Source: Cellulophaga baltica
GTDB lineage: Bacteria > Bacteroidota > Bacteroidia > Flavobacteriales > Flavobacteriaceae
NCBI RefSeq assembly: GCF_018861125.1
Contig: NZ_JAHKQN010000020.1
Coordinates: 251,831-315,830, forward strand
Length of the DNA stretch: 64,000 bases
Direction: 5' to 3'
Shown here: in pieces, positions 1 to 64,000 of the stretch
Layout: each line of letters opens with the position of its first letter
Numbering within the stretch: position 1 is the stretch's first letter
Program-made: the position numbers and the translations under genes
Notes under the pieces: generated by a model
What the model was told of the DNA's origin: nothing
Seen by the model: only the letters and a program-made list of their open reading frames with translations
Databases searched by the model: none

Positions 1-312
1 CTGAATATAAACTCTAGCCCCTCCAAATTTACCTTTTTGCTCATGAGGAATAGTCCCTTTATTTAAAGGTATTCTAATCAAATTTTTCTTAGCGTCTTCA
101 ATCGCTTTAGCAATAGCTGTAGCAACTTCTTTAGACTTACCTAAACCTTGACCAACTACACCATTTTCATCACCAACAACAACAATAGCAGAGAATCCGA
201 AGGCTCTACCACCTTTTGTTACTTTAGTTACCCTTTGTACACCTACCAAACGATCTTTTAAATCAAGACCTCCTGGTTTTACAAGTTCTACGTTTCTGTA
301 TTTCTGGTACAT
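1..312 (-). CDS. rpsE: 30S ribosomal protein S5, partial (C-terminus beyond left edge)
   Basis: This is the N-terminal 104 codons of S5, read from an ATG at 312 and running off the left edge without a stop. It contains the S5 signature region with GGRAFGFSA followed by VVVGDEN and [10 protein letters not shown], which form the double-stranded-RNA-binding-like fold and the fidelity loop. S5 helps keep decoding accurate at the mRNA entry channel of the small subunit. It follows rplR by 6 nt and is the last gene of the ribosomal run visible here. The identification is certain; only the C-terminal third is missing. Confidence 0.97.
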
Positions 313-318
313 ATATAT

Positions 319-675
319 TTAGAATTTAAGTCCTGCTTCTCTAGCTCCTTCAGCTAATGATTTTACTCTACCGTGATATAAACAACCACCTCTATCAAAA
401 GCAACAGCTTCAACACCTGCTTTTTGTGCTTTTTCAGCGATAGTTTTACCTACTAAAGTTGCTATTTCAGACTTAGTCCCTTTAGTTCCTGCTATATCTT
501 TATCTCTTGAAGATGCCGCTACTAACGTTACACCTTTATTATCATCTATTACTTGTACATAGATTTCTTTGTTACTTCTAAAAACCGCTAATCTTGGTCT
601 TTCAGCTGTACCAAAAGAAACTTTGCGTATTCTTCTTTTAATTCGAAGTCTTCTTTCTGTTTTTGATAATCCCAT
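319..675 (-). CDS. rplR: 50S ribosomal protein L18
   Basis: The 118-residue product has the usual L18 length. It shows the basic N-terminus, the [20 protein letters not shown] strand region and the C-terminal [24 protein letters not shown] motif, both characteristic of L18. L18 binds 5S rRNA together with L5 and L25 in the central protuberance. It lies 13 nt after rplF and 6 nt before rpsE, in the standard spc order, so it is certainly co-transcribed. I see no promoter or terminator around it. Confidence 0.98.
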
Positions 676-688
676 AATCTCTTAATTA

Positions 689-1231
689 TTATGCTGATTT
701 ACCAGCTTTTCTTCTTAATTGTTCACCTACAAACTTAATACCTTTTCCTTTGTAAGGCTCTGGCTTACGGAAAGATCTGATTTTAGCAGCTACTTGCCCC
801 ACTAATTGCTTGTCAAATGATGTTAATTTTACGATTGGGTTTTTACCTTTTTCAGATATTGTTTCGATTTTAACTTCAGGAGCTAAATCAATAACTATAT
901 TATGTGAAAAACCTAATGCTAAATCTAACTTTTGACCTTGATTACTTGCACGGTAACCTACACCTACAAGCTCAAGCTCTTTAGTCCAACCTTTAGACAC
1001 ACCATCTATCATGTTATTGATAAGTGATCTATATAAGCCATGCTTAGCTTTATGTTCTTTAGAATCTGATGGTCTAGTTACTAAAACTTGACCTTCTTCT
1101 ACTTTTACTTCTACTGCTGAAAATTCTTGAGTTAATTCTCCTAATTTTCCTTTTACAGTTAGTATGTTTTCTTTTACCTCAACGGTTACCCCATCTGGGA
1201 TCGCTACTGGATTATTACCTATTCTAGACAT
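689..1231 (-). CDS. rplF: 50S ribosomal protein L6
   Basis: The 180-residue protein has the duplicated L6 domain and the C-terminal signature KPEPYKGKGIKFVGEQLRRK, which contacts 23S rRNA near the sarcin-ricin loop and factor-binding site. The start MSRIGNNPVAIP is the conserved L6 N-terminus, so the ATG at 1231 is secure. It sits 19 nt after rpsH and 13 nt before rplR in normal spc order. Nothing unusual is seen. Confidence 0.98.
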   Translation of the reverse strand: MSRIGNNPVAIPDGVTVEVKENILTVKGKLGELTQEFSAVEVKVEEGQVLVTRPSDSKEHKAKHGLYRSLINNMIDGVSKGWTKELELVGVGYRASNQGQKLDLALGFSHNIVIDLAPEVKIETISEKGKNPIVKLTSFDKQLVGQVAAKIRSFRKPEPYKGKGIKFVGEQLRRKAGKSA

Positions 1232-1250
1232 TTCTTAAATCTTTATAGTA

Positions 1251-1649
1251 TTAATAAACATAACATAATACTTCACCACCAACTTTTTCTAGCTTAGCTT
1301 GCTTACTTGTCATAACTCCATGAGAAGTAGAAACAATTGCAATACCCAGTCCGTTAAGTACTCTTGGTAAATCAGCAGAACCAGCATACTTACGTAGACC
1401 TGGCTTACTTATACGCATAATTTTTTTAATAACGGGTTCTTTAGTTAACTTATCATACTTCAAAGCTATTTTTACCGTTCCCTGAACCTTGTTTGGCTCA
1501 AATTTATAACTTAAAATATATCCTTGCTCGAATAATATTTTAGTTATTTCTTTTTTCAAATTAGAAGCAGGAATATCTACTATTCTATGACCAGCTCTGC
1601 TGGCATTTCTAATTCGAGTTAAATAATCCGAAATTGGATCTGTTACCAT
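1251..1649 (-). CDS. rpsH: 30S ribosomal protein S8
   Basis: The 132-residue protein starts MVTDPISDYLTRIRNA, the typical S8 N-terminus, and carries the C-terminal signature GLGIAIVSTSHGVMT. S8 binds helix 21 of 16S rRNA and is an early assembly protein; in E. coli it also represses its own operon by binding the mRNA. The preceding gap to rpsN is 70 nt, the second largest in the run, and contains a possible stem-loop that is listed separately. Confidence 0.98.
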   Translation of the reverse strand: MVTDPISDYLTRIRNASRAGHRIVDIPASNLKKEITKILFEQGYILSYKFEPNKVQGTVKIALKYDKLTKEPVIKKIMRISKPGLRKYAGSADLPRVLNGLGIAIVSTSHGVMTSKQAKLEKVGGEVLCYVY

Positions 1650-1669
1650 ATTTATTAATTTGCAGTAAC

Positions 1670-1700
1670 GGTTTTCAGCACAATTGCCAAACCTGAAACC
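1670..1700 (-). promoter_or_regulatory. Stem-loop in the rpsN-rpsH gap
   Basis: In the 70-nt gap before rpsH, an 8/9-bp stem (GGTTTCAG paired with CTGAAAACC, one bulged base) encloses a 14-nt loop on the transcribed strand. Other gaps in this ribosomal run, apart from rpsJ-rplC, are 1 to 20 nt, so the gap is unusually long. The position just before the S8 gene makes an S8-type feedback site conceivable, but I see no clear match to the 16S helix 21 target. Confidence 0.3.
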
Positions 1701-1719
1701 AGTTTATACTCTTAATTGA

Positions 1720-1989
1720 CTACCAGCTTGCTTTTTTAACACCTGGTATTAAACCTTGATTAGCCATCTCTCTAAAAGTCACACGTGAGATACCAAAAGT
1801 TCTCATATAACCTCTAGGTCTTCCTGTTAATTTACATCTATTATGCAAACGAACTGGATTAGCATTTCTAGGTAATTTTTGTAATGCTTCGTAATCACCA
1901 GCTTCTTTCAAAGCTTTTCTTTTCTCAGCATATTTAGCTACAGTTTTTTCTCTTTTAACCTCACGGGCTTTCATTGATTCTTTAGCCAT
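1720..1989 (-). CDS. rpsN: 30S ribosomal protein S14, zinc-independent form
   Basis: The 89-residue protein is the longer, C-minus type of S14 that lacks the CxxC zinc pair of the 61-residue form. The C-terminal signature [18 protein letters not shown] followed by [17 protein letters not shown] is diagnostic. S14 assembles in the head of the small subunit. The start is 1 nt from the rplE stop, so translation is probably coupled. Confidence 0.98.
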
Positions 1990-1990
1990 A

Positions 1991-2542
1991 CTATTTCTTT
2001 TTAAAAGGTAATCCTAATTGAGTTAATAATGATTTAGCCTCTTTATCTGTTTGTGCAGATGTTACAAAGGTAATATCCATTCCATTAATTCTATTGATTT
2101 TATCAATATTTATCTCAGGAAAAATTATTTGTTCAGTAACACCTAAGTTATAATTACCACGACCATCAAAACCAGTAGCTTTAATACCTTGAAAATCCCT
2201 AACTCTTGGAAGTGCACTAGTAACTAAACGATCAAGAAACTCATACATTCTTTCACCTCTTAAAGTAACTTTACACCCAATTGGCATTCCTTTTCTAAGT
2301 TTGAAAGAAGCAACATCCTTTTTAGACATTGTAGCAATAGATTTTTGACCTGTGATAGTTGTAAGCTCTTCAACCGCATGATCAATTAACTTTTTATCAG
2401 CTACAGCAGCACCAACACCTCTACTAACTACTATTTTTTCTAATTTAGGAACTTGCATGATATTCTTATACCCAAACTCCTCTTTAAGAGCGCCAATAAC
2501 ACGCTCATTATATTCTTTTTTTAACCTTGTAACGTAAGCCAT
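1991..2542 (-). CDS. rplE: 50S ribosomal protein L5
   Basis: The 183-residue protein has the L5 motifs [23 protein letters not shown] (in two parts) and the C-terminal [24 protein letters not shown]5 binds 5S rRNA and forms part of the bridge between subunits. It follows rplX by 2 nt and precedes rpsN by 1 nt, a compact arrangement typical of translational coupling. Confidence 0.98.
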
Positions 2543-2544
2543 AA

Positions 2545-2856
2545 CTATATTACTTCATTAGATTTTTTAGAAAATCTTACCTTTTTACCATCTCTAACTT
2601 CGTAACCAACTCTTGTAGCGGTTCCTTTAGCATCTATCAATGATAGATTAGATATATGAATAAGAGCTTCTTTCTTTACGATACCACCTTGAGGATTTTT
2701 TGCACTTGGCTTTTCATGTTTAGAAACTAAGTTAGCTCCTTCAACAATTGCCTTGTTTTTATCAAAATCAACCTTCATAACCTTACCTTCAACACCTTTA
2801 TGGTCTCCAGCTACGATTCTTACTGTATCTCCTACTTTTATTTTTAGCTTTTTCAT
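2545..2856 (-). CDS. rplX: 50S ribosomal protein L24
   Basis: The 103-residue protein begins with a KOW motif ([19 protein letters not shown]) that contacts the 5' part of 23S rRNA, and continues with the [13 protein letters not shown] segment conserved in L24. L24 starts large-subunit assembly and lies at the tunnel exit. It lies 14 nt after rplN and 2 nt before rplE. Confidence 0.98.
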
Positions 2857-2870
2857 CTGTATTCTAAATG

Positions 2871-3239
2871 TTATAGCACCTCAGGAGCTAATGAAACAAT
2901 CTTCATGAACTGCTTATCACGAAGTTCTCTAGCTACAGGACCAAATACACGTGTTCCTCTCATCTCACCCGTTGGGTTCAATAATACACATGCATTATCA
3001 TCAAAACGAATGTAAGAACCATCTTGTCTTCTTACTTCTTTTTTAGTTCTAACAACTACTGCAGTAGAAACGGCACCTTTTTTTATTGTACCATTTGGAG
3101 TAGATTCCTTAACAGAAACTACAATCTTATCTCCTACAGAAGCGTATCTTCTCTTTGTACCACCTAATACTCTAATAGTCAAAACTTCTTTTGCCCCAGT
3201 ATTATCAGCTACTTTTAATCTTGATTCTTGCTGTAACAT
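2871..3239 (-). CDS. rplN: 50S ribosomal protein L14
   Basis: The 122-residue protein starts [19 protein letters not shown], the conserved L14 N-terminus, and ends IVSLAPEVL, also typical. L14 contributes to inter-subunit bridges and is the binding site of the silencing factor RsfS. It is 2 nt from the rpsQ stop and 14 nt from rplX. Confidence 0.98.
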
Positions 3240-3241
3240 AA

Positions 3242-3499
3242 TTATTTAGCTCTTTCAATGATTTCAACTAATCTCCAACATTTGGTTTTACTCAATGGAC
3301 GAGTCTCCATTATTTTTACTGTATCACCAATATTGCAATCGTTTTTCTCATCGTGTGCAACATATTTTTTAGTTCTTAATACGAACTTTCCGTACATAGG
3401 GTGTTTTACTCGCTTAACTTCCGAAATCACAATTGATTTCTCCATTTTGTTACTAGTAACAACTCCTACTCTCTCTTTTCTTAAGTTTCTTTTTTCCAT
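3242..3499 (-). CDS. rpsQ: 30S ribosomal protein S17
   Basis: The 85-residue OB-fold protein has the S17 signature [23 protein letters not shown] near its end and the basic [17 protein letters not shown] start region. S17 is a primary binder of 16S rRNA. The ATG at 3499 gives [12 protein letters not shown], the usual N-terminus. It lies 13 nt after rpmC. Confidence 0.98.
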
Positions 3500-3512
3500 A
3501 AAGCAGAACCAG

Positions 3513-3704
3513 TTATTGGTTATCCCTTTTAGTTAATTCTGTCGCTAATCTAGCTACAGTTCTTCTCACTTTTCTGACCTGTAGTGGATTCTCAAGCGGT
3601 GTAACGCTGTGAGCTATTTTCAAATCTGAATGCTGCTTTTTGGCTTCTGCTAACTTAACAGATAAATCCTCAACAGATAATTCCTTTACTTCTGATTGTT
3701 TCAT
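3513..3704 (-). CDS. rpmC: 50S ribosomal protein L29
   Basis: The 63-residue, two-helix protein has the L29 pattern of an N-terminal helix ([14 protein letters not shown]) and a second helix with [20 protein letters not shown]29 lies at the peptide exit tunnel beside L23, near the binding site of signal recognition particle and trigger factor. It is 18 nt from rplP and 13 nt from rpsQ. Confidence 0.97.
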
Positions 3705-3722
3705 AATATCTTACAATTAAAA

Positions 3723-4142
3723 TTAAGCTGAATAATCTCTAGCAACAATAAACTTTGTTTTCACAGGTAATTTCTGAGCAGCAAGACGTAAAGCCTCTTT
3801 TGCAACATCTTGAGATACACCAGCAATTTCGAACATAATTCTACCAGGCAATACCGCAGCAACAAAATATTCAGGAGCACCTTTACCTTTACCCATACGT
3901 ACTTCTAATGGCTTTTTAGTAATTGGCTTGTCTGGGAAAATTTTAATCCACATTTGCCCTTCTCTTTTCATATATCTAGTTGCAGCAATACGAGCCGCTT
4001 CTATCTGTCTTGACGTAATAAAACTTGTTTCCAAAGATTTTATACCGAACATACCATTTGAAAGCTGATGACCTCTTCCAGAGATCCCTTTCATTCTACC
4101 CTTCTGTGTCTTACGAAACTTGGTTCTTTTTGGTTGTAACAT
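3723..4142 (-). CDS. rplP: 50S ribosomal protein L16
   Basis: The 139-residue protein starts [19 protein letters not shown] and contains [23 protein letters not shown], both diagnostic for L16. L16 sits by the A-site tRNA elbow at the peptidyl-transferase region. It lies 19 nt after rpsC and 18 nt before rpmC. Confidence 0.98.
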
Positions 4143-4161
4143 TTTTCTACTTCTTTAAAAA

Positions 4162-4881
4162 TTACTTTCTACGACGTGGCTTCTTGTTACCATCCTTATT
4201 TCCACCTTTATTTCCTTGGCTTTTTTCCATACCAACTAAAGGAGATAAATCTCTCTTACCATAAACCTCACCTTTCATAATCCACACCTTGATACCTAAT
4301 CTACCATAAGTAGTATGTGCTTCATGTAAAGCATAATCAATATCAGCTCTAAAAGTCGATAATGGTATTCTTCCATCTTTATAAGATTCAGAACGTGCCA
4401 TTTCAGCACCATTCAAACGTCCAGAAATTTGAATTTTAATACCTTCTGCATTCATACGCATTGCAGCAGCAATAGCCATTTTTATAGCACGTCTAAAAGA
4501 AATTCTATTTTCAATTTGACGAGCAACACTAGCAGCAACTAGATTTGCATCTAATTCAGGTCTTTTAATTTCAAAAATATTAATTTGAACTTCTTTTCCT
4601 GTAATCTTCTTAAGCTCTTCTTTTAACTTATCAACTTCTTGACCACCTTTACCAATAATGATACCTGGTCTTGCAGTTGTAATAGTTATAGTGATTAACT
4701 TTAAAGTACGTTCAATAATTACTCTTGACACACTAGCCTTTGCTAAACGTGCATGAACGTATTTTCTAATTTTATTATCTTCGGCCAATTTATCACCGTA
4801 GTCGTTTCCACCATACCAGTTAGATTCCCATCCTCTGATAATACCTAAACGAATTCCAATTGGATTTGTCTTCTGTCCCAT
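4162..4881 (-). CDS. rpsC: 30S ribosomal protein S3
   Basis: The 239-residue protein has the S3 N-terminal segment [20 protein letters not shown], a KH type 2 domain with [20 protein letters not shown], and the C-terminal domain with [14 protein letters not shown] and GVKVWI-like [11 protein letters not shown]3 lines the mRNA entry channel. The last 20 residues are a Gly/Asn/Lys-rich tail, which varies between species. It is 3 nt from the rplV stop. Confidence 0.98.
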
Positions 4882-4884
4882 ACT

Positions 4885-5292
4885 TTAGCTTTGTACGTTA
4901 TTGTTAGAATCCAATACTAATGTAACATGATTGGAACGTTTTCTAATTCTGTGTGCTCTACCTTGAGGAGCAGGTCTAAGTCTTTTTAACATAGCCCCAC
5001 TATCAACTCTAATTTCCTTGATAAAAAGATCAGCATCTTCAATACTAGCATCTTCATTCTTAGATTGCCAATTTGCAATTGCAGATAAAAGTAATTTCTC
5101 TAATTTACGAGAAGCTTCTTTAGAATTGAATTTTAAAATAGCTAATGCTTTTTCAACTTGTACACCTCTAACTAAATCCGCAACTAAACGCATTTTTCTA
5201 GGTGATGTAGGACAGTTATTCAATTTTGCAAAAGCAATTTGCTTTTTCTCTGCCTTTATTCTTTCGGCCATTTGTTTTTTACGAACTCCCAT
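4885..5292 (-). CDS. rplV: 50S ribosomal protein L22
   Basis: The 135-residue protein has the L22 core [18 protein letters not shown] and the C-terminal beta-hairpin region [20 protein letters not shown], which extends into the exit tunnel and is where macrolide-resistance changes occur. An N-terminal extension of about 20 lysine-rich residues is present, as in many Bacteroidota. It is 3 nt from rpsS and 3 nt from rpsC. Confidence 0.97.
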
Positions 5293-5295
5293 AGC

Positions 5296-5574
5296 TTACT
5301 TTTTACCTTTATTTTTCGAACCACCATGACCTCTAAAAGATCTAGTTGGTGAAAATTCTCCTAATTTATGACCAACCATATTCTCTGTAACAAATACAGG
5401 AACAAATTGTCTACCATTATGAACAGCGATAGTTTGACCAACAAAATCTGGTGTTATCATTGAAGCTCTAGACCATGTTTTAACAACTGTCTTTTTACCA
5501 GAATCAATATTCTGTTGAACTTTTTTTTCTAAACTAAAGTGAACGTAAGGTCCTTTTTTCAGTGAACGTGCCAT
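5296..5574 (-). CDS. rpsS: 30S ribosomal protein S19
   Basis: The 92-residue protein begins [18 protein letters not shown] and contains [19 protein letters not shown], both classic S19 motifs. S19 lies in the head of the small subunit and forms a complex with S13. It follows rplB by 13 nt. Confidence 0.98.
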
Positions 5575-5587
5575 TTCTTTTTACTTT

Positions 5588-6412
5588 TTATTTCTTTCTA
5601 CGTTCTAATATATATCTATTTGTAGCCTTAGTCTTAGAACGAGTTCTAAATCCTTTTGCAGGAATACCGTTCTTAGATCTTGGATGACCACCTGAAGCTC
5701 TACCTTCACCACCACCCATTGGATGATCGACAGGGTTCATTGCTACTGGTCTAGTTCTTGGCCTTCTACCTAACCACCTACTTCTACCTGCTTTACCAGA
5801 TACTAATAATTGATGATCAGAATTAGAAACCGCTCCGATAGTAGCCAAACATAAAACTAAAATTAATCTAGTTTCACCTGAAGGTAATTTTACCGTAGCA
5901 AATTTACCATCTCTCGCCATTAACTGAGCAAAAGTACCTGCACTTCTTGCCATAACAGCACCTTGACCAGGACGTAGTTCTATACAAGAAATAATAGTTC
6001 CCAAAGGAATAACACTCAAAGGAAGCGCATTTCCAATTTCAGGAGTTGCATCTGAACCAGAAGTAATCTCCTGACCAACTTGCATACCATTTTGAGCTAT
6101 TACATACCTCTTTTCTCCATCAGCATACTTCACTAAAGCAACGAATGCTGTTCTGTTTGGATCATATTGAATTGACTCAACGACACCAGCAACACCTTGC
6201 TTATCTCTTTTGAAATCAATAACACGATACCTTCTCTTATGACCACCACCTTTATGGCGCATAGTCATCTTACCTTGACTGTTTCTACCTCCGGACTTTT
6301 TTAACGGAGCAAGCAAGCTCTTCTCCGGCTTATCAGTAGTAATCGCGTCGAATCCGTTTACTACTCTAAAACGCTGTCCTGGAGTGATTGGTTTTAATTT
6401 TCTAACTGACAT
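5588..6412 (-). CDS. rplB: 50S ribosomal protein L2
   Basis: The 274-residue protein has the full L2 architecture. The C-terminal signature around [21 protein letters not shown] contains the conserved histidine near the peptidyl-transferase centre. The N-terminal [19 protein letters not shown] is the usual start. L2 is needed for subunit association and peptide-bond formation. It lies 16 nt after rplW and 13 nt before rpsS. Confidence 0.99.
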
Positions 6413-6428
6413 TTTTTGTCTTTAGTTA

Positions 6429-6719
6429 TTATAGATTACTGTAATAATCAATTATATCTCCTTCAGCTACATCGATAATTGCTTTTTTATAAGCATTTGA
6501 TTTACCATGTTGCACTCCGGTCTTTGTATAACGAGTCTTTCTTGAAGGCCCGTAATTCATTGTTCTAACTTTATTTACCGAAACTCCGTAAGTTGACTCA
6601 ACAGCTTCTTTAATCTGAAGCTTATTCGCATTAGGATTCACAATGAAACCATAACGGTTATACAACTCACTATCTGAAGTCATTTTTTCAGTAATAATAG
6701 GCTTTATTAACACACTCAT
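6429..6719 (-). CDS. rplW: 50S ribosomal protein L23
   Basis: The 96-residue protein carries the L23 motif IKPIITEKM at its start and the ANKLQIKEAVESTYGVSVNKVRT segment that packs on 23S rRNA domain III. L23 is the docking site for trigger factor and SRP. It is 7 nt from rplD and 16 nt from rplB. Confidence 0.97.
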   Translation of the reverse strand: MSVLIKPIITEKMTSDSELYNRYGFIVNPNANKLQIKEAVESTYGVSVNKVRTMNYGPSRKTRYTKTGVQHGKSNAYKKAIIDVAEGDIIDYYSNL

Positions 6720-6726
6720 GATTACA

Positions 6727-7356
6727 TTATTTTGTTAAATTCGATTCAATTCCTTCTAGAGAACCTTCTAAAAGCACAATACTGTTAGCATTTAAAATTT
6801 TATAAGTGCTTAATTCTGAGTTTGTTACAACTTCAGAACCTTTCAAATTGCGTGACGACAAATATACATTATTATTTGATTCACCCAACACAAATAAAGA
6901 TTTTTTATTTTCTAAGCCTAAAGACTTTAAAACATTCTTGAAATCTTTTGTTTTTGGAGCTTCAAAATTGAAGTCTTCAACAACAACAATTGCTTTCTCA
7001 CCCGACTTAATTGTTAAAGCAGATTTTCTAGCTAATCGTTTTAAGTTTTTATTCAATTTTTGCTTGTAGTCTTTTGGTCTAGGGCCAAAAATACGACCAC
7101 CACCTCTAAAAACTGGAGATTTAATACTACCCGCACGAGCAGTACCTGTACCTTTTTGTTTTTTAATCTTTCTTGTACTACCAGCTATTTCAGCTCTTTC
7201 TTTAGCCTTGTGCGTACCTTGTCTTTGGTGCGCCAAATACTGTTTAACATCTAAATAAACAGCATGTTTATTAGGCTCTATTGCGAAAACAGAATCAGAA
7301 AGCTCAACCTTTCTACCTGTTTCTTTTCCTTTAATATCTAAAACTGCTACCTTCAT
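6727..7356 (-). CDS. rplD: 50S ribosomal protein L4
   Basis: The 209-residue protein contains the L4 loop motif [20 protein letters not shown] that extends into the exit tunnel, followed by [19 protein letters not shown]4 is an assembly protein and in gamma-proteobacteria also a regulator of the S10 operon. Its start shares one base with the rplC stop at 7356, implying translational coupling with L3. Confidence 0.98.
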
Positions 7357-7973
7357 TACTTTTCAATAGTTACGTAAGCGTTCTTATGACCAGGTACACA
7401 ACCTTTTAAAACTATAAGGTTTTTTTCTGGTACTACTTTTAATACTTTAAGGTTTTGAACAGTTACTCTATCTCCACCCATTCTTCCTGCCATTCTCATA
7501 CCTTTAAAGATACGAGCAGGATAAGAAGCCGCACCAACCGAACCAGGAGCCCTAAGTCTGTTATGCTGACCGTGAGTAGCTTGACCTACACCACCGAAAC
7601 CATGTCTTTTAACAACACCTTGAAAACCTTTACCTTTTGATGTTCCAACTGCATCAACAAATTCTCCTTCTTCAAAAAGGTCAGCACCAATGGTGTCACC
7701 TAATTTGTAATCTCCTTCAAAATCTCGGAATTCAATGACTTTTTTCTTTGGAGAAACACCTGCTTTTTTAAAATGACCTGCTTCGGCCTTATTTGCACGT
7801 TTTTCTGCCTTGTCATCGAAACCAAGCTGAAGAGCACTATACCCGTCAACCTCTAAGGTTCTGACTTGGGTAACTACACATGGACCTACTTCGATTACCG
7901 TACACGGCATATTTTTACCGTTTTCATCGAAAATACTAGTCATGCCTACTTTCTTTCCTATTAACCCAGACAT
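7356..7973 (-). CDS. rplC: 50S ribosomal protein L3
   Basis: The 205-residue protein starts [19 protein letters not shown] and includes [12 protein letters not shown] and [26 protein letters not shown], the diagnostic L3 region whose extension reaches the peptidyl-transferase centre. L3 is one of two proteins that start large-subunit assembly. It is preceded by a 154-nt non-coding, structured gap after rpsJ, the largest internal gap in the ribosomal run. Confidence 0.98.
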
Positions 7974-8127
7974 ATTTAATTTAATTAATTAGTATTAACT
8001 TATTTATTTATTTTGCAAAAAATAAGGGTCAAAAATAAATCGACCCTGATTTTATTTTTTCCGTTTTTCCCTTGCGAAACGCTCAGGACATGTAACCCGC
8101 AACCAATAAATTGATTGCGAGAGGTAA
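7974..8127 (-). promoter_or_regulatory. Structured leader between rpsJ and rplC, possible attenuator
   Basis: This 154-nt gap has no coding sequence. Read on the minus strand it contains three stem-loops in order. The first is a 9-bp stem with a TTTA loop just after the rpsJ stop (8098-8119). The second is CCTgaGCG/CGCaAGG (8069-8086). The third is a 6-bp AGGGTC/GACCCT stem (8025-8047) followed directly by TATTTTTT, which looks like a weak intrinsic terminator. Such a layout before rplC-rplD fits a ribosomal-protein leader or transcription attenuator. The structure is seen; the function is inferred. Confidence 0.45.
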
Positions 8128-8433
8128 TTATACTTTTATCTCAACTTCAACACCACTTGGCAACTCTAATTTCATTAGAGCATCAATAGTTTTTGAAGAA
8201 GAACTGTAAATATCTAAAAGTCTCTTATAAGAACTTAATTGAAATTGCTCTCTCGACTTTTTGTTAACGTGAGGAGAACGCAATACAGTAAATATTTTTT
8301 TATGAGTTGGTAATGGAATTGGTCCAGTTACAACAGCACCTGTAGTTTTTACAGTTTTAACGATCTTCTCAGCAGATTTATCCACTAAGTTATAATCGTA
8401 TGATTTTAGTTTTATTCTAATTTTTTGACTCAT
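8128..8433 (-). CDS. rpsJ: 30S ribosomal protein S10
   Basis: The 101-residue protein has the S10 signature [30 protein letters not shown] (read in two parts) near its middle and the usual start with [21 protein letters not shown]10 sits in the head of the small subunit; its homologue NusE also takes part in transcription antitermination. It follows fusA by 18 nt, with no tuf gene between, and is separated from rplC by the 154-nt leader. Confidence 0.98.
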
Positions 8434-8451
8434 TTTGCTAAAATTAAGCGA

Positions 8452-10578
8452 TTATTCTCCTTTTGCGGCTTTAATAACTTCTTCAGATATATTTGAAGGT
8501 GTTTCTGCGTAGTGTGAAAATTCCATAGTAGAAGTTGCTCTACCAGAAGACATAGTTCTCAAAGATGTAACATACCCAAACATTTCAGATAATGGAACTT
8601 CACCTTTAATAGCTTTCGCTCCAGCTCTATCACTCATGTTACTAATAGTACCTCTTCTTCTGTTTAAATCACCAACTATATCACCCATGTTTTCCTCAGG
8701 CGTAAGAACCTCAATTTTCATAACAGGCTCCATAATAACAGCTCCAGCAGCTTTACCAGCAGCCTTATAACCCATCTTAGCAGCTAATTCAAAAGATAAA
8801 GCATCAGAATCCACAGGGTGGAAAGATCCATCTTTTAATACCACTTTCATAGTATCCATTTCATAACCCGCTAAAGGACCAGCTTTCATTGCAATTTCAA
8901 AACCTTTCTGTACAGAAGGAATAAATTCTTTTGGAATACGACCACCTTTAATTTCATCAACGAATTGCAAACCTTCGCCTTCGAAATCAGAATCAGCAGG
9001 ACCCATCTCAAATACAATATCACCAAACTTACCACGACCACCAGATTGCTTCTTATAAGTTTCTCTATGTGCAGCAGTTTTAGTTACAGCTTCTTTATAT
9101 TCAACCTGAGGTTGCCCTTGACTTACATCAACTTTAAACTCACGCTTTAAACGATCAACAATAATATCTAAGTGAAGCTCACCCATACCAGATATAATCG
9201 TTTGACCTGAAGCTTCATCTGTTTTAACTTGGAAAGTCGGATCTTCTTCTGCTAATTTAGCTAAAGCCATACCTAACTTATCAACGTCAGCCTTAGTTTT
9301 AGGCTCAACAGCAATACCAATTACAGGGTCTGGAAAATCCATACTCTCTAAAATAATCGGATGCTTTTCAGCAGACATAGTATCACCAGTCTTAATATCT
9401 TTAAAACCTACAGCCGCACCAATATCTCCAGCTTCGATAAAATCGATAGCATTTTGCTTATTAGAATGCATTTGGTAAATTCTAGAAATACGTTCTTTTT
9501 TACCAGAACGGTTATTCAATATATAAGAACCAGCATCTAAACGACCTGAATACGTTCTAAAGAATGCTAAACGACCAACAAAAGGATCCGTAGCAATTTT
9601 AAATGCCAATGCAGCAAAAGGCTCCTTAACATCTGGCTTACGAGTAATCTGCTCACCAGTATCAGGATCAGTACCTACAATATCATCCTTATCAATAGGA
9701 GACGGTAAGTAACGACATACAGCATCTAACAAAAACTGAACACCTTTATTCTTAAACGAAGAACCACAAATCATAGGAATGATCGCTCTATCCATAACAG
9801 CAGCTCTTAACGCAGCGTGAACTTCTTCCTCAGTAATAGAGTCTTCATCTTCAAAAAATTTCTCCATTAACTCCTCATCATATTCAGCCACAGCTTCAAT
9901 TAAAGCAGCTCTATACTCCTTTACCTCAGCTTTCATATCTTCAGGAATATCAACAACATCAAATGTCGCCCCGAAGTTATCTTCATGCCATACAATAGCT
10001 CTATTCTTAGCTAAATCTACAACACCTTTAAAATCAGCCTCTTCACCTATAGGCAAAACAATTGGAACTGCATTAGAACCCAACATCTCTTTAACCTGCT
10101 TACACACATTTAAGAAATTAGACCCCTGTCTATCCATTTTGTTAACAAAACCGATTCTTGGAACTTTATAGTTATCAGCAAGTCTCCAGTTAGTTTCTGA
10201 TTGCGGTTCAACACCATCAACAGCACTAAATAAGAAAACCAAACCATCCAACACACGTAACGAACGGTTTACTTCAACCGTAAAATCAACGTGACCCGGA
10301 GTATCAATAATATTAAAGTGATAATCCTTAGTACTAGGTAATGGTTTTGCATTTTCAAGTGGAAATTTCCATGTACAAGTCGTAGCCGCAGAAGTAATAG
10401 TAATACCACGTTCTTGCTCTTGCTCCATCCAATCCATAGTAGCCGCACCATCATGCACCTCACCTATTTTATGACTCACACCTGTATAAAAAAGTATACG
10501 CTCAGTCGTTGTAGTTTTACCTGCATCAATATGAGCAGCAATACCTATATTTCTAGTAAATTTTAAATCTCTAGCCAT
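8452..10578 (-). CDS. fusA: Translation elongation factor G
   Basis: The 708-residue GTPase moves tRNA and mRNA after peptide bond formation. The G1 loop is [15 protein letters not shown], followed by the switch region with [11 protein letters not shown], the G3 motif DTPGHVDF and the G4 motif NKMDR. Domains II to V follow, with [18 protein letters not shown] in domain III-IV and the C-terminal [14 protein letters not shown] loop of domain V. The length is normal. It lies between rpsG (9 nt) and rpsJ (18 nt), as expected for the str cluster in Bacteroidota. Confidence 0.98.
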
Positions 10579-10587
10579 TTCTGATAA

Positions 10588-11064
10588 TTAAAATCTAAAG
10601 TGAGAGAAAGCTTTATTTGCTTCCGCCATTTTGTGAGTATCCGTTCTTTTCTTAACCGCAGCTCCTTCTTCTTTAGCAGCCGCTAATATTTCACCAGCAA
10701 GTTTTTGAGACATAGCTTTCTCGTTTCTCTTACGAGCAAAACTAATTAACCACTTCATTGCTGTCGATATTTTTCTATCCGGTCTAATCTGCATCGGAAT
10801 TTGGAATGTAGCACCTCCAACTCTTCTACTTCTCACCTCTACATGAGGCATAACATTTGAAAGCGCATCCTTCCAAATCTCTAAAGCCGTTTTTTCTTCG
10901 TCTGTTTTCTTTTCTTCTACAATATCGATTGCATCATAGAATACTTTGTACGCTATAGACTTTTTACCATCCCACATCATCATGTTAACAAAACGCGTCA
11001 CTAACTGATCATTAAATCTTGGATCCGGTAAAAGAGGTCTCTTTTTAGCCTGTTTTTTTCTCAT
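10588..11064 (-). CDS. rpsG: 30S ribosomal protein S7
   Basis: The 158-residue protein has the S7 motifs [23 protein letters not shown] at the N-terminus and [19 protein letters not shown] in the middle. S7 starts assembly of the 30S head and contacts the E-site tRNA and mRNA. It is 20 nt after rpsL and 9 nt before fusA. Confidence 0.98.
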
Positions 11065-11084
11065 TGTTTCTGTTTAAAGCTTGA

Positions 11085-11459
11085 TTACTTCTTAGGTCTT
11101 TTAGCACCATACTTAGATCTACGTTGAGTTCTTCCAGCAACACCTGCTGTATCCAAAGCACCTCTAACAATATGATACCTAACACCTGGTAAATCCTTAA
11201 CTCTTCCGCCCCTTACTAATACTATCGAGTGCTCTTGGAGGTTATGTCCTTCTCCAGGGATGTAAGCATTTACCTCTTTACCATTTGTCAACCTTACCCT
11301 TGCAACTTTACGCATTGCAGAGTTAGGTTTTTTTGGTGTAGTTGTGTAAACACGAGTACAAACCCCTCTTCTTTGAGGACACGAATCCAAAGCAGCCGAT
11401 TTACTCTTCTTAGTAATCGTGGCCCTTCCTTTTCGTACTAATTGTGAAATTGTTGGCAT
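11085..11459 (-). CDS. rpsL: 30S ribosomal protein S12
   Basis: The 124-residue protein is the first gene of the str operon. It contains [19 protein letters not shown] and [17 protein letters not shown], the decoding-centre loops. The lysines equivalent to E. coli K43 and K88 are unchanged, so no classic streptomycin-resistance change is seen. A Bacteroidota-type promoter lies 47 to 54 nt upstream of the ATG. Confidence 0.98.
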
Positions 11460-11505
11460 ACTATAATTGTATCTTATATATAACTTACCCTCTTTTAAGG
11501 GTCGG

Positions 11506-11535
11506 CAAATGTAGTGTTTATTTGCTAATATTCAA
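11506..11535 (-). promoter_or_regulatory. Bacteroidota-type promoter of the rpsL ribosomal operon
   Basis: On the minus strand an exact TAnnTTTG box (TACATTTG, 11506-11513) is preceded by TTG at 11533-11535 with a 19-bp spacer. This matches the -33/-7 consensus of the primary sigma factor in Bacteroidota. Transcription would begin near 11500, giving a leader of about 40 nt before rpsL. No other box of this quality is seen inside the ribosomal run. Confidence 0.75.
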
Positions 11536-11775
11536 ACAATGAAGTGGTTATTTTTAATAAAAATAAATTATCTTAAAATTTTAACATAAAATAAATCTAA
11601 AATCTACATCAGTAATAACTAGTTACCTAAAAGTATTTATTCAAAATATAAGGCTTTGAAATTACTCTAAATATTATAACTAAAATTAAAAACGCCAAAG
11701 TCAATTAACGAATAATCAATAAAATCCCTAAAAATAACTATATGAATAAAAAATAAGTGTTATTTCAACTTTATT

Positions 11776-11811
11776 AATATTAAGTTAAAATTTAAATAAT
11801 ATTAAGTTAAA
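11776..11811 (+). repeat. Direct repeat upstream of susC, possible operator
   Basis: AATATTAAGTTAAA occurs exactly at 11776-11789 and at 11798-11811, a period of 22 bp or about two helical turns. It sits immediately upstream of the candidate susC promoter and 66 bp before the susC ATG. The phasing suits a dimeric activator or response regulator on one face of the DNA. The repeat is seen; the function is inferred, and AT-rich sequence makes chance more likely. Confidence 0.4.
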
Positions 11812-11876
11812 TAAAATTTGGAGAATTAACTTTTAATTATGATTTTCGTCTTGACTAATTTTAATAAAAACAAAAA

Positions 11877-14800
11877 ATGAAAACAAAAGTAAAAGGAATC
11901 TTTACGCTTCTTTTAGCGTTTGTTGTGCATTTAACATTTGCGCAAGAAAAAATGATTTCAGGTACAGTTACAGACCAAGACGGTTTACCATTACCTGGAG
12001 TTAACATTGTAATTATGGGTACAACAAATGGAACCCAAACAGATTTTGACGGAAACTATTCAATCTCTGGTTCCACTGGAAGCACTCTATTATTTACCTA
12101 TGTAGGGCAAAAAGAAGTAAAAAAAGTCATTGGAACAAGTTTAGAAATAAATGTTCAGATGACTGAAGATGCACAAAGCTTAGACGAGGTAGTAGTAACA
12201 GCTCAAGGTGTTAAACAAGAGAAAAAAGCACTTGGTTATGCTGTAGCAACAGTTTCCAGTGAAGAAATTGAATCTAGAGCTGATACTGACATTGGTAAAA
12301 TTTTAAGAGGTAAAGCTGCCGGCGTTAGAATTACAGGTACTGGTGGTGTCTCTGGTAGTGGTTCAAACATTATAATAAGGGGAGCTTCTTCAATTACAGG
12401 GAATAATCAACCATTATTTGTAGTTGATGGAATTCCATTTGATGCGTCTTCAGATGTGGCAAATCAAGATAGTTCTTCTGGTTCTTTTCAATCAGGAAAT
12501 GTAGCTAGTAGATTTGCGGATTTAGATCCTAATAACATTGAGAACGTAAGTATATTAAAAGGTTTGAGCGCTACAGCTATCTATGGTAGTGCCGGAAGAA
12601 ATGGTGTTATTTTAATAACAACAAAAACAGGAGCTGGAAGTAATAAAAAATTCGAAGTTACAGTTAATCAATCTATATTTTTTAATGATATAGTATTACC
12701 AGACTACCAAGATACTTGGGGTAATGGATTTCAAAACGTATACGGAGCATTTTTCAGTAACTGGGGTTCTCGTTTTGATAGTCAAGATACTATTGATAAT
12801 GCATTTAGAACTTCTATCTTAAATAACTTTGGGGTTGAACCATCTGTTCTTTTCCCTAATCGAACAGATTTAGATTCTCCAACAGTAGAATACAGACCTT
12901 ACAATGCTCAAGAAGATTTTTTCAAAACAGGAACAATATCTACAACTTCTTTAACTGCTGCTGGTGGATTTGAAAAAGGAAATTATAGTGTATCTTATGC
13001 TAATACTCAAGATCAAGGATTTATACCTTCTAATAAAATGATTAGAAATAATTTTTCTGCTGGAGGTTCTTATAAATTCGACAATAAATTTACTGTAACA
13101 GCAAAATTAAATTATGCCAAAACAGATATTAAGTCTCCTTTTACAGATGCTTCAACAGGTAGTGATGTTACTTCTTCTACAGCTGGAACTGGAGGAATTG
13201 CATCAATTTGGAATGTTTTATATTTACCAAGAAGTGTAGATATCACTCTTCCATATCAACATCCGGTAACCGGAGAAAGTATTTGGTACAGAGGTGGAAA
13301 TGACAGAACTAATCCACAATGGGTTGTTGACAACACTAGAGATATAAACAATACTAATAGAGTTTTTGGTAATTTTGTAGTTAATTATGAATTAAATGAT
13401 TGGATAAATTTAAACTGGAGAACAACACTAGATAATAGTTTCACAAACACTGAAAGATCTATTAACAAAGGTTCTAATGATGGACTTCATCCAAATGGAT
13501 ATTTACAAACTACAAGTCAAAGAAGTACCATATGGGACCATACATTATTTGCTTCATTTGACTCGGACTTATCTGAAAAAATTGGAATTCTAGGTACAAT
13601 TGGCTTAACTAGCAGAAGAACAGAATTTGATAGAATAGGTAATGAAAGTAGAGATCAAATTGTATTTGGCTTACAAAACCATGGAAACTACCTAAACCAC
13701 AGTCCAATACAAGAAGGCACATTATTCCCGGCAAACACAGCTACGTACCAATATTATGAAGAAAGTAACAACCCTGCAGTTTATGCTACAACTACTTTAG
13801 ATTACGAAGGGTACCTTTTTGTTTCTGGAAATGCAAGAAATGACTGGTTTTCTGGATTAGAACCAGATAATCGTTCTCAATTTTCTTGGAGTACTTCAGT
13901 ATCATTTATACCTACTGAAGCATTCCCAGAGCTTAGAACTCAAAAAGGATTAAACTATTTAAAAGTTAGAGCTTCTTATGGAACAGCTCCCGGATTTCCT
14001 GGATTATATAGAACTAGAAACGTTTTAAACTTAAATCCGTCTCGATTTGAGACTTCAGACGGAACTACTATTACCACTACAAGTGTAGATAATTCATTAG
14101 CTAACATTGATTTAAAACCAGAGTTATCTAAAGAGTATGAAGTTGGTATCGAGGCTAGATTTTTAAATAATAGACTTGGTTTTGATTTTACGTATTACAA
14201 TAAAGAAACAAAAGATCAAATTATTGACAGACCATTAGCTCCGGAAACTGGATTTACTTCAACAACAGTAAATGTTGGTAATGTAAGTAATAAAGGTATT
14301 GAACTTGCTTTTGACGGAACACCTGTTGAAACAACCAACTTTTCATGGAGTATTAATGGTAATTATACCATAAATGAAAGTTTAGTAACAGGTTTAGAAG
14401 ATGGCGAACAAATTTACGTTGGAGGTATATTCACAACTCCGTCAAATCAAGCAATTAATGATAAACCACTTGGTGTTATATTAGGTAGCGCTGTTTTAAA
14501 AGATGATGAAGGAAACCGTCTAGTAAATGAAAACGGTTATTATATTCAAGATCCTGAAAACCAGATAATAGGTGATCCTAATCCAAAATGGTTCATGACT
14601 TTAGGTAACACTTTTAAATACAAAAACTTAAGTTTGAGCATGCAATGGGAATACCAACACGGAGGAGATATCTATGCAACTACCGTTGCATCTCTAGTTG
14701 GTAGAGGTTTAGTTGAAGACACAGATTTTGACAGAACTCAAGGTATTATATTAGAAGGTGTTAGACAGTCAACAGGTCTTGCTAATGATATTCAATTAAC

Positions 14801-15116
14801 AGCAACAGAAGCATATTTCAACAACATAGGTTTTGGAACTGATGAATTAAAAATATATGATGCCACACACATAAGATTAAGAGAAGCTTCTTTAGCTTAT
14901 GCAATGCCTTCAAAGTTTTTAGATAAAACACCATTTGGAAGTTTAACTATATCATTAATTGGTCAAAACTTATGGGTTAAAGCTTTTAATACTCCAGCTA
15001 GTGTAAACTTTGACCCTGAACTTAATAGCCTTGGTGTTGGTAACTCACAAGGGCTAGATTACCTTACATCATGGAATTCAAGAAGGTACGGATTAAACTT
15101 TAAATTAACTTTCTAA
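11877..15116 (+). CDS. SusC/RagA-family TonB-dependent outer-membrane transporter
   Basis: The 1079-residue protein has a signal peptide (MKTKVKGIFTLLLAFVVHLTFA), then a CarboxypepD_reg-like domain (about 25-105, with SGTVTDQDGLPLPGVNI and TDFDGNYSI). A TonB plug follows (about 115-260, with GKILRGKAAGVRI, IIIRGASSI and PLFVVDGIPFD), then a large beta-barrel ending in LNFKLTF. It forms the channel of a SusCD complex that imports oligosaccharides, peptides or other nutrients at the cost of the proton-motive force. susD follows after a few bases, so the two are one operon. The substrate cannot be read from the sequence, as no glycoside hydrolase or peptidase lies in the same operon. Confidence 0.95.
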   Translation: MKTKVKGIFTLLLAFVVHLTFAQEKMISGTVTDQDGLPLPGVNIVIMGTTNGTQTDFDGNYSISGSTGSTLLFTYVGQKEVKKVIGTSLEINVQMTEDAQSLDEVVVTAQGVKQEKKALGYAVATVSSEEIESRADTDIGKILRGKAAGVRITGTGGVSGSGSNIIIRGASSITGNNQPLFVVDGIPFDASSDVANQDSSSGSFQSGNVASRFADLDPNNIENVSILKGLSATAIYGSAGRNGVILITTKTGAGSNKKFEVTVNQSIFFNDIVLPDYQDTWGNGFQNVYGAFFSNWGSRFDSQDTIDNAFRTSILNNFGVEPSVLFPNRTDLDSPTVEYRPYNAQEDFFKTGTISTTSLTAAGGFEKGNYSVSYANTQDQGFIPSNKMIRNNFSAGGSYKFDNKFTVTAKLNYAKTDIKSPFTDASTGSDVTSSTAGTGGIASIWNVLYLPRSVDITLPYQHPVTGESIWYRGGNDRTNPQWVVDNTRDINNTNRVFGNFVVNYELNDWINLNWRTTLDNSFTNTERSINKGSNDGLHPNGYLQTTSQRSTIWDHTLFASFDSDLSEKIGILGTIGLTSRRTEFDRIGNESRDQIVFGLQNHGNYLNHSPIQEGTLFPANTATYQYYEESNNPAVYATTTLDYEGYLFVSGNARNDWFSGLEPDNRSQFSWSTSVSFIPTEAFPELRTQKGLNYLKVRASYGTAPGFPGLYRTRNVLNLNPSRFETSDGTTITTTSVDNSLANIDLKPELSKEYEVGIEARFLNNRLGFDFTYYNKETKDQIIDRPLAPETGFTSTTVNVGNVSNKGIELAFDGTPVETTNFSWSINGNYTINESLVTGLEDGEQIYVGGIFTTPSNQAINDKPLGVILGSAVLKDDEGNRLVNENGYYIQDPENQIIGDPNPKWFMTLGNTFKYKNLSLSMQWEYQHGGDIYATTVASLVGRGLVEDTDFDRTQGIILEGVRQSTGLANDIQLTATEAYFNNIGFGTDELKIYDATHIRLREASLAYAMPSKFLDKTPFGSLTISLIGQNLWVKAFNTPASVNFDPELNSLGVGNSQGLDYLTSWNSRRYGLNFKLTF

Positions 15117-15127
15117 AAAAATTGGTA

Positions 15128-16804
15128 ATGAAAAACAAAATAAATAATATATTTTCTTTCGTTCTTATAATGGCATTATTAGGGTCATGTGAAACGACCG
15201 AATTAAATTTAACAACGGATCCTAATAGTCCCAACCCAGAAAATTTGGATGTGGACTTTACATTAAATAATATTCAATTAGATTTTGCAGAGGTTTTTGA
15301 ACAAGCTACTGAAGCTGGTGGTGAAGCTGTGAGATTAGAATATATGTTTGATGAATATGATGTTAATTACAATAGTACAAATTCAAATACAACAGTATTA
15401 TGGAGAACAGCTTACGCTAATGTTTTACAGGATATCGAAACGTTAATTCCGATAGCTGAATCTTCAGAACTATTTGTTCATTCTGGAATTGCGAGAGTAA
15501 TAAAAGCATATACCTTAATGACATTAGTAGATTATTTTGGTGATGTGCCATTAACAACAGCAAATAATGGAGATGAAGGTGAACTTTTCCCAACAGTTGA
15601 TGAAGACACTGCAATATATGATCTAGTTTTGACTGAATTAGATAATGCAATAGCAGATTTTGAAAAAACTTCACTAGAAGATCCTGCTAATGATTTATAT
15701 TATGATGGAGATGTTGCTAAATGGACAGCATTAGTTAATACACTAAAACTGAAGTATTATCTAAATCTTCGATTATCAGATGAGGCTGGAGCAACTACAG
15801 CAATTAACACCCTATTAAATGAAAGTTTAATTGATAGTCCTGATTCTAATTTTGTATTTCAATTTGGGACATCAGACTTACCTCAGAGTAAACACCAATA
15901 CTATGTTGAAGAGTATGAAGCTGCTAGCCCTGGTGAGTATATAACAAACTATTTAATGTGGTCTCTTGCTGTTGAAAAAGGTATTGATGACCCAAGACTT
16001 AGATATTATGTTTACAGACAAGTTGGTTCTTTTCCGTCTGATGAAGCAACATTAGATAATGAAATTGATTGTTGGAACGATCCTAGACCTGCAACATATG
16101 GCCCAATTGACGCTATGATACCTGTGCCATTACCTTTTTGTTCACTTTTTGACAGAGGAGATGGTTATTGGGGTAGAAATCATAGTGATAGTGATGGTAT
16201 TCCACCTGACAACACTAAAAGATCAACTTTTGGAACTTATCCAATTGGTGGTAGATATGATGCAGATGATTTCGAAGGAATAAATTCTGGAGATGGTTTA
16301 AATGGTCAAGGAATTTGGCCAATAATGATGAATTCATTTACATATTTTATGAGAGCTGAAGCTGCTTTAATACTTGGAACATCAGACGATGATGCAACAA
16401 TGTTAGAAGAAGCTGTAAGAGCGTCTATAACTGATGTTCAAGCCCTTGGAGCTTCTTACATTTCTGGTTTAGATCAAACTTACGTTCCTACATCTGACGA
16501 TGTTGATGAATATGTTACTTATGTAATGGATCAATATAACGCTGCCACAACTGAAGATGCTAAGATGGCTATTATCGGTAAAGAGTACTGGATTGCATCT
16601 TTTGGTAATGGAGTTGAAGCTTACAACTTATATAGACGTACTGGAACCCCTATCAACATGACTCCTACTCTATTAGGTACTAGTGATTTCCCAAGAACAT
16701 TCTTGTATCCTGCAGAATCTGTTGATAGAAATTTCAATATTGATCAAAAATCATTAACAGATAAAACTTTCTGGGATACAAATGCAGATGGATTTATATA
16801 CTAA
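15128..16804 (+). CDS. SusD/RagB-family outer-membrane lipoprotein
   Basis: I chose the ATG at 15128, which gives MKNKINNIFSFVLIMALLGSC with a clear lipobox (LGSC); an in-frame TTG at 15122 is less likely. The 558-residue product matches the SusD-like 2 group: an N-terminal TPR-like part (YANVLQDIETLIPIA, VIKAYTLMTLVDYFGDVPLT) and a C-terminal part with EAYNLYRRTGTP and a final KTFWD segment. SusD proteins form the lid that captures ligand over the SusC channel. It directly follows susC (11 nt) and is followed by a third lipoprotein gene. Confidence 0.93.
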   Translation: MKNKINNIFSFVLIMALLGSCETTELNLTTDPNSPNPENLDVDFTLNNIQLDFAEVFEQATEAGGEAVRLEYMFDEYDVNYNSTNSNTTVLWRTAYANVLQDIETLIPIAESSELFVHSGIARVIKAYTLMTLVDYFGDVPLTTANNGDEGELFPTVDEDTAIYDLVLTELDNAIADFEKTSLEDPANDLYYDGDVAKWTALVNTLKLKYYLNLRLSDEAGATTAINTLLNESLIDSPDSNFVFQFGTSDLPQSKHQYYVEEYEAASPGEYITNYLMWSLAVEKGIDDPRLRYYVYRQVGSFPSDEATLDNEIDCWNDPRPATYGPIDAMIPVPLPFCSLFDRGDGYWGRNHSDSDGIPPDNTKRSTFGTYPIGGRYDADDFEGINSGDGLNGQGIWPIMMNSFTYFMRAEAALILGTSDDDATMLEEAVRASITDVQALGASYISGLDQTYVPTSDDVDEYVTYVMDQYNAATTEDAKMAIIGKEYWIASFGNGVEAYNLYRRTGTPINMTPTLLGTSDFPRTFLYPAESVDRNFNIDQKSLTDKTFWDTNADGFIY

Positions 16805-16819
16805 ATAAAAAAAAACAAA

Positions 16820-17704
16820 ATGAAAAAATATAGATTTAAACAATTGAAGTATATTTTATCGATATCTCTTCTACTTATTATTATTTCTTGTAGTGATGAA
16901 GATAAATTTCCGATAAATTATGATGAACTTAAAGTAAGTGGTGGTGCATTTGCTTCTGAATTAAGTACTGACGGAAGTACTGATATTGACAGAGAAGATC
17001 CTGCTTCTTCTACATTTACTAAAACATATCAACTAAATTCTTTAGAGGATGGTTTAGATGTAACTAAAGTAGATTTGTATGTTAGCTTTAGTGGATCATT
17101 AGTAGATGCAGATGAAGTTTTATATTCATCTACTGATACATCAGGTTCTGATGCTGAAGTTACTTTAACAGTTAATGGAGAGTTATTACTTGATGCACTT
17201 AATTTAGAATCAAGTGACCTTGATGGTGGAGACACCTTCAATTATAGATTAGCATTAACAAATTCCGAAGGTGAAGAATATTCTACAGTAAGTGCAAATT
17301 TTGATAACCAATCTGCGGATCATACATTCTCATCTACTGTTATTTGTATCTTACCTATAATACCTGATGGCGATTGGGTAATACAAATGGGTGATTCATA
17401 TGGTGATGGATGGCAGACTACAACTGCAAGTGGAGGACCAGGTATTACAGTAACATTGAGCAACGGTGATGTTTTTGAAGTAGGTTTATGTCCAGCAGCG
17501 TCTACTGTTTGTATAAATGATGGTACTAGTGGTACCGATACAATTACGATACCAACAGATATAACATCTGCTGAGTGGTATTTCCCAGGTGATTTTTACG
17601 GAGAAATATCATTTACAATAACGGCACCTAGTGGTAATGTTGTTGCAACTTATGCAGAAGGTTCTGCCGCAGGAGTTATAGCGTTAAACTTATGTGACGA
17701 ATAG
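16820..17704 (+). CDS. Surface lipoprotein of the SusCD operon (SusE-like position)
   Basis: The 294-residue product has a lipoprotein signal (ISLLLIIISC) and an acidic, Ser/Thr/Asp-rich body with two apparent beta-sandwich segments. The C-terminal part contains MGDSYGDGWQTT, a calcium-binding-like motif also found in secreted adhesins and proteases, and four cysteines. It is 15 nt after susD and just before a terminator, the position usually held by surface substrate-binding proteins. I do not recognise the exact family; a role in ligand capture is inferred from context. Confidence 0.7.
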   Translation: MKKYRFKQLKYILSISLLLIIISCSDEDKFPINYDELKVSGGAFASELSTDGSTDIDREDPASSTFTKTYQLNSLEDGLDVTKVDLYVSFSGSLVDADEVLYSSTDTSGSDAEVTLTVNGELLLDALNLESSDLDGGDTFNYRLALTNSEGEEYSTVSANFDNQSADHTFSSTVICILPIIPDGDWVIQMGDSYGDGWQTTTASGGPGITVTLSNGDVFEVGLCPAASTVCINDGTSGTDTITIPTDITSAEWYFPGDFYGEISFTITAPSGNVVATYAEGSAAGVIALNLCDE

Positions 17705-17736
17705 AATAAACAAATTTTTATTCATCTAAATAAATT

Positions 17737-17768
17737 AAAAAGCTGACTCTATGAGTCAGCTTTTTTTA
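17737..17768 (+). terminator. Intrinsic terminator of the SusCD operon
   Basis: A perfect 13-bp inverted repeat (AAAAAGCTGACTC with its complement) around the loop TAT is followed by a run of seven T. It lies 33 nt after the stop of the third gene and closes the operon. Confidence 0.9.
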
Positions 17769-17844
17769 TTTGTCTGTCTCGTACTGAAATAAGTTGACCA
17801 AAAATCATTATCTTTTGATTTAAATTCTTAACTAACAAAACACT

Positions 17845-18558
17845 ATGAAAAAAATTATTTGCATTTTATTATTAATTATTAGCCCAAAATTAACAATAGG
17901 TCAAGCTGGAACGACGAGTAAACCGAGTGAATTTGAAAGCACATCTCAATTATATGATGTACTAAAAAGAAAGCTTATGGAGAATAAGGTAGTTAAATAT
18001 GATCTAAAAAATGTCATAGGTAGCCCATATTATAAAGACAATTTTACTTCAGGTAATATGCTTTTAAAAGAGAAAAACTTTGGAAGGTATTTGTTTAAAT
18101 ATAATATTTATAGAGATGAAGTTGAGCTAAAAGTGAATGAATTAAGCGAATTAGAATCAGTTAAAAAAATTGTAGGATTACGTATAAAATTGGATGACTC
18201 AACACTATTAAAAGTCGTTAATTTAAAAAAAGATAATGAATCTCAAAAACATTTTGTTGTAAATCTCGTTAATGGAAATTACAACCTTGTAAAAAGAGTA
18301 TATGTTAATTTTAAAACTCCTAAAGAGGCTGAAAACTCTTTAACCACAAACAAAAAAGCAAAGTTTACTCGTTATGAGGAATATTTTATAAAAAGTCCTG
18401 AAAAACAAAACTATAGCAAGGTTGAAAAAAACAAAAAAAAATTCTACAATCTATTTACAAATAATTCAATAGGAATTGAAAATTATGTAAAAGAAAATAA
18501 ATTAAACATTAAAAAAGAAGAAGATTTGATTAAGTTAATTAACTTTGCTAATCAATAA
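17845..18558 (+). CDS. Secreted protein of unknown function
   Basis: The 237-residue protein has a signal peptide (MKKIICILLLIISPKLTIGQ) and no transmembrane segment after it. The mature part is lysine-rich with alternating beta and helix pattern, including YYKDNFTSGNMLLKEKNFGRYLFKYNIYRDEVEL (in parts), reminiscent of small flavobacterial proteins with a beta-layered core. I do not recognise the family. It stands alone between the SusCD terminator and rlmB, 27 nt upstream of rlmB, and may be co-transcribed with it. Confidence 0.7.
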   Translation: MKKIICILLLIISPKLTIGQAGTTSKPSEFESTSQLYDVLKRKLMENKVVKYDLKNVIGSPYYKDNFTSGNMLLKEKNFGRYLFKYNIYRDEVELKVNELSELESVKKIVGLRIKLDDSTLLKVVNLKKDNESQKHFVVNLVNGNYNLVKRVYVNFKTPKEAENSLTTNKKAKFTRYEEYFIKSPEKQNYSKVEKNKKKFYNLFTNNSIGIENYVKENKLNIKKEEDLIKLINFANQ

Positions 18559-18585
18559 TACTAGTTTAGTATAAATATTAAATTT

Positions 18586-19341
18586 TTGGAGAGCACAAAC
18601 AACAACAATACTCAAATTTACGGAATCAGAGCAATTATTGAAGCAATAAGTGTAGACAAGCCAATAGATAAAGTTTTTATTCAAAAAGGGTTAAAGGGTG
18701 ATTTATTCAAAGAGCTTGAAACTCTTATTCGTAAAGAAGGTATTAATTCTTCATATGTGCCAATTGAAAAGTTAAACAGACTTACAAGAGGCAACCATCA
18801 AGGTGTTATTGCAAACATCTCCCCTATTCATTTTCACACCTTGGAAAATTTAGTTGAGAATGTGACTGACACAAAAGAAACCCCATTATTTTTACTATTA
18901 GATCAACTATCTGATGTTCGTAATTTTGGGGCAATTATCAGAACTGCAGAATGTACTGGTGTAGACGGTATTATTATCCAAAAAAAAGGTGCCGCACCGG
19001 TTACTGCTGATACTATAAAAACTTCTGCTGGCGCTGCTTTTAAAGTGCCCATTGCTAAAGTAGACCACATAAAAGATGCTGTGTATTATTTACAAGCATC
19101 AGGAGTAAAAATTATTGCAGCTACAGAAAAAACGGAAAACTCAGTTTACGATGTATCTTTCAAAGAAGCTACTGCAATAATAATGGGTTCTGAAGATGTT
19201 GGTATTTCCCCTTCAATATTAAAAGCTGTTGACTATAAAGCTAAACTTCCTTTGCTAGGTGAAATAGGCTCATTAAATGTATCTGTCGCATGTGGCGTAT
19301 TTTTATATGAAGCAGTTAGACAAAGAGGGTTAAAAGAATAA
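18586..19341 (+). CDS. rlmB: 23S rRNA (guanosine-2'-O-)-methyltransferase, RlmB/TrmH type
   Basis: The 251-residue SPOUT methyltransferase has an N-terminal substrate-binding domain (IYGIRAIIEAI, GNHQGVIANI) and the knotted C-terminal domain. Its motif 1 is LSDVRNFGAIIRTAECTGVD, motif 2 IIMGSEDVGIS and motif 3 LPLLGEIGSLNVSVACGVFLYE. It methylates the ribose of a 23S guanosine. There is no ATG in frame between an upstream TAG at 18562 and the conserved N-terminus, so a TTG at 18586 is the best start; ATT or ATA a few codons upstream are the only alternatives. Confidence 0.9.
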   Translation: MESTNNNNTQIYGIRAIIEAISVDKPIDKVFIQKGLKGDLFKELETLIRKEGINSSYVPIEKLNRLTRGNHQGVIANISPIHFHTLENLVENVTDTKETPLFLLLDQLSDVRNFGAIIRTAECTGVDGIIIQKKGAAPVTADTIKTSAGAAFKVPIAKVDHIKDAVYYLQASGVKIIAATEKTENSVYDVSFKEATAIIMGSEDVGISPSILKAVDYKAKLPLLGEIGSLNVSVACGVFLYEAVRQRGLKE

Positions 19342-19345
19342 TAAT

Positions 19346-20083
19346 TTATTCTTTTTCTTTATTCTCTACGTAATGATAGGTGTATTTTATCTCTGAATTT
19401 TCATCAATTACAGGGTCAGCTTCTTTTTCTATAAAATTTCCGTTTTCATCAAAATGTTGTAAAAACTCATCATTTTCTTCATTATAATCATCTCTTTCCC
19501 ATTCATATTTTTTTTGATGTGAAAGTTTTACTTTATAAAGCAATGCGAAAATTACTCCTGTTAAGAAGCCTCCTAAATGTCCTTCCCATGATATTCCTTT
19601 TTTTATAGGGAATATATACCAAAGCATGCTTCCGTATATAAAAACAACAATTAAAGATAATGCTACAAGTCTATAGTGTTTTGTGAAAATGCCTTTAAAA
19701 AAAATAAAACTAGCTAAAACATAAATAAGTCCGCTAGCTCCTATATGGTAAGATTCTCTTCCTATAGCCCAAGTTATTACTCCTGACAAAAGAACTCCAT
19801 AAACTAAAACCTTAAAAGCAATTTCTCTATAAAAGTATATTAATGAAGAAGTTAAAACTGCTAATGGAATTGTATTATTATATAAATGCTCAGCTGAACC
19901 ATGAATAAATGGACTAAATAATACACCTCGTAAACCTATCAATGTCCTTGGATAAATTCCGTATTTATTGAAATTGACACCGAAACGAATTTCAACTAAA
20001 AAAACTGTCCAAATAATTAACACCAAAACAATTGGAACAATTATTACTTTATTTGAAAAACGGAATTGAGTACTATCAGTCAT
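19346..20083 (-). CDS. Rhomboid-family intramembrane serine protease
   Basis: The 245-residue protein has six hydrophobic segments. The catalytic dyad is visible: S117 in HIGASGLIY and H169 in WEGHLGGFLTG. The oxyanion/loop motif HGSAEHLYNN (H61, H66, N70) is also present, so the enzyme should be active. Rhomboids cleave membrane proteins within the bilayer. About 60 charged, acidic residues follow the last membrane helix as a cytoplasmic tail. It ends 4 nt from the convergent rlmB stop. Confidence 0.92.
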   Translation of the reverse strand: MTDSTQFRFSNKVIIVPIVLVLIIWTVFLVEIRFGVNFNKYGIYPRTLIGLRGVLFSPFIHGSAEHLYNNTIPLAVLTSSLIYFYREIAFKVLVYGVLLSGVITWAIGRESYHIGASGLIYVLASFIFFKGIFTKHYRLVALSLIVVFIYGSMLWYIFPIKKGISWEGHLGGFLTGVIFALLYKVKLSHQKKYEWERDDYNEENDEFLQHFDENGNFIEKEADPVIDENSEIKYTYHYVENKEKE

Positions 20084-20160
20084 TCTTCTAATTTAAAAAA
20101 AGAAAATCAAAAACGCTACCAAATTTAGTTAGCATGATAAATTGTCATTTGTAGAATTTG

Positions 20161-20168
20161 TACTTTTG
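20161..20168 (+). promoter_or_regulatory. -7 box of rarA, implying a leaderless or near-leaderless mRNA
   Basis: TACTTTTG matches the TAnnTTTG consensus exactly and ends only 4 nt before the rarA ATG at 20173. In Bacteroidota the start point lies a few bases after this box, so the transcript would begin at or next to the ATG. A TTG at 20142-20144 is the nearest -33 candidate, though its 16-bp spacing is short. Confidence 0.5.
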
Positions 20169-20172
20169 CCAG

Positions 20173-21450
20173 ATGAATGAACCACTTGCAGAAAGAGTAC
20201 GCCCTAAAAATCTAGATGATTACATTAGTCAATTACATTTGGTTGGTGATAATGGTTCGTTAACTAATCAGATTGAAAAAGGAATTATTCCATCTTTAAT
20301 TTTATGGGGACCTCCCGGTACAGGAAAAACCACTTTAGCAAATATTATTGCACAAGAAAGTGGTAGACCTTTTTACTCACTAAGTGCTATTAATAGTGGT
20401 GTAAAAGATATTAGAGAGGTTATTGACAAAGCTAAACAGAGTGGCGGTTTGTTTACTTCAAAAAACCCTATTCTTTTTATAGATGAAATTCACAGATTTA
20501 GTAAATCGCAGCAAGATTCTCTTCTAGGTGCTGTAGAAAAAGGTTGGGTTACTTTAGTTGGTGCAACTACTGAAAACCCTAGCTTTGAAGTTATTCCCGC
20601 ATTACTTTCAAGGTGCCAAGTTTATATATTAAATGAATTTGAAAAAGACGATTTAGTAGCTTTAATAAAACGAGCTATGGAGATTGATTCATACCTCAAG
20701 ACAAAAGATATTGAACTTAAAGAAACAAAGGCTTTATTACGCTTATCTGGTGGTGATGGTAGAAAATTGTTAAATATATTTGAACTAGTAATAAACTCTG
20801 AATCCAGTGATAAAATTATCATTACAGATGAACTAGTACTTCAGAAATTACAAAAAAACACTGTTCGCTATGATAAAACTGGTGAACAGCATTATGATAT
20901 AATCTCTGCATTTATAAAATCAATTCGTGGTAGCGATCCTAATGGTGCCATTTATTGGTTAGCAAGAATGATAGAAGGTGGCGAAGATGTGAAATTTATA
21001 GCAAGAAGAATGCTAATAGCAGCTTCTGAAGATATTGGATTAGCAAATCCTACTGCTTTAGTTATGGCTAATACTACTTTTCAAGCCGTGACAACAATTG
21101 GTTACCCTGAAGCTAGAATCATACTAAGCCAATGTGCAATTTATTTAGCCACATCACCAAAAAGTAATGGGAGTTATATGGCTATAAACAGGGCATTAAA
21201 AACTGTTTCAGAAACTGGAGATTTATCAGTGCCTTTATCTTTACGAAATGCACCTACTAAGCTCATGAAAGACTTAGGTTACGGCTCGCAATATAAATAT
21301 GCACATGATTACCAAAACAACTTTGTAGAAGCTGAGTTTTTACCTGATGAATTATCAGGAACATCGTTTTATATTCCGAACCAGAACCAAAGAGAAAATG
21401 CCATCAAGGAGTTTTTAAAAAACAGATGGAAAGATAAATATGACGTTTAA
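20173..21450 (+). CDS. rarA: Replication-associated recombination protein A (RarA/MgsA AAA+ ATPase)
   Basis: The preferred ATG at 20173 gives [20 protein letters not shown], the conserved RarA start; an in-frame TTG at 20158 would add five residues inside the promoter box. The 425-residue protein has Walker [10 protein letters not shown], Walker [16 protein letters not shown] and the [11 protein letters not shown] sensor, then the MgsA C-terminal domains ([29 protein letters not shown]). RarA acts at stalled replication forks. Its tail overlaps the convergent gene at 21447 by 4 bp. Confidence 0.95.
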
Positions 21451-22277
21451 AACTTAATATTTAAACTTTTAACTTTTAACTCATCAGCATCATAAAATTC
21501 AAAAAACCATTTTCCGTTTTTAATATATACTAATCCTGAATGGCCTTCAACTTCTTTTCCTAAATAGATATTAGGTTGGGAAGTCTTCTGAATTTTCATT
21601 GTTATTTTAGGAGTCTTATCAACCAATTGATATCCATTAGCGATTTCTTGCGCATAGTAAATATCATTTTGAGTAACAGGCTTAGCTACATTTACACTTT
21701 GAACATCATTTGCAAATGAAACTGTAGTAGTTTCTTCGGCCTTTCTCTGAGCCATTCTTTCTTTTAGAACACGAACTTCTTCTTCGTCTTTTTCAAAAGC
21801 AGCTTCTTTTTTAGTATCTAAAGACAAAGGCATTGGTTTAGATGTTTTTGGAGCGTTATATTTATAAGCATACCCTTTAAAAGAAATAGCTGCTTTTTTT
21901 ATAGCTTCATTATAAGCCTCTCTGTATTCTTTTATTTTACTAAACCCTTCTATTGACGTAAAAACTTCTTTAGAGTTACAATCTTTTAAAACGATTGAAA
22001 CTTTAGTTGAAAACATGTTAGAAACATCATTTAAAGTCGCATTTAACCCCATACACCTGTTATTAGATAATTCTGGTGGTAAAGCGTCATCATACACAAC
22101 ATTAAACCCATTCTCTACAAGAAGAAATTTAACTAGTGTACTAGTTTGATATTGGTTTTGGGTTTTAAAAGCATCAAATTGCTTAGGCACAATAATATAT
22201 TTATAATTATTTAATTCATTTTGAGCATAAGTTGAAGCACAAAATACTAGGAACAATAATGGTACTAATTTTTTCAT
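21447..22277 (-). CDS. Secreted protein of unknown function
   Basis: The 276-residue protein has a signal peptide ending STYAQ. A domain of about 120 residues begins NNYKYIIVPKQFDAFKTQNQYQ and recalls a conserved Bacteroidota periplasmic family. A charged linker (KKEAAFEKDEEEVRVLKERM) and a C-terminal beta-rich part follow. The gene is the last of a three-gene minus-strand set with an outer-membrane beta-barrel and a lipoprotein upstream (12-nt gap and 4-bp overlap), suggesting a shared envelope role. The function is unknown. Confidence 0.8.
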   Translation of the reverse strand: MKKLVPLLFLVFCASTYAQNELNNYKYIIVPKQFDAFKTQNQYQTSTLVKFLLVENGFNVVYDDALPPELSNNRCMGLNATLNDVSNMFSTKVSIVLKDCNSKEVFTSIEGFSKIKEYREAYNEAIKKAAISFKGYAYKYNAPKTSKPMPLSLDTKKEAAFEKDEEEVRVLKERMAQRKAEETTTVSFANDVQSVNVAKPVTQNDIYYAQEIANGYQLVDKTPKITMKIQKTSQPNIYLGKEVEGHSGLVYIKNGKWFFEFYDADELKVKSLNIKF

Positions 22278-22289
22278 TCTAAACTAAAA

Positions 22290-23723
22290 TTATTTTTTAC
22301 CCCAAGATATAATATTTAATCCGAATAACACAGAAGCATAATTTGTATTTGCAAGATTACTATAACCAAATAAATTATCGGCCATCAAATACATATTTAC
22401 AGGCCCTGCTTGTAAACTACCCCCTAAACCAACATTAGCAAACGAGTATTTATCTACCGTATATGTAGCTTTTAAAGACATTATATTACCAAACCTATGT
22501 TGATAAAAACCAGTCAATGCTGCTTGTGGTCCACGTGGTCTATTAATTACATATAACTGACCACCAACACTATTTTTATAAATATTATCTACATAGCCAC
22601 CCCCTGGTTTTGTCGTACAATTACAATCTTGTCTTGGTTCAATTTCATCACCAAAATCATGACCTATTGAGGCATATAATTTTGTAGGTCTGAATGTAAC
22701 ATACCTTTCTTCCGTTTCTTCGTATGGTACTAAACTTTCTAAATCATCAACTAATTCCCTCCACTCGTCGCTTCCTGAACCTAAATCATCAGGCAAAATA
22801 ACGTTAATACCTTCTGAAGTTGCTTTACCTTTTAACGAATATGTTCTTAAATCATTGGTATGAGAAATAAAACCGATATCAAGTATACTACCTGTTATGT
22901 AAGTTTGTCTATCTAATTTATACGTAAAACCCAAATCAAAACCTAAGCCCAAATCACCACCAAATAAAGCTCGTTTCGTTATTATATCTGCAATACTCTC
23001 ATCATTATCAATAGCATCTTTCAATTCAAATATACCAGATGTATTAATTTTTAAATCCGCAACTAATGTTGCTTGTAATAAATTCTCATCTCCTTCGGTA
23101 GTTACAAAATACCCACTATTATCGGTTGAAGAAAAATTCAATATACTTGAATATACTTTGGCCCTAAAACCCAAGTCTAATTGTCTTGAAACCTTTTTGT
23201 TTATTCCGAAATGATAAACATTTACAACTTCTCCTCTAGTTTTTAAATCACTTAAATCAAAACGCTTATCTATATTATTTGTATTTCCTTCAAAAGCTAA
23301 TAATGCATAATCTTCGAAGTAATATCCAATGGCATCACCTTCATTGTAAATACCAAAAGAATAAAAATTATTCGGGTTTTTTCTACCTCTGAAACCTACA
23401 TTCAAAATTTCTATTTGATACGTACCACTCAATTCATCTTTTGAGTCCATACCGTAAACAACTTTGTCTAAAAATTTTGTATTAAAATCTACACCATCAA
23501 CGGCAAAAAGATCATTTGAAGTTATGCCAGTTACTCCTGCTTGAAAAGATACCCCTGATAAAACTGGAACACCTGCATACCATTTAAAACTAGTAGAAGT
23601 ACCTGGATTTAAAAGTAAAGATTGTGGAACTTCGTTAAAGTTATACAACAACTCTTTGTTCTGGCTTATTCCAGACAAACATGCTATAAAAAAAACTACA
23701 ATACTTAGATATATACTTTTCAT
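22290..23723 (-). CDS. DUF5723-type outer-membrane beta-barrel protein
   Basis: The 477-residue protein has a signal peptide and then QSLLLNPGTSTSFKWYAGVPVLSG, the start typical of the DUF5723 family, followed by alternating beta strands and a final KATYTVDKYSFANVGLGGSLQAG region. The fold is expected to be a PorV/FadL-like barrel in the outer membrane. The start overlaps the stop of the upstream lipoprotein by 4 bp. The ligand or partner is unknown. Confidence 0.8.
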   Translation of the reverse strand: MKSIYLSIVVFFIACLSGISQNKELLYNFNEVPQSLLLNPGTSTSFKWYAGVPVLSGVSFQAGVTGITSNDLFAVDGVDFNTKFLDKVVYGMDSKDELSGTYQIEILNVGFRGRKNPNNFYSFGIYNEGDAIGYYFEDYALLAFEGNTNNIDKRFDLSDLKTRGEVVNVYHFGINKKVSRQLDLGFRAKVYSSILNFSSTDNSGYFVTTEGDENLLQATLVADLKINTSGIFELKDAIDNDESIADIITKRALFGGDLGLGFDLGFTYKLDRQTYITGSILDIGFISHTNDLRTYSLKGKATSEGINVILPDDLGSGSDEWRELVDDLESLVPYEETEERYVTFRPTKLYASIGHDFGDEIEPRQDCNCTTKPGGGYVDNIYKNSVGGQLYVINRPRGPQAALTGFYQHRFGNIMSLKATYTVDKYSFANVGLGGSLQAGPVNMYLMADNLFGYSNLANTNYASVLFGLNIISWGKK

Positions 23724-24250
23724 TCTAAAACTTCTATTATAAAACTTCCGCTTGATTGAAATGTAAATTTGGGGTCATCCAAAGATGATACGCTAGTTGT
23801 ACCACTATTATTTTGCACACTTAGAGCTATACTTGAAATGTTTTTTAAAATTTCAAGATTAGAATCATCATAAACTATAGAATCTAATACTATTTGCTCA
23901 GGTGGAGCTTCGTCTATTGTCATAAACTTGGTATCAATAACAGCACCGCCATCGTTTAGAAAGTCAACAGTAACATCTAACTGTTTGCTAGTTGTATTAT
24001 TTAATTGAAAATTTATAACACCTGAAAGTACTCTATCTGAAAAATTTTCGTTTTGAAAGCCATCAAAATTAACTTCTTGGGTTGCAAAAACACCTGCATT
24101 AAGTACATCTTCTGAGGCTTCTACCGATAAAATAGGTCCTGATAAATCTGTTGTAACTTCTAAATCTTTTGCTTGACTAAAGTCCTGCTCATCAGAACAT
24201 GAAGCCAATACCAAAATGAATATTGGTATGAGTTTTTTTAATAATTTCAT
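23720..24250 (-). CDS. Lipoprotein of unknown function
   Basis: I prefer the ATG at 24250, giving MKLLKKLIPIFILVLASCSDEQ with a clear lipobox (LASC); another in-frame ATG lies at 24262. The 176-residue product looks like one or two immunoglobulin-like beta domains (ISVEASEDVL-like start, INFQLNNTTSKQLDVTVDFL). Its stop overlaps the start of the DUF5723 barrel, so it is probably a surface or periplasmic partner of that barrel. Confidence 0.75.
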   Translation of the reverse strand: MKLLKKLIPIFILVLASCSDEQDFSQAKDLEVTTDLSGPILSVEASEDVLNAGVFATQEVNFDGFQNENFSDRVLSGVINFQLNNTTSKQLDVTVDFLNDGGAVIDTKFMTIDEAPPEQIVLDSIVYDDSNLEILKNISSIALSVQNNSGTTSVSSLDDPKFTFQSSGSFIIEVLE

Positions 24251-24284
24251 CTGAAGTACCATATAATGTTCAATTAATATAACT

Positions 24285-24974
24285 TTATAAATACGTTTTT
24301 ATTTCACTTAATTCTGTTATCATATCACAAAATTCATGCCTATCTTCATTATGCGCATTAAAATGAAGTGTATGAAAACCACATGCTTGCGCTCCTAAAA
24401 TGTCTGCCTCAATACTATCGCCAATCATTAAAGAATGTTCTGGTAATACATTAGCTTTTTCTAAAGCCAATTTAAAGATTATAGGATTTGGCTTTTTTAC
24501 ACCTGCCATTTCAGAATCTATTATATGAGTAAAGTATCTGTCGATTTTTGAATTCTTAATTTTTCTATTTTGAACTTCATTAAAACCATTAGTAATAACG
24601 TGTAATTTATATTTAGGTTTCAAATAATCTAATATTTCAATAGCATGCGGAAATAAATGATTATAACTTGATAAATTCGCTATATAGTCATCGGATAACT
24701 GGTAAATAAGTTCATCTTTGACTTCAACCCCTAAAGTATCGAACGTAGTTTTTAAACGTTGATATCTTAAATCTTCTTTACTTATGTTATTTTCTCTAAA
24801 TAATTTCCAGAACACTAAATTATTGGGCACATAGACTCTTAAAAAATCATCAAGACTAACCATAATTTTATTTTCAGAAAGAATTTTACTAAAAGTAAGT
24901 GCTGAGTTTTTTTCAAAATCCCAAAGGGTATGATCTAAGTCAAAAAAAACATCGGTCACTAATTTACTATACAT
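24285..24974 (-). CDS. HAD-family pyrimidine nucleotidase, YjjG type
   Basis: The 229-residue protein starts with DVFFDLDHTLWDFEKNS, the HAD motif I in the form typical of the YjjG/YfnB noncanonical pyrimidine nucleotidases. Motif II is VITNGF and motifs III/IV lie in GVKKPNPIIF and MIGDSIEADILGA. Such enzymes remove phosphate from modified or damaged pyrimidine nucleotides. The start overlaps the stop of the upstream DUF7033 gene by 8 bp, so the two are translated together. Confidence 0.9.
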   Translation of the reverse strand: MYSKLVTDVFFDLDHTLWDFEKNSALTFSKILSENKIMVSLDDFLRVYVPNNLVFWKLFRENNISKEDLRYQRLKTTFDTLGVEVKDELIYQLSDDYIANLSSYNHLFPHAIEILDYLKPKYKLHVITNGFNEVQNRKIKNSKIDRYFTHIIDSEMAGVKKPNPIIFKLALEKANVLPEHSLMIGDSIEADILGAQACGFHTLHFNAHNEDRHEFCDMITELSEIKTYL

Positions 24975-26262
24975 GATACTTTTTTAAGATGGTTTCGTAT
25001 AAATTTCTCCACGAAATTTTATTATCCTCACCCAATAATTCATTTGAAAAAATTGTGATAAAACTACCGTTCACATTTTTGATTGCTTCATATATGGTTT
25101 TCACCTTAGCATCGGCCTCTTCTAAGCTTTTATTTTTTAGAAAAGCATAGTCATGAATTGCAAATGGAAAAATTTTAATTGGATGTTGAACCTCTAAATT
25201 TATGTCATAAAAGTAAAACGGTGTGCAAGTACTCGCTCTAAAACCTATTTCATGGGTGTAGCCCATTGTAAAATCTTTTGTGAACTCAGTTTCAACCAAA
25301 TTTCTGTAAGTAGTTGGTATATCAATTCTATTGTATCGTAAGCGAGAATAGTGTACTGGTCTGTTAATCACATTACTTAAACTCTTTTTTTCTTTTTTAA
25401 GAATTTCTTTATTGTGTAATGAACTGTATGACGCACATAAAGCAACTGTACTATAATCGGATACAGACTTTATTAAATACTTAAAATTGTTATTGTTAAT
25501 AGACACATTTTTATCATAAGCAGAATATGATGCAAATTGAAAAAAGAACATACTTTTAATCTTGTATTTTTTATGTAAATTAATAAGCCACGTGAAATTA
25601 TTGTACGGATCTTTTTCCGTATTAAACCAAACCGATATTCGTTGTGCAACTCTTTTAAATTTAAATGAAGAAATATCTAAAAATAAGCCTGCAATACTAC
25701 GTGCTATACCTTTGTGTGCAAAACAATGCGAGGTGGTTACATCGACAATTGAAGTATATGAAAATTTGTTTTGTTTAGATACTAGGTCTGGAAAGCGCTC
25801 TTTTAATTTTTTTAATAATTTTTTTGCCCATAAATCTATTACAGGTAACTCAAGAAAATCATTCTGATACGCAATACTCTCTGCTGGAGGAAACCTACCA
25901 TGAACATCTTTTACATGAGGTAAATACTCTTCGTATCTACTCAATAAATAAAAACTAGCGGAAAAAATATCAAACGGAATTGAACTACGTTCCCCAGTTG
26001 TAAAAAAACATGGAACGCCATCCCAATCTTTTATTGTTATTTGTAAATCATTTATACCTTGTTCAAATAACAAATCATTGCTTCTAACAAAAAACTCATT
26101 CTGCAAAGGCAATTTTGTATATGTAATTTTAGCCCCAGAGTGCTTTATAAAATCTTCTACTTTTGCGGTGTATTGCACTTCAATACCCAAAATACGATTG
26201 AATATTTGTTTCATTACAAAACTAAATCGTGGTGTTATTTTATGGGTATATATTAAGAGCAT
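24967..26262 (-). CDS. DUF7033 / polysaccharide-deacetylase-like protein
   Basis: The 431-residue protein starts MLLIYTHKITPRFSFVMKQI, the DUF7033 N-terminal domain, with the conserved IPFDIFSASFYLLSRYEEY segment. The second half resembles the deacetylase barrel of this family. The usual metal-binding Asp pair (DVDNAY-like) is replaced by VDVTTSHCFAHKG, and the histidine pair is not evident, so catalysis may be lost. In relatives this gene often lies near envelope-sugar or radC-type genes. It lies 23 nt after radC. Confidence 0.75.
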   Translation of the reverse strand: MLLIYTHKITPRFSFVMKQIFNRILGIEVQYTAKVEDFIKHSGAKITYTKLPLQNEFFVRSNDLLFEQGINDLQITIKDWDGVPCFFTTGERSSIPFDIFSASFYLLSRYEEYLPHVKDVHGRFPPAESIAYQNDFLELPVIDLWAKKLLKKLKERFPDLVSKQNKFSYTSIVDVTTSHCFAHKGIARSIAGLFLDISSFKFKRVAQRISVWFNTEKDPYNNFTWLINLHKKYKIKSMFFFQFASYSAYDKNVSINNNNFKYLIKSVSDYSTVALCASYSSLHNKEILKKEKKSLSNVINRPVHYSRLRYNRIDIPTTYRNLVETEFTKDFTMGYTHEIGFRASTCTPFYFYDINLEVQHPIKIFPFAIHDYAFLKNKSLEEADAKVKTIYEAIKNVNGSFITIFSNELLGEDNKISWRNLYETILKKYHV

Positions 26263-26285
26263 ATTTATTTTTTATATTTAATTGT

Positions 26286-26984
26286 CTACAACAAATTATC
26301 GTCTGCAAAGCTAAAATAATCGTCTTTAGTAATAATTAAATGATCTAGAACTTTTATATCTAAACCAACAGCTGCATTTTTAATTTTTTGAGTAATTTGT
26401 TTATCGGCCTCACTAGCTTTTAAAGTACCCGACGGATGATTGTGTGCCAAAATTAGAGCCACTGCTCCTAACTCAAGTGCTTCTTTCATAATTAACCGAA
26501 CATCAACTAAAGTACCTGTAATACTACCTTTACTTTGTTGTGATGAATGCAATACCTTATTTGAATTATTCAAATACACTACCCAAAACTCTTCATGTGG
26601 CAACTCACCTAAAATAGGTTGTAGTAATTCAAAAACATGTTTACTACTTGATATTTTAGTAATTTTTTGAGCATTTTCTCCTCTACGCCTTCTGCCTACC
26701 TCTAATGCAGCAACAATTGTTACTGCTTTTGCTTCACCAATACCTTTAAATTGCATTAGCTTTTTTACAGTTAATGTACCGAGTTCATTTAAGTTATTAT
26801 TTACTGATGCCAAAATTCTTTTTGATAACTCAACCGCACTTTCGTTTCTACTACCTGAACCAATTAAAATAGCAATAAGTTCAGCATCGGATAAGACAGA
26901 TTTTCCTTTTTGGACTAATTTTTCACGGGGTTTATCATCATCTGACCAATTTTTTATAGAAAATGATGTTGTATTCTCTTGCAT
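26286..26984 (-). CDS. radC: RadC-family JAB-domain protein
   Basis: The 232-residue protein has an N-terminal helix-hairpin-helix (LMQFKGIGEAKAVTIVAALE) and a JAB/MPN domain with the metal motif HNHPSGTLKASEAD. It starts MQENTTSFSIKNWSDDDKPREKL, the usual RadC start. Despite the name, a DNA-repair role is not established; the domain looks like a metalloprotease or nuclease core. It is the first gene of a run with the DUF7033 and HAD genes. Confidence 0.9.
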   Translation of the reverse strand: MQENTTSFSIKNWSDDDKPREKLVQKGKSVLSDAELIAILIGSGSRNESAVELSKRILASVNNNLNELGTLTVKKLMQFKGIGEAKAVTIVAALEVGRRRRGENAQKITKISSSKHVFELLQPILGELPHEEFWVVYLNNSNKVLHSSQQSKGSITGTLVDVRLIMKEALELGAVALILAHNHPSGTLKASEADKQITQKIKNAAVGLDIKVLDHLIITKDDYFSFADDNLL

Positions 26985-27055
26985 TTGTTAAAGATAAGCA
27001 ACATTTATTTTATCTAAAATCTAGTGAAAAATATGTCCAATCTTTATTGGAAATT

Positions 27056-27090
27056 AAAAAAGCCAAACAAATAGTATTTGTTTGGCTTTT
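27056..27090 (-). terminator. Intrinsic terminator after the Ala/Lys-rich protein gene
   Basis: AAAAGCCAAACAAAT and its complement surround the loop AGT/ACT, with a T run on the minus strand. It lies 20 nt past the stop codon at 27110. The symmetrical A/T flanks would also let it work on the other strand. Confidence 0.85.
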
Positions 27091-27109
27091 AAATATTTGT
27101 TATAAAAAA

Positions 27110-27814
27110 TTACTGCTTAGATAATTTTGAAACTTTTTGAATTTTTTCAGAAGAGCTATTTACTTTCTCTTTTCCTTTATTTATTGACGCTTCTAAATTA
27201 TTTAATTTAGTTTCTGCCTTTGTAATTGCTGCTTGTTTTTTAGCTAATTCGTCACCAGAAATACTTTTGTCTGCTTTTTGCTTCTCATAGTTTGCTTTAG
27301 CTGTCGCCAGCTTTTCTCTACCATTAGTCAAAACTTTTTGACTACTTTCTAATTTTTGTGATGAAGCTGTTACTTTTTCTTGTGCAGCTTGAGATCTGTA
27401 TTGTCCAAATTCCTTTGCAGACATATCGCCTTTATCACTGTAAGATTTAACGGTTGTTTTCTTCTCTGCAACTGTATTCTTAGCATTATTCTTCATATCA
27501 TTTTTGGCAGACATGGCATCATTTTTTGCTTCCATACCTTTTGACTTAGCATCATCAATCTTGCTATTGGCTTGGCTTTTCATGTCAGCACCTTTGTCTT
27601 TAGCTTGATCTTTTGCTTCTTGAGCTTTAGCCTGTCCTTGATTTTTTAAATCTTCACCTTTAGCCTTTGCATTTTCTTTAGCTTCATTTGCTTTTCCTTT
27701 TTGAGCCTCTATCTTCTCTTTACCTTCTTGATATTTAGTTTGCGCATTAACTGTACTTAACGTAAATACAGCACACAAAATACTTAATATCGCTATGTTT
27801 TTATTTATTTTCAT
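27110..27814 (-). CDS. Secreted Ala/Lys-rich coiled-coil (LEA-like) protein
   Basis: The 234-residue protein has a signal peptide (ILCAVFTLSTVNAQ). A long low-complexity stretch rich in Lys, Ala, Glu and Asp follows, with repeats such as AKAQEAKDQAKDKGADMKS. This resembles late-embryogenesis-abundant proteins and long amphipathic helices. The C-terminal 90 residues keep a heptad pattern (KLESSQKVLTNGREKL). It lies 16 to 17 nt after a small acidic lipoprotein gene and is closed by a terminator. A stress or envelope-spacer role is possible; I do not claim a function. Confidence 0.75.
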   Translation of the reverse strand: MKINKNIAILSILCAVFTLSTVNAQTKYQEGKEKIEAQKGKANEAKENAKAKGEDLKNQGQAKAQEAKDQAKDKGADMKSQANSKIDDAKSKGMEAKNDAMSAKNDMKNNAKNTVAEKKTTVKSYSDKGDMSAKEFGQYRSQAAQEKVTASSQKLESSQKVLTNGREKLATAKANYEKQKADKSISGDELAKKQAAITKAETKLNNLEASINKGKEKVNSSSEKIQKVSKLSKQ

Positions 27815-27830
27815 AATTGCTTATATTTTA

Positions 27831-28046
27831 TTAAATACTATCTAATGCCATTAAAGCATCTTCTACCTCTTCTGTTTTCTGAGTTACTTCCTCTACGGTT
27901 TCATCTAACTCCGTCTCTACCATATTCAAGCTGTCTACTTGAGCTTCAATAGCTTGTTCTTCTTTAACTTTTTCAGCATCTGTATCTTTACAAGCTGCAA
28001 ATGCCGTTATAAAAGCGGCAACTAAAATAACTTTAATTGTTTTCAT
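27831..28046 (-). CDS. Small acidic lipoprotein
   Basis: I chose the ATG at 28046, giving MKTIKVILVAAFITAFAAC with a lipobox (FAAC); an in-frame ATG at 28073 would put nine residues before the signal. The mature part of about 53 residues is strongly acidic and helical (EEQAIEAQVDSLNMVETELDE). It is co-directional with and just upstream of the Ala/Lys-rich protein, so a basic and an acidic helical envelope protein are made together. Confidence 0.7.
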   Translation of the reverse strand: MKTIKVILVAAFITAFAACKDTDAEKVKEEQAIEAQVDSLNMVETELDETVEEVTQKTEEVEDALMALDSI

Positions 28047-28094
28047 ATTTTTATTATTTAGGGTGTTCTGCAAGTTCTAACTAAATTTATTAGA

Positions 28095-29468
28095 CTACAA
28101 ATTTGAGTGTCCTTTTTCGATAAAATTCTTTAACTCAATCAAATCTAAACCACCATAGTTACCAGAACTCATTAATAAAACAACAGAATTATGAAGATCT
28201 TGTTGGTATAAAAAATCTTTAAATGCTGTAGGTTCTGTCATAATTTTCAAATCATCACGTTGAAAAGCAACTTCAATTTGTGAAGCTGATACTGGTGCTA
28301 ACTTTTTAATTGCAACAGATTCCGGCACGTAAAAAACTATAGGCAAATCTGCTGCATCCAATGCGCCTTTATATTCTTTTAAAAACTCAGGATTAAAACT
28401 ACTATAAGTATGCAATTCTAAACATGCAATCAACTTACGGTTTGGAAACTGTTCTTTTACCGCTTTAGTTGTAGCAGCTACTTTACTTGGTGAATGAGCA
28501 AAATCTTTGTAAGCAATACAAGAGCTACTTTCTGCAATTTTTTCTAATCGTTTTGAAGCTCCTTTAAATGTAGCAATAGCCTCATAGAAATCATCTTCAT
28601 CAAGCCCCATATTCTGACAAATCCATTTTGCGCCAGATAAATTACTTAAATTATGCTTTCCAAAAACTTCAATAGGCATAGCTCCTTCAGGAGTTTCTAA
28701 ATAAGTTTCACCATTTTCAACAGCATATTCCGGTGTTGTATAAGCCAATTTTCTAATTGGATTTTCCGATGCTTCTACAACTTTACAAACATTCTCATCT
28801 TCTTCATTGTAAGTTATACTACCACCTTTTACAATACTATCAACAAATATTTGAAATTGCTCAACATAATTATCAAAAGTTGGAAATACGTTGATATGAT
28901 CCCATGCAATACCACTTAACAAAGCAATATTTGGTTTGTATAAGTGAAATTTTGGACGTCTGTCAATTGGAGAAGACAAATACTCATCCCCTTCTAAGAC
29001 AATAAAATCATTTTCATCAGTCAAATGCACCATACGGTCAAAACCATCTAATTGTGCACCAACCATATAATCTACTTCACGACCATGGTAATTCAAAACA
29101 TGTAATATCATTGAAGTAATTGTGGTTTTACCATGACTACCACCAATAACTACACGGGTTTTATTTTTAGACTGCTCGTATAAAAACTCAGGATACGAAT
29201 ATATTGGCAATCCTAATTCTTGGGCTTTTAACAACTCAGGGTTATCTGCTTTTGCATGCATTCCAAGTATAACAGCATCTAATGTATTTGTAATTTTTTC
29301 AGGAAACCAGCCAAAAGATTCTGGCAGTAGGCCTTCAGCTTCTAAACGTGATTTTGAAGGTTCAAAAATAACATCGTCACTACCAGTAATACTGTCTCCT
29401 TTATGATTTAATGCCAAAGCAAGGTTATGCATTGCGCTTCCGCCAATGGCAATAAAATGTATGTTCAT
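28095..29468 (-). CDS. mpl: UDP-N-acetylmuramate:L-alanyl-gamma-D-glutamyl-meso-diaminopimelate ligase
   Basis: The 457-residue Mur-ligase homologue starts MNIHFIAIGGSAMHNLALAL, the Mpl form of the Rossmann start. It has the ATP loop GGSHGKTTITS, the EGDEYLSSPIDRRPKF acidic motif typical of Mpl, and AWDHINVFPTFD. It recycles cell-wall tripeptide by joining it to UDP-MurNAc in the cytoplasm. The length is normal. It is the last upstream gene of this minus-strand stretch and has its own candidate promoter. Confidence 0.94.
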   Translation of the reverse strand: MNIHFIAIGGSAMHNLALALNHKGDSITGSDDVIFEPSKSRLEAEGLLPESFGWFPEKITNTLDAVILGMHAKADNPELLKAQELGLPIYSYPEFLYEQSKNKTRVVIGGSHGKTTITSMILHVLNYHGREVDYMVGAQLDGFDRMVHLTDENDFIVLEGDEYLSSPIDRRPKFHLYKPNIALLSGIAWDHINVFPTFDNYVEQFQIFVDSIVKGGSITYNEEDENVCKVVEASENPIRKLAYTTPEYAVENGETYLETPEGAMPIEVFGKHNLSNLSGAKWICQNMGLDEDDFYEAIATFKGASKRLEKIAESSSCIAYKDFAHSPSKVAATTKAVKEQFPNRKLIACLELHTYSSFNPEFLKEYKGALDAADLPIVFYVPESVAIKKLAPVSASQIEVAFQRDDLKIMTEPTAFKDFLYQQDLHNSVVLLMSSGNYGGLDLIELKNFIEKGHSNL

Positions 29469-29486
29469 GAATAAAATATTATGCCG

Positions 29487-29517
29487 TAAAGATAGTAATT
29501 GCGATAACTATTTTCAA
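29487..29517 (-). promoter_or_regulatory. Candidate promoter of mpl
   Basis: On the minus strand TATCTTTA (29487-29494, one mismatch to TAnnTTTG) is preceded by TTG (29515-29517) with a 20-bp spacer. It lies about 19 nt upstream of the mpl ATG at 29468. Confidence 0.4.
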
Positions 29518-29627
29518 AAATGAAGCTAGATATTCATTTTTGACTTTTACCTAACTTAAAAAGATACAACTATAAAATATTTACAAATCTTTAAACATAT
29601 GTTAGCTTAGCGTATTTAAATTAATTT

Positions 29628-29635
29628 TATTTTTG
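29628..29635 (+). promoter_or_regulatory. -7 box upstream of the AsmA-like gene
   Basis: TATTTTTG matches TAnnTTTG exactly and lies 32 nt before the ATG at 29668. No clear TTG is seen at -33; TTAG at 29602-29605 is the closest. Confidence 0.45.
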
Positions 29636-29667
29636 GCTATTAATTTATCTTAATTAAGCTTCTTTTA

Positions 29668-32586
29668 ATGAAAAAGGCAGTTAAAGGCAAAAGCATCCTT
29701 CGTAAAGTAATAACTTGGGTATTAAGTATATTCGTTATTCTTTTAATTAGTCTTTTTGCTATTCCTAGTATTTTTAATGATCTTATTGCTAATGAAATAA
29801 AAAAAGGAATCAATCAAAACCTAGAGACTGAACTACAGTTTAAAGATTCAAATATTTCATTTTTCAATCACTTCCCTTCTCTAACTTTTTCATTTGAAAA
29901 TGTAAATTTATCAGGCTCTAAACCTTTTGAAAAAGACACTTTAGTTGTTGCTCAAGAATTAGGTTTTGGCATCAATGTTTTTAAGCTTATTTTTTCTGAC
30001 CGTGTTGTAATTAATGAAACTTATTTAACCAATTGCAAAATTACCCTTATGAATGATAAGGTAGGCAATAACAACTATAATATTTATAAAACTAGTGACA
30101 CAACTACTACTGAAGTTGATAGTAGCGGTATTGATTTAAGATTAAACCTCAAACATCTTAAAATTGAAAATGCTACTGTGGTTTACAAAGATGCTGAGAC
30201 CGGTATTAGTGTAAGCTCCATTAACTTAAACTACAATGGCAGAGGGGGTATTAAAAATGGAAAATTAAAACTTGGCTCGCAACTAGAAATTGCAAGTATA
30301 AATGTTGTTTTTGATAATATTGATTACCTAAGTGGTAAAAAGTTGAAAGCAAAATCGTTAACTATTTATGATACAGAAAATTTTTCTATTGAACTTGATA
30401 GAAACGATATTTCATTAAATGATTTAGATGTTAGCTTTAATGGTAAATTAAACATCTTTGATGAAGGTTTTGCGTACGATTTAAATTTTAACAGCGAAGA
30501 TGGTACTATTCAAGATTTAGTAAGTGCATTACCTCCTAAATATGCCGAATGGTCTACAGCTGTAGAACTTGACGGAGATTTAGATGCCACTTTACGCCTT
30601 GCAGGTTATACAGGTAATGTACCAAAAACATCACAATTAAACCTTACTGATGTATCAATAAATATTTATGATGGTACTATAAAACACAATAGCGCAGACC
30701 AGCCAATAAAAAATCTTTATTTAAAATTTAAAGGAAGTCTCGAAAACAATTTTATTGATGCTAGTTTAGACAGTTTAAACTTCTCATTAAATAACGAAAT
30801 CACCAGAGGTAAAATAAAACTTCTTGGTACTACTGATTCATTATACATAAACTCAAACATTACATCAAATATTAACCTAACCACCCTCAATCAGACTTTA
30901 AAATTACCTGATTATAATTTTAATGGTGTTTTAGCTACAAATATTAAAATTGATGGCATCTACCAACCATCAGCCTCTCACCTGCCAAAAACAAATGGTA
31001 ATTTTAAATTATCTAATGGTTTTTTACAAACTTCACATTACCCTGAGCCAATTAAAAATATTGAGCTTGATGCCATTACTGAAAATAATGGCCAAACCTA
31101 TTCTGAAGCTTCATTAACCATACGTAAGCTAAATTTCAGCTTTCTTGACAACCAATTTACAAGCGCTGCCAATTTTAAGAATTTTGATGACCCAGAATAT
31201 GATCTTAGTGCCAATGGGTTTATAGATTTTACAACTCTTAACCAAGTAATTGATTTACCGTTAATCATTGAAAACGGTCAATTAATTGCAGATTTAAAAT
31301 TAAAAGGAAAGCTAAATAATCCGCAAAGCGAGAATATAAATAGTGGAACTTTAGAGGTTAAAGATGTGACGCTCAATACTGAGCAATTGCAATATTCAGT
31401 TTTAATTAAAGAAGGTAAATTTGCTTTTTTTAATAATAAAATGGCTTTTTCTAAATTAAGCATTCTTCATAAATCTTCTGATTTAGCAATGGATGGTTAT
31501 TTTCAAAACTATTTAGATTATGCGTTAATGTCTAAAGGAATTTTGAAAGGCGATGTGAAGCTAAAATCACCTAAAATAGATATCACTGAATTTTTTCCGA
31601 AAGAAAAAATAATACAACAAACAGATAGTACCTCAACAATAAAGAAGCTTGAAGAAGTTGCCAGTGGCGTACTACAAATACCCGAAAATATAGATTTAAA
31701 TTTTCAGGTTAATATTGATTCTCTAATATACAACGCATTAAATATTACTACTCTTGAAGGTCAATTAGCTCTAAAAGAACAAAGCTTATTATTAAAAAAC
31801 ACCACCCTACAAATGGCTGATGGAAAAGCTGAAATTGATGTTGTGTATAAACCCTTAGATACTAAAAAAGCATTATTTTCTATGGATATAAAAGCTACTG
31901 ATTTTAATATAGAAAAAGGATACAACAGCGTTGCTATATTCAAAGAGTTAGCACCTGCAGCGGCTCAAGCATCGGGTATAATTTCAATTGATTATTCGTT
32001 AGCTGGTACTTTAGATCAAACTATGTTTCCTATAATGCCTGAACTTAGTGGTAAGGGAACATTAAAAGCGCATAGCATTAAGTTTGACGGCTACAAACTA
32101 ATGGGTAAGGTTTCAAAAAAATCTGGTTTTGAAACACTGGATAACCCTGAAGTATCAGAAATTACGATAAATTCAACTTTAAATAATAATGTTTTAAACT
32201 TAGAACGTTTTAAGTTTAAAGTACGCCCCTTTAAATTAAGAGCCGAAGGGCAAACGTCATTAGAAGGTGATTTAAGTATCAAAATGAGAATAGGTTTACC
32301 GCCTTTTGGACTTATAGGAATTCCTGTTGTAGTAGAAGGAAGTAGTGATGATTTTGATGTGAAAGTAGGAACAAAAACTTCTGACCTTGACACCTTAGGC
32401 GATGATACTGAAGACAGCTATTCTGAGGAAGATTTACTACGGATGAACATGTTAAAAGACTCTATTCGCGACGGCATGTCAATAGATGAGATAAATAAAA
32501 TGCAAGAAAAAATTGAAAGCATACAATTAGATTCACTAAAAACACAACCTATAGATTCGCTTAATGTAAGTATACAAAGTTTGTAA
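29668..32586 (+). CDS. AsmA-family envelope protein
   Basis: The 972-residue protein has a single N-terminal membrane helix (about 12-32), then IKKGINQNLETELQFKDSNISFF (in parts) and SLTFSFENVNLSG, the start of the AsmA/TamB-type beta-groove. Long alternating strands follow to an AsmA C-terminal region (SGKGTLKAHSIKFDGYKLMG) and an acidic tail. Proteins of this group bridge or regulate lipid movement between the two membranes. The gene stands alone, with an upstream promoter box and a downstream terminator. Confidence 0.85.
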   Translation: MKKAVKGKSILRKVITWVLSIFVILLISLFAIPSIFNDLIANEIKKGINQNLETELQFKDSNISFFNHFPSLTFSFENVNLSGSKPFEKDTLVVAQELGFGINVFKLIFSDRVVINETYLTNCKITLMNDKVGNNNYNIYKTSDTTTTEVDSSGIDLRLNLKHLKIENATVVYKDAETGISVSSINLNYNGRGGIKNGKLKLGSQLEIASINVVFDNIDYLSGKKLKAKSLTIYDTENFSIELDRNDISLNDLDVSFNGKLNIFDEGFAYDLNFNSEDGTIQDLVSALPPKYAEWSTAVELDGDLDATLRLAGYTGNVPKTSQLNLTDVSINIYDGTIKHNSADQPIKNLYLKFKGSLENNFIDASLDSLNFSLNNEITRGKIKLLGTTDSLYINSNITSNINLTTLNQTLKLPDYNFNGVLATNIKIDGIYQPSASHLPKTNGNFKLSNGFLQTSHYPEPIKNIELDAITENNGQTYSEASLTIRKLNFSFLDNQFTSAANFKNFDDPEYDLSANGFIDFTTLNQVIDLPLIIENGQLIADLKLKGKLNNPQSENINSGTLEVKDVTLNTEQLQYSVLIKEGKFAFFNNKMAFSKLSILHKSSDLAMDGYFQNYLDYALMSKGILKGDVKLKSPKIDITEFFPKEKIIQQTDSTSTIKKLEEVASGVLQIPENIDLNFQVNIDSLIYNALNITTLEGQLALKEQSLLLKNTTLQMADGKAEIDVVYKPLDTKKALFSMDIKATDFNIEKGYNSVAIFKELAPAAAQASGIISIDYSLAGTLDQTMFPIMPELSGKGTLKAHSIKFDGYKLMGKVSKKSGFETLDNPEVSEITINSTLNNNVLNLERFKFKVRPFKLRAEGQTSLEGDLSIKMRIGLPPFGLIGIPVVVEGSSDDFDVKVGTKTSDLDTLGDDTEDSYSEEDLLRMNMLKDSIRDGMSIDEINKMQEKIESIQLDSLKTQPIDSLNVSIQSL

Positions 32587-32605
32587 CAAAACAATTATAA
32601 TATAC

Positions 32606-32645
32606 AAAAACCAAAGACTGGCGTAATAATCAGTCTTTGGTTTTT
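32606..32645. terminator. Bidirectional intrinsic terminator between convergent genes
   Basis: A perfect 15-bp inverted repeat (AAAAACCAAAGACTG at 32606-32620 with its complement at 32631-32645) surrounds a 10-nt loop. A-rich and T-rich flanks allow it to serve both the AsmA-like gene and the convergent glycosidase gene. Confidence 0.9.
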
Positions 32646-32672
32646 GTTGCTTTATATTTTTAATAAAAATTA

Positions 32673-35309
32673 TTATTCAATCGTTATTATTTCTTTAGAC
32701 ATATTCCAACCCGATATTTCAACCTTCGCATTAATTTTTTCAAGATCATCGTATTCTAAATTTACGATTTTAGTAGCACCAGGAACTAATGAAATATAAT
32801 TATCGCTATAAAATGTAGGCATAACACGGTCATAAGTTTTTCCATCTAATAGAGAAATTCTATTAAAAAAAGACACTGTATTATTCTTATTATTAGTAAT
32901 ACTAACCTCAACGGTAGTTTTATTCTTCTTTTTCGCAACTACATTTAAGCTTGTATCACTTAATGTCTTCAGTCCTGAATAATTTCCTTCCGCATCAGGA
33001 AGCCAATAAAAATTATCATCAATTATATTTTTATCAACATCTAATAACTCAACTGAGATAAAAGCACCCTCATCAACTATTAAGGGTTGTATTTTCTTTT
33101 GAAGATTATTAATTAAACGAACGCTTGTTTTTTCAATATTACAGAAGACTTGTAAAAGTATTTTTTCATTTCCTTTCATATCATAAGAGGTAACTCTAAG
33201 CATAATATCATATTGTGGTTCAAATGTATTGTTCACTATCATCACATCCCCTTTTATCGCATTATACATAACATGCAAAGGCTCACTCCCCTTTCTTGTA
33301 CCGTACAAACATGCATTAGGGTCTAAATAATAATCATACATTTGCCCTCTTAGTGCTGTCCATGGGTTCTGAGTTTTCCAGATAATAGTACCCGTATACC
33401 AATCCCACATATGCGCACTAAAACCTTCCATTAAACCACGGTATTGATCGTAATTTATCAACTGTGCTTTATTTGCAAAATCTTCCATATCTGTAGGCTT
33501 TCCGTATGCATTTATATAATCACGATAACCTATATATTTATGGTAACTCCACACTTTATCCGTTACTCTTTCTTTCCCCTTTATTTCTTGCGGAACTACT
33601 TGATTTTCTTCTGGAAGAAATCTTTTTAAAGAAACAGCATCACCTGTACCAACAGAACCTACTTCAGAATTAAATGGCCAGGTACGTTCGTTCCAAAACA
33701 CGTTTATATTTTGAATTCCGTAAGGTCCATCGCCATTTCCACCTTTAAAATTAAATGACATATCATCAGAATTAGAATAGTCAATAAACCAACGAGTAGT
33801 ATCTAACCTTGGCAGAATATCTTCTTTTAAAGCATCCATTATATCTGCAGGTGGCGTAATTTCATTACCACCACACCACATTGCAAGTGACGGATGATTA
33901 CGAATCATTTTCACCATATCTTCTGCTGAAGTAATAAACAATTCATGATCATCTGGGTATTTTCTTCTGGTCCATTGATCTTCACGTTTCTTAGGATCTA
34001 ACCAACGGCCGTTACCATCACCACTTATCCAGAAATCTTGAATTACCAACATACCATATTTATCACAAGCTTCATAAAACTCAGGGCGTTCTGTTAATGA
34101 GCCTCCCCAGATTCTAATTAGGTTTAAATTCATATCGCTATGATAGCGGATTTCAGCATCGTATCTTTTTTTAGATAAACGCAACATAGCGTCTGACATA
34201 ATCCAATTTCCACCTTTAATAAAAATCTTTTGTCCATTTACTAAAATTTGCTTGCTTCGGGTATGTTCATTCCATTCAGTTTGAATTTCACGAACTCCAA
34301 AACTAACTTTTTCATGATCTGAAACTTTTTTCTTGACTGAGAACCTAATATCAATGTCATACAAATTTTGCTCACCATAACCATTTGGCCACCATAACTT
34401 AGGATTTTCAATAACAAAATCAGGCAATGAAACTTCAGTTAATGAATTAGCATTTAAAGTAACCTCCTCACTTATATTAATTCCATATAAATCATATTCT
34501 AAAAGACCACTTATAGCTTTATCGCTGGTATTCTCAAGTTCCGTTGACACTTTTAATGTAGCAGGTGCTTGGTCTTCATCTGGCATACGTACACCCGGCA
34601 CTAAGGTTACAACATGAGGATTTTTAATATTTACAACTCCTGTTTTCTCGATAAATACTTTATCCCAAATTCCTGTATTTCTATCTCTAATTGGTTGAAT
34701 CCAATCCCAACCTGCTACGTATTGAGATGATACATTTTTAGCAATTAAACCATCACCACCTTGACCACCATTTGGATTTCCAACCACATCTACAGGGTGT
34801 ACTAAAACGGCTAGTCTGTTTTCGCCGTTACCATTTAAAAAATTGGTAACATCAAAAGCTTTTCGCAAAAACATTCCCTTATACGGCTCTTTATTGACCT
34901 TTTTACCATTTATAAAAATATCAACACTATAGTTTATACCTCTAAATTTTAACCATACTTTTTCTCCTTTGTTTGCTTTTTCTTTAAAGTCTTTCACAAA
35001 CCAATACGTATAATAATCACGCCCTGTATCGTAAATATCTTTAATGTCATCATTATTCATTCCGTAAAAAGGATCAGGAACTTTTTCATTATTTAATAAA
35101 CTTGTTAATACAGATCCTGGCACTGTTGCAGGCATCCAGTCATTAATCGGATAAGATTTTTTAGATATCTCATAACCATCTACATTAGTTTCATTTATAG
35201 GATTACAATACCAATTGCTATTTAATTCATACTGCTCTTGAGCATATACAATTGATATTGAAATGAAGGCAATAAGCGTACTTAGGTAAGTTAATTTAGG
35301 TTTTTTCAT
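32673..35309 (-). CDS. Secreted GH2 glycosidase, beta-mannosidase / exo-glucosaminidase type
   Basis: The 878-residue protein has a signal peptide ending VYAQ. A jelly-roll domain (about 30-220), an immunoglobulin-like domain and a TIM barrel (about 350-640) follow. The acid/base E483 lies in MWCGGNEITPP and the nucleophile E549 in PFNSEVGSVG. The barrel segment FWISGDGNGRW is typical of the clade with plant endo-beta-mannosidases and exo-beta-D-glucosaminidases rather than of beta-galactosidases. It probably acts in the periplasm or at the surface on mannose- or glucosamine-containing chains. No other glycan genes lie next to it. Confidence 0.85.
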   Translation of the reverse strand: MKKPKLTYLSTLIAFISISIVYAQEQYELNSNWYCNPINETNVDGYEISKKSYPINDWMPATVPGSVLTSLLNNEKVPDPFYGMNNDDIKDIYDTGRDYYTYWFVKDFKEKANKGEKVWLKFRGINYSVDIFINGKKVNKEPYKGMFLRKAFDVTNFLNGNGENRLAVLVHPVDVVGNPNGGQGGDGLIAKNVSSQYVAGWDWIQPIRDRNTGIWDKVFIEKTGVVNIKNPHVVTLVPGVRMPDEDQAPATLKVSTELENTSDKAISGLLEYDLYGINISEEVTLNANSLTEVSLPDFVIENPKLWWPNGYGEQNLYDIDIRFSVKKKVSDHEKVSFGVREIQTEWNEHTRSKQILVNGQKIFIKGGNWIMSDAMLRLSKKRYDAEIRYHSDMNLNLIRIWGGSLTERPEFYEACDKYGMLVIQDFWISGDGNGRWLDPKKREDQWTRRKYPDDHELFITSAEDMVKMIRNHPSLAMWCGGNEITPPADIMDALKEDILPRLDTTRWFIDYSNSDDMSFNFKGGNGDGPYGIQNINVFWNERTWPFNSEVGSVGTGDAVSLKRFLPEENQVVPQEIKGKERVTDKVWSYHKYIGYRDYINAYGKPTDMEDFANKAQLINYDQYRGLMEGFSAHMWDWYTGTIIWKTQNPWTALRGQMYDYYLDPNACLYGTRKGSEPLHVMYNAIKGDVMIVNNTFEPQYDIMLRVTSYDMKGNEKILLQVFCNIEKTSVRLINNLQKKIQPLIVDEGAFISVELLDVDKNIIDDNFYWLPDAEGNYSGLKTLSDTSLNVVAKKKNKTTVEVSITNNKNNTVSFFNRISLLDGKTYDRVMPTFYSDNYISLVPGATKIVNLEYDDLEKINAKVEISGWNMSKEIITIE

Positions 35310-35477
35310 AGGTCTGTTCTGATTGAATTTATATGTTAAATTTTATAAACAAACTTTATAAACAATAACTATTTCGACCAATAACATACTTCAACCAACT
35401 AAGGAAAAAAATTATAATACCATACCATTTTTTTAAATAGTAGCTTTTAAAACGCTATAAGCGTAAGAGTTAAAAAA

Positions 35478-36441
35478 TTAAAAAGTAAAACCTGTTTTAA
35501 CACCACCCCATTTATAAGCTTCACCGCTAGAAAATTCTTTGGTAATTGCGGTACGTGAATATTCAAAATACAATGTTTTTGTTTTCAAAATAACCCCAAA
35601 ATTCAATTGTCCTGTAAATCGTTCAATACCACTTGGTGAGATAGTATACGAACTCTGCCTATTAAACAAACCACCTTGCAAAGTAGCATCATAACCAATA
35701 ACATTTAATAAAGGTTGTGCATAAACGTATAACTTAAACCTACTTTGTTTTTGTGAAGATGAAAATGGTGTATTTATAATGCCCAACGTGGTATTAAAAC
35801 CCATAGATGCATTTGTGAAAAGTGTACCAACTTTGGCATTCATATTTGTTTGAAGAGAAAAAAAAATCTTTATATTTAAATATTTGTTTTTCAAAGCCTA
35901 ATTCATAATTAATAACAACGTCATTCTCTATTTGATTTTGCCAGCCTAGTGGTATTTTATTACCTGTAGCTTTATGGATAGCTTCTTGCATATCACCACC
36001 AAATGCACTTGGACCAATAATTCCTAAACTAAAAGATGAAGTAAACCTGCTTTTACACTCTTGGCTAACTGCAATCATAAAACTCTTAAGCATAATAGCC
36101 GCCGCAAACGGCCTATCGCCAAATTGTATTTCAGGAAGGTCGAAATCATGAGGTGTGAACCCTATATGTTCAAGCGCTAAACCGTAATGAGCTTTTACTT
36201 TTTCAGGTTTGTAAAATAAATAATTTACAGGGTTATTCTTTAAAAAAGGTGCTACTAATTCAAAACTATAGCCTTGCGTATAGTTTTTATCAGTAGCCGT
36301 AAAAAAATCATTATCATAATTGAATCTGAAGTATTTCTCACCTTTAACATCTCTAAAAGAAGCTAAATTATCTATTTTTTGAGCATGAGTATATTGCTGA
36401 AATACAATTAATGTTATACAAAAAATCATCATATTTTTCAT
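35478..36441 (-). pseudogene. LpxR-type lipid A 3'-O-deacylase, frameshifted in a homopolymer
   Basis: Two overlapping frames encode one protein. The first (from the ATG at 36441, stop at 35794) has a signal peptide ending THA, then FNYDNDFFTATDKNYTQGYS with the catalytic Asn-Asp, and GWQNQIENDVVINYEL. The second frame (to 35478) continues with SLQTNMNAKVGTLFTNASMG and a barrel end GVKTGFTF. They switch at a run of nine A (35858-35866, nine T in the gene). With eight, the reading gives about 320 residues, the usual LpxR length. LpxR removes 3'-acyl chains from lipid A in the outer membrane. It may be a sequencing error, a true mutation, or a phase-variable tract. Confidence 0.8.
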
Positions 36442-36590
36442 ATTTATTCTTACGAGAAAAAGGCATGACTGGTTTTAATTCTGGTAATTTAGACTCTATA
36501 AAAGATAAGACTACGCATTTAAAATTGAGGTATGTCTACGAGCAAAGTGTTAAACATAGAAAAGCTTCTGAATTAAACAAACCTTTATAA
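36411..36590 (+). CDS. Small open reading frame, possible gene remnant
   Basis: A 59-codon frame starts at an ATG at 36411, antisense to the first 31 bases of the LpxR-like gene, and ends TAA at 36590; an internal ATG at 36465 gives 41 residues. The C-terminal part (DSIKDKTTHLKLRYVYEQSV) reads like a natural helical protein end, but I recognise no family. It could be the tail of a lost gene. It occupies most of the gap between the LpxR-like gene and the sigma-factor promoter. Confidence 0.2.
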   Translation: MLYKKSSYFSYLFLREKGMTGFNSGNLDSIKDKTTHLKLRYVYEQSVKHRKASELNKPL

Positions 36591-36597
36591 ATATTGC

Positions 36598-36605
36598 TAT
36601 TTTTG
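36598..36605 (+). promoter_or_regulatory. -7 box upstream of the ECF sigma-factor gene
   Basis: TATTTTTG matches TAnnTTTG exactly. Transcription would begin near 36611, about 50 nt before the first codons with sigma-factor similarity. No convincing -33 TTG is seen. Confidence 0.45.
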
Positions 36606-36725
36606 ACTTTTACAAAAATTTATAATGAAAGTGCTCTTGTACTTCTTTAAAATAAAAACATCGAAAATAAACTCTTACAAAAAATAGCGGAAGGCGATCA
36701 AAAAGCTTTACATAGTCTATACCAT

Positions 36726-37214
36726 TTGTACAATAAAAAAGTGTACAATACGGCTTTAGGCTATTTGCAAAACGTTGAAGAATCTGAAGAGATAACTCAA
36801 GATGTTTTTTTGACTGTTTTTAATAAAGCTTGTTCATTTAAAGGAAACTCAAAAGTAAGTACTTGGATATACCGGATTACAATTAACAAATCACTCAATC
36901 AACTTGAAAAAAGAAACAGAAGGCCTACATCAGACAGAGAATTAAAAGAACATTATAAAATTGATTTTGAACATCCAGGAGTTTTATTAGAACATAAAGA
37001 AAAATCAAAATATTTATTTGCTGTAATTGACACGTTGGCAGAAAAACAAAAAACTGCCTTTATCTTAAGTTATGTAGAAAATTTACCTCGCCAAGAAGTA
37101 GCAGATATTATGAATACCTCTTTAAAATCAGTAGAAAGCCTATTACAACGAGCAAAATCTAATCTGAAAAAAAAGTTAATTTCAATTTATCCCGAAGGAA
37201 ATAAAAAAAAATAA
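36726..37214 (+). CDS. ECF-type RNA polymerase sigma factor (true start probably upstream)
   Basis: From the first ATG the 162-residue product has sigma region 2 (QNVEESEEITQDVFLTVF, KGNSKVSTWIYRITINKSLN) and region 4 (AFILSYVENLPRQEVADIMNTSLKSVESLLQRAKSNLKKKL, in parts), so it is an ECF sigma factor. Clear region 2.1 coding (LLQKIAEGDQKALHSLYHLY) continues upstream to about 36660 in the same frame. A TAA lies at 36648 and no ATG, GTG or TTG in between precedes it, so the start is either non-canonical (ATC at 36660) or lost by a small frameshift. It is 26 nt before a one-TM protein likely to be its partner. Confidence 0.85.
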   Translation: MYNKKVYNTALGYLQNVEESEEITQDVFLTVFNKACSFKGNSKVSTWIYRITINKSLNQLEKRNRRPTSDRELKEHYKIDFEHPGVLLEHKEKSKYLFAVIDTLAEKQKTAFILSYVENLPRQEVADIMNTSLKSVESLLQRAKSNLKKKLISIYPEGNKKK

Positions 37215-37240
37215 TGTCTAACTTAATAAATAGGTGAATT

Positions 37241-37525
37241 ATGGATAATAAAGAACAGTGGGCAGGCGACGTATTAAACAGTTTAAGTGGTATTGAAAAA
37301 GCAACACCTAATATTGATTTATTCGCTAAAATTACTGCACAATTACCACAAGAAAAAATGGTTAATATTATTCCTTTACAGCGCTTATCGTGGGTAGCAG
37401 TTGCTGCATCAATCATTATTGCTGCTAATATTTATGTGTTCTCTAACAAAATCAAATCAACAGAAACTATAGCTTCTGTTAAGACTGAATTAATAAAAGA
37501 TTATTCGCTTTACACCAAATATTAA
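37241..37525 (+). CDS. Small one-TM protein, candidate anti-sigma factor
   Basis: The 94-residue protein has a cytoplasmic N-terminal part (MDNKEQWAGDVLNSLSGIEKA), one membrane helix (about 50-67, LSWVAVAASIIIAANIYVF) and a short outer tail. Its position directly after an ECF sigma gene and 1 nt before a CpxP-like gene is typical of small anti-sigma or sensor-associated proteins. No zinc-binding HxxxCxxC motif is present, so it would be an atypical anti-sigma factor. Confidence 0.6.
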   Translation: MDNKEQWAGDVLNSLSGIEKATPNIDLFAKITAQLPQEKMVNIIPLQRLSWVAVAASIIIAANIYVFSNKIKSTETIASVKTELIKDYSLYTKY

Positions 37526-37526
37526 G

Positions 37527-37970
37527 ATGAAAAAAGAAAATGTATACAAGCTTATTATAGCTATTCTACTATTCATAAACTTACTGCAATTAGCATCATT
37601 TTTATTAGCACCCAAACCGCAACAACACCCTAATGATCGTTTTCAAGATAGAATAATACAAACATTAAATTTGAATGACGAGCAACAAAAAACCTTTCAT
37701 TCATATGCTAAAGAGCATGCAGAACACATAACTACATTACTAGAGCAACAAACTCAAATTATAAATCAATATTTTAAAAATCCATCGGATGATTTATTAC
37801 ATGAGATTTCAGCTATTGAGTCAAAAAAAATTACAGCAACTGCGCAACACTTTTTTAACATAAAGTCAATTTTAAAGCCTAATCAATTACAGAATTTTGA
37901 AGCATTTAAAAAACTTGCTTTGCAACACATTTTAGGAAATGAAGAGCCAAAATCTCGACCTCCTCATTAA
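37527..37970 (+). CDS. CpxP/Spy-like periplasmic sensor protein with membrane anchor
   Basis: The 147-residue protein has an N-terminal membrane helix (YKLIIAILLFINLLQLASFLL), then a helical domain with RIIQTLNLNDEQQKTFHSYAKEH and LKPNQLQNFEAFKKL, the paired LT/LNxxQ pattern of CpxP, Spy and ZraP-like heavy-metal sensors. Such proteins bind misfolded proteins or metal in the periplasm and dampen an envelope stress response. It follows the one-TM protein by 1 nt and ends the sigma-factor operon at a terminator. Confidence 0.8.
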   Translation: MKKENVYKLIIAILLFINLLQLASFLLAPKPQQHPNDRFQDRIIQTLNLNDEQQKTFHSYAKEHAEHITTLLEQQTQIINQYFKNPSDDLLHEISAIESKKITATAQHFFNIKSILKPNQLQNFEAFKKLALQHILGNEEPKSRPPH

Positions 37971-37996
37971 ATAAATTTAAAACGTAAATAATTTAC

Positions 37997-38029
37997 AAAA
38001 GCATCACTTGTTTAAAGTGATGCTTTTTT
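37997..38029 (+). terminator. Intrinsic terminator of the sigma-factor operon
   Basis: AAAAGCATCACTT (37997-38009) pairs with its complement around a 5-nt loop, followed by a T run. It lies 27 nt after the CpxP-like gene. Confidence 0.85.
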
Positions 38030-38114
38030 ATTTTAAAAAATTAGGATTAGCCCGAAGGATTTTAAAAAACTAGCTGTCTAACTACATAAATACATCTATA
38101 AAAAAATTAAAATT

Positions 38115-38504
38115 ATGAAACGTCAACAAATATATAAAGTTGGATTTTTAGTATTAAGCTTAACACTAGCTACTGCATGTGGTTCTAAAGAAAAGAAAAC
38201 ACAAACTGAACAAACGGAAGTAGAACAGACTACGCAATTAGACGATAGACCTAGCAAACAAATTCCCGGTGAAGACAGACCTGATAGACCAGGACCTGGT
38301 GAAGGACAAGGTAGACCAACAATTGAAGAAATGTTCGATGAAATGGATACTGATGATAACGGAAAATTATCTGAGAGCGAAGTTAAAGGTCCTTTAGCTG
38401 ATGACTTTTCTAGCATTGACAATAATGGTGACGGTTTTTTAAGCGAAGAAGAATTAACAAATGCGCCTAAGCCACAAGGTGGTGGCCCACAAGGACAACA
38501 TTAA
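38115..38504 (+). CDS. EF-hand lipoprotein
   Basis: The 129-residue protein has a lipobox (LATAC), a Pro/Gly/Arg/Asp-rich linker and two canonical EF-hands: DTDDNGKLSESE and DNNGDGFLSEEE. It should bind two calcium ions outside the cytoplasm. It lies after the terminator of the sigma-factor operon and before a 48-residue lipoprotein (30 nt) and an arylsulfotransferase. Similar EF-hands occur in this window at 59729 and in the fusion protein at 57687. Confidence 0.85.
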   Translation: MKRQQIYKVGFLVLSLTLATACGSKEKKTQTEQTEVEQTTQLDDRPSKQIPGEDRPDRPGPGEGQGRPTIEEMFDEMDTDDNGKLSESEVKGPLADDFSSIDNNGDGFLSEEELTNAPKPQGGGPQGQH

Positions 38505-38534
38505 AATAAATATTTACCTCAAATTGAAACAAAA

Positions 38535-38681
38535 ATGAAAAAACAAAGAGTTTTAACAGTATCACTTATCGTTTTAGTACTCACAATATTTAGTGCTTGT
38601 AGAGAGCAACATAACAAAGACAATAATAAAAACGGTGATAAACATAAAGGCAGAGCAGTTGTGCAAACCGTAAAAAACTAA
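38535..38681 (+). CDS. Small lipoprotein, 48 residues
   Basis: An ATG at 38535 starts a 48-codon frame ending TAA at 38681. It encodes MKKQRVLTVSLIVLVLTIF followed by SAC, a clear lipoprotein signal, and a lysine/asparagine-rich mature tail of about 27 residues with no known domain. It lies 30 nt after the EF-hand lipoprotein, in the same direction, and is probably co-transcribed with it. Confidence 0.65.
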   Translation: MKKQRVLTVSLIVLVLTIFSACREQHNKDNNKNGDKHKGRAVVQTVKN

Positions 38682-38807
38682 TAGATTATTTTACAATAGT
38701 TTATAATATTCATGATGAAAAAAAAACATGCTATTACAAACTTTTTTTCAACCACCAACACTTTAGATTAAAAAGACCAACAACTTTTAATTCATAAAAA
38801 TCTAAAA

Positions 38808-40289
38808 ATGAAAAAAAAATCAATTAAAATTATTTTATTATTAGCAGCTATAGTGTTTTTTACAAACTGTGAATCGGATGATTCTGTAACGGAATCGGAT
38901 GTAGAAGACACTACTAGTACAGATAGTGATGATGACGGAACAACGGTAAACAACTCAGATTATACTGTTGGTTTAATAACTAAAACTGAAGATGTAGCAG
39001 ATGGTTACACTCTTTTCTCTCCAATTAGAAGTACGAGTACATATTTAATTGATAACTGTGGAGAGTTGCAAAAAAGTTGGTCATCAGACTATACACCACA
39101 AGCTGTCTATTTATTAGAAAATGGTCATTTATTACGTACTGCTACTTTAGATGCTGTAAATTCTGAATTTGAAGAAGCTGGAGGTCAAACTGGTCGTGTT
39201 GAGTTATTTGATACCGATGGTGATCTTTATTGGTATCATGAGTTTAATAGTAGCACAGAATTTATGCACCATGATGTAGAATATATTGAAAGTACAGGAA
39301 ATGTTATGGTAATGGTTTGGGAAAAACATTCAATAACTGAAGCTGAAGCTGCAGGTTATTCTGATGGTCATGCGCTTTGGAGTGAGAGAATTGTAGAGCT
39401 TGACCCTGATACAGATGAAACTGTTTGGGAATGGGATGCTTGGGATCATTTGGTACAAGACGAAAATTCTGATGAAGACAACTATGGTGTGGTTGCTGAT
39501 AATCCACAATTATTAAATGTGAACTACGCTTCAGGAGATGCTGAATATGAAGCTGATTGGTTGCATATGAATTCTGTTGACTACAATGAGAGTTTAGATC
39601 AAATTGTAATTAATAGCCGTAATTTAAGTGAATTTTTTATCATAGATCATTCAACTACAACAGCAGAAGCTGCTTCTCATGAAGGTGGTACTTATGGTGT
39701 TGGTGGTGATATTTTATTCCGTTGGGGAAATCCACAAACGTATGACATGGGTGATGATGATGATCAAAAATTATTTTTACAACACGATGCTAACTGGATT
39801 GATTCTAGTTACCAAGATGGTGATCAAATAATGGTATTTAATAACCAAACTGGTTATAATGAGAATATTGATTATTCAACAGTTGATGTTATTGATACTG
39901 AAGTTAATTCTGATGGTTCTTATTCTTTAAATACAGATGGTACTTATGGCCCTGATGATTTTACTTGGACGTATGAAGCATCAACAAATACAGATTTTTA
40001 CGCAGCAAATATTTCTGGGGCTCGTCGCTTATCAAATGGCAACACGATGATTTGTGAAGGTACAACTGGTACTTTTTTCGAAGTTACTTACGCAGGTGAA
40101 GTAGTTTGGGAATACATTAACCCTATTGATGAAACTGGAGCTCTTGCACAATACAGTACACCTAGTAAAAACTTTGTTTTTCGTTGTACTAAAATTGAGA
40201 CTGATTATGCTGGTTTAGATTATATTGAATTAACATCACAAGGTACTATTGAAAGTGGGTCTGATTATACGTGTACAGTTTCTGAATAA
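38808..40289 (+). CDS. Lipoprotein arylsulfotransferase-family protein
   Basis: The 493-residue protein has a lipobox (FTNC) and an acidic Ser/Thr/Asp linker. The six-bladed propeller of the arylsulfotransferase family follows (YLIDNCGELQKSW, MHHDVEYIESTGNVMVMVWEK, DWLHMNSVDYNESLDQIVINSR, FLQHDANWI, GARRLSNGNTMICEGTTGTFFEVT). Conserved histidines in HHD, HMN and QHD match the active-site positions of ASST enzymes, which move sulfate between phenols in the periplasm. A DUF-type binding function is an alternative. It is followed by a strong terminator. Confidence 0.85.
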   Translation: MKKKSIKIILLLAAIVFFTNCESDDSVTESDVEDTTSTDSDDDGTTVNNSDYTVGLITKTEDVADGYTLFSPIRSTSTYLIDNCGELQKSWSSDYTPQAVYLLENGHLLRTATLDAVNSEFEEAGGQTGRVELFDTDGDLYWYHEFNSSTEFMHHDVEYIESTGNVMVMVWEKHSITEAEAAGYSDGHALWSERIVELDPDTDETVWEWDAWDHLVQDENSDEDNYGVVADNPQLLNVNYASGDAEYEADWLHMNSVDYNESLDQIVINSRNLSEFFIIDHSTTTAEAASHEGGTYGVGGDILFRWGNPQTYDMGDDDDQKLFLQHDANWIDSSYQDGDQIMVFNNQTGYNENIDYSTVDVIDTEVNSDGSYSLNTDGTYGPDDFTWTYEASTNTDFYAANISGARRLSNGNTMICEGTTGTFFEVTYAGEVVWEYINPIDETGALAQYSTPSKNFVFRCTKIETDYAGLDYIELTSQGTIESGSDYTCTVSE

Positions 40290-40330
40290 GATACAGTACA
40301 TTTTTCTATAACCAATAGGAGAAAAAATAT

Positions 40331-40378
40331 AAAATGGCGGATAATATCTTTGTATTTAAGGTTTTATTCGCCATTTTT
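40331..40378 (+). terminator. Intrinsic terminator after the arylsulfotransferase gene
   Basis: AAAATGGCG (40331-40339) pairs with CGCCATTTT (40369-40377) and further A/T pairs inside the 29-nt loop, followed by T-rich sequence. It starts 42 nt after the stop codon. Confidence 0.6.
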
Positions 40379-40420
40379 ATATTTAATTTAAAGTTGTTCT
40401 TATTTTCAAATAACTGTCTT

Positions 40421-41005
40421 ATGAAAGTAATAAAATTAATACTTGTTTTTCTTCAAATGACACTATTGATGATTAGTTGTAAAGAGCCTGTTAAAAAGCA
40501 GATACTAACTACAAACAAAGCAAATTATTTAAACAAAGGAAAGTCCATAGCTCAAGCTACACAATTAGTTTTGGGTAAAAATTTAATCAATGCAATAGAA
40601 ACTAAAGGAATTACAAATGCCTTAGAATTTTGTAATGAAAAAGCTATCCCGTTAACTGATAGCATGGCTATAGTTAAAAATGCAAGTGTAAAAAGAGTAT
40701 CCGATAAAAATAGAAACAGTAATAATTTTGCAAATGATTTAGAACTAGAATATATTAATCAGGCTAAAATTGAAATTGAAAAAAAAGGAAGTGCAAAGCC
40801 TAAAATAATTGAAGATAATAATCAGGTTATTACATACTACCCTATAACAAGTACAGCTATGTGCTTAAAATGCCATGGAAATACCCAAACTGATATAGAT
40901 AGCAAAACTCTTAAAATGATTAAGACCAAATACCCTAAAGATAAAGCAGTCAATTATTTAAGTAATGAACTAAGAGGTATTTGGGTTATAAAAATGGACA
41001 AATAA
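40421..41005 (+). CDS. DUF3365 (Tll0287-like) c-type heme lipoprotein
   Basis: I chose the ATG at 40421, which gives MKVIKLILVFLQMTLLMISC with a lipobox; an upstream in-frame ATG at 40334 lies inside the terminator hairpin. The 194-residue product has the DUF3365 pattern (ALEFCNEKAIPLTDSM) and one heme-binding motif CLKCHG. It should hold a single c-type heme at the membrane. It ends 1 nt before the DUF1275 gene, so the two form an operon. Confidence 0.85.
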   Translation: MKVIKLILVFLQMTLLMISCKEPVKKQILTTNKANYLNKGKSIAQATQLVLGKNLINAIETKGITNALEFCNEKAIPLTDSMAIVKNASVKRVSDKNRNSNNFANDLELEYINQAKIEIEKKGSAKPKIIEDNNQVITYYPITSTAMCLKCHGNTQTDIDSKTLKMIKTKYPKDKAVNYLSNELRGIWVIKMDK

Positions 41006-41752
41006 ATGTTCAAACACCAAGGTAAAAATAGATCCTTAAAACATAATTTAAGAATTGCTACAATTTTATCTTTTGTTGCAGGTATTGTAAATGTCACTGG
41101 CTACTTATCATTTAAGCAATTAACTACAAATGTTACTGGTCATTTTGCACTTTTCATTTATGATGTAGCTGGTTTAAAGTTTTGGAAAGGAACAATATAT
41201 TTTCTTTATATCTTTTCTTTTCTTTTTGGATCATTTTTTTCAAGCTTTTTAATCGAAAAGTTTAAAGGGAATAAAAAACTTAACATATTTGTACTACCTA
41301 CTCTAATTGAGGTTTTCATATTAACTGCAATTGGATTCTTGAGTAATTTTATTGAAATAGTAAATTCAAACCTAATTGTATGTATTTTACTTTTTGCTAT
41401 GGGGCTTCAAAACTCTTTTGTCACTAAAATATCTAATGCTGTGGTTAGAACAACACATTTAACAGGACTTTTTACTGATTTAGGTATTGATCTTTCTCAA
41501 TTGTTCTTTATTAAATTACCTGAACAACGAAAAAAAATTAAATCTTCTATTAGATTGAGAATTTACATTATACTTTTCTTTTTTTCAGGTGGATTAATTG
41601 GTGGCCTCTTATATTCAAAACTTGATTTAAAATTGAATACTTTAGCATTTGGAGCTCTAATTTTATTTGTCAGCTTATTCTATGATGATTTTAGATATCA
41701 ATTTATAAAAAGAAAACGAAAATTACATCAAATAAAAAATTATGAAAATTAA
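41006..41752 (+). CDS. DUF1275 (YoaK-type) membrane protein
   Basis: The 248-residue protein has six hydrophobic segments and the family motif GIVNVTGYLSFKQLTTNVTGHFA near the start, followed later by GLQNSFVTKISNAVVRTTHLTGLFTDLG (in parts). The role of this family is unknown; a transport or redox-partner function has been suggested only by context. It is directly after a heme lipoprotein gene and overlaps the next gene by 11 bp. Confidence 0.9.
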   Translation: MFKHQGKNRSLKHNLRIATILSFVAGIVNVTGYLSFKQLTTNVTGHFALFIYDVAGLKFWKGTIYFLYIFSFLFGSFFSSFLIEKFKGNKKLNIFVLPTLIEVFILTAIGFLSNFIEIVNSNLIVCILLFAMGLQNSFVTKISNAVVRTTHLTGLFTDLGIDLSQLFFIKLPEQRKKIKSSIRLRIYIILFFFSGGLIGGLLYSKLDLKLNTLAFGALILFVSLFYDDFRYQFIKRKRKLHQIKNYEN

Positions 41753-42713
41753 GATTGATAAGTTTGTCTTATCTATAATTGCGGTTATTATTATTGCTTA
41801 TTTCTTTCCAAAATGGGGAACTGCTGACAGTAAAATACCTCTTGATATTATTAGTACTATTGGCGTTTCGCTTATTTTCTTTTTCTACGGATTAAAACTT
41901 AGTCCTTCTAAATTAAAAAATGGTTTAAAAAACTGGAAGCTTCATATTTTAATTCAAACATCAACATTTTTAATATTTCCATTATTGGTATTAATTTTCA
42001 AACCTTTAATTCAAAATGAAGAACAAGAAGTTATCTGGTTGGCATTTTTCTTTTTAGCAGCTTTGCCATCTACCGTATCATCATCAGTAGTAATGGTCTC
42101 TATTGCAAAAGGAAATATTCCTGCTGCTATTTTCAATGCAAGTATTTCAGGTATTATTGGAGTTTTACTTACTCCACTCTGGATGGGTTTGTTTGTACAA
42201 AATGCTACAACAGATTTTAATATTACCGATATTTATATCAAACTATTCACACAAATAATTTTACCCGTAGTAATCGGTGTATTTTTACAACGCTTTTTAG
42301 GTGTATTTGCTCAAAAATATAGCAAGCAACTTACCTTATTTGATAAATCTATCATCTTACTAATTATTTATAAGAGTTTTTCTAATTCATTTAATGACAA
42401 AATTTTTAGTTCTGTTTCTGTTTTAGATTTATTACTTCTCTTTATATCAGTTATAGTATTATTTAGCGTGTTATTCTTTTTAACTGGATTCTTAGCTAAG
42501 AGAATGAAATTTAATACTGAAGATCAAATAACGGCTCAATTTTGCGGAACAAAAAAATCACTGGTTCATGGTACCGTTTTTTCAAAAATAATCTTTGGTA
42601 ATATGGCTTCAATAGGTCTTATTTTGTTACCGCTCATGTTATTTCATACCATACAATTGCTTACTATAAGTGTAGTTGCCTCAAAATTGGCTAAAAAAAA
42701 TCAAAATTTATAG
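41742..42713 (+). CDS. SBF-like bile acid:sodium symporter-family transporter
   Basis: The 323-residue protein has about nine to ten membrane helices. The start LDIISTIGVSLIFFFYGLKLSPSKL and the segment ALPSTVSSSVVMVSIAKGN are typical of the SBF-like (YfeH) branch of the bile acid:sodium symporter superfamily. The conserved FCGTKKSLVHGT lies in the C-terminal half. The substrate is unknown. It overlaps the DUF1275 gene by 11 bp. Confidence 0.9.
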   Translation: MKIKIDKFVLSIIAVIIIAYFFPKWGTADSKIPLDIISTIGVSLIFFFYGLKLSPSKLKNGLKNWKLHILIQTSTFLIFPLLVLIFKPLIQNEEQEVIWLAFFFLAALPSTVSSSVVMVSIAKGNIPAAIFNASISGIIGVLLTPLWMGLFVQNATTDFNITDIYIKLFTQIILPVVIGVFLQRFLGVFAQKYSKQLTLFDKSIILLIIYKSFSNSFNDKIFSSVSVLDLLLLFISVIVLFSVLFFLTGFLAKRMKFNTEDQITAQFCGTKKSLVHGTVFSKIIFGNMASIGLILLPLMLFHTIQLLTISVVASKLAKKNQNL

Positions 42714-42748
42714 TCAATTTCCATGTATGTTTTCACTTAAAAAAGCTT

Positions 42749-43081
42749 TTAATCATTGCACCCACCAACTACTTTTGAAAAGTCATACGATTCTCCACGC
42801 TTAAAATATACATATGAATTTTCAACGTGAGTAGTTTCTTTAAATAGAATATAATCATATTCTACAGCAATAACATACATAGTAGTTCCTGGTACTGGAT
42901 TTAAATTACCGAAAGTTACATTTGCAATTTCAGCCTCTTCAGGCACATTGTTACAATCTTTTATAATTTTAATTTTTGAGATATCTTTTATTATCTGCTG
43001 TTCTAGTGTCAGTTTTTCTCCGCAAGAATATGAAAGTATTGATAAGAAAATCACAACTACAATTGTTAGTTTTTTTTTCAT
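42749..43081 (-). CDS. Small lipoprotein of unknown function
   Basis: The 110-residue protein has a lipobox (LSYSC) and a mature part of about 90 residues that reads as a small beta-rich domain (TMYVIAVEYDYILFKETTHVENSYVYF). It has four cysteines in all, counting the lipidated one. It stands alone between the convergent SBF-like gene and the CLC-F gene. I recognise no family. Confidence 0.65.
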   Translation of the reverse strand: MKKKLTIVVVIFLSILSYSCGEKLTLEQQIIKDISKIKIIKDCNNVPEEAEIANVTFGNLNPVPGTTMYVIAVEYDYILFKETTHVENSYVYFKRGESYDFSKVVGGCND

Positions 43082-43189
43082 TTGGTCTGATATTTTTTAG
43101 TTTGAAAATTTAAATTTTTAATAATCGAACAAATTTTTACACTTAGTATTCAAAATAATTGAAGATTATTATTTGTCTTAAAACAATCA

Positions 43190-44497
43190 TTACTCTCTTT
43201 CCTCCCGTTCTGCTTCAACATTAGAAAGTAACAATCCCTTTTCACGGTTAAAAAAATTGGTTTTCGGGCTCCCGATAATTTGAGAACCATACACTCCTGA
43301 ATGTCCTGAAAATAAATAGGCAGTAGCACAAGCAATTGCAATAAACACGCCTGGTTCTATTCCGAATAACTCAATACCCATAACTGTACAAGCAATTGGT
43401 GTATTTGTAGCACCTGCAAAAACAGCTACAAATCCCATTCCTGCAAGTAATCCCATTGGTAATGGTACAAACCATATTAAAGCATTACCCAAAGTAGCAC
43501 CAATATAAAATAACGGAGTTACTTCACCACCTTTAAATCCTGCTCCTAATGTAAATGAGGTTAATAGTACTTTTATTAAAAAATCATATGAGTTCATGTT
43601 TTCAGTAAAAGACTCTACAATAGTTGGTACACCCAAGCCTATATATTTAGTAGTTCCCATAAAAAAAATGGTTACAGCTAATATTGCTCCTCCAACTACG
43701 GGGCGTAATGGTGGATACTTAATATACTTTTTAAATAAGCTAGACCAAAAATGGGTAGATTTTGAAAATAACATAGCTACTAATCCAAATATAATACCTG
43801 CTAAAACTGCCCATAAAAGATTAGCTGGGTTCATTTCAGCAACAGCATCAATATGGTAATGTGTATGGCCTATTCCCCAAATGGTACAAAAGTAATTTCC
43901 TAAAACAGCCGCTAAAAAACTAGGTACAATAGCATCTAATCGAATACGCCCAATGATAATTACTTCGAGCGCAAAAATAGCTCCTGCCAGTGGTGTACCG
44001 AAAACGGAAGCAAAACCCGCACTAATACCTGCAATTATAATTATTTTTCTATCGCGTTCTGATAGTTTAAACAGGTTAGTAAAACTATCTGCAATAGCAC
44101 CACCAATTTGCACAGCAGTACCTTCACGACCGGCAGAACCCCCAAAAAGATGGGTGATAATTGTCCCGAAAAGCACTAAAGGTGCCATTTTAAACGGAAT
44201 TACTTTTTTAGGTGAATGTATTTCTTCCAGTAATAAATTATTCCCTTTTACTACGCTTGTGCCATATAGGTGATATACAATACCAATTATAAATCCACCA
44301 ACGGGTAGTAACCAAATAATCCACAAATTAGCTTCTCTGTAATTAGTTGCCCAATCTAAACTCCAAAGAAAAAAAGCATTGGCACTACCTGCTAAAGCAC
44401 CTAAAAGTGTACAGAAAAAAAGCCATTTAAATAGATATAGTAATGATGGTCCTTGCTCAAAAGAGAAAAATAGTTTTTTAATTTTAGCTAGCATCAT
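43190..44497 (-). CDS. CLC-F type fluoride/proton antiporter
   Basis: The 435-residue protein has the CLC fold. GREGTAVQ carries the gating glutamate (E125), and GFKGGEVTPLFYIGATLG carries the GGEVT motif (E325, T327) that marks the fluoride-specific CLC-F branch. The selectivity-filter region is GNNLLLEEIH instead of the chloride GSGIP motif. It should export fluoride in exchange for protons across the inner membrane. No fluoride riboswitch is visible upstream; an exact -7 box lies at 44574-44581. Confidence 0.85.
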   Translation of the reverse strand: MMLAKIKKLFFSFEQGPSLLYLFKWLFFCTLLGALAGSANAFFLWSLDWATNYREANLWIIWLLPVGGFIIGIVYHLYGTSVVKGNNLLLEEIHSPKKVIPFKMAPLVLFGTIITHLFGGSAGREGTAVQIGGAIADSFTNLFKLSERDRKIIIIAGISAGFASVFGTPLAGAIFALEVIIIGRIRLDAIVPSFLAAVLGNYFCTIWGIGHTHYHIDAVAEMNPANLLWAVLAGIIFGLVAMLFSKSTHFWSSLFKKYIKYPPLRPVVGGAILAVTIFFMGTTKYIGLGVPTIVESFTENMNSYDFLIKVLLTSFTLGAGFKGGEVTPLFYIGATLGNALIWFVPLPMGLLAGMGFVAVFAGATNTPIACTVMGIELFGIEPGVFIAIACATAYLFSGHSGVYGSQIIGSPKTNFFNREKGLLLSNVEAEREERE

Positions 44498-44573
44498 AGT
44501 TCATTACCTAGTGTTTCTCAATCATCATAAAACATAAGAATTTATAGAGAAAACGTTAATTAGTTCGGAGTCA

Positions 44574-44581
44574 CAAATTTA
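44574..44581 (-). promoter_or_regulatory. -7 box of the CLC-F gene
   Basis: On the minus strand TAAATTTG matches TAnnTTTG exactly, 77 nt upstream of the CLC-F ATG at 44497. No clear -33 TTG is seen. The remaining 70 nt of leader hold no recognisable riboswitch. Confidence 0.45.
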
Positions 44582-44725
44582 AACGGAATAATTAAAAAGT
44601 ACTTCAGAATTATAAAAAATCAGCAAAAACCATTCTTTACTTTATTCAGAAAATAGTTTTGATGTATTTACTTACATTAAAATATATCTTTCTTTATTTT
44701 TACAAGACACGAAATCTTATACATA

Positions 44726-45511
44726 ATGAACATTTCTTTAAAAGGTAAAAAAGCATTAGTTGGAGGAGCCAGTGGTGGTATTGGTAAAGCAATTGCAATA
44801 CAATTAGCAAAAAGTGGTGCTAGTGTTACGGTTGTTTCTAGATCTGAAGATAAATTAAAAAATGTTGTTGAAAATCTAGAAACCTCAGAGCATCAAAAAC
44901 ACCAATATTTAGTGGTTGATTATAATAACTATCAGAGCTACAAAACAATTATAGATACTTATTTTGAATCTAATATTATTGATATTTTGGTGAATAATAC
45001 CCAAGGTCCCGATGCAGGAAATACGTTAAGTAAAGGTGTTACGGATTATCAACAAGCTTTTGATTTGCTTTTTAAAACTACAGTTTACACTACAGAGCAG
45101 GCTTTAAAAAGTATGAACAACAATAAATGGGGACGAATTATTAATGTGGCTTCCGTTTCTGTAAAAGAGCCACTTTCGTACTTAGCATTATCTAATACGA
45201 TAAGAGCGGCAGTAGTTACTTGGGGAAAATCATTAGCTACGGATGTTGGAATTAATAATATTACGGTAAACAGTATTCTTACAGGTTATTTTGATACAGA
45301 TAGAATTAAAAATTTAAATGCTACTAAAGCGAAGGAACTAAATATTCCAGAAGAAGAGGTACGCAACCAAATGGAAGAAAAAGTATCTTTAAAACGAATT
45401 GGTAACCCTGAGGAATACGGGTTTTTAGTTGCTTTTTTAGCTTCTGAAAATGCTTCATATATCACAGGAACTTCAATTCCAATTGATGGAGGCTTATTAA
45501 AGTCTATTTAA
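44726..45511 (+). CDS. Atypical short-chain dehydrogenase/reductase-family protein
   Basis: The 261-residue protein has the SDR cofactor loop GGASGGIGKAIAIQLAKSG and the NNTQGPDAG segment. In place of the catalytic YxxxK it reads PLSYLALSNTIRAAVVTWGK. The subgroup is known for LALSN at this site, so the usual Tyr-Lys proton relay is missing. The end GTSIPIDGGLLKSI is normal. It may bind a cofactor without being a classic oxidoreductase. It stands alone, divergent from the CLC-F gene. Confidence 0.85.
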   Translation: MNISLKGKKALVGGASGGIGKAIAIQLAKSGASVTVVSRSEDKLKNVVENLETSEHQKHQYLVVDYNNYQSYKTIIDTYFESNIIDILVNNTQGPDAGNTLSKGVTDYQQAFDLLFKTTVYTTEQALKSMNNNKWGRIINVASVSVKEPLSYLALSNTIRAAVVTWGKSLATDVGINNITVNSILTGYFDTDRIKNLNATKAKELNIPEEEVRNQMEEKVSLKRIGNPEEYGFLVAFLASENASYITGTSIPIDGGLLKSI

Positions 45512-45574
45512 AAAATTACGTTTTAATAACTTAAACTAACTGAAAACAGGGTTTTACTCATTCTATATTGTAAA

Positions 45575-45582
45575 TACTTTTG
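45575..45582 (+). promoter_or_regulatory. -7 box of the alpha-2-macroglobulin gene
   Basis: TACTTTTG matches TAnnTTTG exactly and lies 33 nt before the chosen ATG at 45616. It also overlaps a TTG in frame with the gene, which argues against that TTG as the start. Confidence 0.5.
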
Positions 45583-45615
45583 TACTGTGTCATATTTGAC
45601 ATTCAATTAATAATT

Positions 45616-48600
45616 ATGAAAAAAGCAACAGCAATACTTATACTTATATTATTCTCACAGATGACACAGGCACAAGACAACAATTCATCATACAAAATTT
45701 TATGGGAGAAAGTTAAAAAGTTAGAGAATGATAGGCTCACTAAATCTGCTCTAGAAACTGTTGATTTTATTAAAACTAAAGCAAGAAAAGAGGAGAATAC
45801 ATCTCAAATAGTAAAATCGCTTCTTTTTTCTTCTAAATATATATTGATACTTGAAGAAGATGCACAGCTTGCTATTATTAATGATTTTAAATCTGAAATT
45901 GCACAAGCAAAAGCGCCTACTAAAAATGTTTTAGAAAGTTATTTAGCAAATTTATACTGGCAATTTTTTCAACAAAACAGGTATCTGTTTTATAACCGAA
46001 CTAAAACTGAAGAAAAAGTTGATGCTACTGATTTTAGAACTTGGGATTTAACGACACTTTTTAATGAAATAAGCATTCATTTTAATGCTTCATTAGAAAA
46101 CAGTGCTTTTTTAAAAGGAGTGTCTGTTCGTGATTTTGAAGTAGTATTAAACACACAAGATCAATCTGAAAAATACAGACCAACTTTATATGATTTATTG
46201 GCACATACCGCATTGGATTTTTATACCACTACTGAAACAAGTATTACGCGTCCTGCTGATAAATTTGAGATTGACAACCCAGAAATGATTTGCGAAGGGT
46301 ATCAATTTATCAATCAAAAAATAGCAACTACAGATGCTACTTCATTGCAATCAAAGGCATTGCTTATTTATCAAGAATTATTAAAATTTCATGCCAATGA
46401 TAAAAATTTAGACGCTTACGTTACCGTAGATATTGAACGTTTGAACTTTATTAAAGAAAATGCGACCTTCAATTCTGTTTCAGATTTTATGCTGACAACA
46501 CTGCAAAACTCATCAGAGCACATAAAAAATGATGCTAACTGGGCGTTGTACCAATACGAAATAGCAAATTTATATTACCAGCTGGGTAATTCTTATTCAC
46601 CTAATGCAAAAGAAGAACACCGATGGAAAAAGAAAGAAGCTATAGCGCTTTGCGAAACAATTATTGCAAAATTTCCTAAGAGTGTAGGCGCATCAAAAAG
46701 TCATAATTTAAAAAATAACATAACACAAAAAAGTCTTTCATTAACCAACGAAAAGTTTATTTCGGTAAATAAACCTTCTCGAATACTTTTAAAGTATACC
46801 TATATTAATGACTTAGAGTTTACGGCTTATTCTATCAATTCAAAACAGCTAGAGGAGTTACATAAAATTTATCAAGATGATAAACAGTTGGCCTTTATAA
46901 AAAAATTAAAAACCTATAAAACTTGGAGTGATACGCTAAAAGATGAAAGCGATTACCAATCACACAGTATTGAAGTTGTAGTTCCTGAATTAAAAAACGG
47001 ACAATATGTTATCGTTGCTAGACCTAAAAATGATACTACAAACTCTTTTGCATTTAGCACCTTACAAGCGACAGATATGGTTTTGGTGGAATCACAATCA
47101 AATTCAGAACATATTTTTCAGGTAATTGACAGAGAAAATGGTAAACCACTGATTGATGTAAAATTGGCATTGACTTACCGAATAAATTATGACAACAAGT
47201 TTATCACTAGAAATTTTACTACAGATAAAAATGGATTGGTTACAATTTCTAAATCTGAAGACGATTGGACAGAAATTCATATAAAAGTATCAAACAGTAC
47301 TGATGTAGCATATTTTGACAATTTTTACATTAACCGAGATTATACAAGAATACCCAATAAAGATACACAATATAGTAGCTTTTTATTTACAGATAGAAGT
47401 ATTTACCGCCCAGGCCAACCTTTGTACTTTAAAGGAATTGCAATGGCTAGTAAAGATAATAGTCAATCCGTTTTAACGGATACTACTGTTGAAGTAAGAT
47501 TAGTTGATGCTAATTATCAAGAAGTAAAAAGCTTAAGCTTTAAAACAAACGAATACGGTTCATTTACAGGAGAATTTATTTTACCAACTAATGGATTAAC
47601 AGGTAATTATCAATTACAAGTAAGTTCAAAACAAGTGCGCATAAATGGTAGTGCCTATTTTAATGTTGAGGAGTATAAGCGTCCTAAATTTAAAGCCTCT
47701 TTTAACCCTGTAACAGAAACGTATAAAGTAAATGATACGGTAAAAGTAACAGGAACTGCAGTGGCATATGCAGGTAGCACTATTAGCGATGCTAAAGTAA
47801 GTTATACTGTAAAACGTAACGTTTATTATCCAAGATGGTATTATTGGTCACGTTCATATTACAATAATTCTTCTAACCAAGAAATTGCATTAGGAGAAAC
47901 TACAACCGATGGTTCAGGTAATTTTACGGTACCTTTTAAAGCAATACCTGAGTCTGGTGCATCTCCTGCAAATTCACCAACATTTAGCTATACGGTTACT
48001 GCGACAATTACTGATGTTAATGGCGAAACGCATGACACATCTACAACAGTAAATGTTGGGTATCATACACTCACAGCGCGTATAAATAGTAGCGATGTTA
48101 TTGACAAAAATGCTAAGGATAATAAACTTTCAATAAGTACAAGTAATTTGAACGGGCAATTTGTACCTGCAAAAGGAACATTAAAAATGTACAAATTAGT
48201 GGCTCCTGAACATGTGCTTAGAAACAGACCTTGGTCTGCTCCTGATTATAAAAGTTTATCTAAATCAGAATTTAAAAAATTATTCCCGCACGAGGCTTAT
48301 GATGCCGAATACGATAGTAAAAATTGGGAGAAAGGTAAATTAGTTTGGTCTACAGATTTTGATAACGGTAAAAATAGTACAGTAGAACTCCCGAATACAA
48401 AAAAATGGGAATCAGGAGCCTATGTTATTGAACTTGAGACCAAAGATAAATTTGATCAATTAGTGAAAGATAAAGTAATCACTAAATTATTTAGTGAAAA
48501 TGATAAAACTTTAGCTGACCAACAATTGTTTACTATAGCTACTGATAAAGAAAGTTATGAGATTGGTGACAATGTAAAAATTACTTTAAAATCGGCCATA

Positions 48601-51600
48601 AAAGATGTGTATGTTACTGTTGCTGTAGAAAAAAATGAGAAGATTATAAGTACTAAAATTATTCATTTAGAAAATACTATAAAAAGCTTTACGGTTCCGG
48701 TAACTAAAGAAGATCTTGGTGGTTTTGCTTTAAGTTATAGTTTTTCTGCTTTCAATGCGTTTACATCAGGAGTTGCACAAATTACAATACCTTATCCAAC
48801 TACAGATTTACAGATAGAAACAATTACTTTCCGAGATAAATTACAGCCGGGAACTGAAGAAACATGGTCTTTTAAAATTAAAGGTCCGAAAGGCGATAAA
48901 GTTACAGCTGAAATTTTAGCGAGTATGTACGATGCCTCTTTAGATGCTTTTGGTGGTAGCCGAAATAACTGGTATTTAAATGCTATTTCAAAACCAAGGT
49001 ATTACTCGCAATTTCGTAAAAATGCAAACAATAGTTACGGGAACAAGAGTTTTGATACCAACTGGAATTTTAACTCAGGCTATTCACATTCTTGGCAAGG
49101 GTATGACTCCTTTAATTGGTACGGTCTAAATATTGGTTATTACAGCCGTAATCAGAATTTTTCTACGATGCGTATGAAAAGAAGTGCTTCCCCTGCAATG
49201 CTTGAAGATAGTGTAGAGATGGATTTTAATGAGGTTAGTGAAGTTATTGCTGTTAATGATAATGCTACGGGTATCGCAAATGAACCTGCTCCTGAGCTTA
49301 ATAGTCAAGTTACGAATGAAACGGATTTTGATGCTATTGCTATTCGCGAAAATTTACAAGAAACAGCCTTTTTCTTTCCACAATTACAAACGGATAAGGA
49401 AGGGAACATAAGTTTCAGTTTTACAACACCTGAAGCCCTAACCGAATGGAAATTTCAATTATTAGCACATACTAAAAATTTGGCATCTAGTGTTACTCAT
49501 TTATCAACCGTAACACAAAAAGAACTGATGGTAACGCCAAATGCTCCTCGTTTTTTAAGAGAAGGCGATCAAATTGTAATCAGCTCAAAAATTTCAAACC
49601 TAACTGATAAAGAATTAAGTGGTGAAGCAAAATTGGTGTTAACAGATGTTATAACCAATAAAGATATTTCTACAAGTCTAGCAAATGAGCAATTAAAAAC
49701 ATTTACTGTAGATGCTGTTGGGAATACACAAGTATCATGGACACTTACAATTCCTAAAAATTTACAAGTAGTGCAATATAAGGTGATTGCAAAAACAGGA
49801 GAGTATAGTGATGGTGAACAAAATGTATTGCCTGTACTAAGTAACCGTATGTTGGTGACTGAAACTCTGCCAATGTGGGTGCGTAGCAATCAAACTAAAA
49901 ACTTTAGTTTAGATAAGTTGAAGAACAACACATCAAGCACCTTAAACAATCATAAATATACGCTCGAAATTACATCAAACCCGGCGTGGTATGCCGTACA
50001 AGCATTACCGTATTTAATGGAATATCCGTATGAATGTAATGAACAGACATTTTCAAGATATTACGCAAATACTTTGGCGAGCCATATTGCAAATAGCAAC
50101 CCAAGAATACAAGAAGTATTTAACCAATGGACAAATTCTGATGCTTTGTTGAGCAATTTAGAAAAAAATCAAGAATTAAAATCGCTATTAATACAAGAAA
50201 CACCTTGGTTGCGTGATGCACAGTCAGAAACTGAACAGAAAAAACGTATTGCTTTGCTTTTCAATATGAATAAGATGAAAAATGAGCAAGCTTCAGCATT
50301 AAATAAATTGCAACAAAACCAAATGAGTGCTGGCGGATGGTCATGGTTTGCTGGTGGTCGTGCAAACAGATACATTACACAACATATAATTACAGGCTTT
50401 GGGCATTTGAACAAATTAGGCGTAACTACTACAGATGCTAGCACAGAAAAAATGATTAAAAATGCGGTCAAATATTTAGATGATGCTTTTGTTGCAGAGT
50501 ATGAGTACATGAAAAAGCATACGAAGAATATTAATAATAACCATTTAACCAATAGCCAAATTCATTACTTGTACATGCGTAGCTTTTTTAGCAATATAAA
50601 AACAAGTAGTAAAGTAGCTAAAATTACAAGCTACTATAAAGGGCAAGCACAAAAATATTGGAAAAACAACAACTTATATGCTAAGGGAATGTTGGCTTTG
50701 GTGCTGCATAGAATGGATGATACAAAAACAGCCAATAAAATTATTCGTGCTTTAGAAGAGAATAGTATTGTTAATGATGAGTTGGGTATGTACTGGAAAG
50801 AAAATACCAACTCGTGGTACTGGTACCAAGCACCAATAGAAACACAAGCCCTATTAATTGAAGCTTTTGCCGAAATTAAAAATGATGTTGATACCATTGA
50901 TAATTTAAAAATATGGTTATTAAAAAATAAGCAAACCAACCAATGGAAAACTACCAAAGCAACTACGGAGGCTGTATATGCTTTGTTACTACAAGGTAGC
51001 GATTGGCTTTCTGTTACTGATGCCGTTACTGTTTTAGTAGGTGGTGAAAAAATACCTGATACAAAGTTAGAAAACGTAAAAGTAGAAGCAGGCACTGGTT
51101 ATTATAAAACCTCATGGGCAGAAAATGAAATAACACCTAAAATGGCCGATGTACAAATTTCTAAAAAAGGAAATGGCATAGCATGGGGTGCTGTATACTG
51201 GCAATATTTTGAAGATTTAGATAAAATTACTACTGCCGAAACACCACTAAAATTAAAGAAAAAGTTATTTAAAACTAACAATACAAAAACAGGTGAAGAA
51301 CTTACTGAAATAACCAATAATACTGATTTAAAAGTGGGCGATTTGGTACGTGTACGTATTGAGTTAAGAGCCGACCGTGATATGGAATACATTCATATGA
51401 AAGATATGCGTGCCTCAGGTTTAGAACCTGTTACAGTATTTTCGCAATACAAATGGCAAGATGGTTTAGGCTATTATGAAAGTACAAAAGATGCTAGTAC
51501 TAATTTCTTTTTTGACTATTTACCAAAAGGTGTATATGTTTTTGAATACGATTTAAGAGTGAATAACGCTGGCGATTTTAGTAACGGTATTACCACCATA

Positions 51601-51666
51601 CAAAGCATGTATGCACCAGAATTTAGTAGCCATAGTGAAGGTGTACGTGTAAAAGTGGGTAAATAA
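45616..51666 (+). CDS. Secreted alpha-2-macroglobulin-family protein with thioester motif
   Basis: The ATG at 45616 gives MKKATAILILILFSQMTQAQ, a signal peptide; an upstream TTG at 45580 is inside the promoter box. The 2016-residue protein has about 500 residues of helical N-terminal region, an MG2 domain (FTDRSIYRPGQPLYFKG), further macroglobulin domains, the bait/A2M region (FFFPQLQTDKEGNISFSFTTPEALTEWKF, in parts), and a thioester motif CNEQ at 1474-1477 in PYECNEQTFSRY. A terpenoid-like helical domain and an end domain follow. Such proteins trap proteases attacking the cell. The usual partner pbpC is not adjacent. Confidence 0.92.
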   Translation: MKKATAILILILFSQMTQAQDNNSSYKILWEKVKKLENDRLTKSALETVDFIKTKARKEENTSQIVKSLLFSSKYILILEEDAQLAIINDFKSEIAQAKAPTKNVLESYLANLYWQFFQQNRYLFYNRTKTEEKVDATDFRTWDLTTLFNEISIHFNASLENSAFLKGVSVRDFEVVLNTQDQSEKYRPTLYDLLAHTALDFYTTTETSITRPADKFEIDNPEMICEGYQFINQKIATTDATSLQSKALLIYQELLKFHANDKNLDAYVTVDIERLNFIKENATFNSVSDFMLTTLQNSSEHIKNDANWALYQYEIANLYYQLGNSYSPNAKEEHRWKKKEAIALCETIIAKFPKSVGASKSHNLKNNITQKSLSLTNEKFISVNKPSRILLKYTYINDLEFTAYSINSKQLEELHKIYQDDKQLAFIKKLKTYKTWSDTLKDESDYQSHSIEVVVPELKNGQYVIVARPKNDTTNSFAFSTLQATDMVLVESQSNSEHIFQVIDRENGKPLIDVKLALTYRINYDNKFITRNFTTDKNGLVTISKSEDDWTEIHIKVSNSTDVAYFDNFYINRDYTRIPNKDTQYSSFLFTDRSIYRPGQPLYFKGIAMASKDNSQSVLTDTTVEVRLVDANYQEVKSLSFKTNEYGSFTGEFILPTNGLTGNYQLQVSSKQVRINGSAYFNVEEYKRPKFKASFNPVTETYKVNDTVKVTGTAVAYAGSTISDAKVSYTVKRNVYYPRWYYWSRSYYNNSSNQEIALGETTTDGSGNFTVPFKAIPESGASPANSPTFSYTVTATITDVNGETHDTSTTVNVGYHTLTARINSSDVIDKNAKDNKLSISTSNLNGQFVPAKGTLKMYKLVAPEHVLRNRPWSAPDYKSLSKSEFKKLFPHEAYDAEYDSKNWEKGKLVWSTDFDNGKNSTVELPNTKKWESGAYVIELETKDKFDQLVKDKVITKLFSENDKTLADQQLFTIATDKESYEIGDNVKITLKSAIKDVYVTVAVEKNEKIISTKIIHLENTIKSFTVPVTKEDLGGFALSYSFSAFNAFTSGVAQITIPYPTTDLQIETITFRDKLQPGTEETWSFKIKGPKGDKVTAEILASMYDASLDAFGGSRNNWYLNAISKPRYYSQFRKNANNSYGNKSFDTNWNFNSGYSHSWQGYDSFNWYGLNIGYYSRNQNFSTMRMKRSASPAMLEDSVEMDFNEVSEVIAVNDNATGIANEPAPELNSQVTNETDFDAIAIRENLQETAFFFPQLQTDKEGNISFSFTTPEALTEWKFQLLAHTKNLASSVTHLSTVTQKELMVTPNAPRFLREGDQIVISSKISNLTDKELSGEAKLVLTDVITNKDISTSLANEQLKTFTVDAVGNTQVSWTLTIPKNLQVVQYKVIAKTGEYSDGEQNVLPVLSNRMLVTETLPMWVRSNQTKNFSLDKLKNNTSSTLNNHKYTLEITSNPAWYAVQALPYLMEYPYECNEQTFSRYYANTLASHIANSNPRIQEVFNQWTNSDALLSNLEKNQELKSLLIQETPWLRDAQSETEQKKRIALLFNMNKMKNEQASALNKLQQNQMSAGGWSWFAGGRANRYITQHIITGFGHLNKLGVTTTDASTEKMIKNAVKYLDDAFVAEYEYMKKHTKNINNNHLTNSQIHYLYMRSFFSNIKTSSKVAKITSYYKGQAQKYWKNNNLYAKGMLALVLHRMDDTKTANKIIRALEENSIVNDELGMYWKENTNSWYWYQAPIETQALLIEAFAEIKNDVDTIDNLKIWLLKNKQTNQWKTTKATTEAVYALLLQGSDWLSVTDAVTVLVGGEKIPDTKLENVKVEAGTGYYKTSWAENEITPKMADVQISKKGNGIAWGAVYWQYFEDLDKITTAETPLKLKKKLFKTNNTKTGEELTEITNNTDLKVGDLVRVRIELRADRDMEYIHMKDMRASGLEPVTVFSQYKWQDGLGYYESTKDASTNFFFDYLPKGVYVFEYDLRVNNAGDFSNGITTIQSMYAPEFSSHSEGVRVKVGK

Positions 51667-51746
51667 TTATCATTATTTTTTGCATTTGCGGTTTTCCCCA
51701 ATTGAGAGTAAGAATTTTATAGTATTTTTAAAAAGTGTAAAAGTTA

Positions 51747-51772
51747 GGATATGTGTACTAGTACACATATCC
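51747..51772. repeat. Perfect 26-bp palindrome at the start of the cassette-like region
   Basis: A perfect inverted repeat centred on ACTAGT (half-site GGATATGTGTACT) lies 20 nt before the first small gene. Its inner half TAGTACACATAT recurs in the repeat at 54727-54793 and, with changes, at 55856-55921. It is followed at once by the core GTTAGCAAAC. Confidence 0.75.
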
Positions 51773-51776
51773 GTAC

Positions 51777-51786
51777 GTTAGCAAAC
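51777..51786 (+). repeat. Cassette core before the first small gene
   Basis: GTTAGCAAAC lies 5 nt before the ATG at 51792. Its exact reverse complement GTTTGCTAAC occurs at 52622-52631, right after the second small gene, so the two cores bracket both genes. Confidence 0.6.
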
Positions 51787-51791
51787 ATTTA

Positions 51792-52196
51792 ATGAGAGTT
51801 TGGAATATACTTTTGATTTTAGCAATAGCTTATGGTTGTCAAAATGACCGAAATCTTGAAGGAAACTATTTTGTATGCAGCAATGGCGAATACTCAGAGG
51901 TATACTTCAAAAAGGACTCAATGAGCATGGCAGCAGATAATGAATGGATTTCACTTACTGAATGGAGAAAAATCGAACTTAAAAATGATACTCTTTATTT
52001 TGATACGTTTGGAGAATGGCGAGAATCATCGAGAGCTCAAATAAAATACGTCGGTAAAGATAAAATCCAATTGAGAATTTTAGAAACTAACAAAACGATA
52101 GAACTAGAACCTATTTATGAAAATCTAAACTTTGAAAAACCTAAAAAACTCTGGGATAGCTTTATAAGGCGGCTGAATTCCCATAAATGTGAATAA
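51792..52196 (+). CDS. Lipoprotein of unknown function, cassette-like gene 1
   Basis: The 134-residue protein has a lipobox (AYGC) and a mature beta-rich part (EGNYFVCSNGEYSEVYFKKDS, DTLYFDTFGEWRES). I recognise no family. It lies between two GTT..AAC cores, 5 nt after the first one, with no promoter of its own visible. It is followed by a 27-nt spacer and the second small gene. Confidence 0.6.
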   Translation: MRVWNILLILAIAYGCQNDRNLEGNYFVCSNGEYSEVYFKKDSMSMAADNEWISLTEWRKIELKNDTLYFDTFGEWRESSRAQIKYVGKDKIQLRILETNKTIELEPIYENLNFEKPKKLWDSFIRRLNSHKCE

Positions 52197-52203
52197 TAAA
52201 AAC

Positions 52204-52213
52204 GTTGGCTAAC
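52204..52213 (+). repeat. Cassette core between the first and second small genes
   Basis: GTTGGCTAAC lies 10 nt before the ATG at 52224. It differs from the core at 52622 (GTTTGCTAAC) by one base. The motif is quasi-palindromic, so it resembles its neighbours in both orientations. Confidence 0.5.
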
Positions 52214-52223
52214 TTTTATCAAA

Positions 52224-52604
52224 ATGAAGGAAATTATTGTTGAGAAAAATGAAGAAGATGAAGGTCTAATACCTCATGTATGGCGACCAATTTTCAAGGA
52301 AATTGTTAGTGCTTTTGTAAAGAAAGACTACGCTTTAAGAACAGGAATTGATAAGGTAACTTCTGTCTCTGAAAATACAGCTGAACAAATCAAAGAGTAC
52401 ATCGAAGACTATGGTGAGGAATTGGTTGAACTTCCCGAAGAATCTTGGAAAACATCAGTTTATATTTATTACGGTGAGTATTGGAATTTACTAATTGATT
52501 TATGGACAAAGGCTGAGGGATTGAGTGACTTGGTGCTTAATGCTGAAGTAAGAGAAGAGAACGATGGATATGTGGTAAAAATTAGACTAGTCTATGTTCC
52601 TTAG
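52224..52604 (+). CDS. Small cytoplasmic protein resembling DUF7668, cassette-like gene 2
   Basis: The 126-residue acidic protein has no signal or membrane segment. It contains PHVWRPIFKEIVSAFVKKDY and EYIEDYGEELVELPEESWKTSVY, which recall the DUF7668 family often found in accessory regions next to immunity-like genes. The match is from memory and is not certain. It is bracketed by cores at 52204 and 52622. Confidence 0.55.
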   Translation: MKEIIVEKNEEDEGLIPHVWRPIFKEIVSAFVKKDYALRTGIDKVTSVSENTAEQIKEYIEDYGEELVELPEESWKTSVYIYYGEYWNLLIDLWTKAEGLSDLVLNAEVREENDGYVVKIRLVYVP

Positions 52605-52621
52605 AATTGGAAAATAAAAAC

Positions 52622-52830
52622 GTTTGCTAACAAAACCTAAACGTAATGCGGACTTTAGGGCAAAACCGAAAGGTCAATGTATATTTATAAAGTCGCTAAA
52701 TCTTATGGATTTAGCTTTGGACAAGAAAAAAATAATACTAAACAATAAGCTTTAGCTTCGTGCGTAGACGGAAACGAAAAGTTTCCTTGCCTCCGGCACT
52801 ACGCTTAGCTCAAGCGTTGTAAACAAGGCA
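52622..52830 (+). repeat. Long imperfect inverted-repeat element A (attC-like)
   Basis: This non-coding element starts with GTTTGCTAAC and ends with GTTGTAAAC (52816-52824). The left arm 52637-52652 pairs with the right arm 52792-52808: 14 normal pairs, two A-C mismatches that become T-G wobbles on the bottom strand, and one unpaired base. An inner GGAAAC/GTTTCC stem lies at about 52770. The 62-bp part 52644-52705 matches 55 of 62 bases at 55783-55844. The element is seen; the attC-like role is inferred. Confidence 0.6.
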
Positions 52831-52839
52831 AAAAAATTA

Positions 52840-53775
52840 ATGAGAAAGGAATTATTAGACTCGAAAAAGAAATCCGCAAAAAAGCTTCGAGTTTGTATGT
52901 TTGATAATTGTAATAAAACAGCGATTAAATCTCATGTATTACAGAAAAATGGTATTTTAAGGGAAATATCAGTCAATAATCACCTCATTCAGCCTTTACC
53001 ACCTAGTCCATTTGAAACTGAAAACAAAGGCGTTTTTGATTTCAAGAAAATAGGGGTTAACGATGTTTATACTTTTAAAGGCTTTTGTAAAGAACATGAC
53101 AACGATTTATTTGAAGTAATCGAGTCTAATGAAAATCTGAACTTTGATAATGAAGAACAAAAAGCGTTGCTTAGTTATAGAGGTTTATGTCAGGAAATTA
53201 GGAGAAAAGAAATTGCCCATGAGTGGCTAAGTGATGTGATAAAAGCATGTCCCATTCAGAGCATACATATGATGCAATCAACAATGTTAGGCTATAAACA
53301 TGGAATAGAAAATCTAACGTATTTTAAAACTGAATTTGAAAAAGCTATAAAATCAAATGACTTTTCTTCATTTGTACTTCGAACGATAAAAATTCCAAAA
53401 ATCGAATTATGTATTTCTGTACCGTTAAACATTGACGATAATAAAGGGATTGATAAAATTCCATATACTACTTCTTTTATTAATGTTTTTCCAAAAAACA
53501 ATACTTGCTACATTATCGCAGGATTTCATAAAGACTATAAGTGTAATTGGACAAACAAATTTTTAAAAAACATAAGTACTGGCAAAAGGAAAATAATATT
53601 TAAAGAGCTAAGTGATTTGGTAACCACTAGACTTGAATTCTGGACTATGTCTCCAAATTTGTTTAATAAAATATCAGATAAGAATATTAAAAAATACAAA
53701 AAACTGTTCACAGATAATCTTTTCAATCATAGTCAAAGTTTAAAAACCGAATTGAACTTATTTAGACATATTTGA
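52840..53775 (+). CDS. Zinc-ribbon / HNH-like protein of unknown function, cassette-like gene 3
   Basis: The 311-residue protein has paired cysteines C19-x4-C24, a Ser-His at 31-32 (AIKSHVLQKNGIL) and C83-x2-H86-D87 in FKGFCKEHDNDLFEVIE. This C-C...H...C-H-D arrangement resembles a treble-clef/HNH-type zinc fold in accessory, often defence-related, proteins. The rest is a mixed alpha/beta domain of unknown type. The gene is bracketed by exact complementary cores, GTTGTAAAC before and GTTTACAAC after, as a single cassette would be. Confidence 0.6.
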   Translation: MRKELLDSKKKSAKKLRVCMFDNCNKTAIKSHVLQKNGILREISVNNHLIQPLPPSPFETENKGVFDFKKIGVNDVYTFKGFCKEHDNDLFEVIESNENLNFDNEEQKALLSYRGLCQEIRRKEIAHEWLSDVIKACPIQSIHMMQSTMLGYKHGIENLTYFKTEFEKAIKSNDFSSFVLRTIKIPKIELCISVPLNIDDNKGIDKIPYTTSFINVFPKNNTCYIIAGFHKDYKCNWTNKFLKNISTGKRKIIFKELSDLVTTRLEFWTMSPNLFNKISDKNIKKYKKLFTDNLFNHSQSLKTELNLFRHI

Positions 53776-53783
53776 AAAGCCCA

Positions 53784-53985
53784 GTTTACAACAAAACCTA
53801 TGCTTAATGTGGGCTAAGGTGATTATTCGCAGCGTTTGCGTATTTTTATGATGTCCACAAAATCTTTAGGATTTTGCTTTAAACAAGGAAAAGAAAAAAC
53901 AAAACAAAAAGATTTTGCTATGTGTGCGACGGAAACGAAAAATTTCCTTAATTCCACACTACGCTTAGTAGCAACGTCAGCCAAA
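53784..53985 (+). repeat. Long imperfect inverted-repeat element B (attC-like)
   Basis: This is a second copy of element A: it begins GTTTACAAC then ACAAAACC, and its 53856-53970 part aligns with A at 52696-52809. The arms 53798-53812 and 53954-53968 pair with 12 of 15 normal pairs. A C-G pair in A (52649 with 52796) is a T-A pair here, a compensatory change that supports a real folded structure. The end at about 53973 (CGTCAGCC) is a degenerate core before the next gene. Confidence 0.55.
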
Positions 53986-53997
53986 AAAAAAAACTTA

Positions 53998-54633
53998 ATG
54001 AGATTAATATTGAAAATTTTTATTATAATTCCAATTATATTGAGTGGTTGTATTACTCAAGAAAATAATGAAAAACATATATTTTATATTCACGGCAGGA
54101 TAATTGAGCAACAAGGAAAAAATGCTATTAGTGAAAAATTCGGAAAATATGAATTTGACAGTATTATATCTGCTATAGAAGTAGAAAATTCTATTGTTCA
54201 CTATGAGATTCGAAAAAAGAATGTAGAACCTAGGAATTATGCAAATAAAGTTTCTAAACAGATTGATAGTCTAATTAAATCTGGAATAAAACCTATTGAC
54301 ATTACTGTTATAGGAGCTTCTAAAGGAGCAATAATTGCCTCTAATATTTCTGACATTAATGAATCTCAAATTAATTATGTTTTTCTTGCTGGCAATAACG
54401 AATATCAAGAAAATAATAACGAGTGGAAGTTTCATGGACAAGTGTTATGTATATATGATTTGTCTGATGGAATTGCGGGAAAAAATTACAGTCATTGGAA
54501 AAATAAAGAAAACTTTACAACAAAATTTGAACAACTTGAAATAGAAACAAATTTAGGGCATGGATTTTTATATAAACCTTTAAGAGTTTGGACTGAACCA
54601 GCAAAGACATGGATATTGACACAAACCTTATAA
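53998..54633 (+). CDS. Lipoprotein with alpha/beta-hydrolase-like motifs, cassette-like gene 4
   Basis: The ATG at 53998 gives MRLILKIFIIIPIILSGC, a good lipobox; the longer in-frame start at 53836 lies inside repeat element B. The 211-residue protein has FYIHGRIIE near the start, GASKGA with the GxSxG nucleophile pattern in the middle, and NLGHGFLY near the end, so a hydrolase fold with Ser and His is plausible. I do not know the family. No promoter is seen. Confidence 0.65.
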   Translation: MRLILKIFIIIPIILSGCITQENNEKHIFYIHGRIIEQQGKNAISEKFGKYEFDSIISAIEVENSIVHYEIRKKNVEPRNYANKVSKQIDSLIKSGIKPIDITVIGASKGAIIASNISDINESQINYVFLAGNNEYQENNNEWKFHGQVLCIYDLSDGIAGKNYSHWKNKENFTTKFEQLEIETNLGHGFLYKPLRVWTEPAKTWILTQTL

Positions 54634-54726
54634 AAAAAGAAAACAGCCGAACGCACGACAAAGAACTGAGGTAAAAAACAAACAAAACCTTCATTAAATT
54701 TAGATAATATTATTCTAGGCTTATAG

Positions 54727-54793
54727 ATTCAAAAAAATGTATTTTAGTACACATATATAAAATTGTAGTAGGTTATTAGATAGAGTGCAGTTA
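54727..54793 (+). repeat. 67-bp repeat D, matching 55856-55921
   Basis: The sequence from ATTCAAAAAA to GATAGAGTGCAGTTA is repeated at 55856-55921 with about six changes and one indel. It contains TAGTACACATAT, the half of the 26-bp palindrome at 51747-51772. It ends at the core GTTAAC, 30 to 40 nt before the next gene. Confidence 0.7.
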
Positions 54794-54831
54794 ACTACAA
54801 CTAAAAACAAAAAGAGTCCAATTTGAAAAAC

Positions 54832-55758
54832 ATGTATTATAGAAAAATAGGCGTTGCACTTGGAGCGATTTTTGTATTGGCAAATATCGTAGCATTTTCA
54901 CATGCCTATAAGTTCACTCACTTTTCTGAAAATGATTTAAAAAAGACTAGTAAAGATTTGACTTTTACTGAAAAAGTAAAGATTATGGTATTTGGAATTA
55001 ATAATCCAAGACCTAAAACCAATTCATATCCAAGTCAAAATTTTGAAACATTTACGGTTGATAGTAATGTTAAACTAGAATGCTGGAAAATTGAAATCGA
55101 AGACTCAAAAGGAACCGTTATCCTTTTTCATGGTTATGGTGGTGAAAAATCCTCATTACTTGATAAATCAGAATTATTTAACGAGCTAGGTTTTACCACA
55201 ATTTTGGTGGACTTCTCAGGAAGTGGTGGGTCTGAAGGTAATCAGACAACAATTGGATTTAATGAAGCGCAACAAGTAAGAGATGTTTATAAAAAAATCT
55301 TGGCAAATGATGAGAATAATATTTATTTGTTTGGAACTTCAATGGGTGCAGTCGGTATTATGAAATCCGTGAATGAAGGAGGAGTTTTCCCAAGTGGATT
55401 AATTTTAGAGTGTCCTTTTGGTACTATGTATGAAACTGTTCAATCTAGGTTTGAAATTTTGAATGTACCTTCATTTCCTATGGCAGAATTATTAATGTTT
55501 TGGGGTGGAATTCAAAATGGATTTTGGGCATTTAATCATAATCCAAAAGAATATGCTAAGAAAATTAAAATACCTGTAATGTTAATGTATGGAGCTCATG
55601 ATGAAAAAGTCAGTTTATCAGAAATAGATGAAATATTTAATAATTTTAAAGGGGAAAAGGAACTAAAAATATACCCTGAATCTGGACATGAGAATTACTT
55701 AATAAAATATAAAAAAGAGTGGAAATCGGATGTGGAAGCGTTCTTAAACAAGAAATAG
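54832..55758 (+). CDS. Alpha/beta hydrolase with membrane anchor, cassette-like gene 5
   Basis: The ATG at 54832 gives 308 residues; a TTG at 54823 would add three. An N-terminal hydrophobic segment (IGVALGAIFVLANIVAF) anchors the protein. The hydrolase motifs are complete: HGYGG oxyanion loop, nucleophile S170 in FGTSMGAVGI, an acid in YGAHDEKV and the histidine in ESGHENY. Such BEM46/YsgA-like hydrolases act on esters or peptides of unknown type. It is the most conventional of the cassette-like genes. Confidence 0.85.
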   Translation: MYYRKIGVALGAIFVLANIVAFSHAYKFTHFSENDLKKTSKDLTFTEKVKIMVFGINNPRPKTNSYPSQNFETFTVDSNVKLECWKIEIEDSKGTVILFHGYGGEKSSLLDKSELFNELGFTTILVDFSGSGGSEGNQTTIGFNEAQQVRDVYKKILANDENNIYLFGTSMGAVGIMKSVNEGGVFPSGLILECPFGTMYETVQSRFEILNVPSFPMAELLMFWGGIQNGFWAFNHNPKEYAKKIKIPVMLMYGAHDEKVSLSEIDEIFNNFKGEKELKIYPESGHENYLIKYKKEWKSDVEAFLNKK

Positions 55759-55782
55759 GTAGCTACTAACAATGAATAAGCA

Positions 55783-55921
55783 TTATGCGGACTTTAAGGC
55801 TAAACCAAAAGATCTGTGTATATTTATAAAGTCGCTAAATCTTAGTATTCATCTAATTCAAAAAATATATTTTAGTGCACATCTATAAAATTACAGTAGG
55901 TTATTAGATAGAGTGCCGTTA
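55783..55921 (+). repeat. Mosaic repeat C: left half A-type, right half D-type
   Basis: Positions 55783-55844 match 52644-52705 of element A (55 of 62), while 55856-55921 match repeat D at 54727-54793. The element therefore joins two otherwise separate repeat halves. It ends at the core GTTACCCAAC (55918-55927), 2 nt before the TTG of the next gene. Confidence 0.65.
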
Positions 55922-55929
55922 CCCAACAT

Positions 55930-56190
55930 TTGATTAAAAAACCGCAGAAATTGAAATTTAAAATTGGACTTTCATTATTTTTTATTTTCGGATTTTTCTT
56001 TTTTAGAATAATCGGACCAATAATTACTGGGAAATTGAAAGATTTTCATATCAGAAATAATACAGGATTAGTTGAGAAAGCACCAGGTATTTTTAAATTT
56101 TTTATTCTTTTTTTTAAGTGTTTCGAAATATTCTGTTTGATTTATGTGGTAATGATTTGGACTGGATTTGTAAAAATACCAAGCGAATAA
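55930..56190 (+). CDS. Small two-TM membrane protein, cassette-like gene 6
   Basis: The 86-residue product has two hydrophobic segments (LSLFFIFGFFFFRIIGPII and FFKCFEIFCLIYVVMIW) and a basic start. It must begin at a TTG (55930), because there is no ATG in the first part of the frame. The TTG lies directly after the core GTTACCCAAC. I recognise no family. Confidence 0.5.
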   Translation: MIKKPQKLKFKIGLSLFFIFGFFFFRIIGPIITGKLKDFHIRNNTGLVEKAPGIFKFFILFFKCFEIFCLIYVVMIWTGFVKIPSE

Positions 56191-56261
56191 TGTTCTAAAA
56201 TATAATAAAGCACTTTACCCAACAATAGTAACCGTTGCACAAGCCTATAATTTATAAAATA

Positions 56262-57203
56262 ATGAGATTTTTTTTGACAATACTAATCTTAGTACTAAAT
56301 ATAGCATCTTGTAAAGAAAAAGATAGTTTGAGTCTTACAGTTTTAAAAAGCCAACTAATTAATAATGTACCCAGTGGTTCCGGAATGGGAGCATCAAAAA
56401 AGGGTTGTTATGTAATAAGTGACGATTCTCCTTATCTTTTTAAATTAGATAGTAGCAATCAAATAATTACTAAAACAGAAATATTTGCTACAACTCATTT
56501 ACATGAAAATCGTATTTTAAAAAAATACAAACCCGATTTTGAAGCTTTAGAAGTAATTAATGAAAATGAACTAATTATTTTCGGTTCTGGCTCAAGCACA
56601 CCACAAAGAGATTTGTTTTTACATATCTCATTAAAAGATAGTGTAGCAGTTAAAACCTATCAAATAACCTCTTTCTACAATAATTTAAGAAAATCTAAAT
56701 TATTAAAAAATGCACCGCTTAATATAGAAGGCGTAGCGGTTTACAATGACACTATTTATTTATTCAACCGAGGTGAAAATGTAATTTTCAGTTTTATATA
56801 TAAAGATTTATTAGCATATTTTAAAGGAGAAGCCGCTTACCCTGAACCCAAAACCACACTTTTTTCATTACCAAAAATCAATGGGATAGAATCTGGGTTT
56901 TCAGGCGCTACAATTTTGAAAAATAGACCTCTAATCATTTTTACATCTTCAGTAGAAAATTCAGGAAATAGCGCCTATAATGATGGTGAAATATTGGGTA
57001 GTTTTATTGGAACTATTGAGATGTCGGAGAATAAAGTTTCAAATCACTACAAATCGGCACCTATACCTAATGTTGAAAAAGCTTTAAAAGTTGAGGCAGT
57101 AACTATTGTAAATGATGATACTCCTGAAAAAATAGAAATTTCGCTTGTAACAGATGATGATATGGGAAGCTCAATAAAAATAGATTGTATACTTAAATTA
57201 TAA
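56262..57203 (+). CDS. Lipoprotein beta-propeller-like protein (DUF6929 type), cassette-like gene 7
   Basis: The ATG at 56262 gives MRFFLTILILVLNIASC, a lipobox; an in-frame TTG at 56235 is part of the core GTTGCACAAG. The 313-residue protein has SGSGMGASKKGCYVISDDSPYLF, KPDFEALEVINENELIIFGSGS and LNIEGVAVYNDTIYLFNRG, the strand pattern of the DUF6929 family that resembles a propeller. Function unknown. It is the last gene of the cassette-like region. Confidence 0.7.
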   Translation: MRFFLTILILVLNIASCKEKDSLSLTVLKSQLINNVPSGSGMGASKKGCYVISDDSPYLFKLDSSNQIITKTEIFATTHLHENRILKKYKPDFEALEVINENELIIFGSGSSTPQRDLFLHISLKDSVAVKTYQITSFYNNLRKSKLLKNAPLNIEGVAVYNDTIYLFNRGENVIFSFIYKDLLAYFKGEAAYPEPKTTLFSLPKINGIESGFSGATILKNRPLIIFTSSVENSGNSAYNDGEILGSFIGTIEMSENKVSNHYKSAPIPNVEKALKVEAVTIVNDDTPEKIEISLVTDDDMGSSIKIDCILKL

Positions 57204-57686
57204 TGTTCACTCAAACCGTGATTTTATTATAGTTGATTACTAATCAGTTTGGTCCTTTACCACCGTAAAAGAAGCCAGAACATCATTTTTTTTAAAGGCT
57301 GGAAAATTGAAGCAGAAATTCTAAAAAATAGACCTTAGATAAACTGTAATTAAAAACAAGACAGATAGTTTTTTTAGCCCAACAAGCAGGAGTTACCTTA
57401 GAAGGATGCAGTGCTTTGATCTTGAAAAAATAGATTATCACTATATAACTTCAATGCTATCTAATATTAATAAAGTTACAAATTAAATGGTGTTTGAAAA
57501 TCTTAAAAAATTAATTTATCATTTGAACAAGAATAAGAAAAAACAAACATAAGTTATTGATTATTAAGTGGTAAAAAAAATACAAAATTTATATTTCTAC
57601 ACTGCGCACAATTTAATTTGATAATTTACTTGTATTGTAAATTAAACTATTAATAAAAAAATGTGTCTATAAACTAAAGGTTTAAA
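57204..57686 (+). other. Non-coding stretch with decayed coding traces
   Basis: This 483-bp gap has no intact gene. At about 57290-57345 and 57385-57440, short frames read EAEILKNRP and LEGCSALILKK, both interrupted by stops. They resemble the GFSGATILKNRPLII part of the preceding DUF6929 gene, so the stretch may hold remnants of a lost paralogue. The right 150 bp are very AT-rich, with no clear promoter. Confidence 0.35.
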
Positions 57687-59717
57687 ATGATGAAATATTT
57701 AGTTTTAATAATTACATTTATAAGTTCACAGCTTTTTGCGCAACAAAATAACAATCATTTAACAGCAACGATAATTGGCTCTGGCTCTCCTAAATTTAAT
57801 ATAGAACGCTCTGGTCCTTCTGTATTAATAAGCTACAAAACTACCCAAATTTTAGTTGATATGGGAAATGGCACTCAAGCCAACTTAAATAAAAATAATA
57901 CTAAAATTAAAGATTTAGATGGTTTGCTTTTTACGCATCATCATTTAGATCATAATGAAGAATTTGCTCCAATTTTTATTCAGTCGCTTCTCGGCGGTAG
58001 AAAAATGACTATTGCGGGGCCTAAACAAACCACATCAATCCTTGATCATATTATTGATATTTATGAGGAAGATATTGAGTATCGATTATCAAAATCTCAA
58101 CGAAGTTTAAAAGATATTACAGGAAACTTTACAGCTAAAAACTTAACAGGAAATGAACCATTTTATATTGGAGACATTAAAATAACGTACACCCCAGTAA
58201 ACCATACTATTGCCACGCTTGCCTATCGTTTTGAAGCTGGTGGAGAAGCTGTTGTGATTTCTGGAGATTTAACTTACTCTAAATCGCTTCCCGTTCTGGC
58301 TAAAAATGCCGATTATTTAATTATGGATTCTGGTGGCGCTATTGAATTAGGAAAAAAAAGACATCATAAAGGCGTTAGCAATAATAATCCTAAGAGAAAT
58401 ACTAACAAAACAACACAAAAAGCACACGTTAATTTATCTGAGAGTTCACAAATGGCTAAAGAAGCTAATGCTAAACATTTGGTCTTAACTCATTTCAACT
58501 TTACGAATATTGATGAGGAAGCTACCACTACCGAAATACGCAAAAATTATAGTGGTGAAATTCTATATGCTAAAGACTTGATGGTTTTACCTAATAATAT
58601 AGACACCAACAGTCATGATGGCGTAACACACTCGCATAACAATGAGTATTTATCAGAAATTAAAAATACTAATAAAGAAAAACTATCACTTCAAAACAAA
58701 GTTTCTATTACAGAAGATAGACAAAATGATGTTCGAATTATAAAGTCAAATGCGATTCCTAACCATACTGTTGGTACATTCCCCACAAAAGGAAACCCGA
58801 ACACGATTACAGAACAAAATAAAGTATACACTATTGATTTAACACCGACATTAGCAAATAAAATTACCTACGTGTATGACTTAGGCATTGATAGCGGAAG
58901 ACCGAGTTATGTGTTTGGTGTTGCTGTTAATGGTGTAAAATTTGAACCTTCGGCCAACGAATATTTTAGAGATACAGAAACAAATGAACCTAATTACGAA
59001 TGGACACTTGAGCCATTGAGTGACGAAGTAAATTTAGGTGAAGATTATAACAATGCTCATGTACAGCCCAATGGTGAATATCATTATCACGGAACTCCCA
59101 CAGGATTGGTTGCTGATTTTGACAAAACAAAAATGACATTAGTAGGTTGGGCTGCAGACGGATTTCCTATGTATTACAAAATGGGATATAAAGACCCTAT
59201 GGATGCAAATAGTGAACTTATCCAATTAAAATCTAGCTACACTCTAAAACAAGGTGAAAGACCTGGTAATGGTGTTGCTGCACCAAATGGAACTTATTCT
59301 GGGAAATATGTTCGTGACTACGAATTTCAAAATGACTTTGGCGATTTAGATGCCTGCAATGGAAGAACTGGAGTAACACCAGAATTCCCAAATGGAACCT
59401 ATTATTATATCGTGTCTGACGGATTTCCTTCTGCTAGTAGATGTTTTATGGGAACGCCAAGTAATGATTTTAAAATTGGAGGAGGTAGAAGTCAATCGGA
59501 AGAGGGTAAAAACAAGAAACAGCAAAGAGCAACACAACAGCAACCATCAAACACAGTGCCTAGTTTTGCAAATATGCTCAAGAATATGGATTCAAATAAT
59601 GATAGTAAAATATCAAAATCTGAAGCCAGAGGAAAACTAAAAGAGAACTTTAAAAATAGAGACAAAAACAATGACGGTTACATCACTGAAGATGAAATGA
59701 CAAGAAGGAACAGATAA
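57687..59717 (+). CDS. Secreted metallo-beta-lactamase / YHYH / EF-hand fusion protein
   Basis: The 676-residue protein has a signal peptide (ISSQLFAQ). It then carries a metallo-beta-lactamase domain (about 25-300) with all metal ligands: H84-x-H86-x-D88-H89, H173, D194 and H269, as in arylsulfatase/RNase Z-type enzymes. A YHYH domain follows (about 350-600, EYHYHG at 464-469, with WAADGFPMYYKMG), then a Gln/Lys linker and two EF-hands (from D635 and D659). It should act outside the cytoplasm. A small EF-hand lipoprotein follows 11 nt later. Three families that normally occur apart are joined here. Confidence 0.9.
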   Translation: MMKYLVLIITFISSQLFAQQNNNHLTATIIGSGSPKFNIERSGPSVLISYKTTQILVDMGNGTQANLNKNNTKIKDLDGLLFTHHHLDHNEEFAPIFIQSLLGGRKMTIAGPKQTTSILDHIIDIYEEDIEYRLSKSQRSLKDITGNFTAKNLTGNEPFYIGDIKITYTPVNHTIATLAYRFEAGGEAVVISGDLTYSKSLPVLAKNADYLIMDSGGAIELGKKRHHKGVSNNNPKRNTNKTTQKAHVNLSESSQMAKEANAKHLVLTHFNFTNIDEEATTTEIRKNYSGEILYAKDLMVLPNNIDTNSHDGVTHSHNNEYLSEIKNTNKEKLSLQNKVSITEDRQNDVRIIKSNAIPNHTVGTFPTKGNPNTITEQNKVYTIDLTPTLANKITYVYDLGIDSGRPSYVFGVAVNGVKFEPSANEYFRDTETNEPNYEWTLEPLSDEVNLGEDYNNAHVQPNGEYHYHGTPTGLVADFDKTKMTLVGWAADGFPMYYKMGYKDPMDANSELIQLKSSYTLKQGERPGNGVAAPNGTYSGKYVRDYEFQNDFGDLDACNGRTGVTPEFPNGTYYYIVSDGFPSASRCFMGTPSNDFKIGGGRSQSEEGKNKKQQRATQQQPSNTVPSFANMLKNMDSNNDSKISKSEARGKLKENFKNRDKNNDGYITEDEMTRRNR

Positions 59718-59728
59718 AAACAAAAACA

Positions 59729-59971
59729 ATGAAAAAACAATTCAAAATTTTAACAGCAATAAGTTTAGTAATAGCTTTTACAAATTGCCAGGCTAAAAAA
59801 GAAGTAACTAATAACAAACGTCAAAAAACATCTAAACTATTTGCTAGTATGGATACTAACAATGACGGCAAAATATCTAAATATGAAGCTAAAGGTGAAC
59901 TTAAAAAAAACTTTAAACAAAGTGACAGAAACAATGACGGCTTTATTACCAAAAATGAAATGAATAGGTAA
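59729..59971 (+). CDS. Small EF-hand lipoprotein
   Basis: The 80-residue protein has a lipobox (FTNC) and two EF-hands, DTNNDGKISKYE and DRNNDGFITKNE. They are nearly the same as the C-terminal EF-hands of the fusion protein 11 nt upstream (DSNNDSKISKSE, DKNNDGYITEDE), including the spacing GELKKNFK/GKLKENFK. The gene probably arose by duplication of that tail. It is co-transcribed with the fusion. Confidence 0.85.
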   Translation: MKKQFKILTAISLVIAFTNCQAKKEVTNNKRQKTSKLFASMDTNNDGKISKYEAKGELKKNFKQSDRNNDGFITKNEMNR

Positions 59972-60151
59972 AAAATACTATGGTTGCTTTCCTTTATATT
60001 CGAACATTCTCAGTTTAAAATTGAGTGATTTTTATTTAAAAATAGTTTGACAGATAAAAGTCAAACTATTTTTGAGAAATTAATTATCACTGAAAACCGT
60101 GACAAAAAGATAGCTTATAGCGTATACTTTAGTACTCATAAAATATACCTA

Positions 60152-60715
60152 ATGAAACAATTTAAAGAATTATTTACAATACAAGAAAACGCAACCCTAG
60201 CGCCTGAACATATTATTAATGAATATAAAGACAAGCTTCCTGAATCGTTAATCGAATTATGGAAATCTAACGGGTTTGGTAAGTATAATAACGGACTTAT
60301 TGAAATTGTAAATCCGAAAGATTTTGAGTCTGTACTTTCAACTTGGTTAGGCAGAGCAGTTGATAATTATGTGCCTTTTGCAATTACTGGTTTTGGCGAG
60401 TTATTCTACTATCGTAAACTTACTGAAATAGACGAAGATGTTTGTATGATTGATATTCAATATCGAAAAATAGAAACTGTGGTCTGGAGCTTAACTTCTT
60501 TTTTTGAAGATTTTTTAACTGATGAAGAAGATCGAAAAGACTGGCTTAGAGAAACATTATTTAATGAAGCAATAACTAACAAAGGACTTTTAGAAAATAA
60601 CGAAATATTCACCTTTACTCCTGTTTTGGCTATGGGTGGCGCAGAAGAACTTCAATATTTAAAAAAAGGCAATGCTCAAGTGTACCAAAATATTGTTTTT
60701 CAAATGACGATGTAG
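60152..60715 (+). CDS. GAD-like / DUF1851 (Tdi1-type) protein
   Basis: The ATG at 60152 gives MKQFKELFTIQENATLAPEH; a longer frame starts at 60047. The 187-residue protein contains ESLIELWKSNGFGKYNNGLIEIVNPKDF and a C-terminal PVLAMGGAEELQYLKKGNAQVY, the pattern of the GAD-like plus DUF1851 (T6SS immunity Tdi1) family. Such proteins neutralise ADP-ribosylating toxins in some systems. No toxin gene is adjacent, so it may be an orphan immunity protein. Confidence 0.8.
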   Translation: MKQFKELFTIQENATLAPEHIINEYKDKLPESLIELWKSNGFGKYNNGLIEIVNPKDFESVLSTWLGRAVDNYVPFAITGFGELFYYRKLTEIDEDVCMIDIQYRKIETVVWSLTSFFEDFLTDEEDRKDWLRETLFNEAITNKGLLENNEIFTFTPVLAMGGAEELQYLKKGNAQVYQNIVFQMTM

Positions 60716-60778
60716 TGTTTTAAACCCTTAATATTATTTAGTTTCGCAGCTATTATATTAAATTCTTGCACTTAAAAA

Positions 60779-61306
60779 ATGACATCAATAAGACTCAACA
60801 CTACAACAGATACTTATTTTCAAGAAGCTTGGGAAATATACAATAGTGCATTCCCAGCCGAAGAACGAAGATCAGTAGACAAACAAATTGCTGTAATGAA
60901 AAACTCAAATTATCATTTTGAGGCTTTTGTTATTGACAAACAAGTAATTGGTTTTATTCTTTGGTGGAATTTTGATAGCTTTAGATATGTTGACCATTTT
61001 GCAACGGCAAGTTCTCAAAGGAATAAAGGATTCGGGAAAATAATACTTGAAAAATTTATTACAAATAACAACAAACCCGTTTTATTAGAGGTCGAATTAC
61101 CTGAGTCTACTATTAACCAACGTAGAATAAAATTCTACGAAAGAATTGGCTTTAAACTTAATCCGCATTACTACGAAGTACCTTCAATGGTCAGTGGTGA
61201 ATCTCCTTTACAATTACTGCTGATGACCTACCCTAATGCAATATCTGAAGAAGAAACCAAATTGTTTGTAACAAAGAACCATCCTGAATTATTTAAAAAA
61301 GAGTAA
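60779..61306 (+). CDS. GNAT-family N-acetyltransferase
   Basis: The 175-residue protein has the GNAT core with the acetyl-CoA loop SQRNKGFGKIIL and the following NQRRIKFYERIGFKL strand-helix. The N-terminal part EIYNSAFPAEERR is typical of a small-molecule acetyltransferase group in Bacteroidota. The substrate is unknown. It stands alone, 63 nt after the GAD-like gene. Confidence 0.88.
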   Translation: MTSIRLNTTTDTYFQEAWEIYNSAFPAEERRSVDKQIAVMKNSNYHFEAFVIDKQVIGFILWWNFDSFRYVDHFATASSQRNKGFGKIILEKFITNNNKPVLLEVELPESTINQRRIKFYERIGFKLNPHYYEVPSMVSGESPLQLLLMTYPNAISEEETKLFVTKNHPELFKKE

Positions 61307-61416
61307 CTAAGTCAAACCTCAACTTTACGCATTCAACTAATACGTTGCCTCAATACTCATTTAATAGGTTTAATAAAGCAACTATTTTAGTAAGTAACTA
61401 CTAAAAACCAGTAATT

Positions 61417-62142
61417 ATGAAAAATATGATAAGCGTATCTGTTAAAAAACCATGTTCAGAGAAATTTAGTAACTTTAATACTACCAAAAATGGTGGTTTC
61501 TGTTCTTCATGCCAAAAAGAGGTTATTGACTTTACAGCAATGACAACTACTGAAGTTCTATCTTTTTTAAGTGCAAAAGAACAAAACACCTGCGGTCGTT
61601 TCAAAAACTCACAGCTAAAGGAATTAAAAATGGTAAATTATAACACCTCAAATTCATTAAATTATTTTACAAAAAGTATTGCTACAATGGGCTTTTCCTT
61701 ACTAGCCTTATGTGCTGTGAATAATTTAAATGCGCAAGACAATTTGGGTATTAATACGAGCCAATTTCAAACAGAAGTACAAACTAGCACTACAGCTGAA
61801 CAAGATGATACATACACGGTAAAAGGTGTTGTTATGGACGAACATAATATGCCTTTAGCAGGGGTTTCAGTGGTTTTAAAAGGAACAAATGATGGTGTTT
61901 CAACAGATTTTGATGGTAAGTTTGAATTTTCAAAACCCTTGAAAGTAGATGATGTTTTGGTTTTCAGTTCTATAGGTTACGATACTAAACACTTCACCGT
62001 AACTGAAAATAAAACAAGCACTATTGATGTTACCATTACCTTTGAATCTTCTGATATTGAACTTATGGGTGAGATTGCTATTGAGGGTACTTATAAGCCA
62101 AAAAGAAATATTTTTCAAAAAATTGGCTCAATTTTCAACTAA
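61417..62142 (+). CDS. Cys-cluster / one-TM / CarboxypepD_reg-like protein
   Basis: The 241-residue protein has an N-terminal cytoplasmic segment with several cysteines (KPCSEKF, GGFCSSCQKEVIDFTAMT, QNTCGRF) that could bind zinc. A membrane helix follows (about 88-104), then an outer CarboxypepD_reg-like domain (VKGVVMDEHNMPLAGVSVVLKG, STDFDGKFEF). This set is a recurring flavobacterial architecture of unknown role. Its stop shares one base with the start of the transglutaminase-like gene, so both are translated together. Confidence 0.8.
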   Translation: MKNMISVSVKKPCSEKFSNFNTTKNGGFCSSCQKEVIDFTAMTTTEVLSFLSAKEQNTCGRFKNSQLKELKMVNYNTSNSLNYFTKSIATMGFSLLALCAVNNLNAQDNLGINTSQFQTEVQTSTTAEQDDTYTVKGVVMDEHNMPLAGVSVVLKGTNDGVSTDFDGKFEFSKPLKVDDVLVFSSIGYDTKHFTVTENKTSTIDVTITFESSDIELMGEIAIEGTYKPKRNIFQKIGSIFN

Positions 62143-63158
62143 TGAAAATAGTCAATCTACTACTATGTATTTTATGCGTACAAATTGGTTATTCACAAAG
62201 ATCTGATTTTGCTGAAATTAGTTTTACAAAGGCCGATAGTATTGCCATGCATTATAAAGGTGCTAGCCTTAATAAGTTGCCAATTTTAGTTCATAACCTA
62301 ACGGTAAATCTAAAAACTGATGTTGAGAAATTTAGAGCAATATATACTTGGGTTAGCACCAATATTGAAAACGATTATGATTCGTATGCAAAAACAAAAA
62401 GGAAACGTAGTAAAATATTGAAAAATAAGAATGCTTTTTTAGATTGGAATAAAAGCTATACACCTAAAGTATTTAAAAAATTAATTCAAAATAAAAAAAC
62501 AGCTTGTACTGGTTACGCATACCTACTTCGTGAAATGACGAATTTAGCTTCAATTCCCTGCGAGATTGTTAATGGTTATGGTAAAACTGCAACGGTACCT
62601 TTGAACCTTAAAAGTTTACCCAACCATTCTTGGAATAGGGTTTTATTAAACAATAAATGGTACTTGTGTGACGCTACGTGGTCTGCAGGGCAAACTAACT
62701 TAGATGAAAACAATATTCCTAAGTTTAATTTTGAATATCATGACGGTTATTTTTTAGCAACTCCTGAACTTTTTATATTAAACCACTACCCCTTAGATAG
62801 TCTAAATTCAGGGTTAAAAAAAGAGGTTACATTTAAAGAGTTTATCGCATTCCCTATTGTGTATAATAATGCTTTTAAATATGATATAATCCCTACTTCA
62901 CCCACAACACTAGAGCAGCAATTGACTAAAAATGAAACTTTAAATATTACGCTATTATCCTTAAAAAAATATGAGGTAACTAAATTAAATTATAAGATAG
63001 GGAATGGTAGTTCATATAAAGACGGTAATCTTATTGAACTAGTTAAAAGTAATAAAGTTACGCTAGGCCATACATTTACAAAAACAGGTGTATTTGATAT
63101 TCAAATCTATTATGGTGATCAGATACTTTATACATATGTAGCTAAAATAAAAAGATAG
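62142..63158 (+). CDS. Secreted transglutaminase-like protein
   Basis: The 338-residue protein has a signal peptide ending GYSQ. A transglutaminase-like domain carries the catalytic triad: C122 in KTACTGYAYLLREM, H162 in LPNHSWNRV and D177 in WYLCDATW. In this family (kyphoscoliosis-peptidase-like) the domain usually acts as a cysteine protease or is a peptide-binding module. The C-terminal 120 residues are beta-rich. It is translated with the Cys-cluster membrane protein. Confidence 0.88.
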   Translation: MKIVNLLLCILCVQIGYSQRSDFAEISFTKADSIAMHYKGASLNKLPILVHNLTVNLKTDVEKFRAIYTWVSTNIENDYDSYAKTKRKRSKILKNKNAFLDWNKSYTPKVFKKLIQNKKTACTGYAYLLREMTNLASIPCEIVNGYGKTATVPLNLKSLPNHSWNRVLLNNKWYLCDATWSAGQTNLDENNIPKFNFEYHDGYFLATPELFILNHYPLDSLNSGLKKEVTFKEFIAFPIVYNNAFKYDIIPTSPTTLEQQLTKNETLNITLLSLKKYEVTKLNYKIGNGSSYKDGNLIELVKSNKVTLGHTFTKTGVFDIQIYYGDQILYTYVAKIKR

Positions 63159-63480
63159 TAACAGTAATTTTAATTCTCTTATAAAATAAGTTTGTTAAAT
63201 TAAATTAGTATCTTAAAGATGTCATTACTAATACTATTTATCCAGTATAAATTTAAATGATCCTACTTTTATTTGAGTTAAAAATTAATCTAAATACAAT
63301 ATAGGGCGACCTGTTTTAAACCTAGTTTTATAAACTTTTACTTATTACTTTTATTATCTGACCTATAGGTCACTATCTTATACTGAAAGTGTACTATATC
63401 TAAATAAGTAAATTGTAATTTAGTTGTTCATTTTATCAAATATAGCACAGAACTCATAAAAAATTTTAACGTTTACTACT
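63159..63480 (+). other. AT-rich leader region with a palindrome before the last gene
   Basis: This 322-bp region holds no credible gene. It contains the perfect 14-bp palindrome at 63359-63372 and several AT-rich boxes. No exact TAnnTTTG box is seen; TAATTTAG in the last 70 bp is the closest. Confidence 0.5.
63359..63372. promoter_or_regulatory. 14-bp palindrome, possible operator
   Basis: TGACCTATAGGTCA is a perfect palindrome, 108 nt upstream of the YHYH lipoprotein ATG. It has the size and symmetry of a dimeric repressor site. The regulator cannot be named from the sequence. Confidence 0.4.
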
Positions 63481-64000
63481 ATGAAAAAAACTACTTTTAA
63501 ATTATTAACATTAACCCTACTACTTGCTGGTTTTTCAGCCTGTAAAGATAAAGCTAAGAATAGCACTAGCACTTCGGAAGAAAGTGGAGAAGTTGTTGTT
63601 AATGTAAAGAAAGAAAACTTTCTTACTGCTAGTTTGGTTGAACCTATAACTATAGTAAGTAAAGAAATGTCTGATGGTACTACTGCAGATTGTTATAAGA
63701 TTGTAGCATCAGGCACACCTTCAGAACATGAAATGGGGCCTTGGTGTCCTGATAATATTTCAGATGATGCATCAAAAGGTGGTGTTTGGGCCGTTGATGG
63801 TGAACTTTACGATATAGATGGTGAGTTTATTAAAAATTTAGGTAATTTACTTGGTGACGATACATGGATGCTTTACGATAAAGAAACAGGTGAAATCACT
63901 AAAACCAAAACAAAGGATGAATGCAACGATGCTGCCAACCCTAATGTTGGTGAAGAATATAAAAATTATTGCGTTGAGTGTTTACCATCTTATGTTACCG
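63481..64000 (+). CDS. YHYH-family lipoprotein, partial (C-terminus beyond right edge)
   Basis: An ATG at 63481 gives MKKTTFKLLTLTLLLAGFSAC, a good lipobox, and 173 codons run to the right edge without a stop. The mature part has SGTPSEHEMGPWCPDNISDD, GGVWAVDGELYDIDGEFIKNL, LYDKETGEITKTKTKDEC and YCVECLPSYVT, which is the N-terminal region of a known flavobacterial YHYH-protein group. The YHYH motif itself would lie beyond the edge. It pairs with the YHYH fusion at 57687. Confidence 0.75.
   Translation, partial: MKKTTFKLLTLTLLLAGFSACKDKAKNSTSTSEESGEVVVNVKKENFLTASLVEPITIVSKEMSDGTTADCYKIVASGTPSEHEMGPWCPDNISDDASKGGVWAVDGELYDIDGEFIKNLGNLLGDDTWMLYDKETGEITKTKTKDECNDAANPNVGEEYKNYCVECLPSYVT

Follow-up and report, generated by a model that had tools for sequence, protein, structure and literature searches.

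Integrons are one of the principal means of gene capture and gene shuffling in bacteria; in the literature consulted, IntI with its extra domain is treated as their defining enzyme. The array described here lies in a 64-kb stretch of DNA (the whole stretch analysed, hereafter the window) and is very probably a partly decayed cassette cluster that has no integrase of its own and belongs to an integron-like system, widespread in Bacteroidota and run by a Xer-like recombinase. Judged from sequence, this system would function like an integron, yet it falls outside IntI membership.

The list of open reading frames confirms that the seven genes of the region lie on one strand, as the initial annotation had stated, and the cores it had described as bracketing genes were recovered by exact string search: GTTAGCAAAC (51777-51786) ahead of gene 1 has its reverse complement GTTTGCTAAC (52622-52631) behind gene 2, and GTTGTAAAC (52816-52824) pairs in the same way with GTTTACAAC (53784-53792) behind gene 3, none of the four strings having a second occurrence in the window. 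Of the proposal that the region 51747-57203 is a cassette array, the part that stands is two intact cassettes (51747-53982, Table 1), while the remainder is decayed: no paired cores were found for genes 4, 5, 6 and 7, the GTT at 54790 and at 55918 mismatches the cassette ends (by eye), and the later half of the array is broken up by mobile-element ends. The left part of the first of these interruptions is 94% identical over 64 nt to the end of an IS110-family element (L061) in another array of the same genome, on contig C2. A core-like GTTGGCTAAC at 52204-52213, between genes 1 and 2, suggests that cassette A may have arisen by fusion of two cassettes. The end element is likely the right edge of the array, and gene 7 probably lies outside it.

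Table 1. Parts of the array and its flanks, in window coordinates.
Feature	Position	Strand	Basis or remark
Left-flank gene	45580..51666	+	ORF; in 18/18 genomes of the genus, including this one
attI-like left edge: 26-nt palindrome + 4 nt + GTT	51747..51779	+	Sequence
Cassette A, gene 1 (51792-52196) and gene 2 (52224-52604)	51778..52816	+	10-nt exact reverse-complement cores
attC-like site 1, R'' core to R' core	52622..52824	+	Finder score 12.5; relatives genome-wide
Cassette B, gene 3 (52840-53775)	52817..53976	+	9-nt exact reverse-complement cores
attC-like site 2, 3' end GTC instead of GTT	53784..53982	+	74% repeat of site 1; sequence
Cassette C remnant, gene 4 (53998-54633)	53977..54659	+	Start and end cores mismatched
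Mobile-element ends without transposase	54660..54789		Sequence comparison
Cassette D remnant, gene 5 (54823-55758)	54790..55770	+	Cores mismatched
Third attC-like site, 5' half only	55766..55844	+	84% identity to site 1 over 79 nt
Second mobile-element end, in place of the third site's 3' half	55845..55917		89% with right part of 54660-54789
Cassette E remnant, gene 6 (55930-56190)	55918..56211	+	Cores mismatched
End element (likely right edge)	56212..56265	+	Also in the sister species, in the C34 array and at two further places in this genome
Gene 7 (DUF6929)	56262..57203	+	Pfam; no matching cores
Right flank, two genes	61417..63158	+	In seven congeneric species directly 3' of the left-flank gene

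Pfam matches were obtained for gene 2 (DUF7668), gene 5 (Hydrolase_4) and gene 7 (DUF6929); gene 4 has a weak alpha/beta hydrolase match that stays under the cut-off. No Pfam match was obtained for genes 1, 3 and 6, and the zinc ribbon formerly ascribed to gene 3 went unconfirmed. The Rfam scan returned no match, and sigma-70-like promoter matches in the window numbered 30 vs 28.3 in shuffles, a scan that is uninformative on promoters of the Bacteroidota type. The left-flank gene is presumably a large alpha-2-macroglobulin-like gene, named by resemblance. Like the window, the sister species has an edge of palindrome and GTT, and such edges are also seen by eye behind several integrases; on the minus strand the window's palindrome also scores as terminator-like.

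Taken by itself, the window holds three core pairs of 6 nt vs 1.18 expected in shuffles, and one of 7 nt vs 0.38, neither of which is above chance, so that the proof of an array rests on the remaining genome and on relatives. The spacers behind genes 2 and 3 are indeed related repeats that have more copies in the genome, and genome-wide this site type gives 44 model matches. Of the 31 adjacent site pairs of this genome, 25 enclose a cassette whose start is reverse-complementary to its far end (mean 2.2 and maximum 8 in 5000 permutations), and with an alternative scoring 24 of 30 pairs match (permutation maximum 7). The finder returned 66 rows, 52 of which entered the core-match count (two size classes, one duplicate locus excluded), against a background in Markov-shuffled sequence of 12.3 rows per 205 kb before the size-class filter. 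This split-core pattern, as read from the sequences, is the footprint of integron-type recombination. In relatives, the alternative scoring matched the cores of 72 of 115 pairs (permutation maximum 11; Algibacter onchidii is counted twice, as L155 and L157). Six of the 31 own pairs and 43 of the 115 in relatives have no core match, one possible cause being missed sites.

Static intergenic hairpins or repeats, such as terminators or REP- or MITE-like elements that involve no movement of whole genes, would likewise appear as multi-copy hairpins between genes, and the left-edge palindrome does resemble a terminator. A hairpin repeat should however match within itself, whereas the outer cores seldom do so within a single site (4/52) and match across the gene instead. 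Moreover, 77 of 78 cassettes have their longest open reading frame in the direction of the array (8 of 86 cassettes have no frame of 50 residues), and whole or near-whole cassettes are found again in new contexts, repeated or common to different genera. On these three grounds we reject static repeats, which we regard as extremely improbable.

The cassettes at the window locus also differ between species. The initial annotation had asked for a comparison of related strains, and the array reading survived it: of the 16 congeneric loci compared (17 congeners have the left-flank gene), seven have nothing of the insert between the flanking genes, and in the nearest sister species other cassettes occupy the exact position of the window array.

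In the folded sites, outer GTT/AAC boxes are followed by an unpaired spacer that is unequal between the two sides (usually 3 nt vs 5-6) and by a 16-bp stem, which pairs ungapped; the percentage paired is partly built in, because the finder itself demands complementary ungapped arms. On the bottom strand the stem has fixed G-T (G-U) wobbles at positions 7 and 12, in 36 and 35 of 36 sites, and the ratio of A:C to G:T oppositions on the top strand is 81:3 in this genome and 215:7 in relatives. The sites are asymmetric between strands, folding being more favourable for the bottom strand in 34 of 36 own sites and in 85 of 94 confirmed sites of relatives (with the same double count of A. onchidii). 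The two sites of the window do not fold better as bottom strand (-30.2 vs -31.2 and -21.9 vs -22.4 kcal/mol). The GTTRRRY core is kept in just 4 of 36 own cores and 5 of 104 in relatives. An integron-like array with an undescribed Bacteroidota relative of attC, as originally suggested, is supported by the sites genome-wide and in relatives.

Two arrays in the genome begin directly behind a tyrosine recombinase. This array-associated, Xer-like protein of about 370 residues is intact on contig C34 and has an in-frame stop on C2; an integrase elsewhere in the genome had been anticipated, and one is present, but it lacks the extra attC-binding helix of IntI that was expected of it. The distance between two catalytic motifs is 62-63 residues in 63 array-type rows (57 distinct proteins) vs 104 in 20 of 20 canonical IntI, the insertion of about 42 residues found in all 20 being absent, and in an alignment with IntI4, 41 residues of the latter remain unaligned. 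The IntI family model TIGR02249 matches the array recombinase in two blocks at 196 bits (cut-off 265); its best NCBIfam match, NF040815, reaches 209.9 bits (cut-off 220), and among solved structures XerA (PDB 5hxy) is the closest by sequence. In the tree it groups apart from IntI, and two further recombinases of the genome (about 299 residues) stand apart from it. The long stretch is present in L235 and L236, labelled as other recombinases in the motif-spacing rows and the tree, both of which are probably IntI. No phage relative covering 80% of the integrase query was found.

These features bear on whether the array is a canonical integron, or a CALIN, with merely divergent attC sites on which an IntI acts. 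The architecture is alike in outline, IntI above the family cut-off does occur in the phylum (105 of 395 genomes), and canonical loci in Bacteroidota are also loose on GTTRRRY (by eye). However, no IntI above the cut-off was found in the present genome, and of the IntI-matching genomes one belongs to the class Bacteroidia and none to Flavobacteriaceae. The absence of IntI, the shorter motif spacing and the tree position lead us to reject this explanation, which we consider highly unlikely, in favour of a system run by the Xer-like recombinase.

Relatives of the array recombinase occur in 101 of 149 flavobacterial genera at a cut-off of 1e-45, which may admit some other recombinases. In 20 loci from 18 genomes, chosen among the 101 positive genomes for a contig continuing downstream, sites lie beside the recombinase in 19, with 117 co-oriented and 5 opposite (vs 2 in one shuffle of each). 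At 19 of the 37 loci having a site, a gap of 27-365 nt separates the integrase stop from the first cassette, attI itself being putative. Three genomes are particularly rich (93-135 sites). Presence of integrase and of sites is associated (both 98, integrase only 3, sites only 34, neither 14; p 9e-6) in a table built from the integrase match list and 17 site-negative genomes with at most 23 candidates scored per genome; 20 of the 48 genomes without integrase match are named. At 8 of the 21 Bacteroidota loci with 2 kb or more of downstream sequence the finder gave no site; among these 8, L175 has a chain of sites of a shorter type. Outside Bacteroidota, 1 of 26 recombinase loci with that much downstream sequence has a same-strand site. 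Core chains at the integrases of two Chryseobacterium plasmids and one Rufibacter plasmid did not exceed shuffles, a test that is insensitive because just 3 of 12 canonical IntI loci used as positive control are clearly above shuffles (11, 5 and 4 links at 6 nt, the others near or within them), and whose opposite-strand count is uninformative because a reverse-complement pair is symmetric.

Another mover might be responsible, either the host XerC/XerD or a site-targeting element of the IS110 family, a family of insertion sequences that includes the IS1111-attC group, with the linked recombinase as a passenger. The 34 genomes with sites and no integrase match would fit this, as would the IS110-type ends and transposases inside arrays. 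Against it, arrays begin right behind the integrase and nearly always on the same strand, the two are associated in presence, and same-strand sites are rare at the non-Bacteroidota loci. We reject such movement on linkage, strand and association, and give it very little credence compared with the array recombinase as mover.

A cassette of this system would consist of a gene with a foldable attC-like recombination site at its 3' end, and the window cassettes would be recombined in trans by the Xer-like recombinase encoded on C34. The bottom strand of the site would fold into a hairpin as a single-stranded substrate, a cut at GTT would open a cassette circle, and the opened cassette would be joined to another GTT, either in the attI behind the integrase or in another attC. 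The first bases of an inserted cassette would then be the reverse complement of the cassette's own R'' box. The wobble pairs may replace extrahelical bases as strand mark.

We lean towards the view that this is a second kind of integron in Bacteroidota, which would have arisen from a Xer-like recombinase independently of IntI, would read folded single-stranded sites without the IntI insertion or extrahelical bases, would choose the strand by two fixed G-T wobbles and the unequal spacer, and would sustain superintegrons of about 100 cassettes in flavobacteria. We found no earlier report of such a system in the open-access literature, preprints not covered. If true, a parallel system in a very abundant phylum would mean that more than one recombinase can solve the task of an integron and that the annotations examined leave a large pool of mobile cassettes, the majority without a known function, unlabelled as such. 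How a folded site fixes the strand without bulged bases also becomes directly testable.

Like integrons, the system has single-gene cassettes that each carry a foldable site and whose two end cores are complementary to one another across the gene, together with a bottom-strand bias, arrays behind an integrase, integrase-less clusters and arrays of about 100 sites. Unlike integrons, its recombinase belongs to another group and is without the IntI-specific insertion, GTTRRRY is rare, and the stems, for which the finder demands ungapped arms, would carry two fixed wobbles in place of bulged bases. The array recombinase resembles XerA and other Xer proteins in its inter-motif length (62-63 vs 68-70 residues in Xer) and differs from them by about 90 extra N-terminal residues and by its link to multi-site cassette arrays. 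In the XerC/XerD chromosome-dimer system the recombinase serves a single dif site, in contrast to the 44 sites of this genome and 33-135 in six others. In the IS110 family, transposase and ends adjoin the R'' boxes of these arrays, and the elements are best read as passengers inserting at the sites, not as movers of cassettes.

Two paired cores, which the initial annotation had placed around cassette A (genes 1 and 2) and cassette B (gene 3), were found where it put them, with no other copy within the window by exact string search. The related repeats said to lie between the genes are also present, the spacers behind gene 2 and gene 3 being akin, but the cores proposed for genes 4 to 7 showed no pairing when the sequence was inspected by eye. 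The window alone is weak evidence (three 6-nt core pairs observed versus 1.18 expected from shuffling), and ends of mobile elements, one from the IS110 family, interrupt its right half.

The host, a 3.9 Mb Bacteroidota genome in 36 contigs, was searched with the first window repeat, which returned 41 matches at E ≤10, 28 of these at ≤1e-4 (counting the query itself and two further window places); many sit on short contigs or close to contig ends. Run on the fetched stretches, a finder with the layout AAC, spacer, 16-bp stem, loop, stem, spacer, GTT returned 66 rows; the 52 retained fall into two size classes, whose inner loops measure ∼77 and ∼142 nt, and a covariance model of the short class finds 44 copies in this genome. 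When each adjacent pair of sites was treated as one cassette, 25 of 31 pairs showed a reverse-complement match of at least 4 nt between the sequence that follows the first GTT and the sequence that precedes the next AAC, compared with a mean of 2.2 and a maximum of 8 under 5000 shuffled pairings; inside one single site the match occurs in 4/52. Judged from sequence, such a match across a gene is the remnant expected if a cassette circle bearing a single folded site was opened at that site and inserted, which would place one half of the outer box ahead of the gene and leave the other half behind it.

Two arrays of the same genome start directly behind a tyrosine recombinase, with two cassettes on contig C34 and eight on contig C2, and their cores match when read from the sequence. 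The C34 recombinase is an open frame of 371 residues, and the C2 gene has an in-frame stop that is either genuine or a sequencing error; ∼3–6 kb upstream of the latter lies a region that is relaxase- and TraG-like by resemblance only. In a set of one genome per genus of the family (149 genomes), 101 have a relative of the recombinase at ≤1e-45. Downstream sites are carried by 19 of 20 loci beside the recombinase, drawn from 18 genomes (117 on the same strand, 5 opposite), against 2 sites in one shuffle of each locus. A wider survey covered 80 named relatives among 588 found; where 2 kb or more of downstream sequence was available, a site lies on the integrase strand in 13/21 loci from Bacteroidota versus 1/26 from outside Bacteroidota. 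In a further Bacteroidota locus, from Rufibacter, eight matching cores follow one another as a chain, where shuffles reach two at most, and the sites measure ∼56 nt. Of 37 loci with a site, 19 have their first cassette starting 27–365 nt past the stop codon of the integrase; inspection by eye often shows a palindrome and a short run of AT-rich sequence ahead of this cassette. Partial relatives on plasmids of Acinetobacter, Klebsiella and Aeromonas, annotated as tyrosine recombinase or TnpF, are 53–55% identical over residues 145–371 or 153–371 and represent a truncated cousin without known link to arrays. IS110 transposases and group II introns target attC sites of canonical integrons; elements of both kinds stand on a Chryseobacterium plasmid (see the table).

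Coordinates of array-associated elements and of a second stretch missing from seven congeners (L, fetched stretch of sequence)
Feature	Coordinates	Description
Second missing stretch	window 57687-61303	metallo-beta-lactamase/YHYH protein, EF-hand lipoprotein, GAD-like/Tdi1-type immunity protein, GNAT gene
Short shared end element	window 56212-56265; L062:881-926; L255:2431-2484; L029:10997-11050; L031:143-191	
Element with fused ends in the window	window 54660-54789 (two ends, fused); L034:4883-5354	more complete version (∼470 nt) in L034
C2 integrase	L061:8630-9640	in-frame stop near N-terminal part, by a run of A
Rufibacter sites	L175:15574-17727	third size class, same layout, other order of Bacteroidota
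Chryseobacterium sp. SNU WT5 plasmid	L300:13272-17054	IS110 transposase and group II intron downstream of integrase

The short-class model matches 132 of the 149 family genomes. Three genomes have 135, 107 and 93 copies in a search that scored 150 candidates per genome; among the matches listed, the sites of these three genomes form long one-strand runs adjoining the integrase, with others elsewhere. Two genomes that were site-free in the family-wide search again gave zero sites on a repeat search. Integrase and sites are associated (p 9e-6; both in 98 genomes, integrase only in 3, sites only in 34, neither in 14). In a draw of 296 phylum genomes the integrase profile was matched in 91 (1e-75) and the site in 65 (1e-6).

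The comparison with related genomes by which the initial annotation could have been refuted did not refute it. Seven of 16 congeneric loci fetched pass directly from the left-flank gene, alpha-2-macroglobulin-like, to the two genes starting at window 61417; eight others showed neither those genes nor sites within the fetched 8–12 kb. The nearest sister species is 87.7% identical in the left flank as far as window 51742. Behind this point stand two cassettes unlike those of the window, with cores that match in each of them (by eye), and then the short end element that the window also has, close to a contig end; a search of its 2.5 kb for the cassette genes of the window found none of them. Hence, the window array is a cluster without an integrase that occupies an attI-like site and differs in content between sister species. 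The short element stands at or close to the end of several arrays, with a DDE transposase behind the copy on C34, and may be an insertion sequence edge or a very short attC. Window 57.2–61.3 kb, where we saw no cassette structure, is likewise missing from the seven congeners (second missing stretch in the table).

One cassette of 557–560 nt is present three times with exact ends in a single array (stretch L147, genome G014), which suggests recent copying within arrays. Two Algibacter onchidii cassettes recur nearly complete, at ∼93% identity and in swapped order, in a genome of another genus, and an Algoriphagus cassette of 1603 nt shares its first 628 nt, at 97% identity, with part of a flavobacterial array. 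Of 78 cassettes, 77 have their longest ORF in the direction of the array. At 1e-5, each Pfam family had matches in two of the 78 cassette proteins at most; defense models at 1e-10, among the matches listed (25 of 83 families), hit one protein each and include a methyltransferase, HEC-06 and PD-T4-1.

With both wobble types weighted equally, top-strand stem oppositions were A:C in 81 cases versus G:T in 3 (36 own sites) and 215 versus 7 (94 sites of relatives); the bottom strand pairs better because a top-strand A:C is a bottom-strand T:G. The predicted DNA fold is correspondingly lower for the bottom strand in 34/36 and 85/94 sites, the exception being the window's own two sites, where the top strand is favored by ∼1 kcal/mol or less. 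An alignment of 36 short-class sites has 99.1% of cells paired, a value partly built in by a finder that demands complementary arms, and 9 of 16 pairs vary on both sides; two stem positions are G-U in 36/36 and 35/36 sites, and neither these fixed wobbles nor the strand bias is built in.

Bacteroidota are named among integron-bearing phyla in a review and in the archaeal-integron paper (PMC8618304, PMC9668308), and the Bacteroidetes/Chlorobi group is one of the divisions with intI in a survey from 2008 (PMC2426708). The Bacteroidetes account of IntegronFinder 2.0 names, besides earlier integrases lacking arrays, a single complete integron, from Salinibacter (PMC9024848), and an attC cluster in a Polaribacter phage was reported using canonical attC models (PMC9892861). 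Among the records listed in searches of the open-access literature, preprints excluded and few subscription journals covered, we found no earlier report of the system described here. Canonical IntI is above cut-off in 105 of 395 phylum genomes; of the matching genomes, only one belongs to the class of the present genome and none to its family.

The integron-type recombinase sought elsewhere in the genome was found in so far as C34 and C2 carry array-linked recombinases, but the IntI insertion is missing: 62–63 residues separate the two flanking motifs in 63 array-type rows (57 distinct), versus 104 in 20 canonical IntI. Alignment to the solved IntI4 leaves 41 IntI4 residues unaligned, the nearest solved relative being XerA, and the NCBIfam integron-integrase model matches in two blocks, below its cut-off. 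In a recombinase tree of 71 rows, from a short search and with many forks left open, a group with support 100 unites 12 IntI with two probable IntI, and all 27 array-type rows fall inside a group of 36 Bacteroidota rows (support 85) that includes nine not labeled array-type. The missing insertion, the match under cut-off and the separate tree group rule out that the array recombinase is IntI. The IntI-specific domain is treated as one defining character in the archaeal-integron paper (PMC9668308), and a tyrosine recombinase survey describes the insertion as essential for integron function, yet not fully conserved in its subgroup (PMC8138268). In VchIntIA, contacts made by the alpha-I2 helix are described close to an extrahelical attC base (PMC3053210); the system described here, in contrast, lacks the insertion, and the stems of the sites examined, picked out by a finder that demands ungapped arms, contain no bulged base. 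At the sequence level, their joint absence would fit one coherent difference in site reading, in which the wobble pairs may serve as the mark in place of the extrahelical base.
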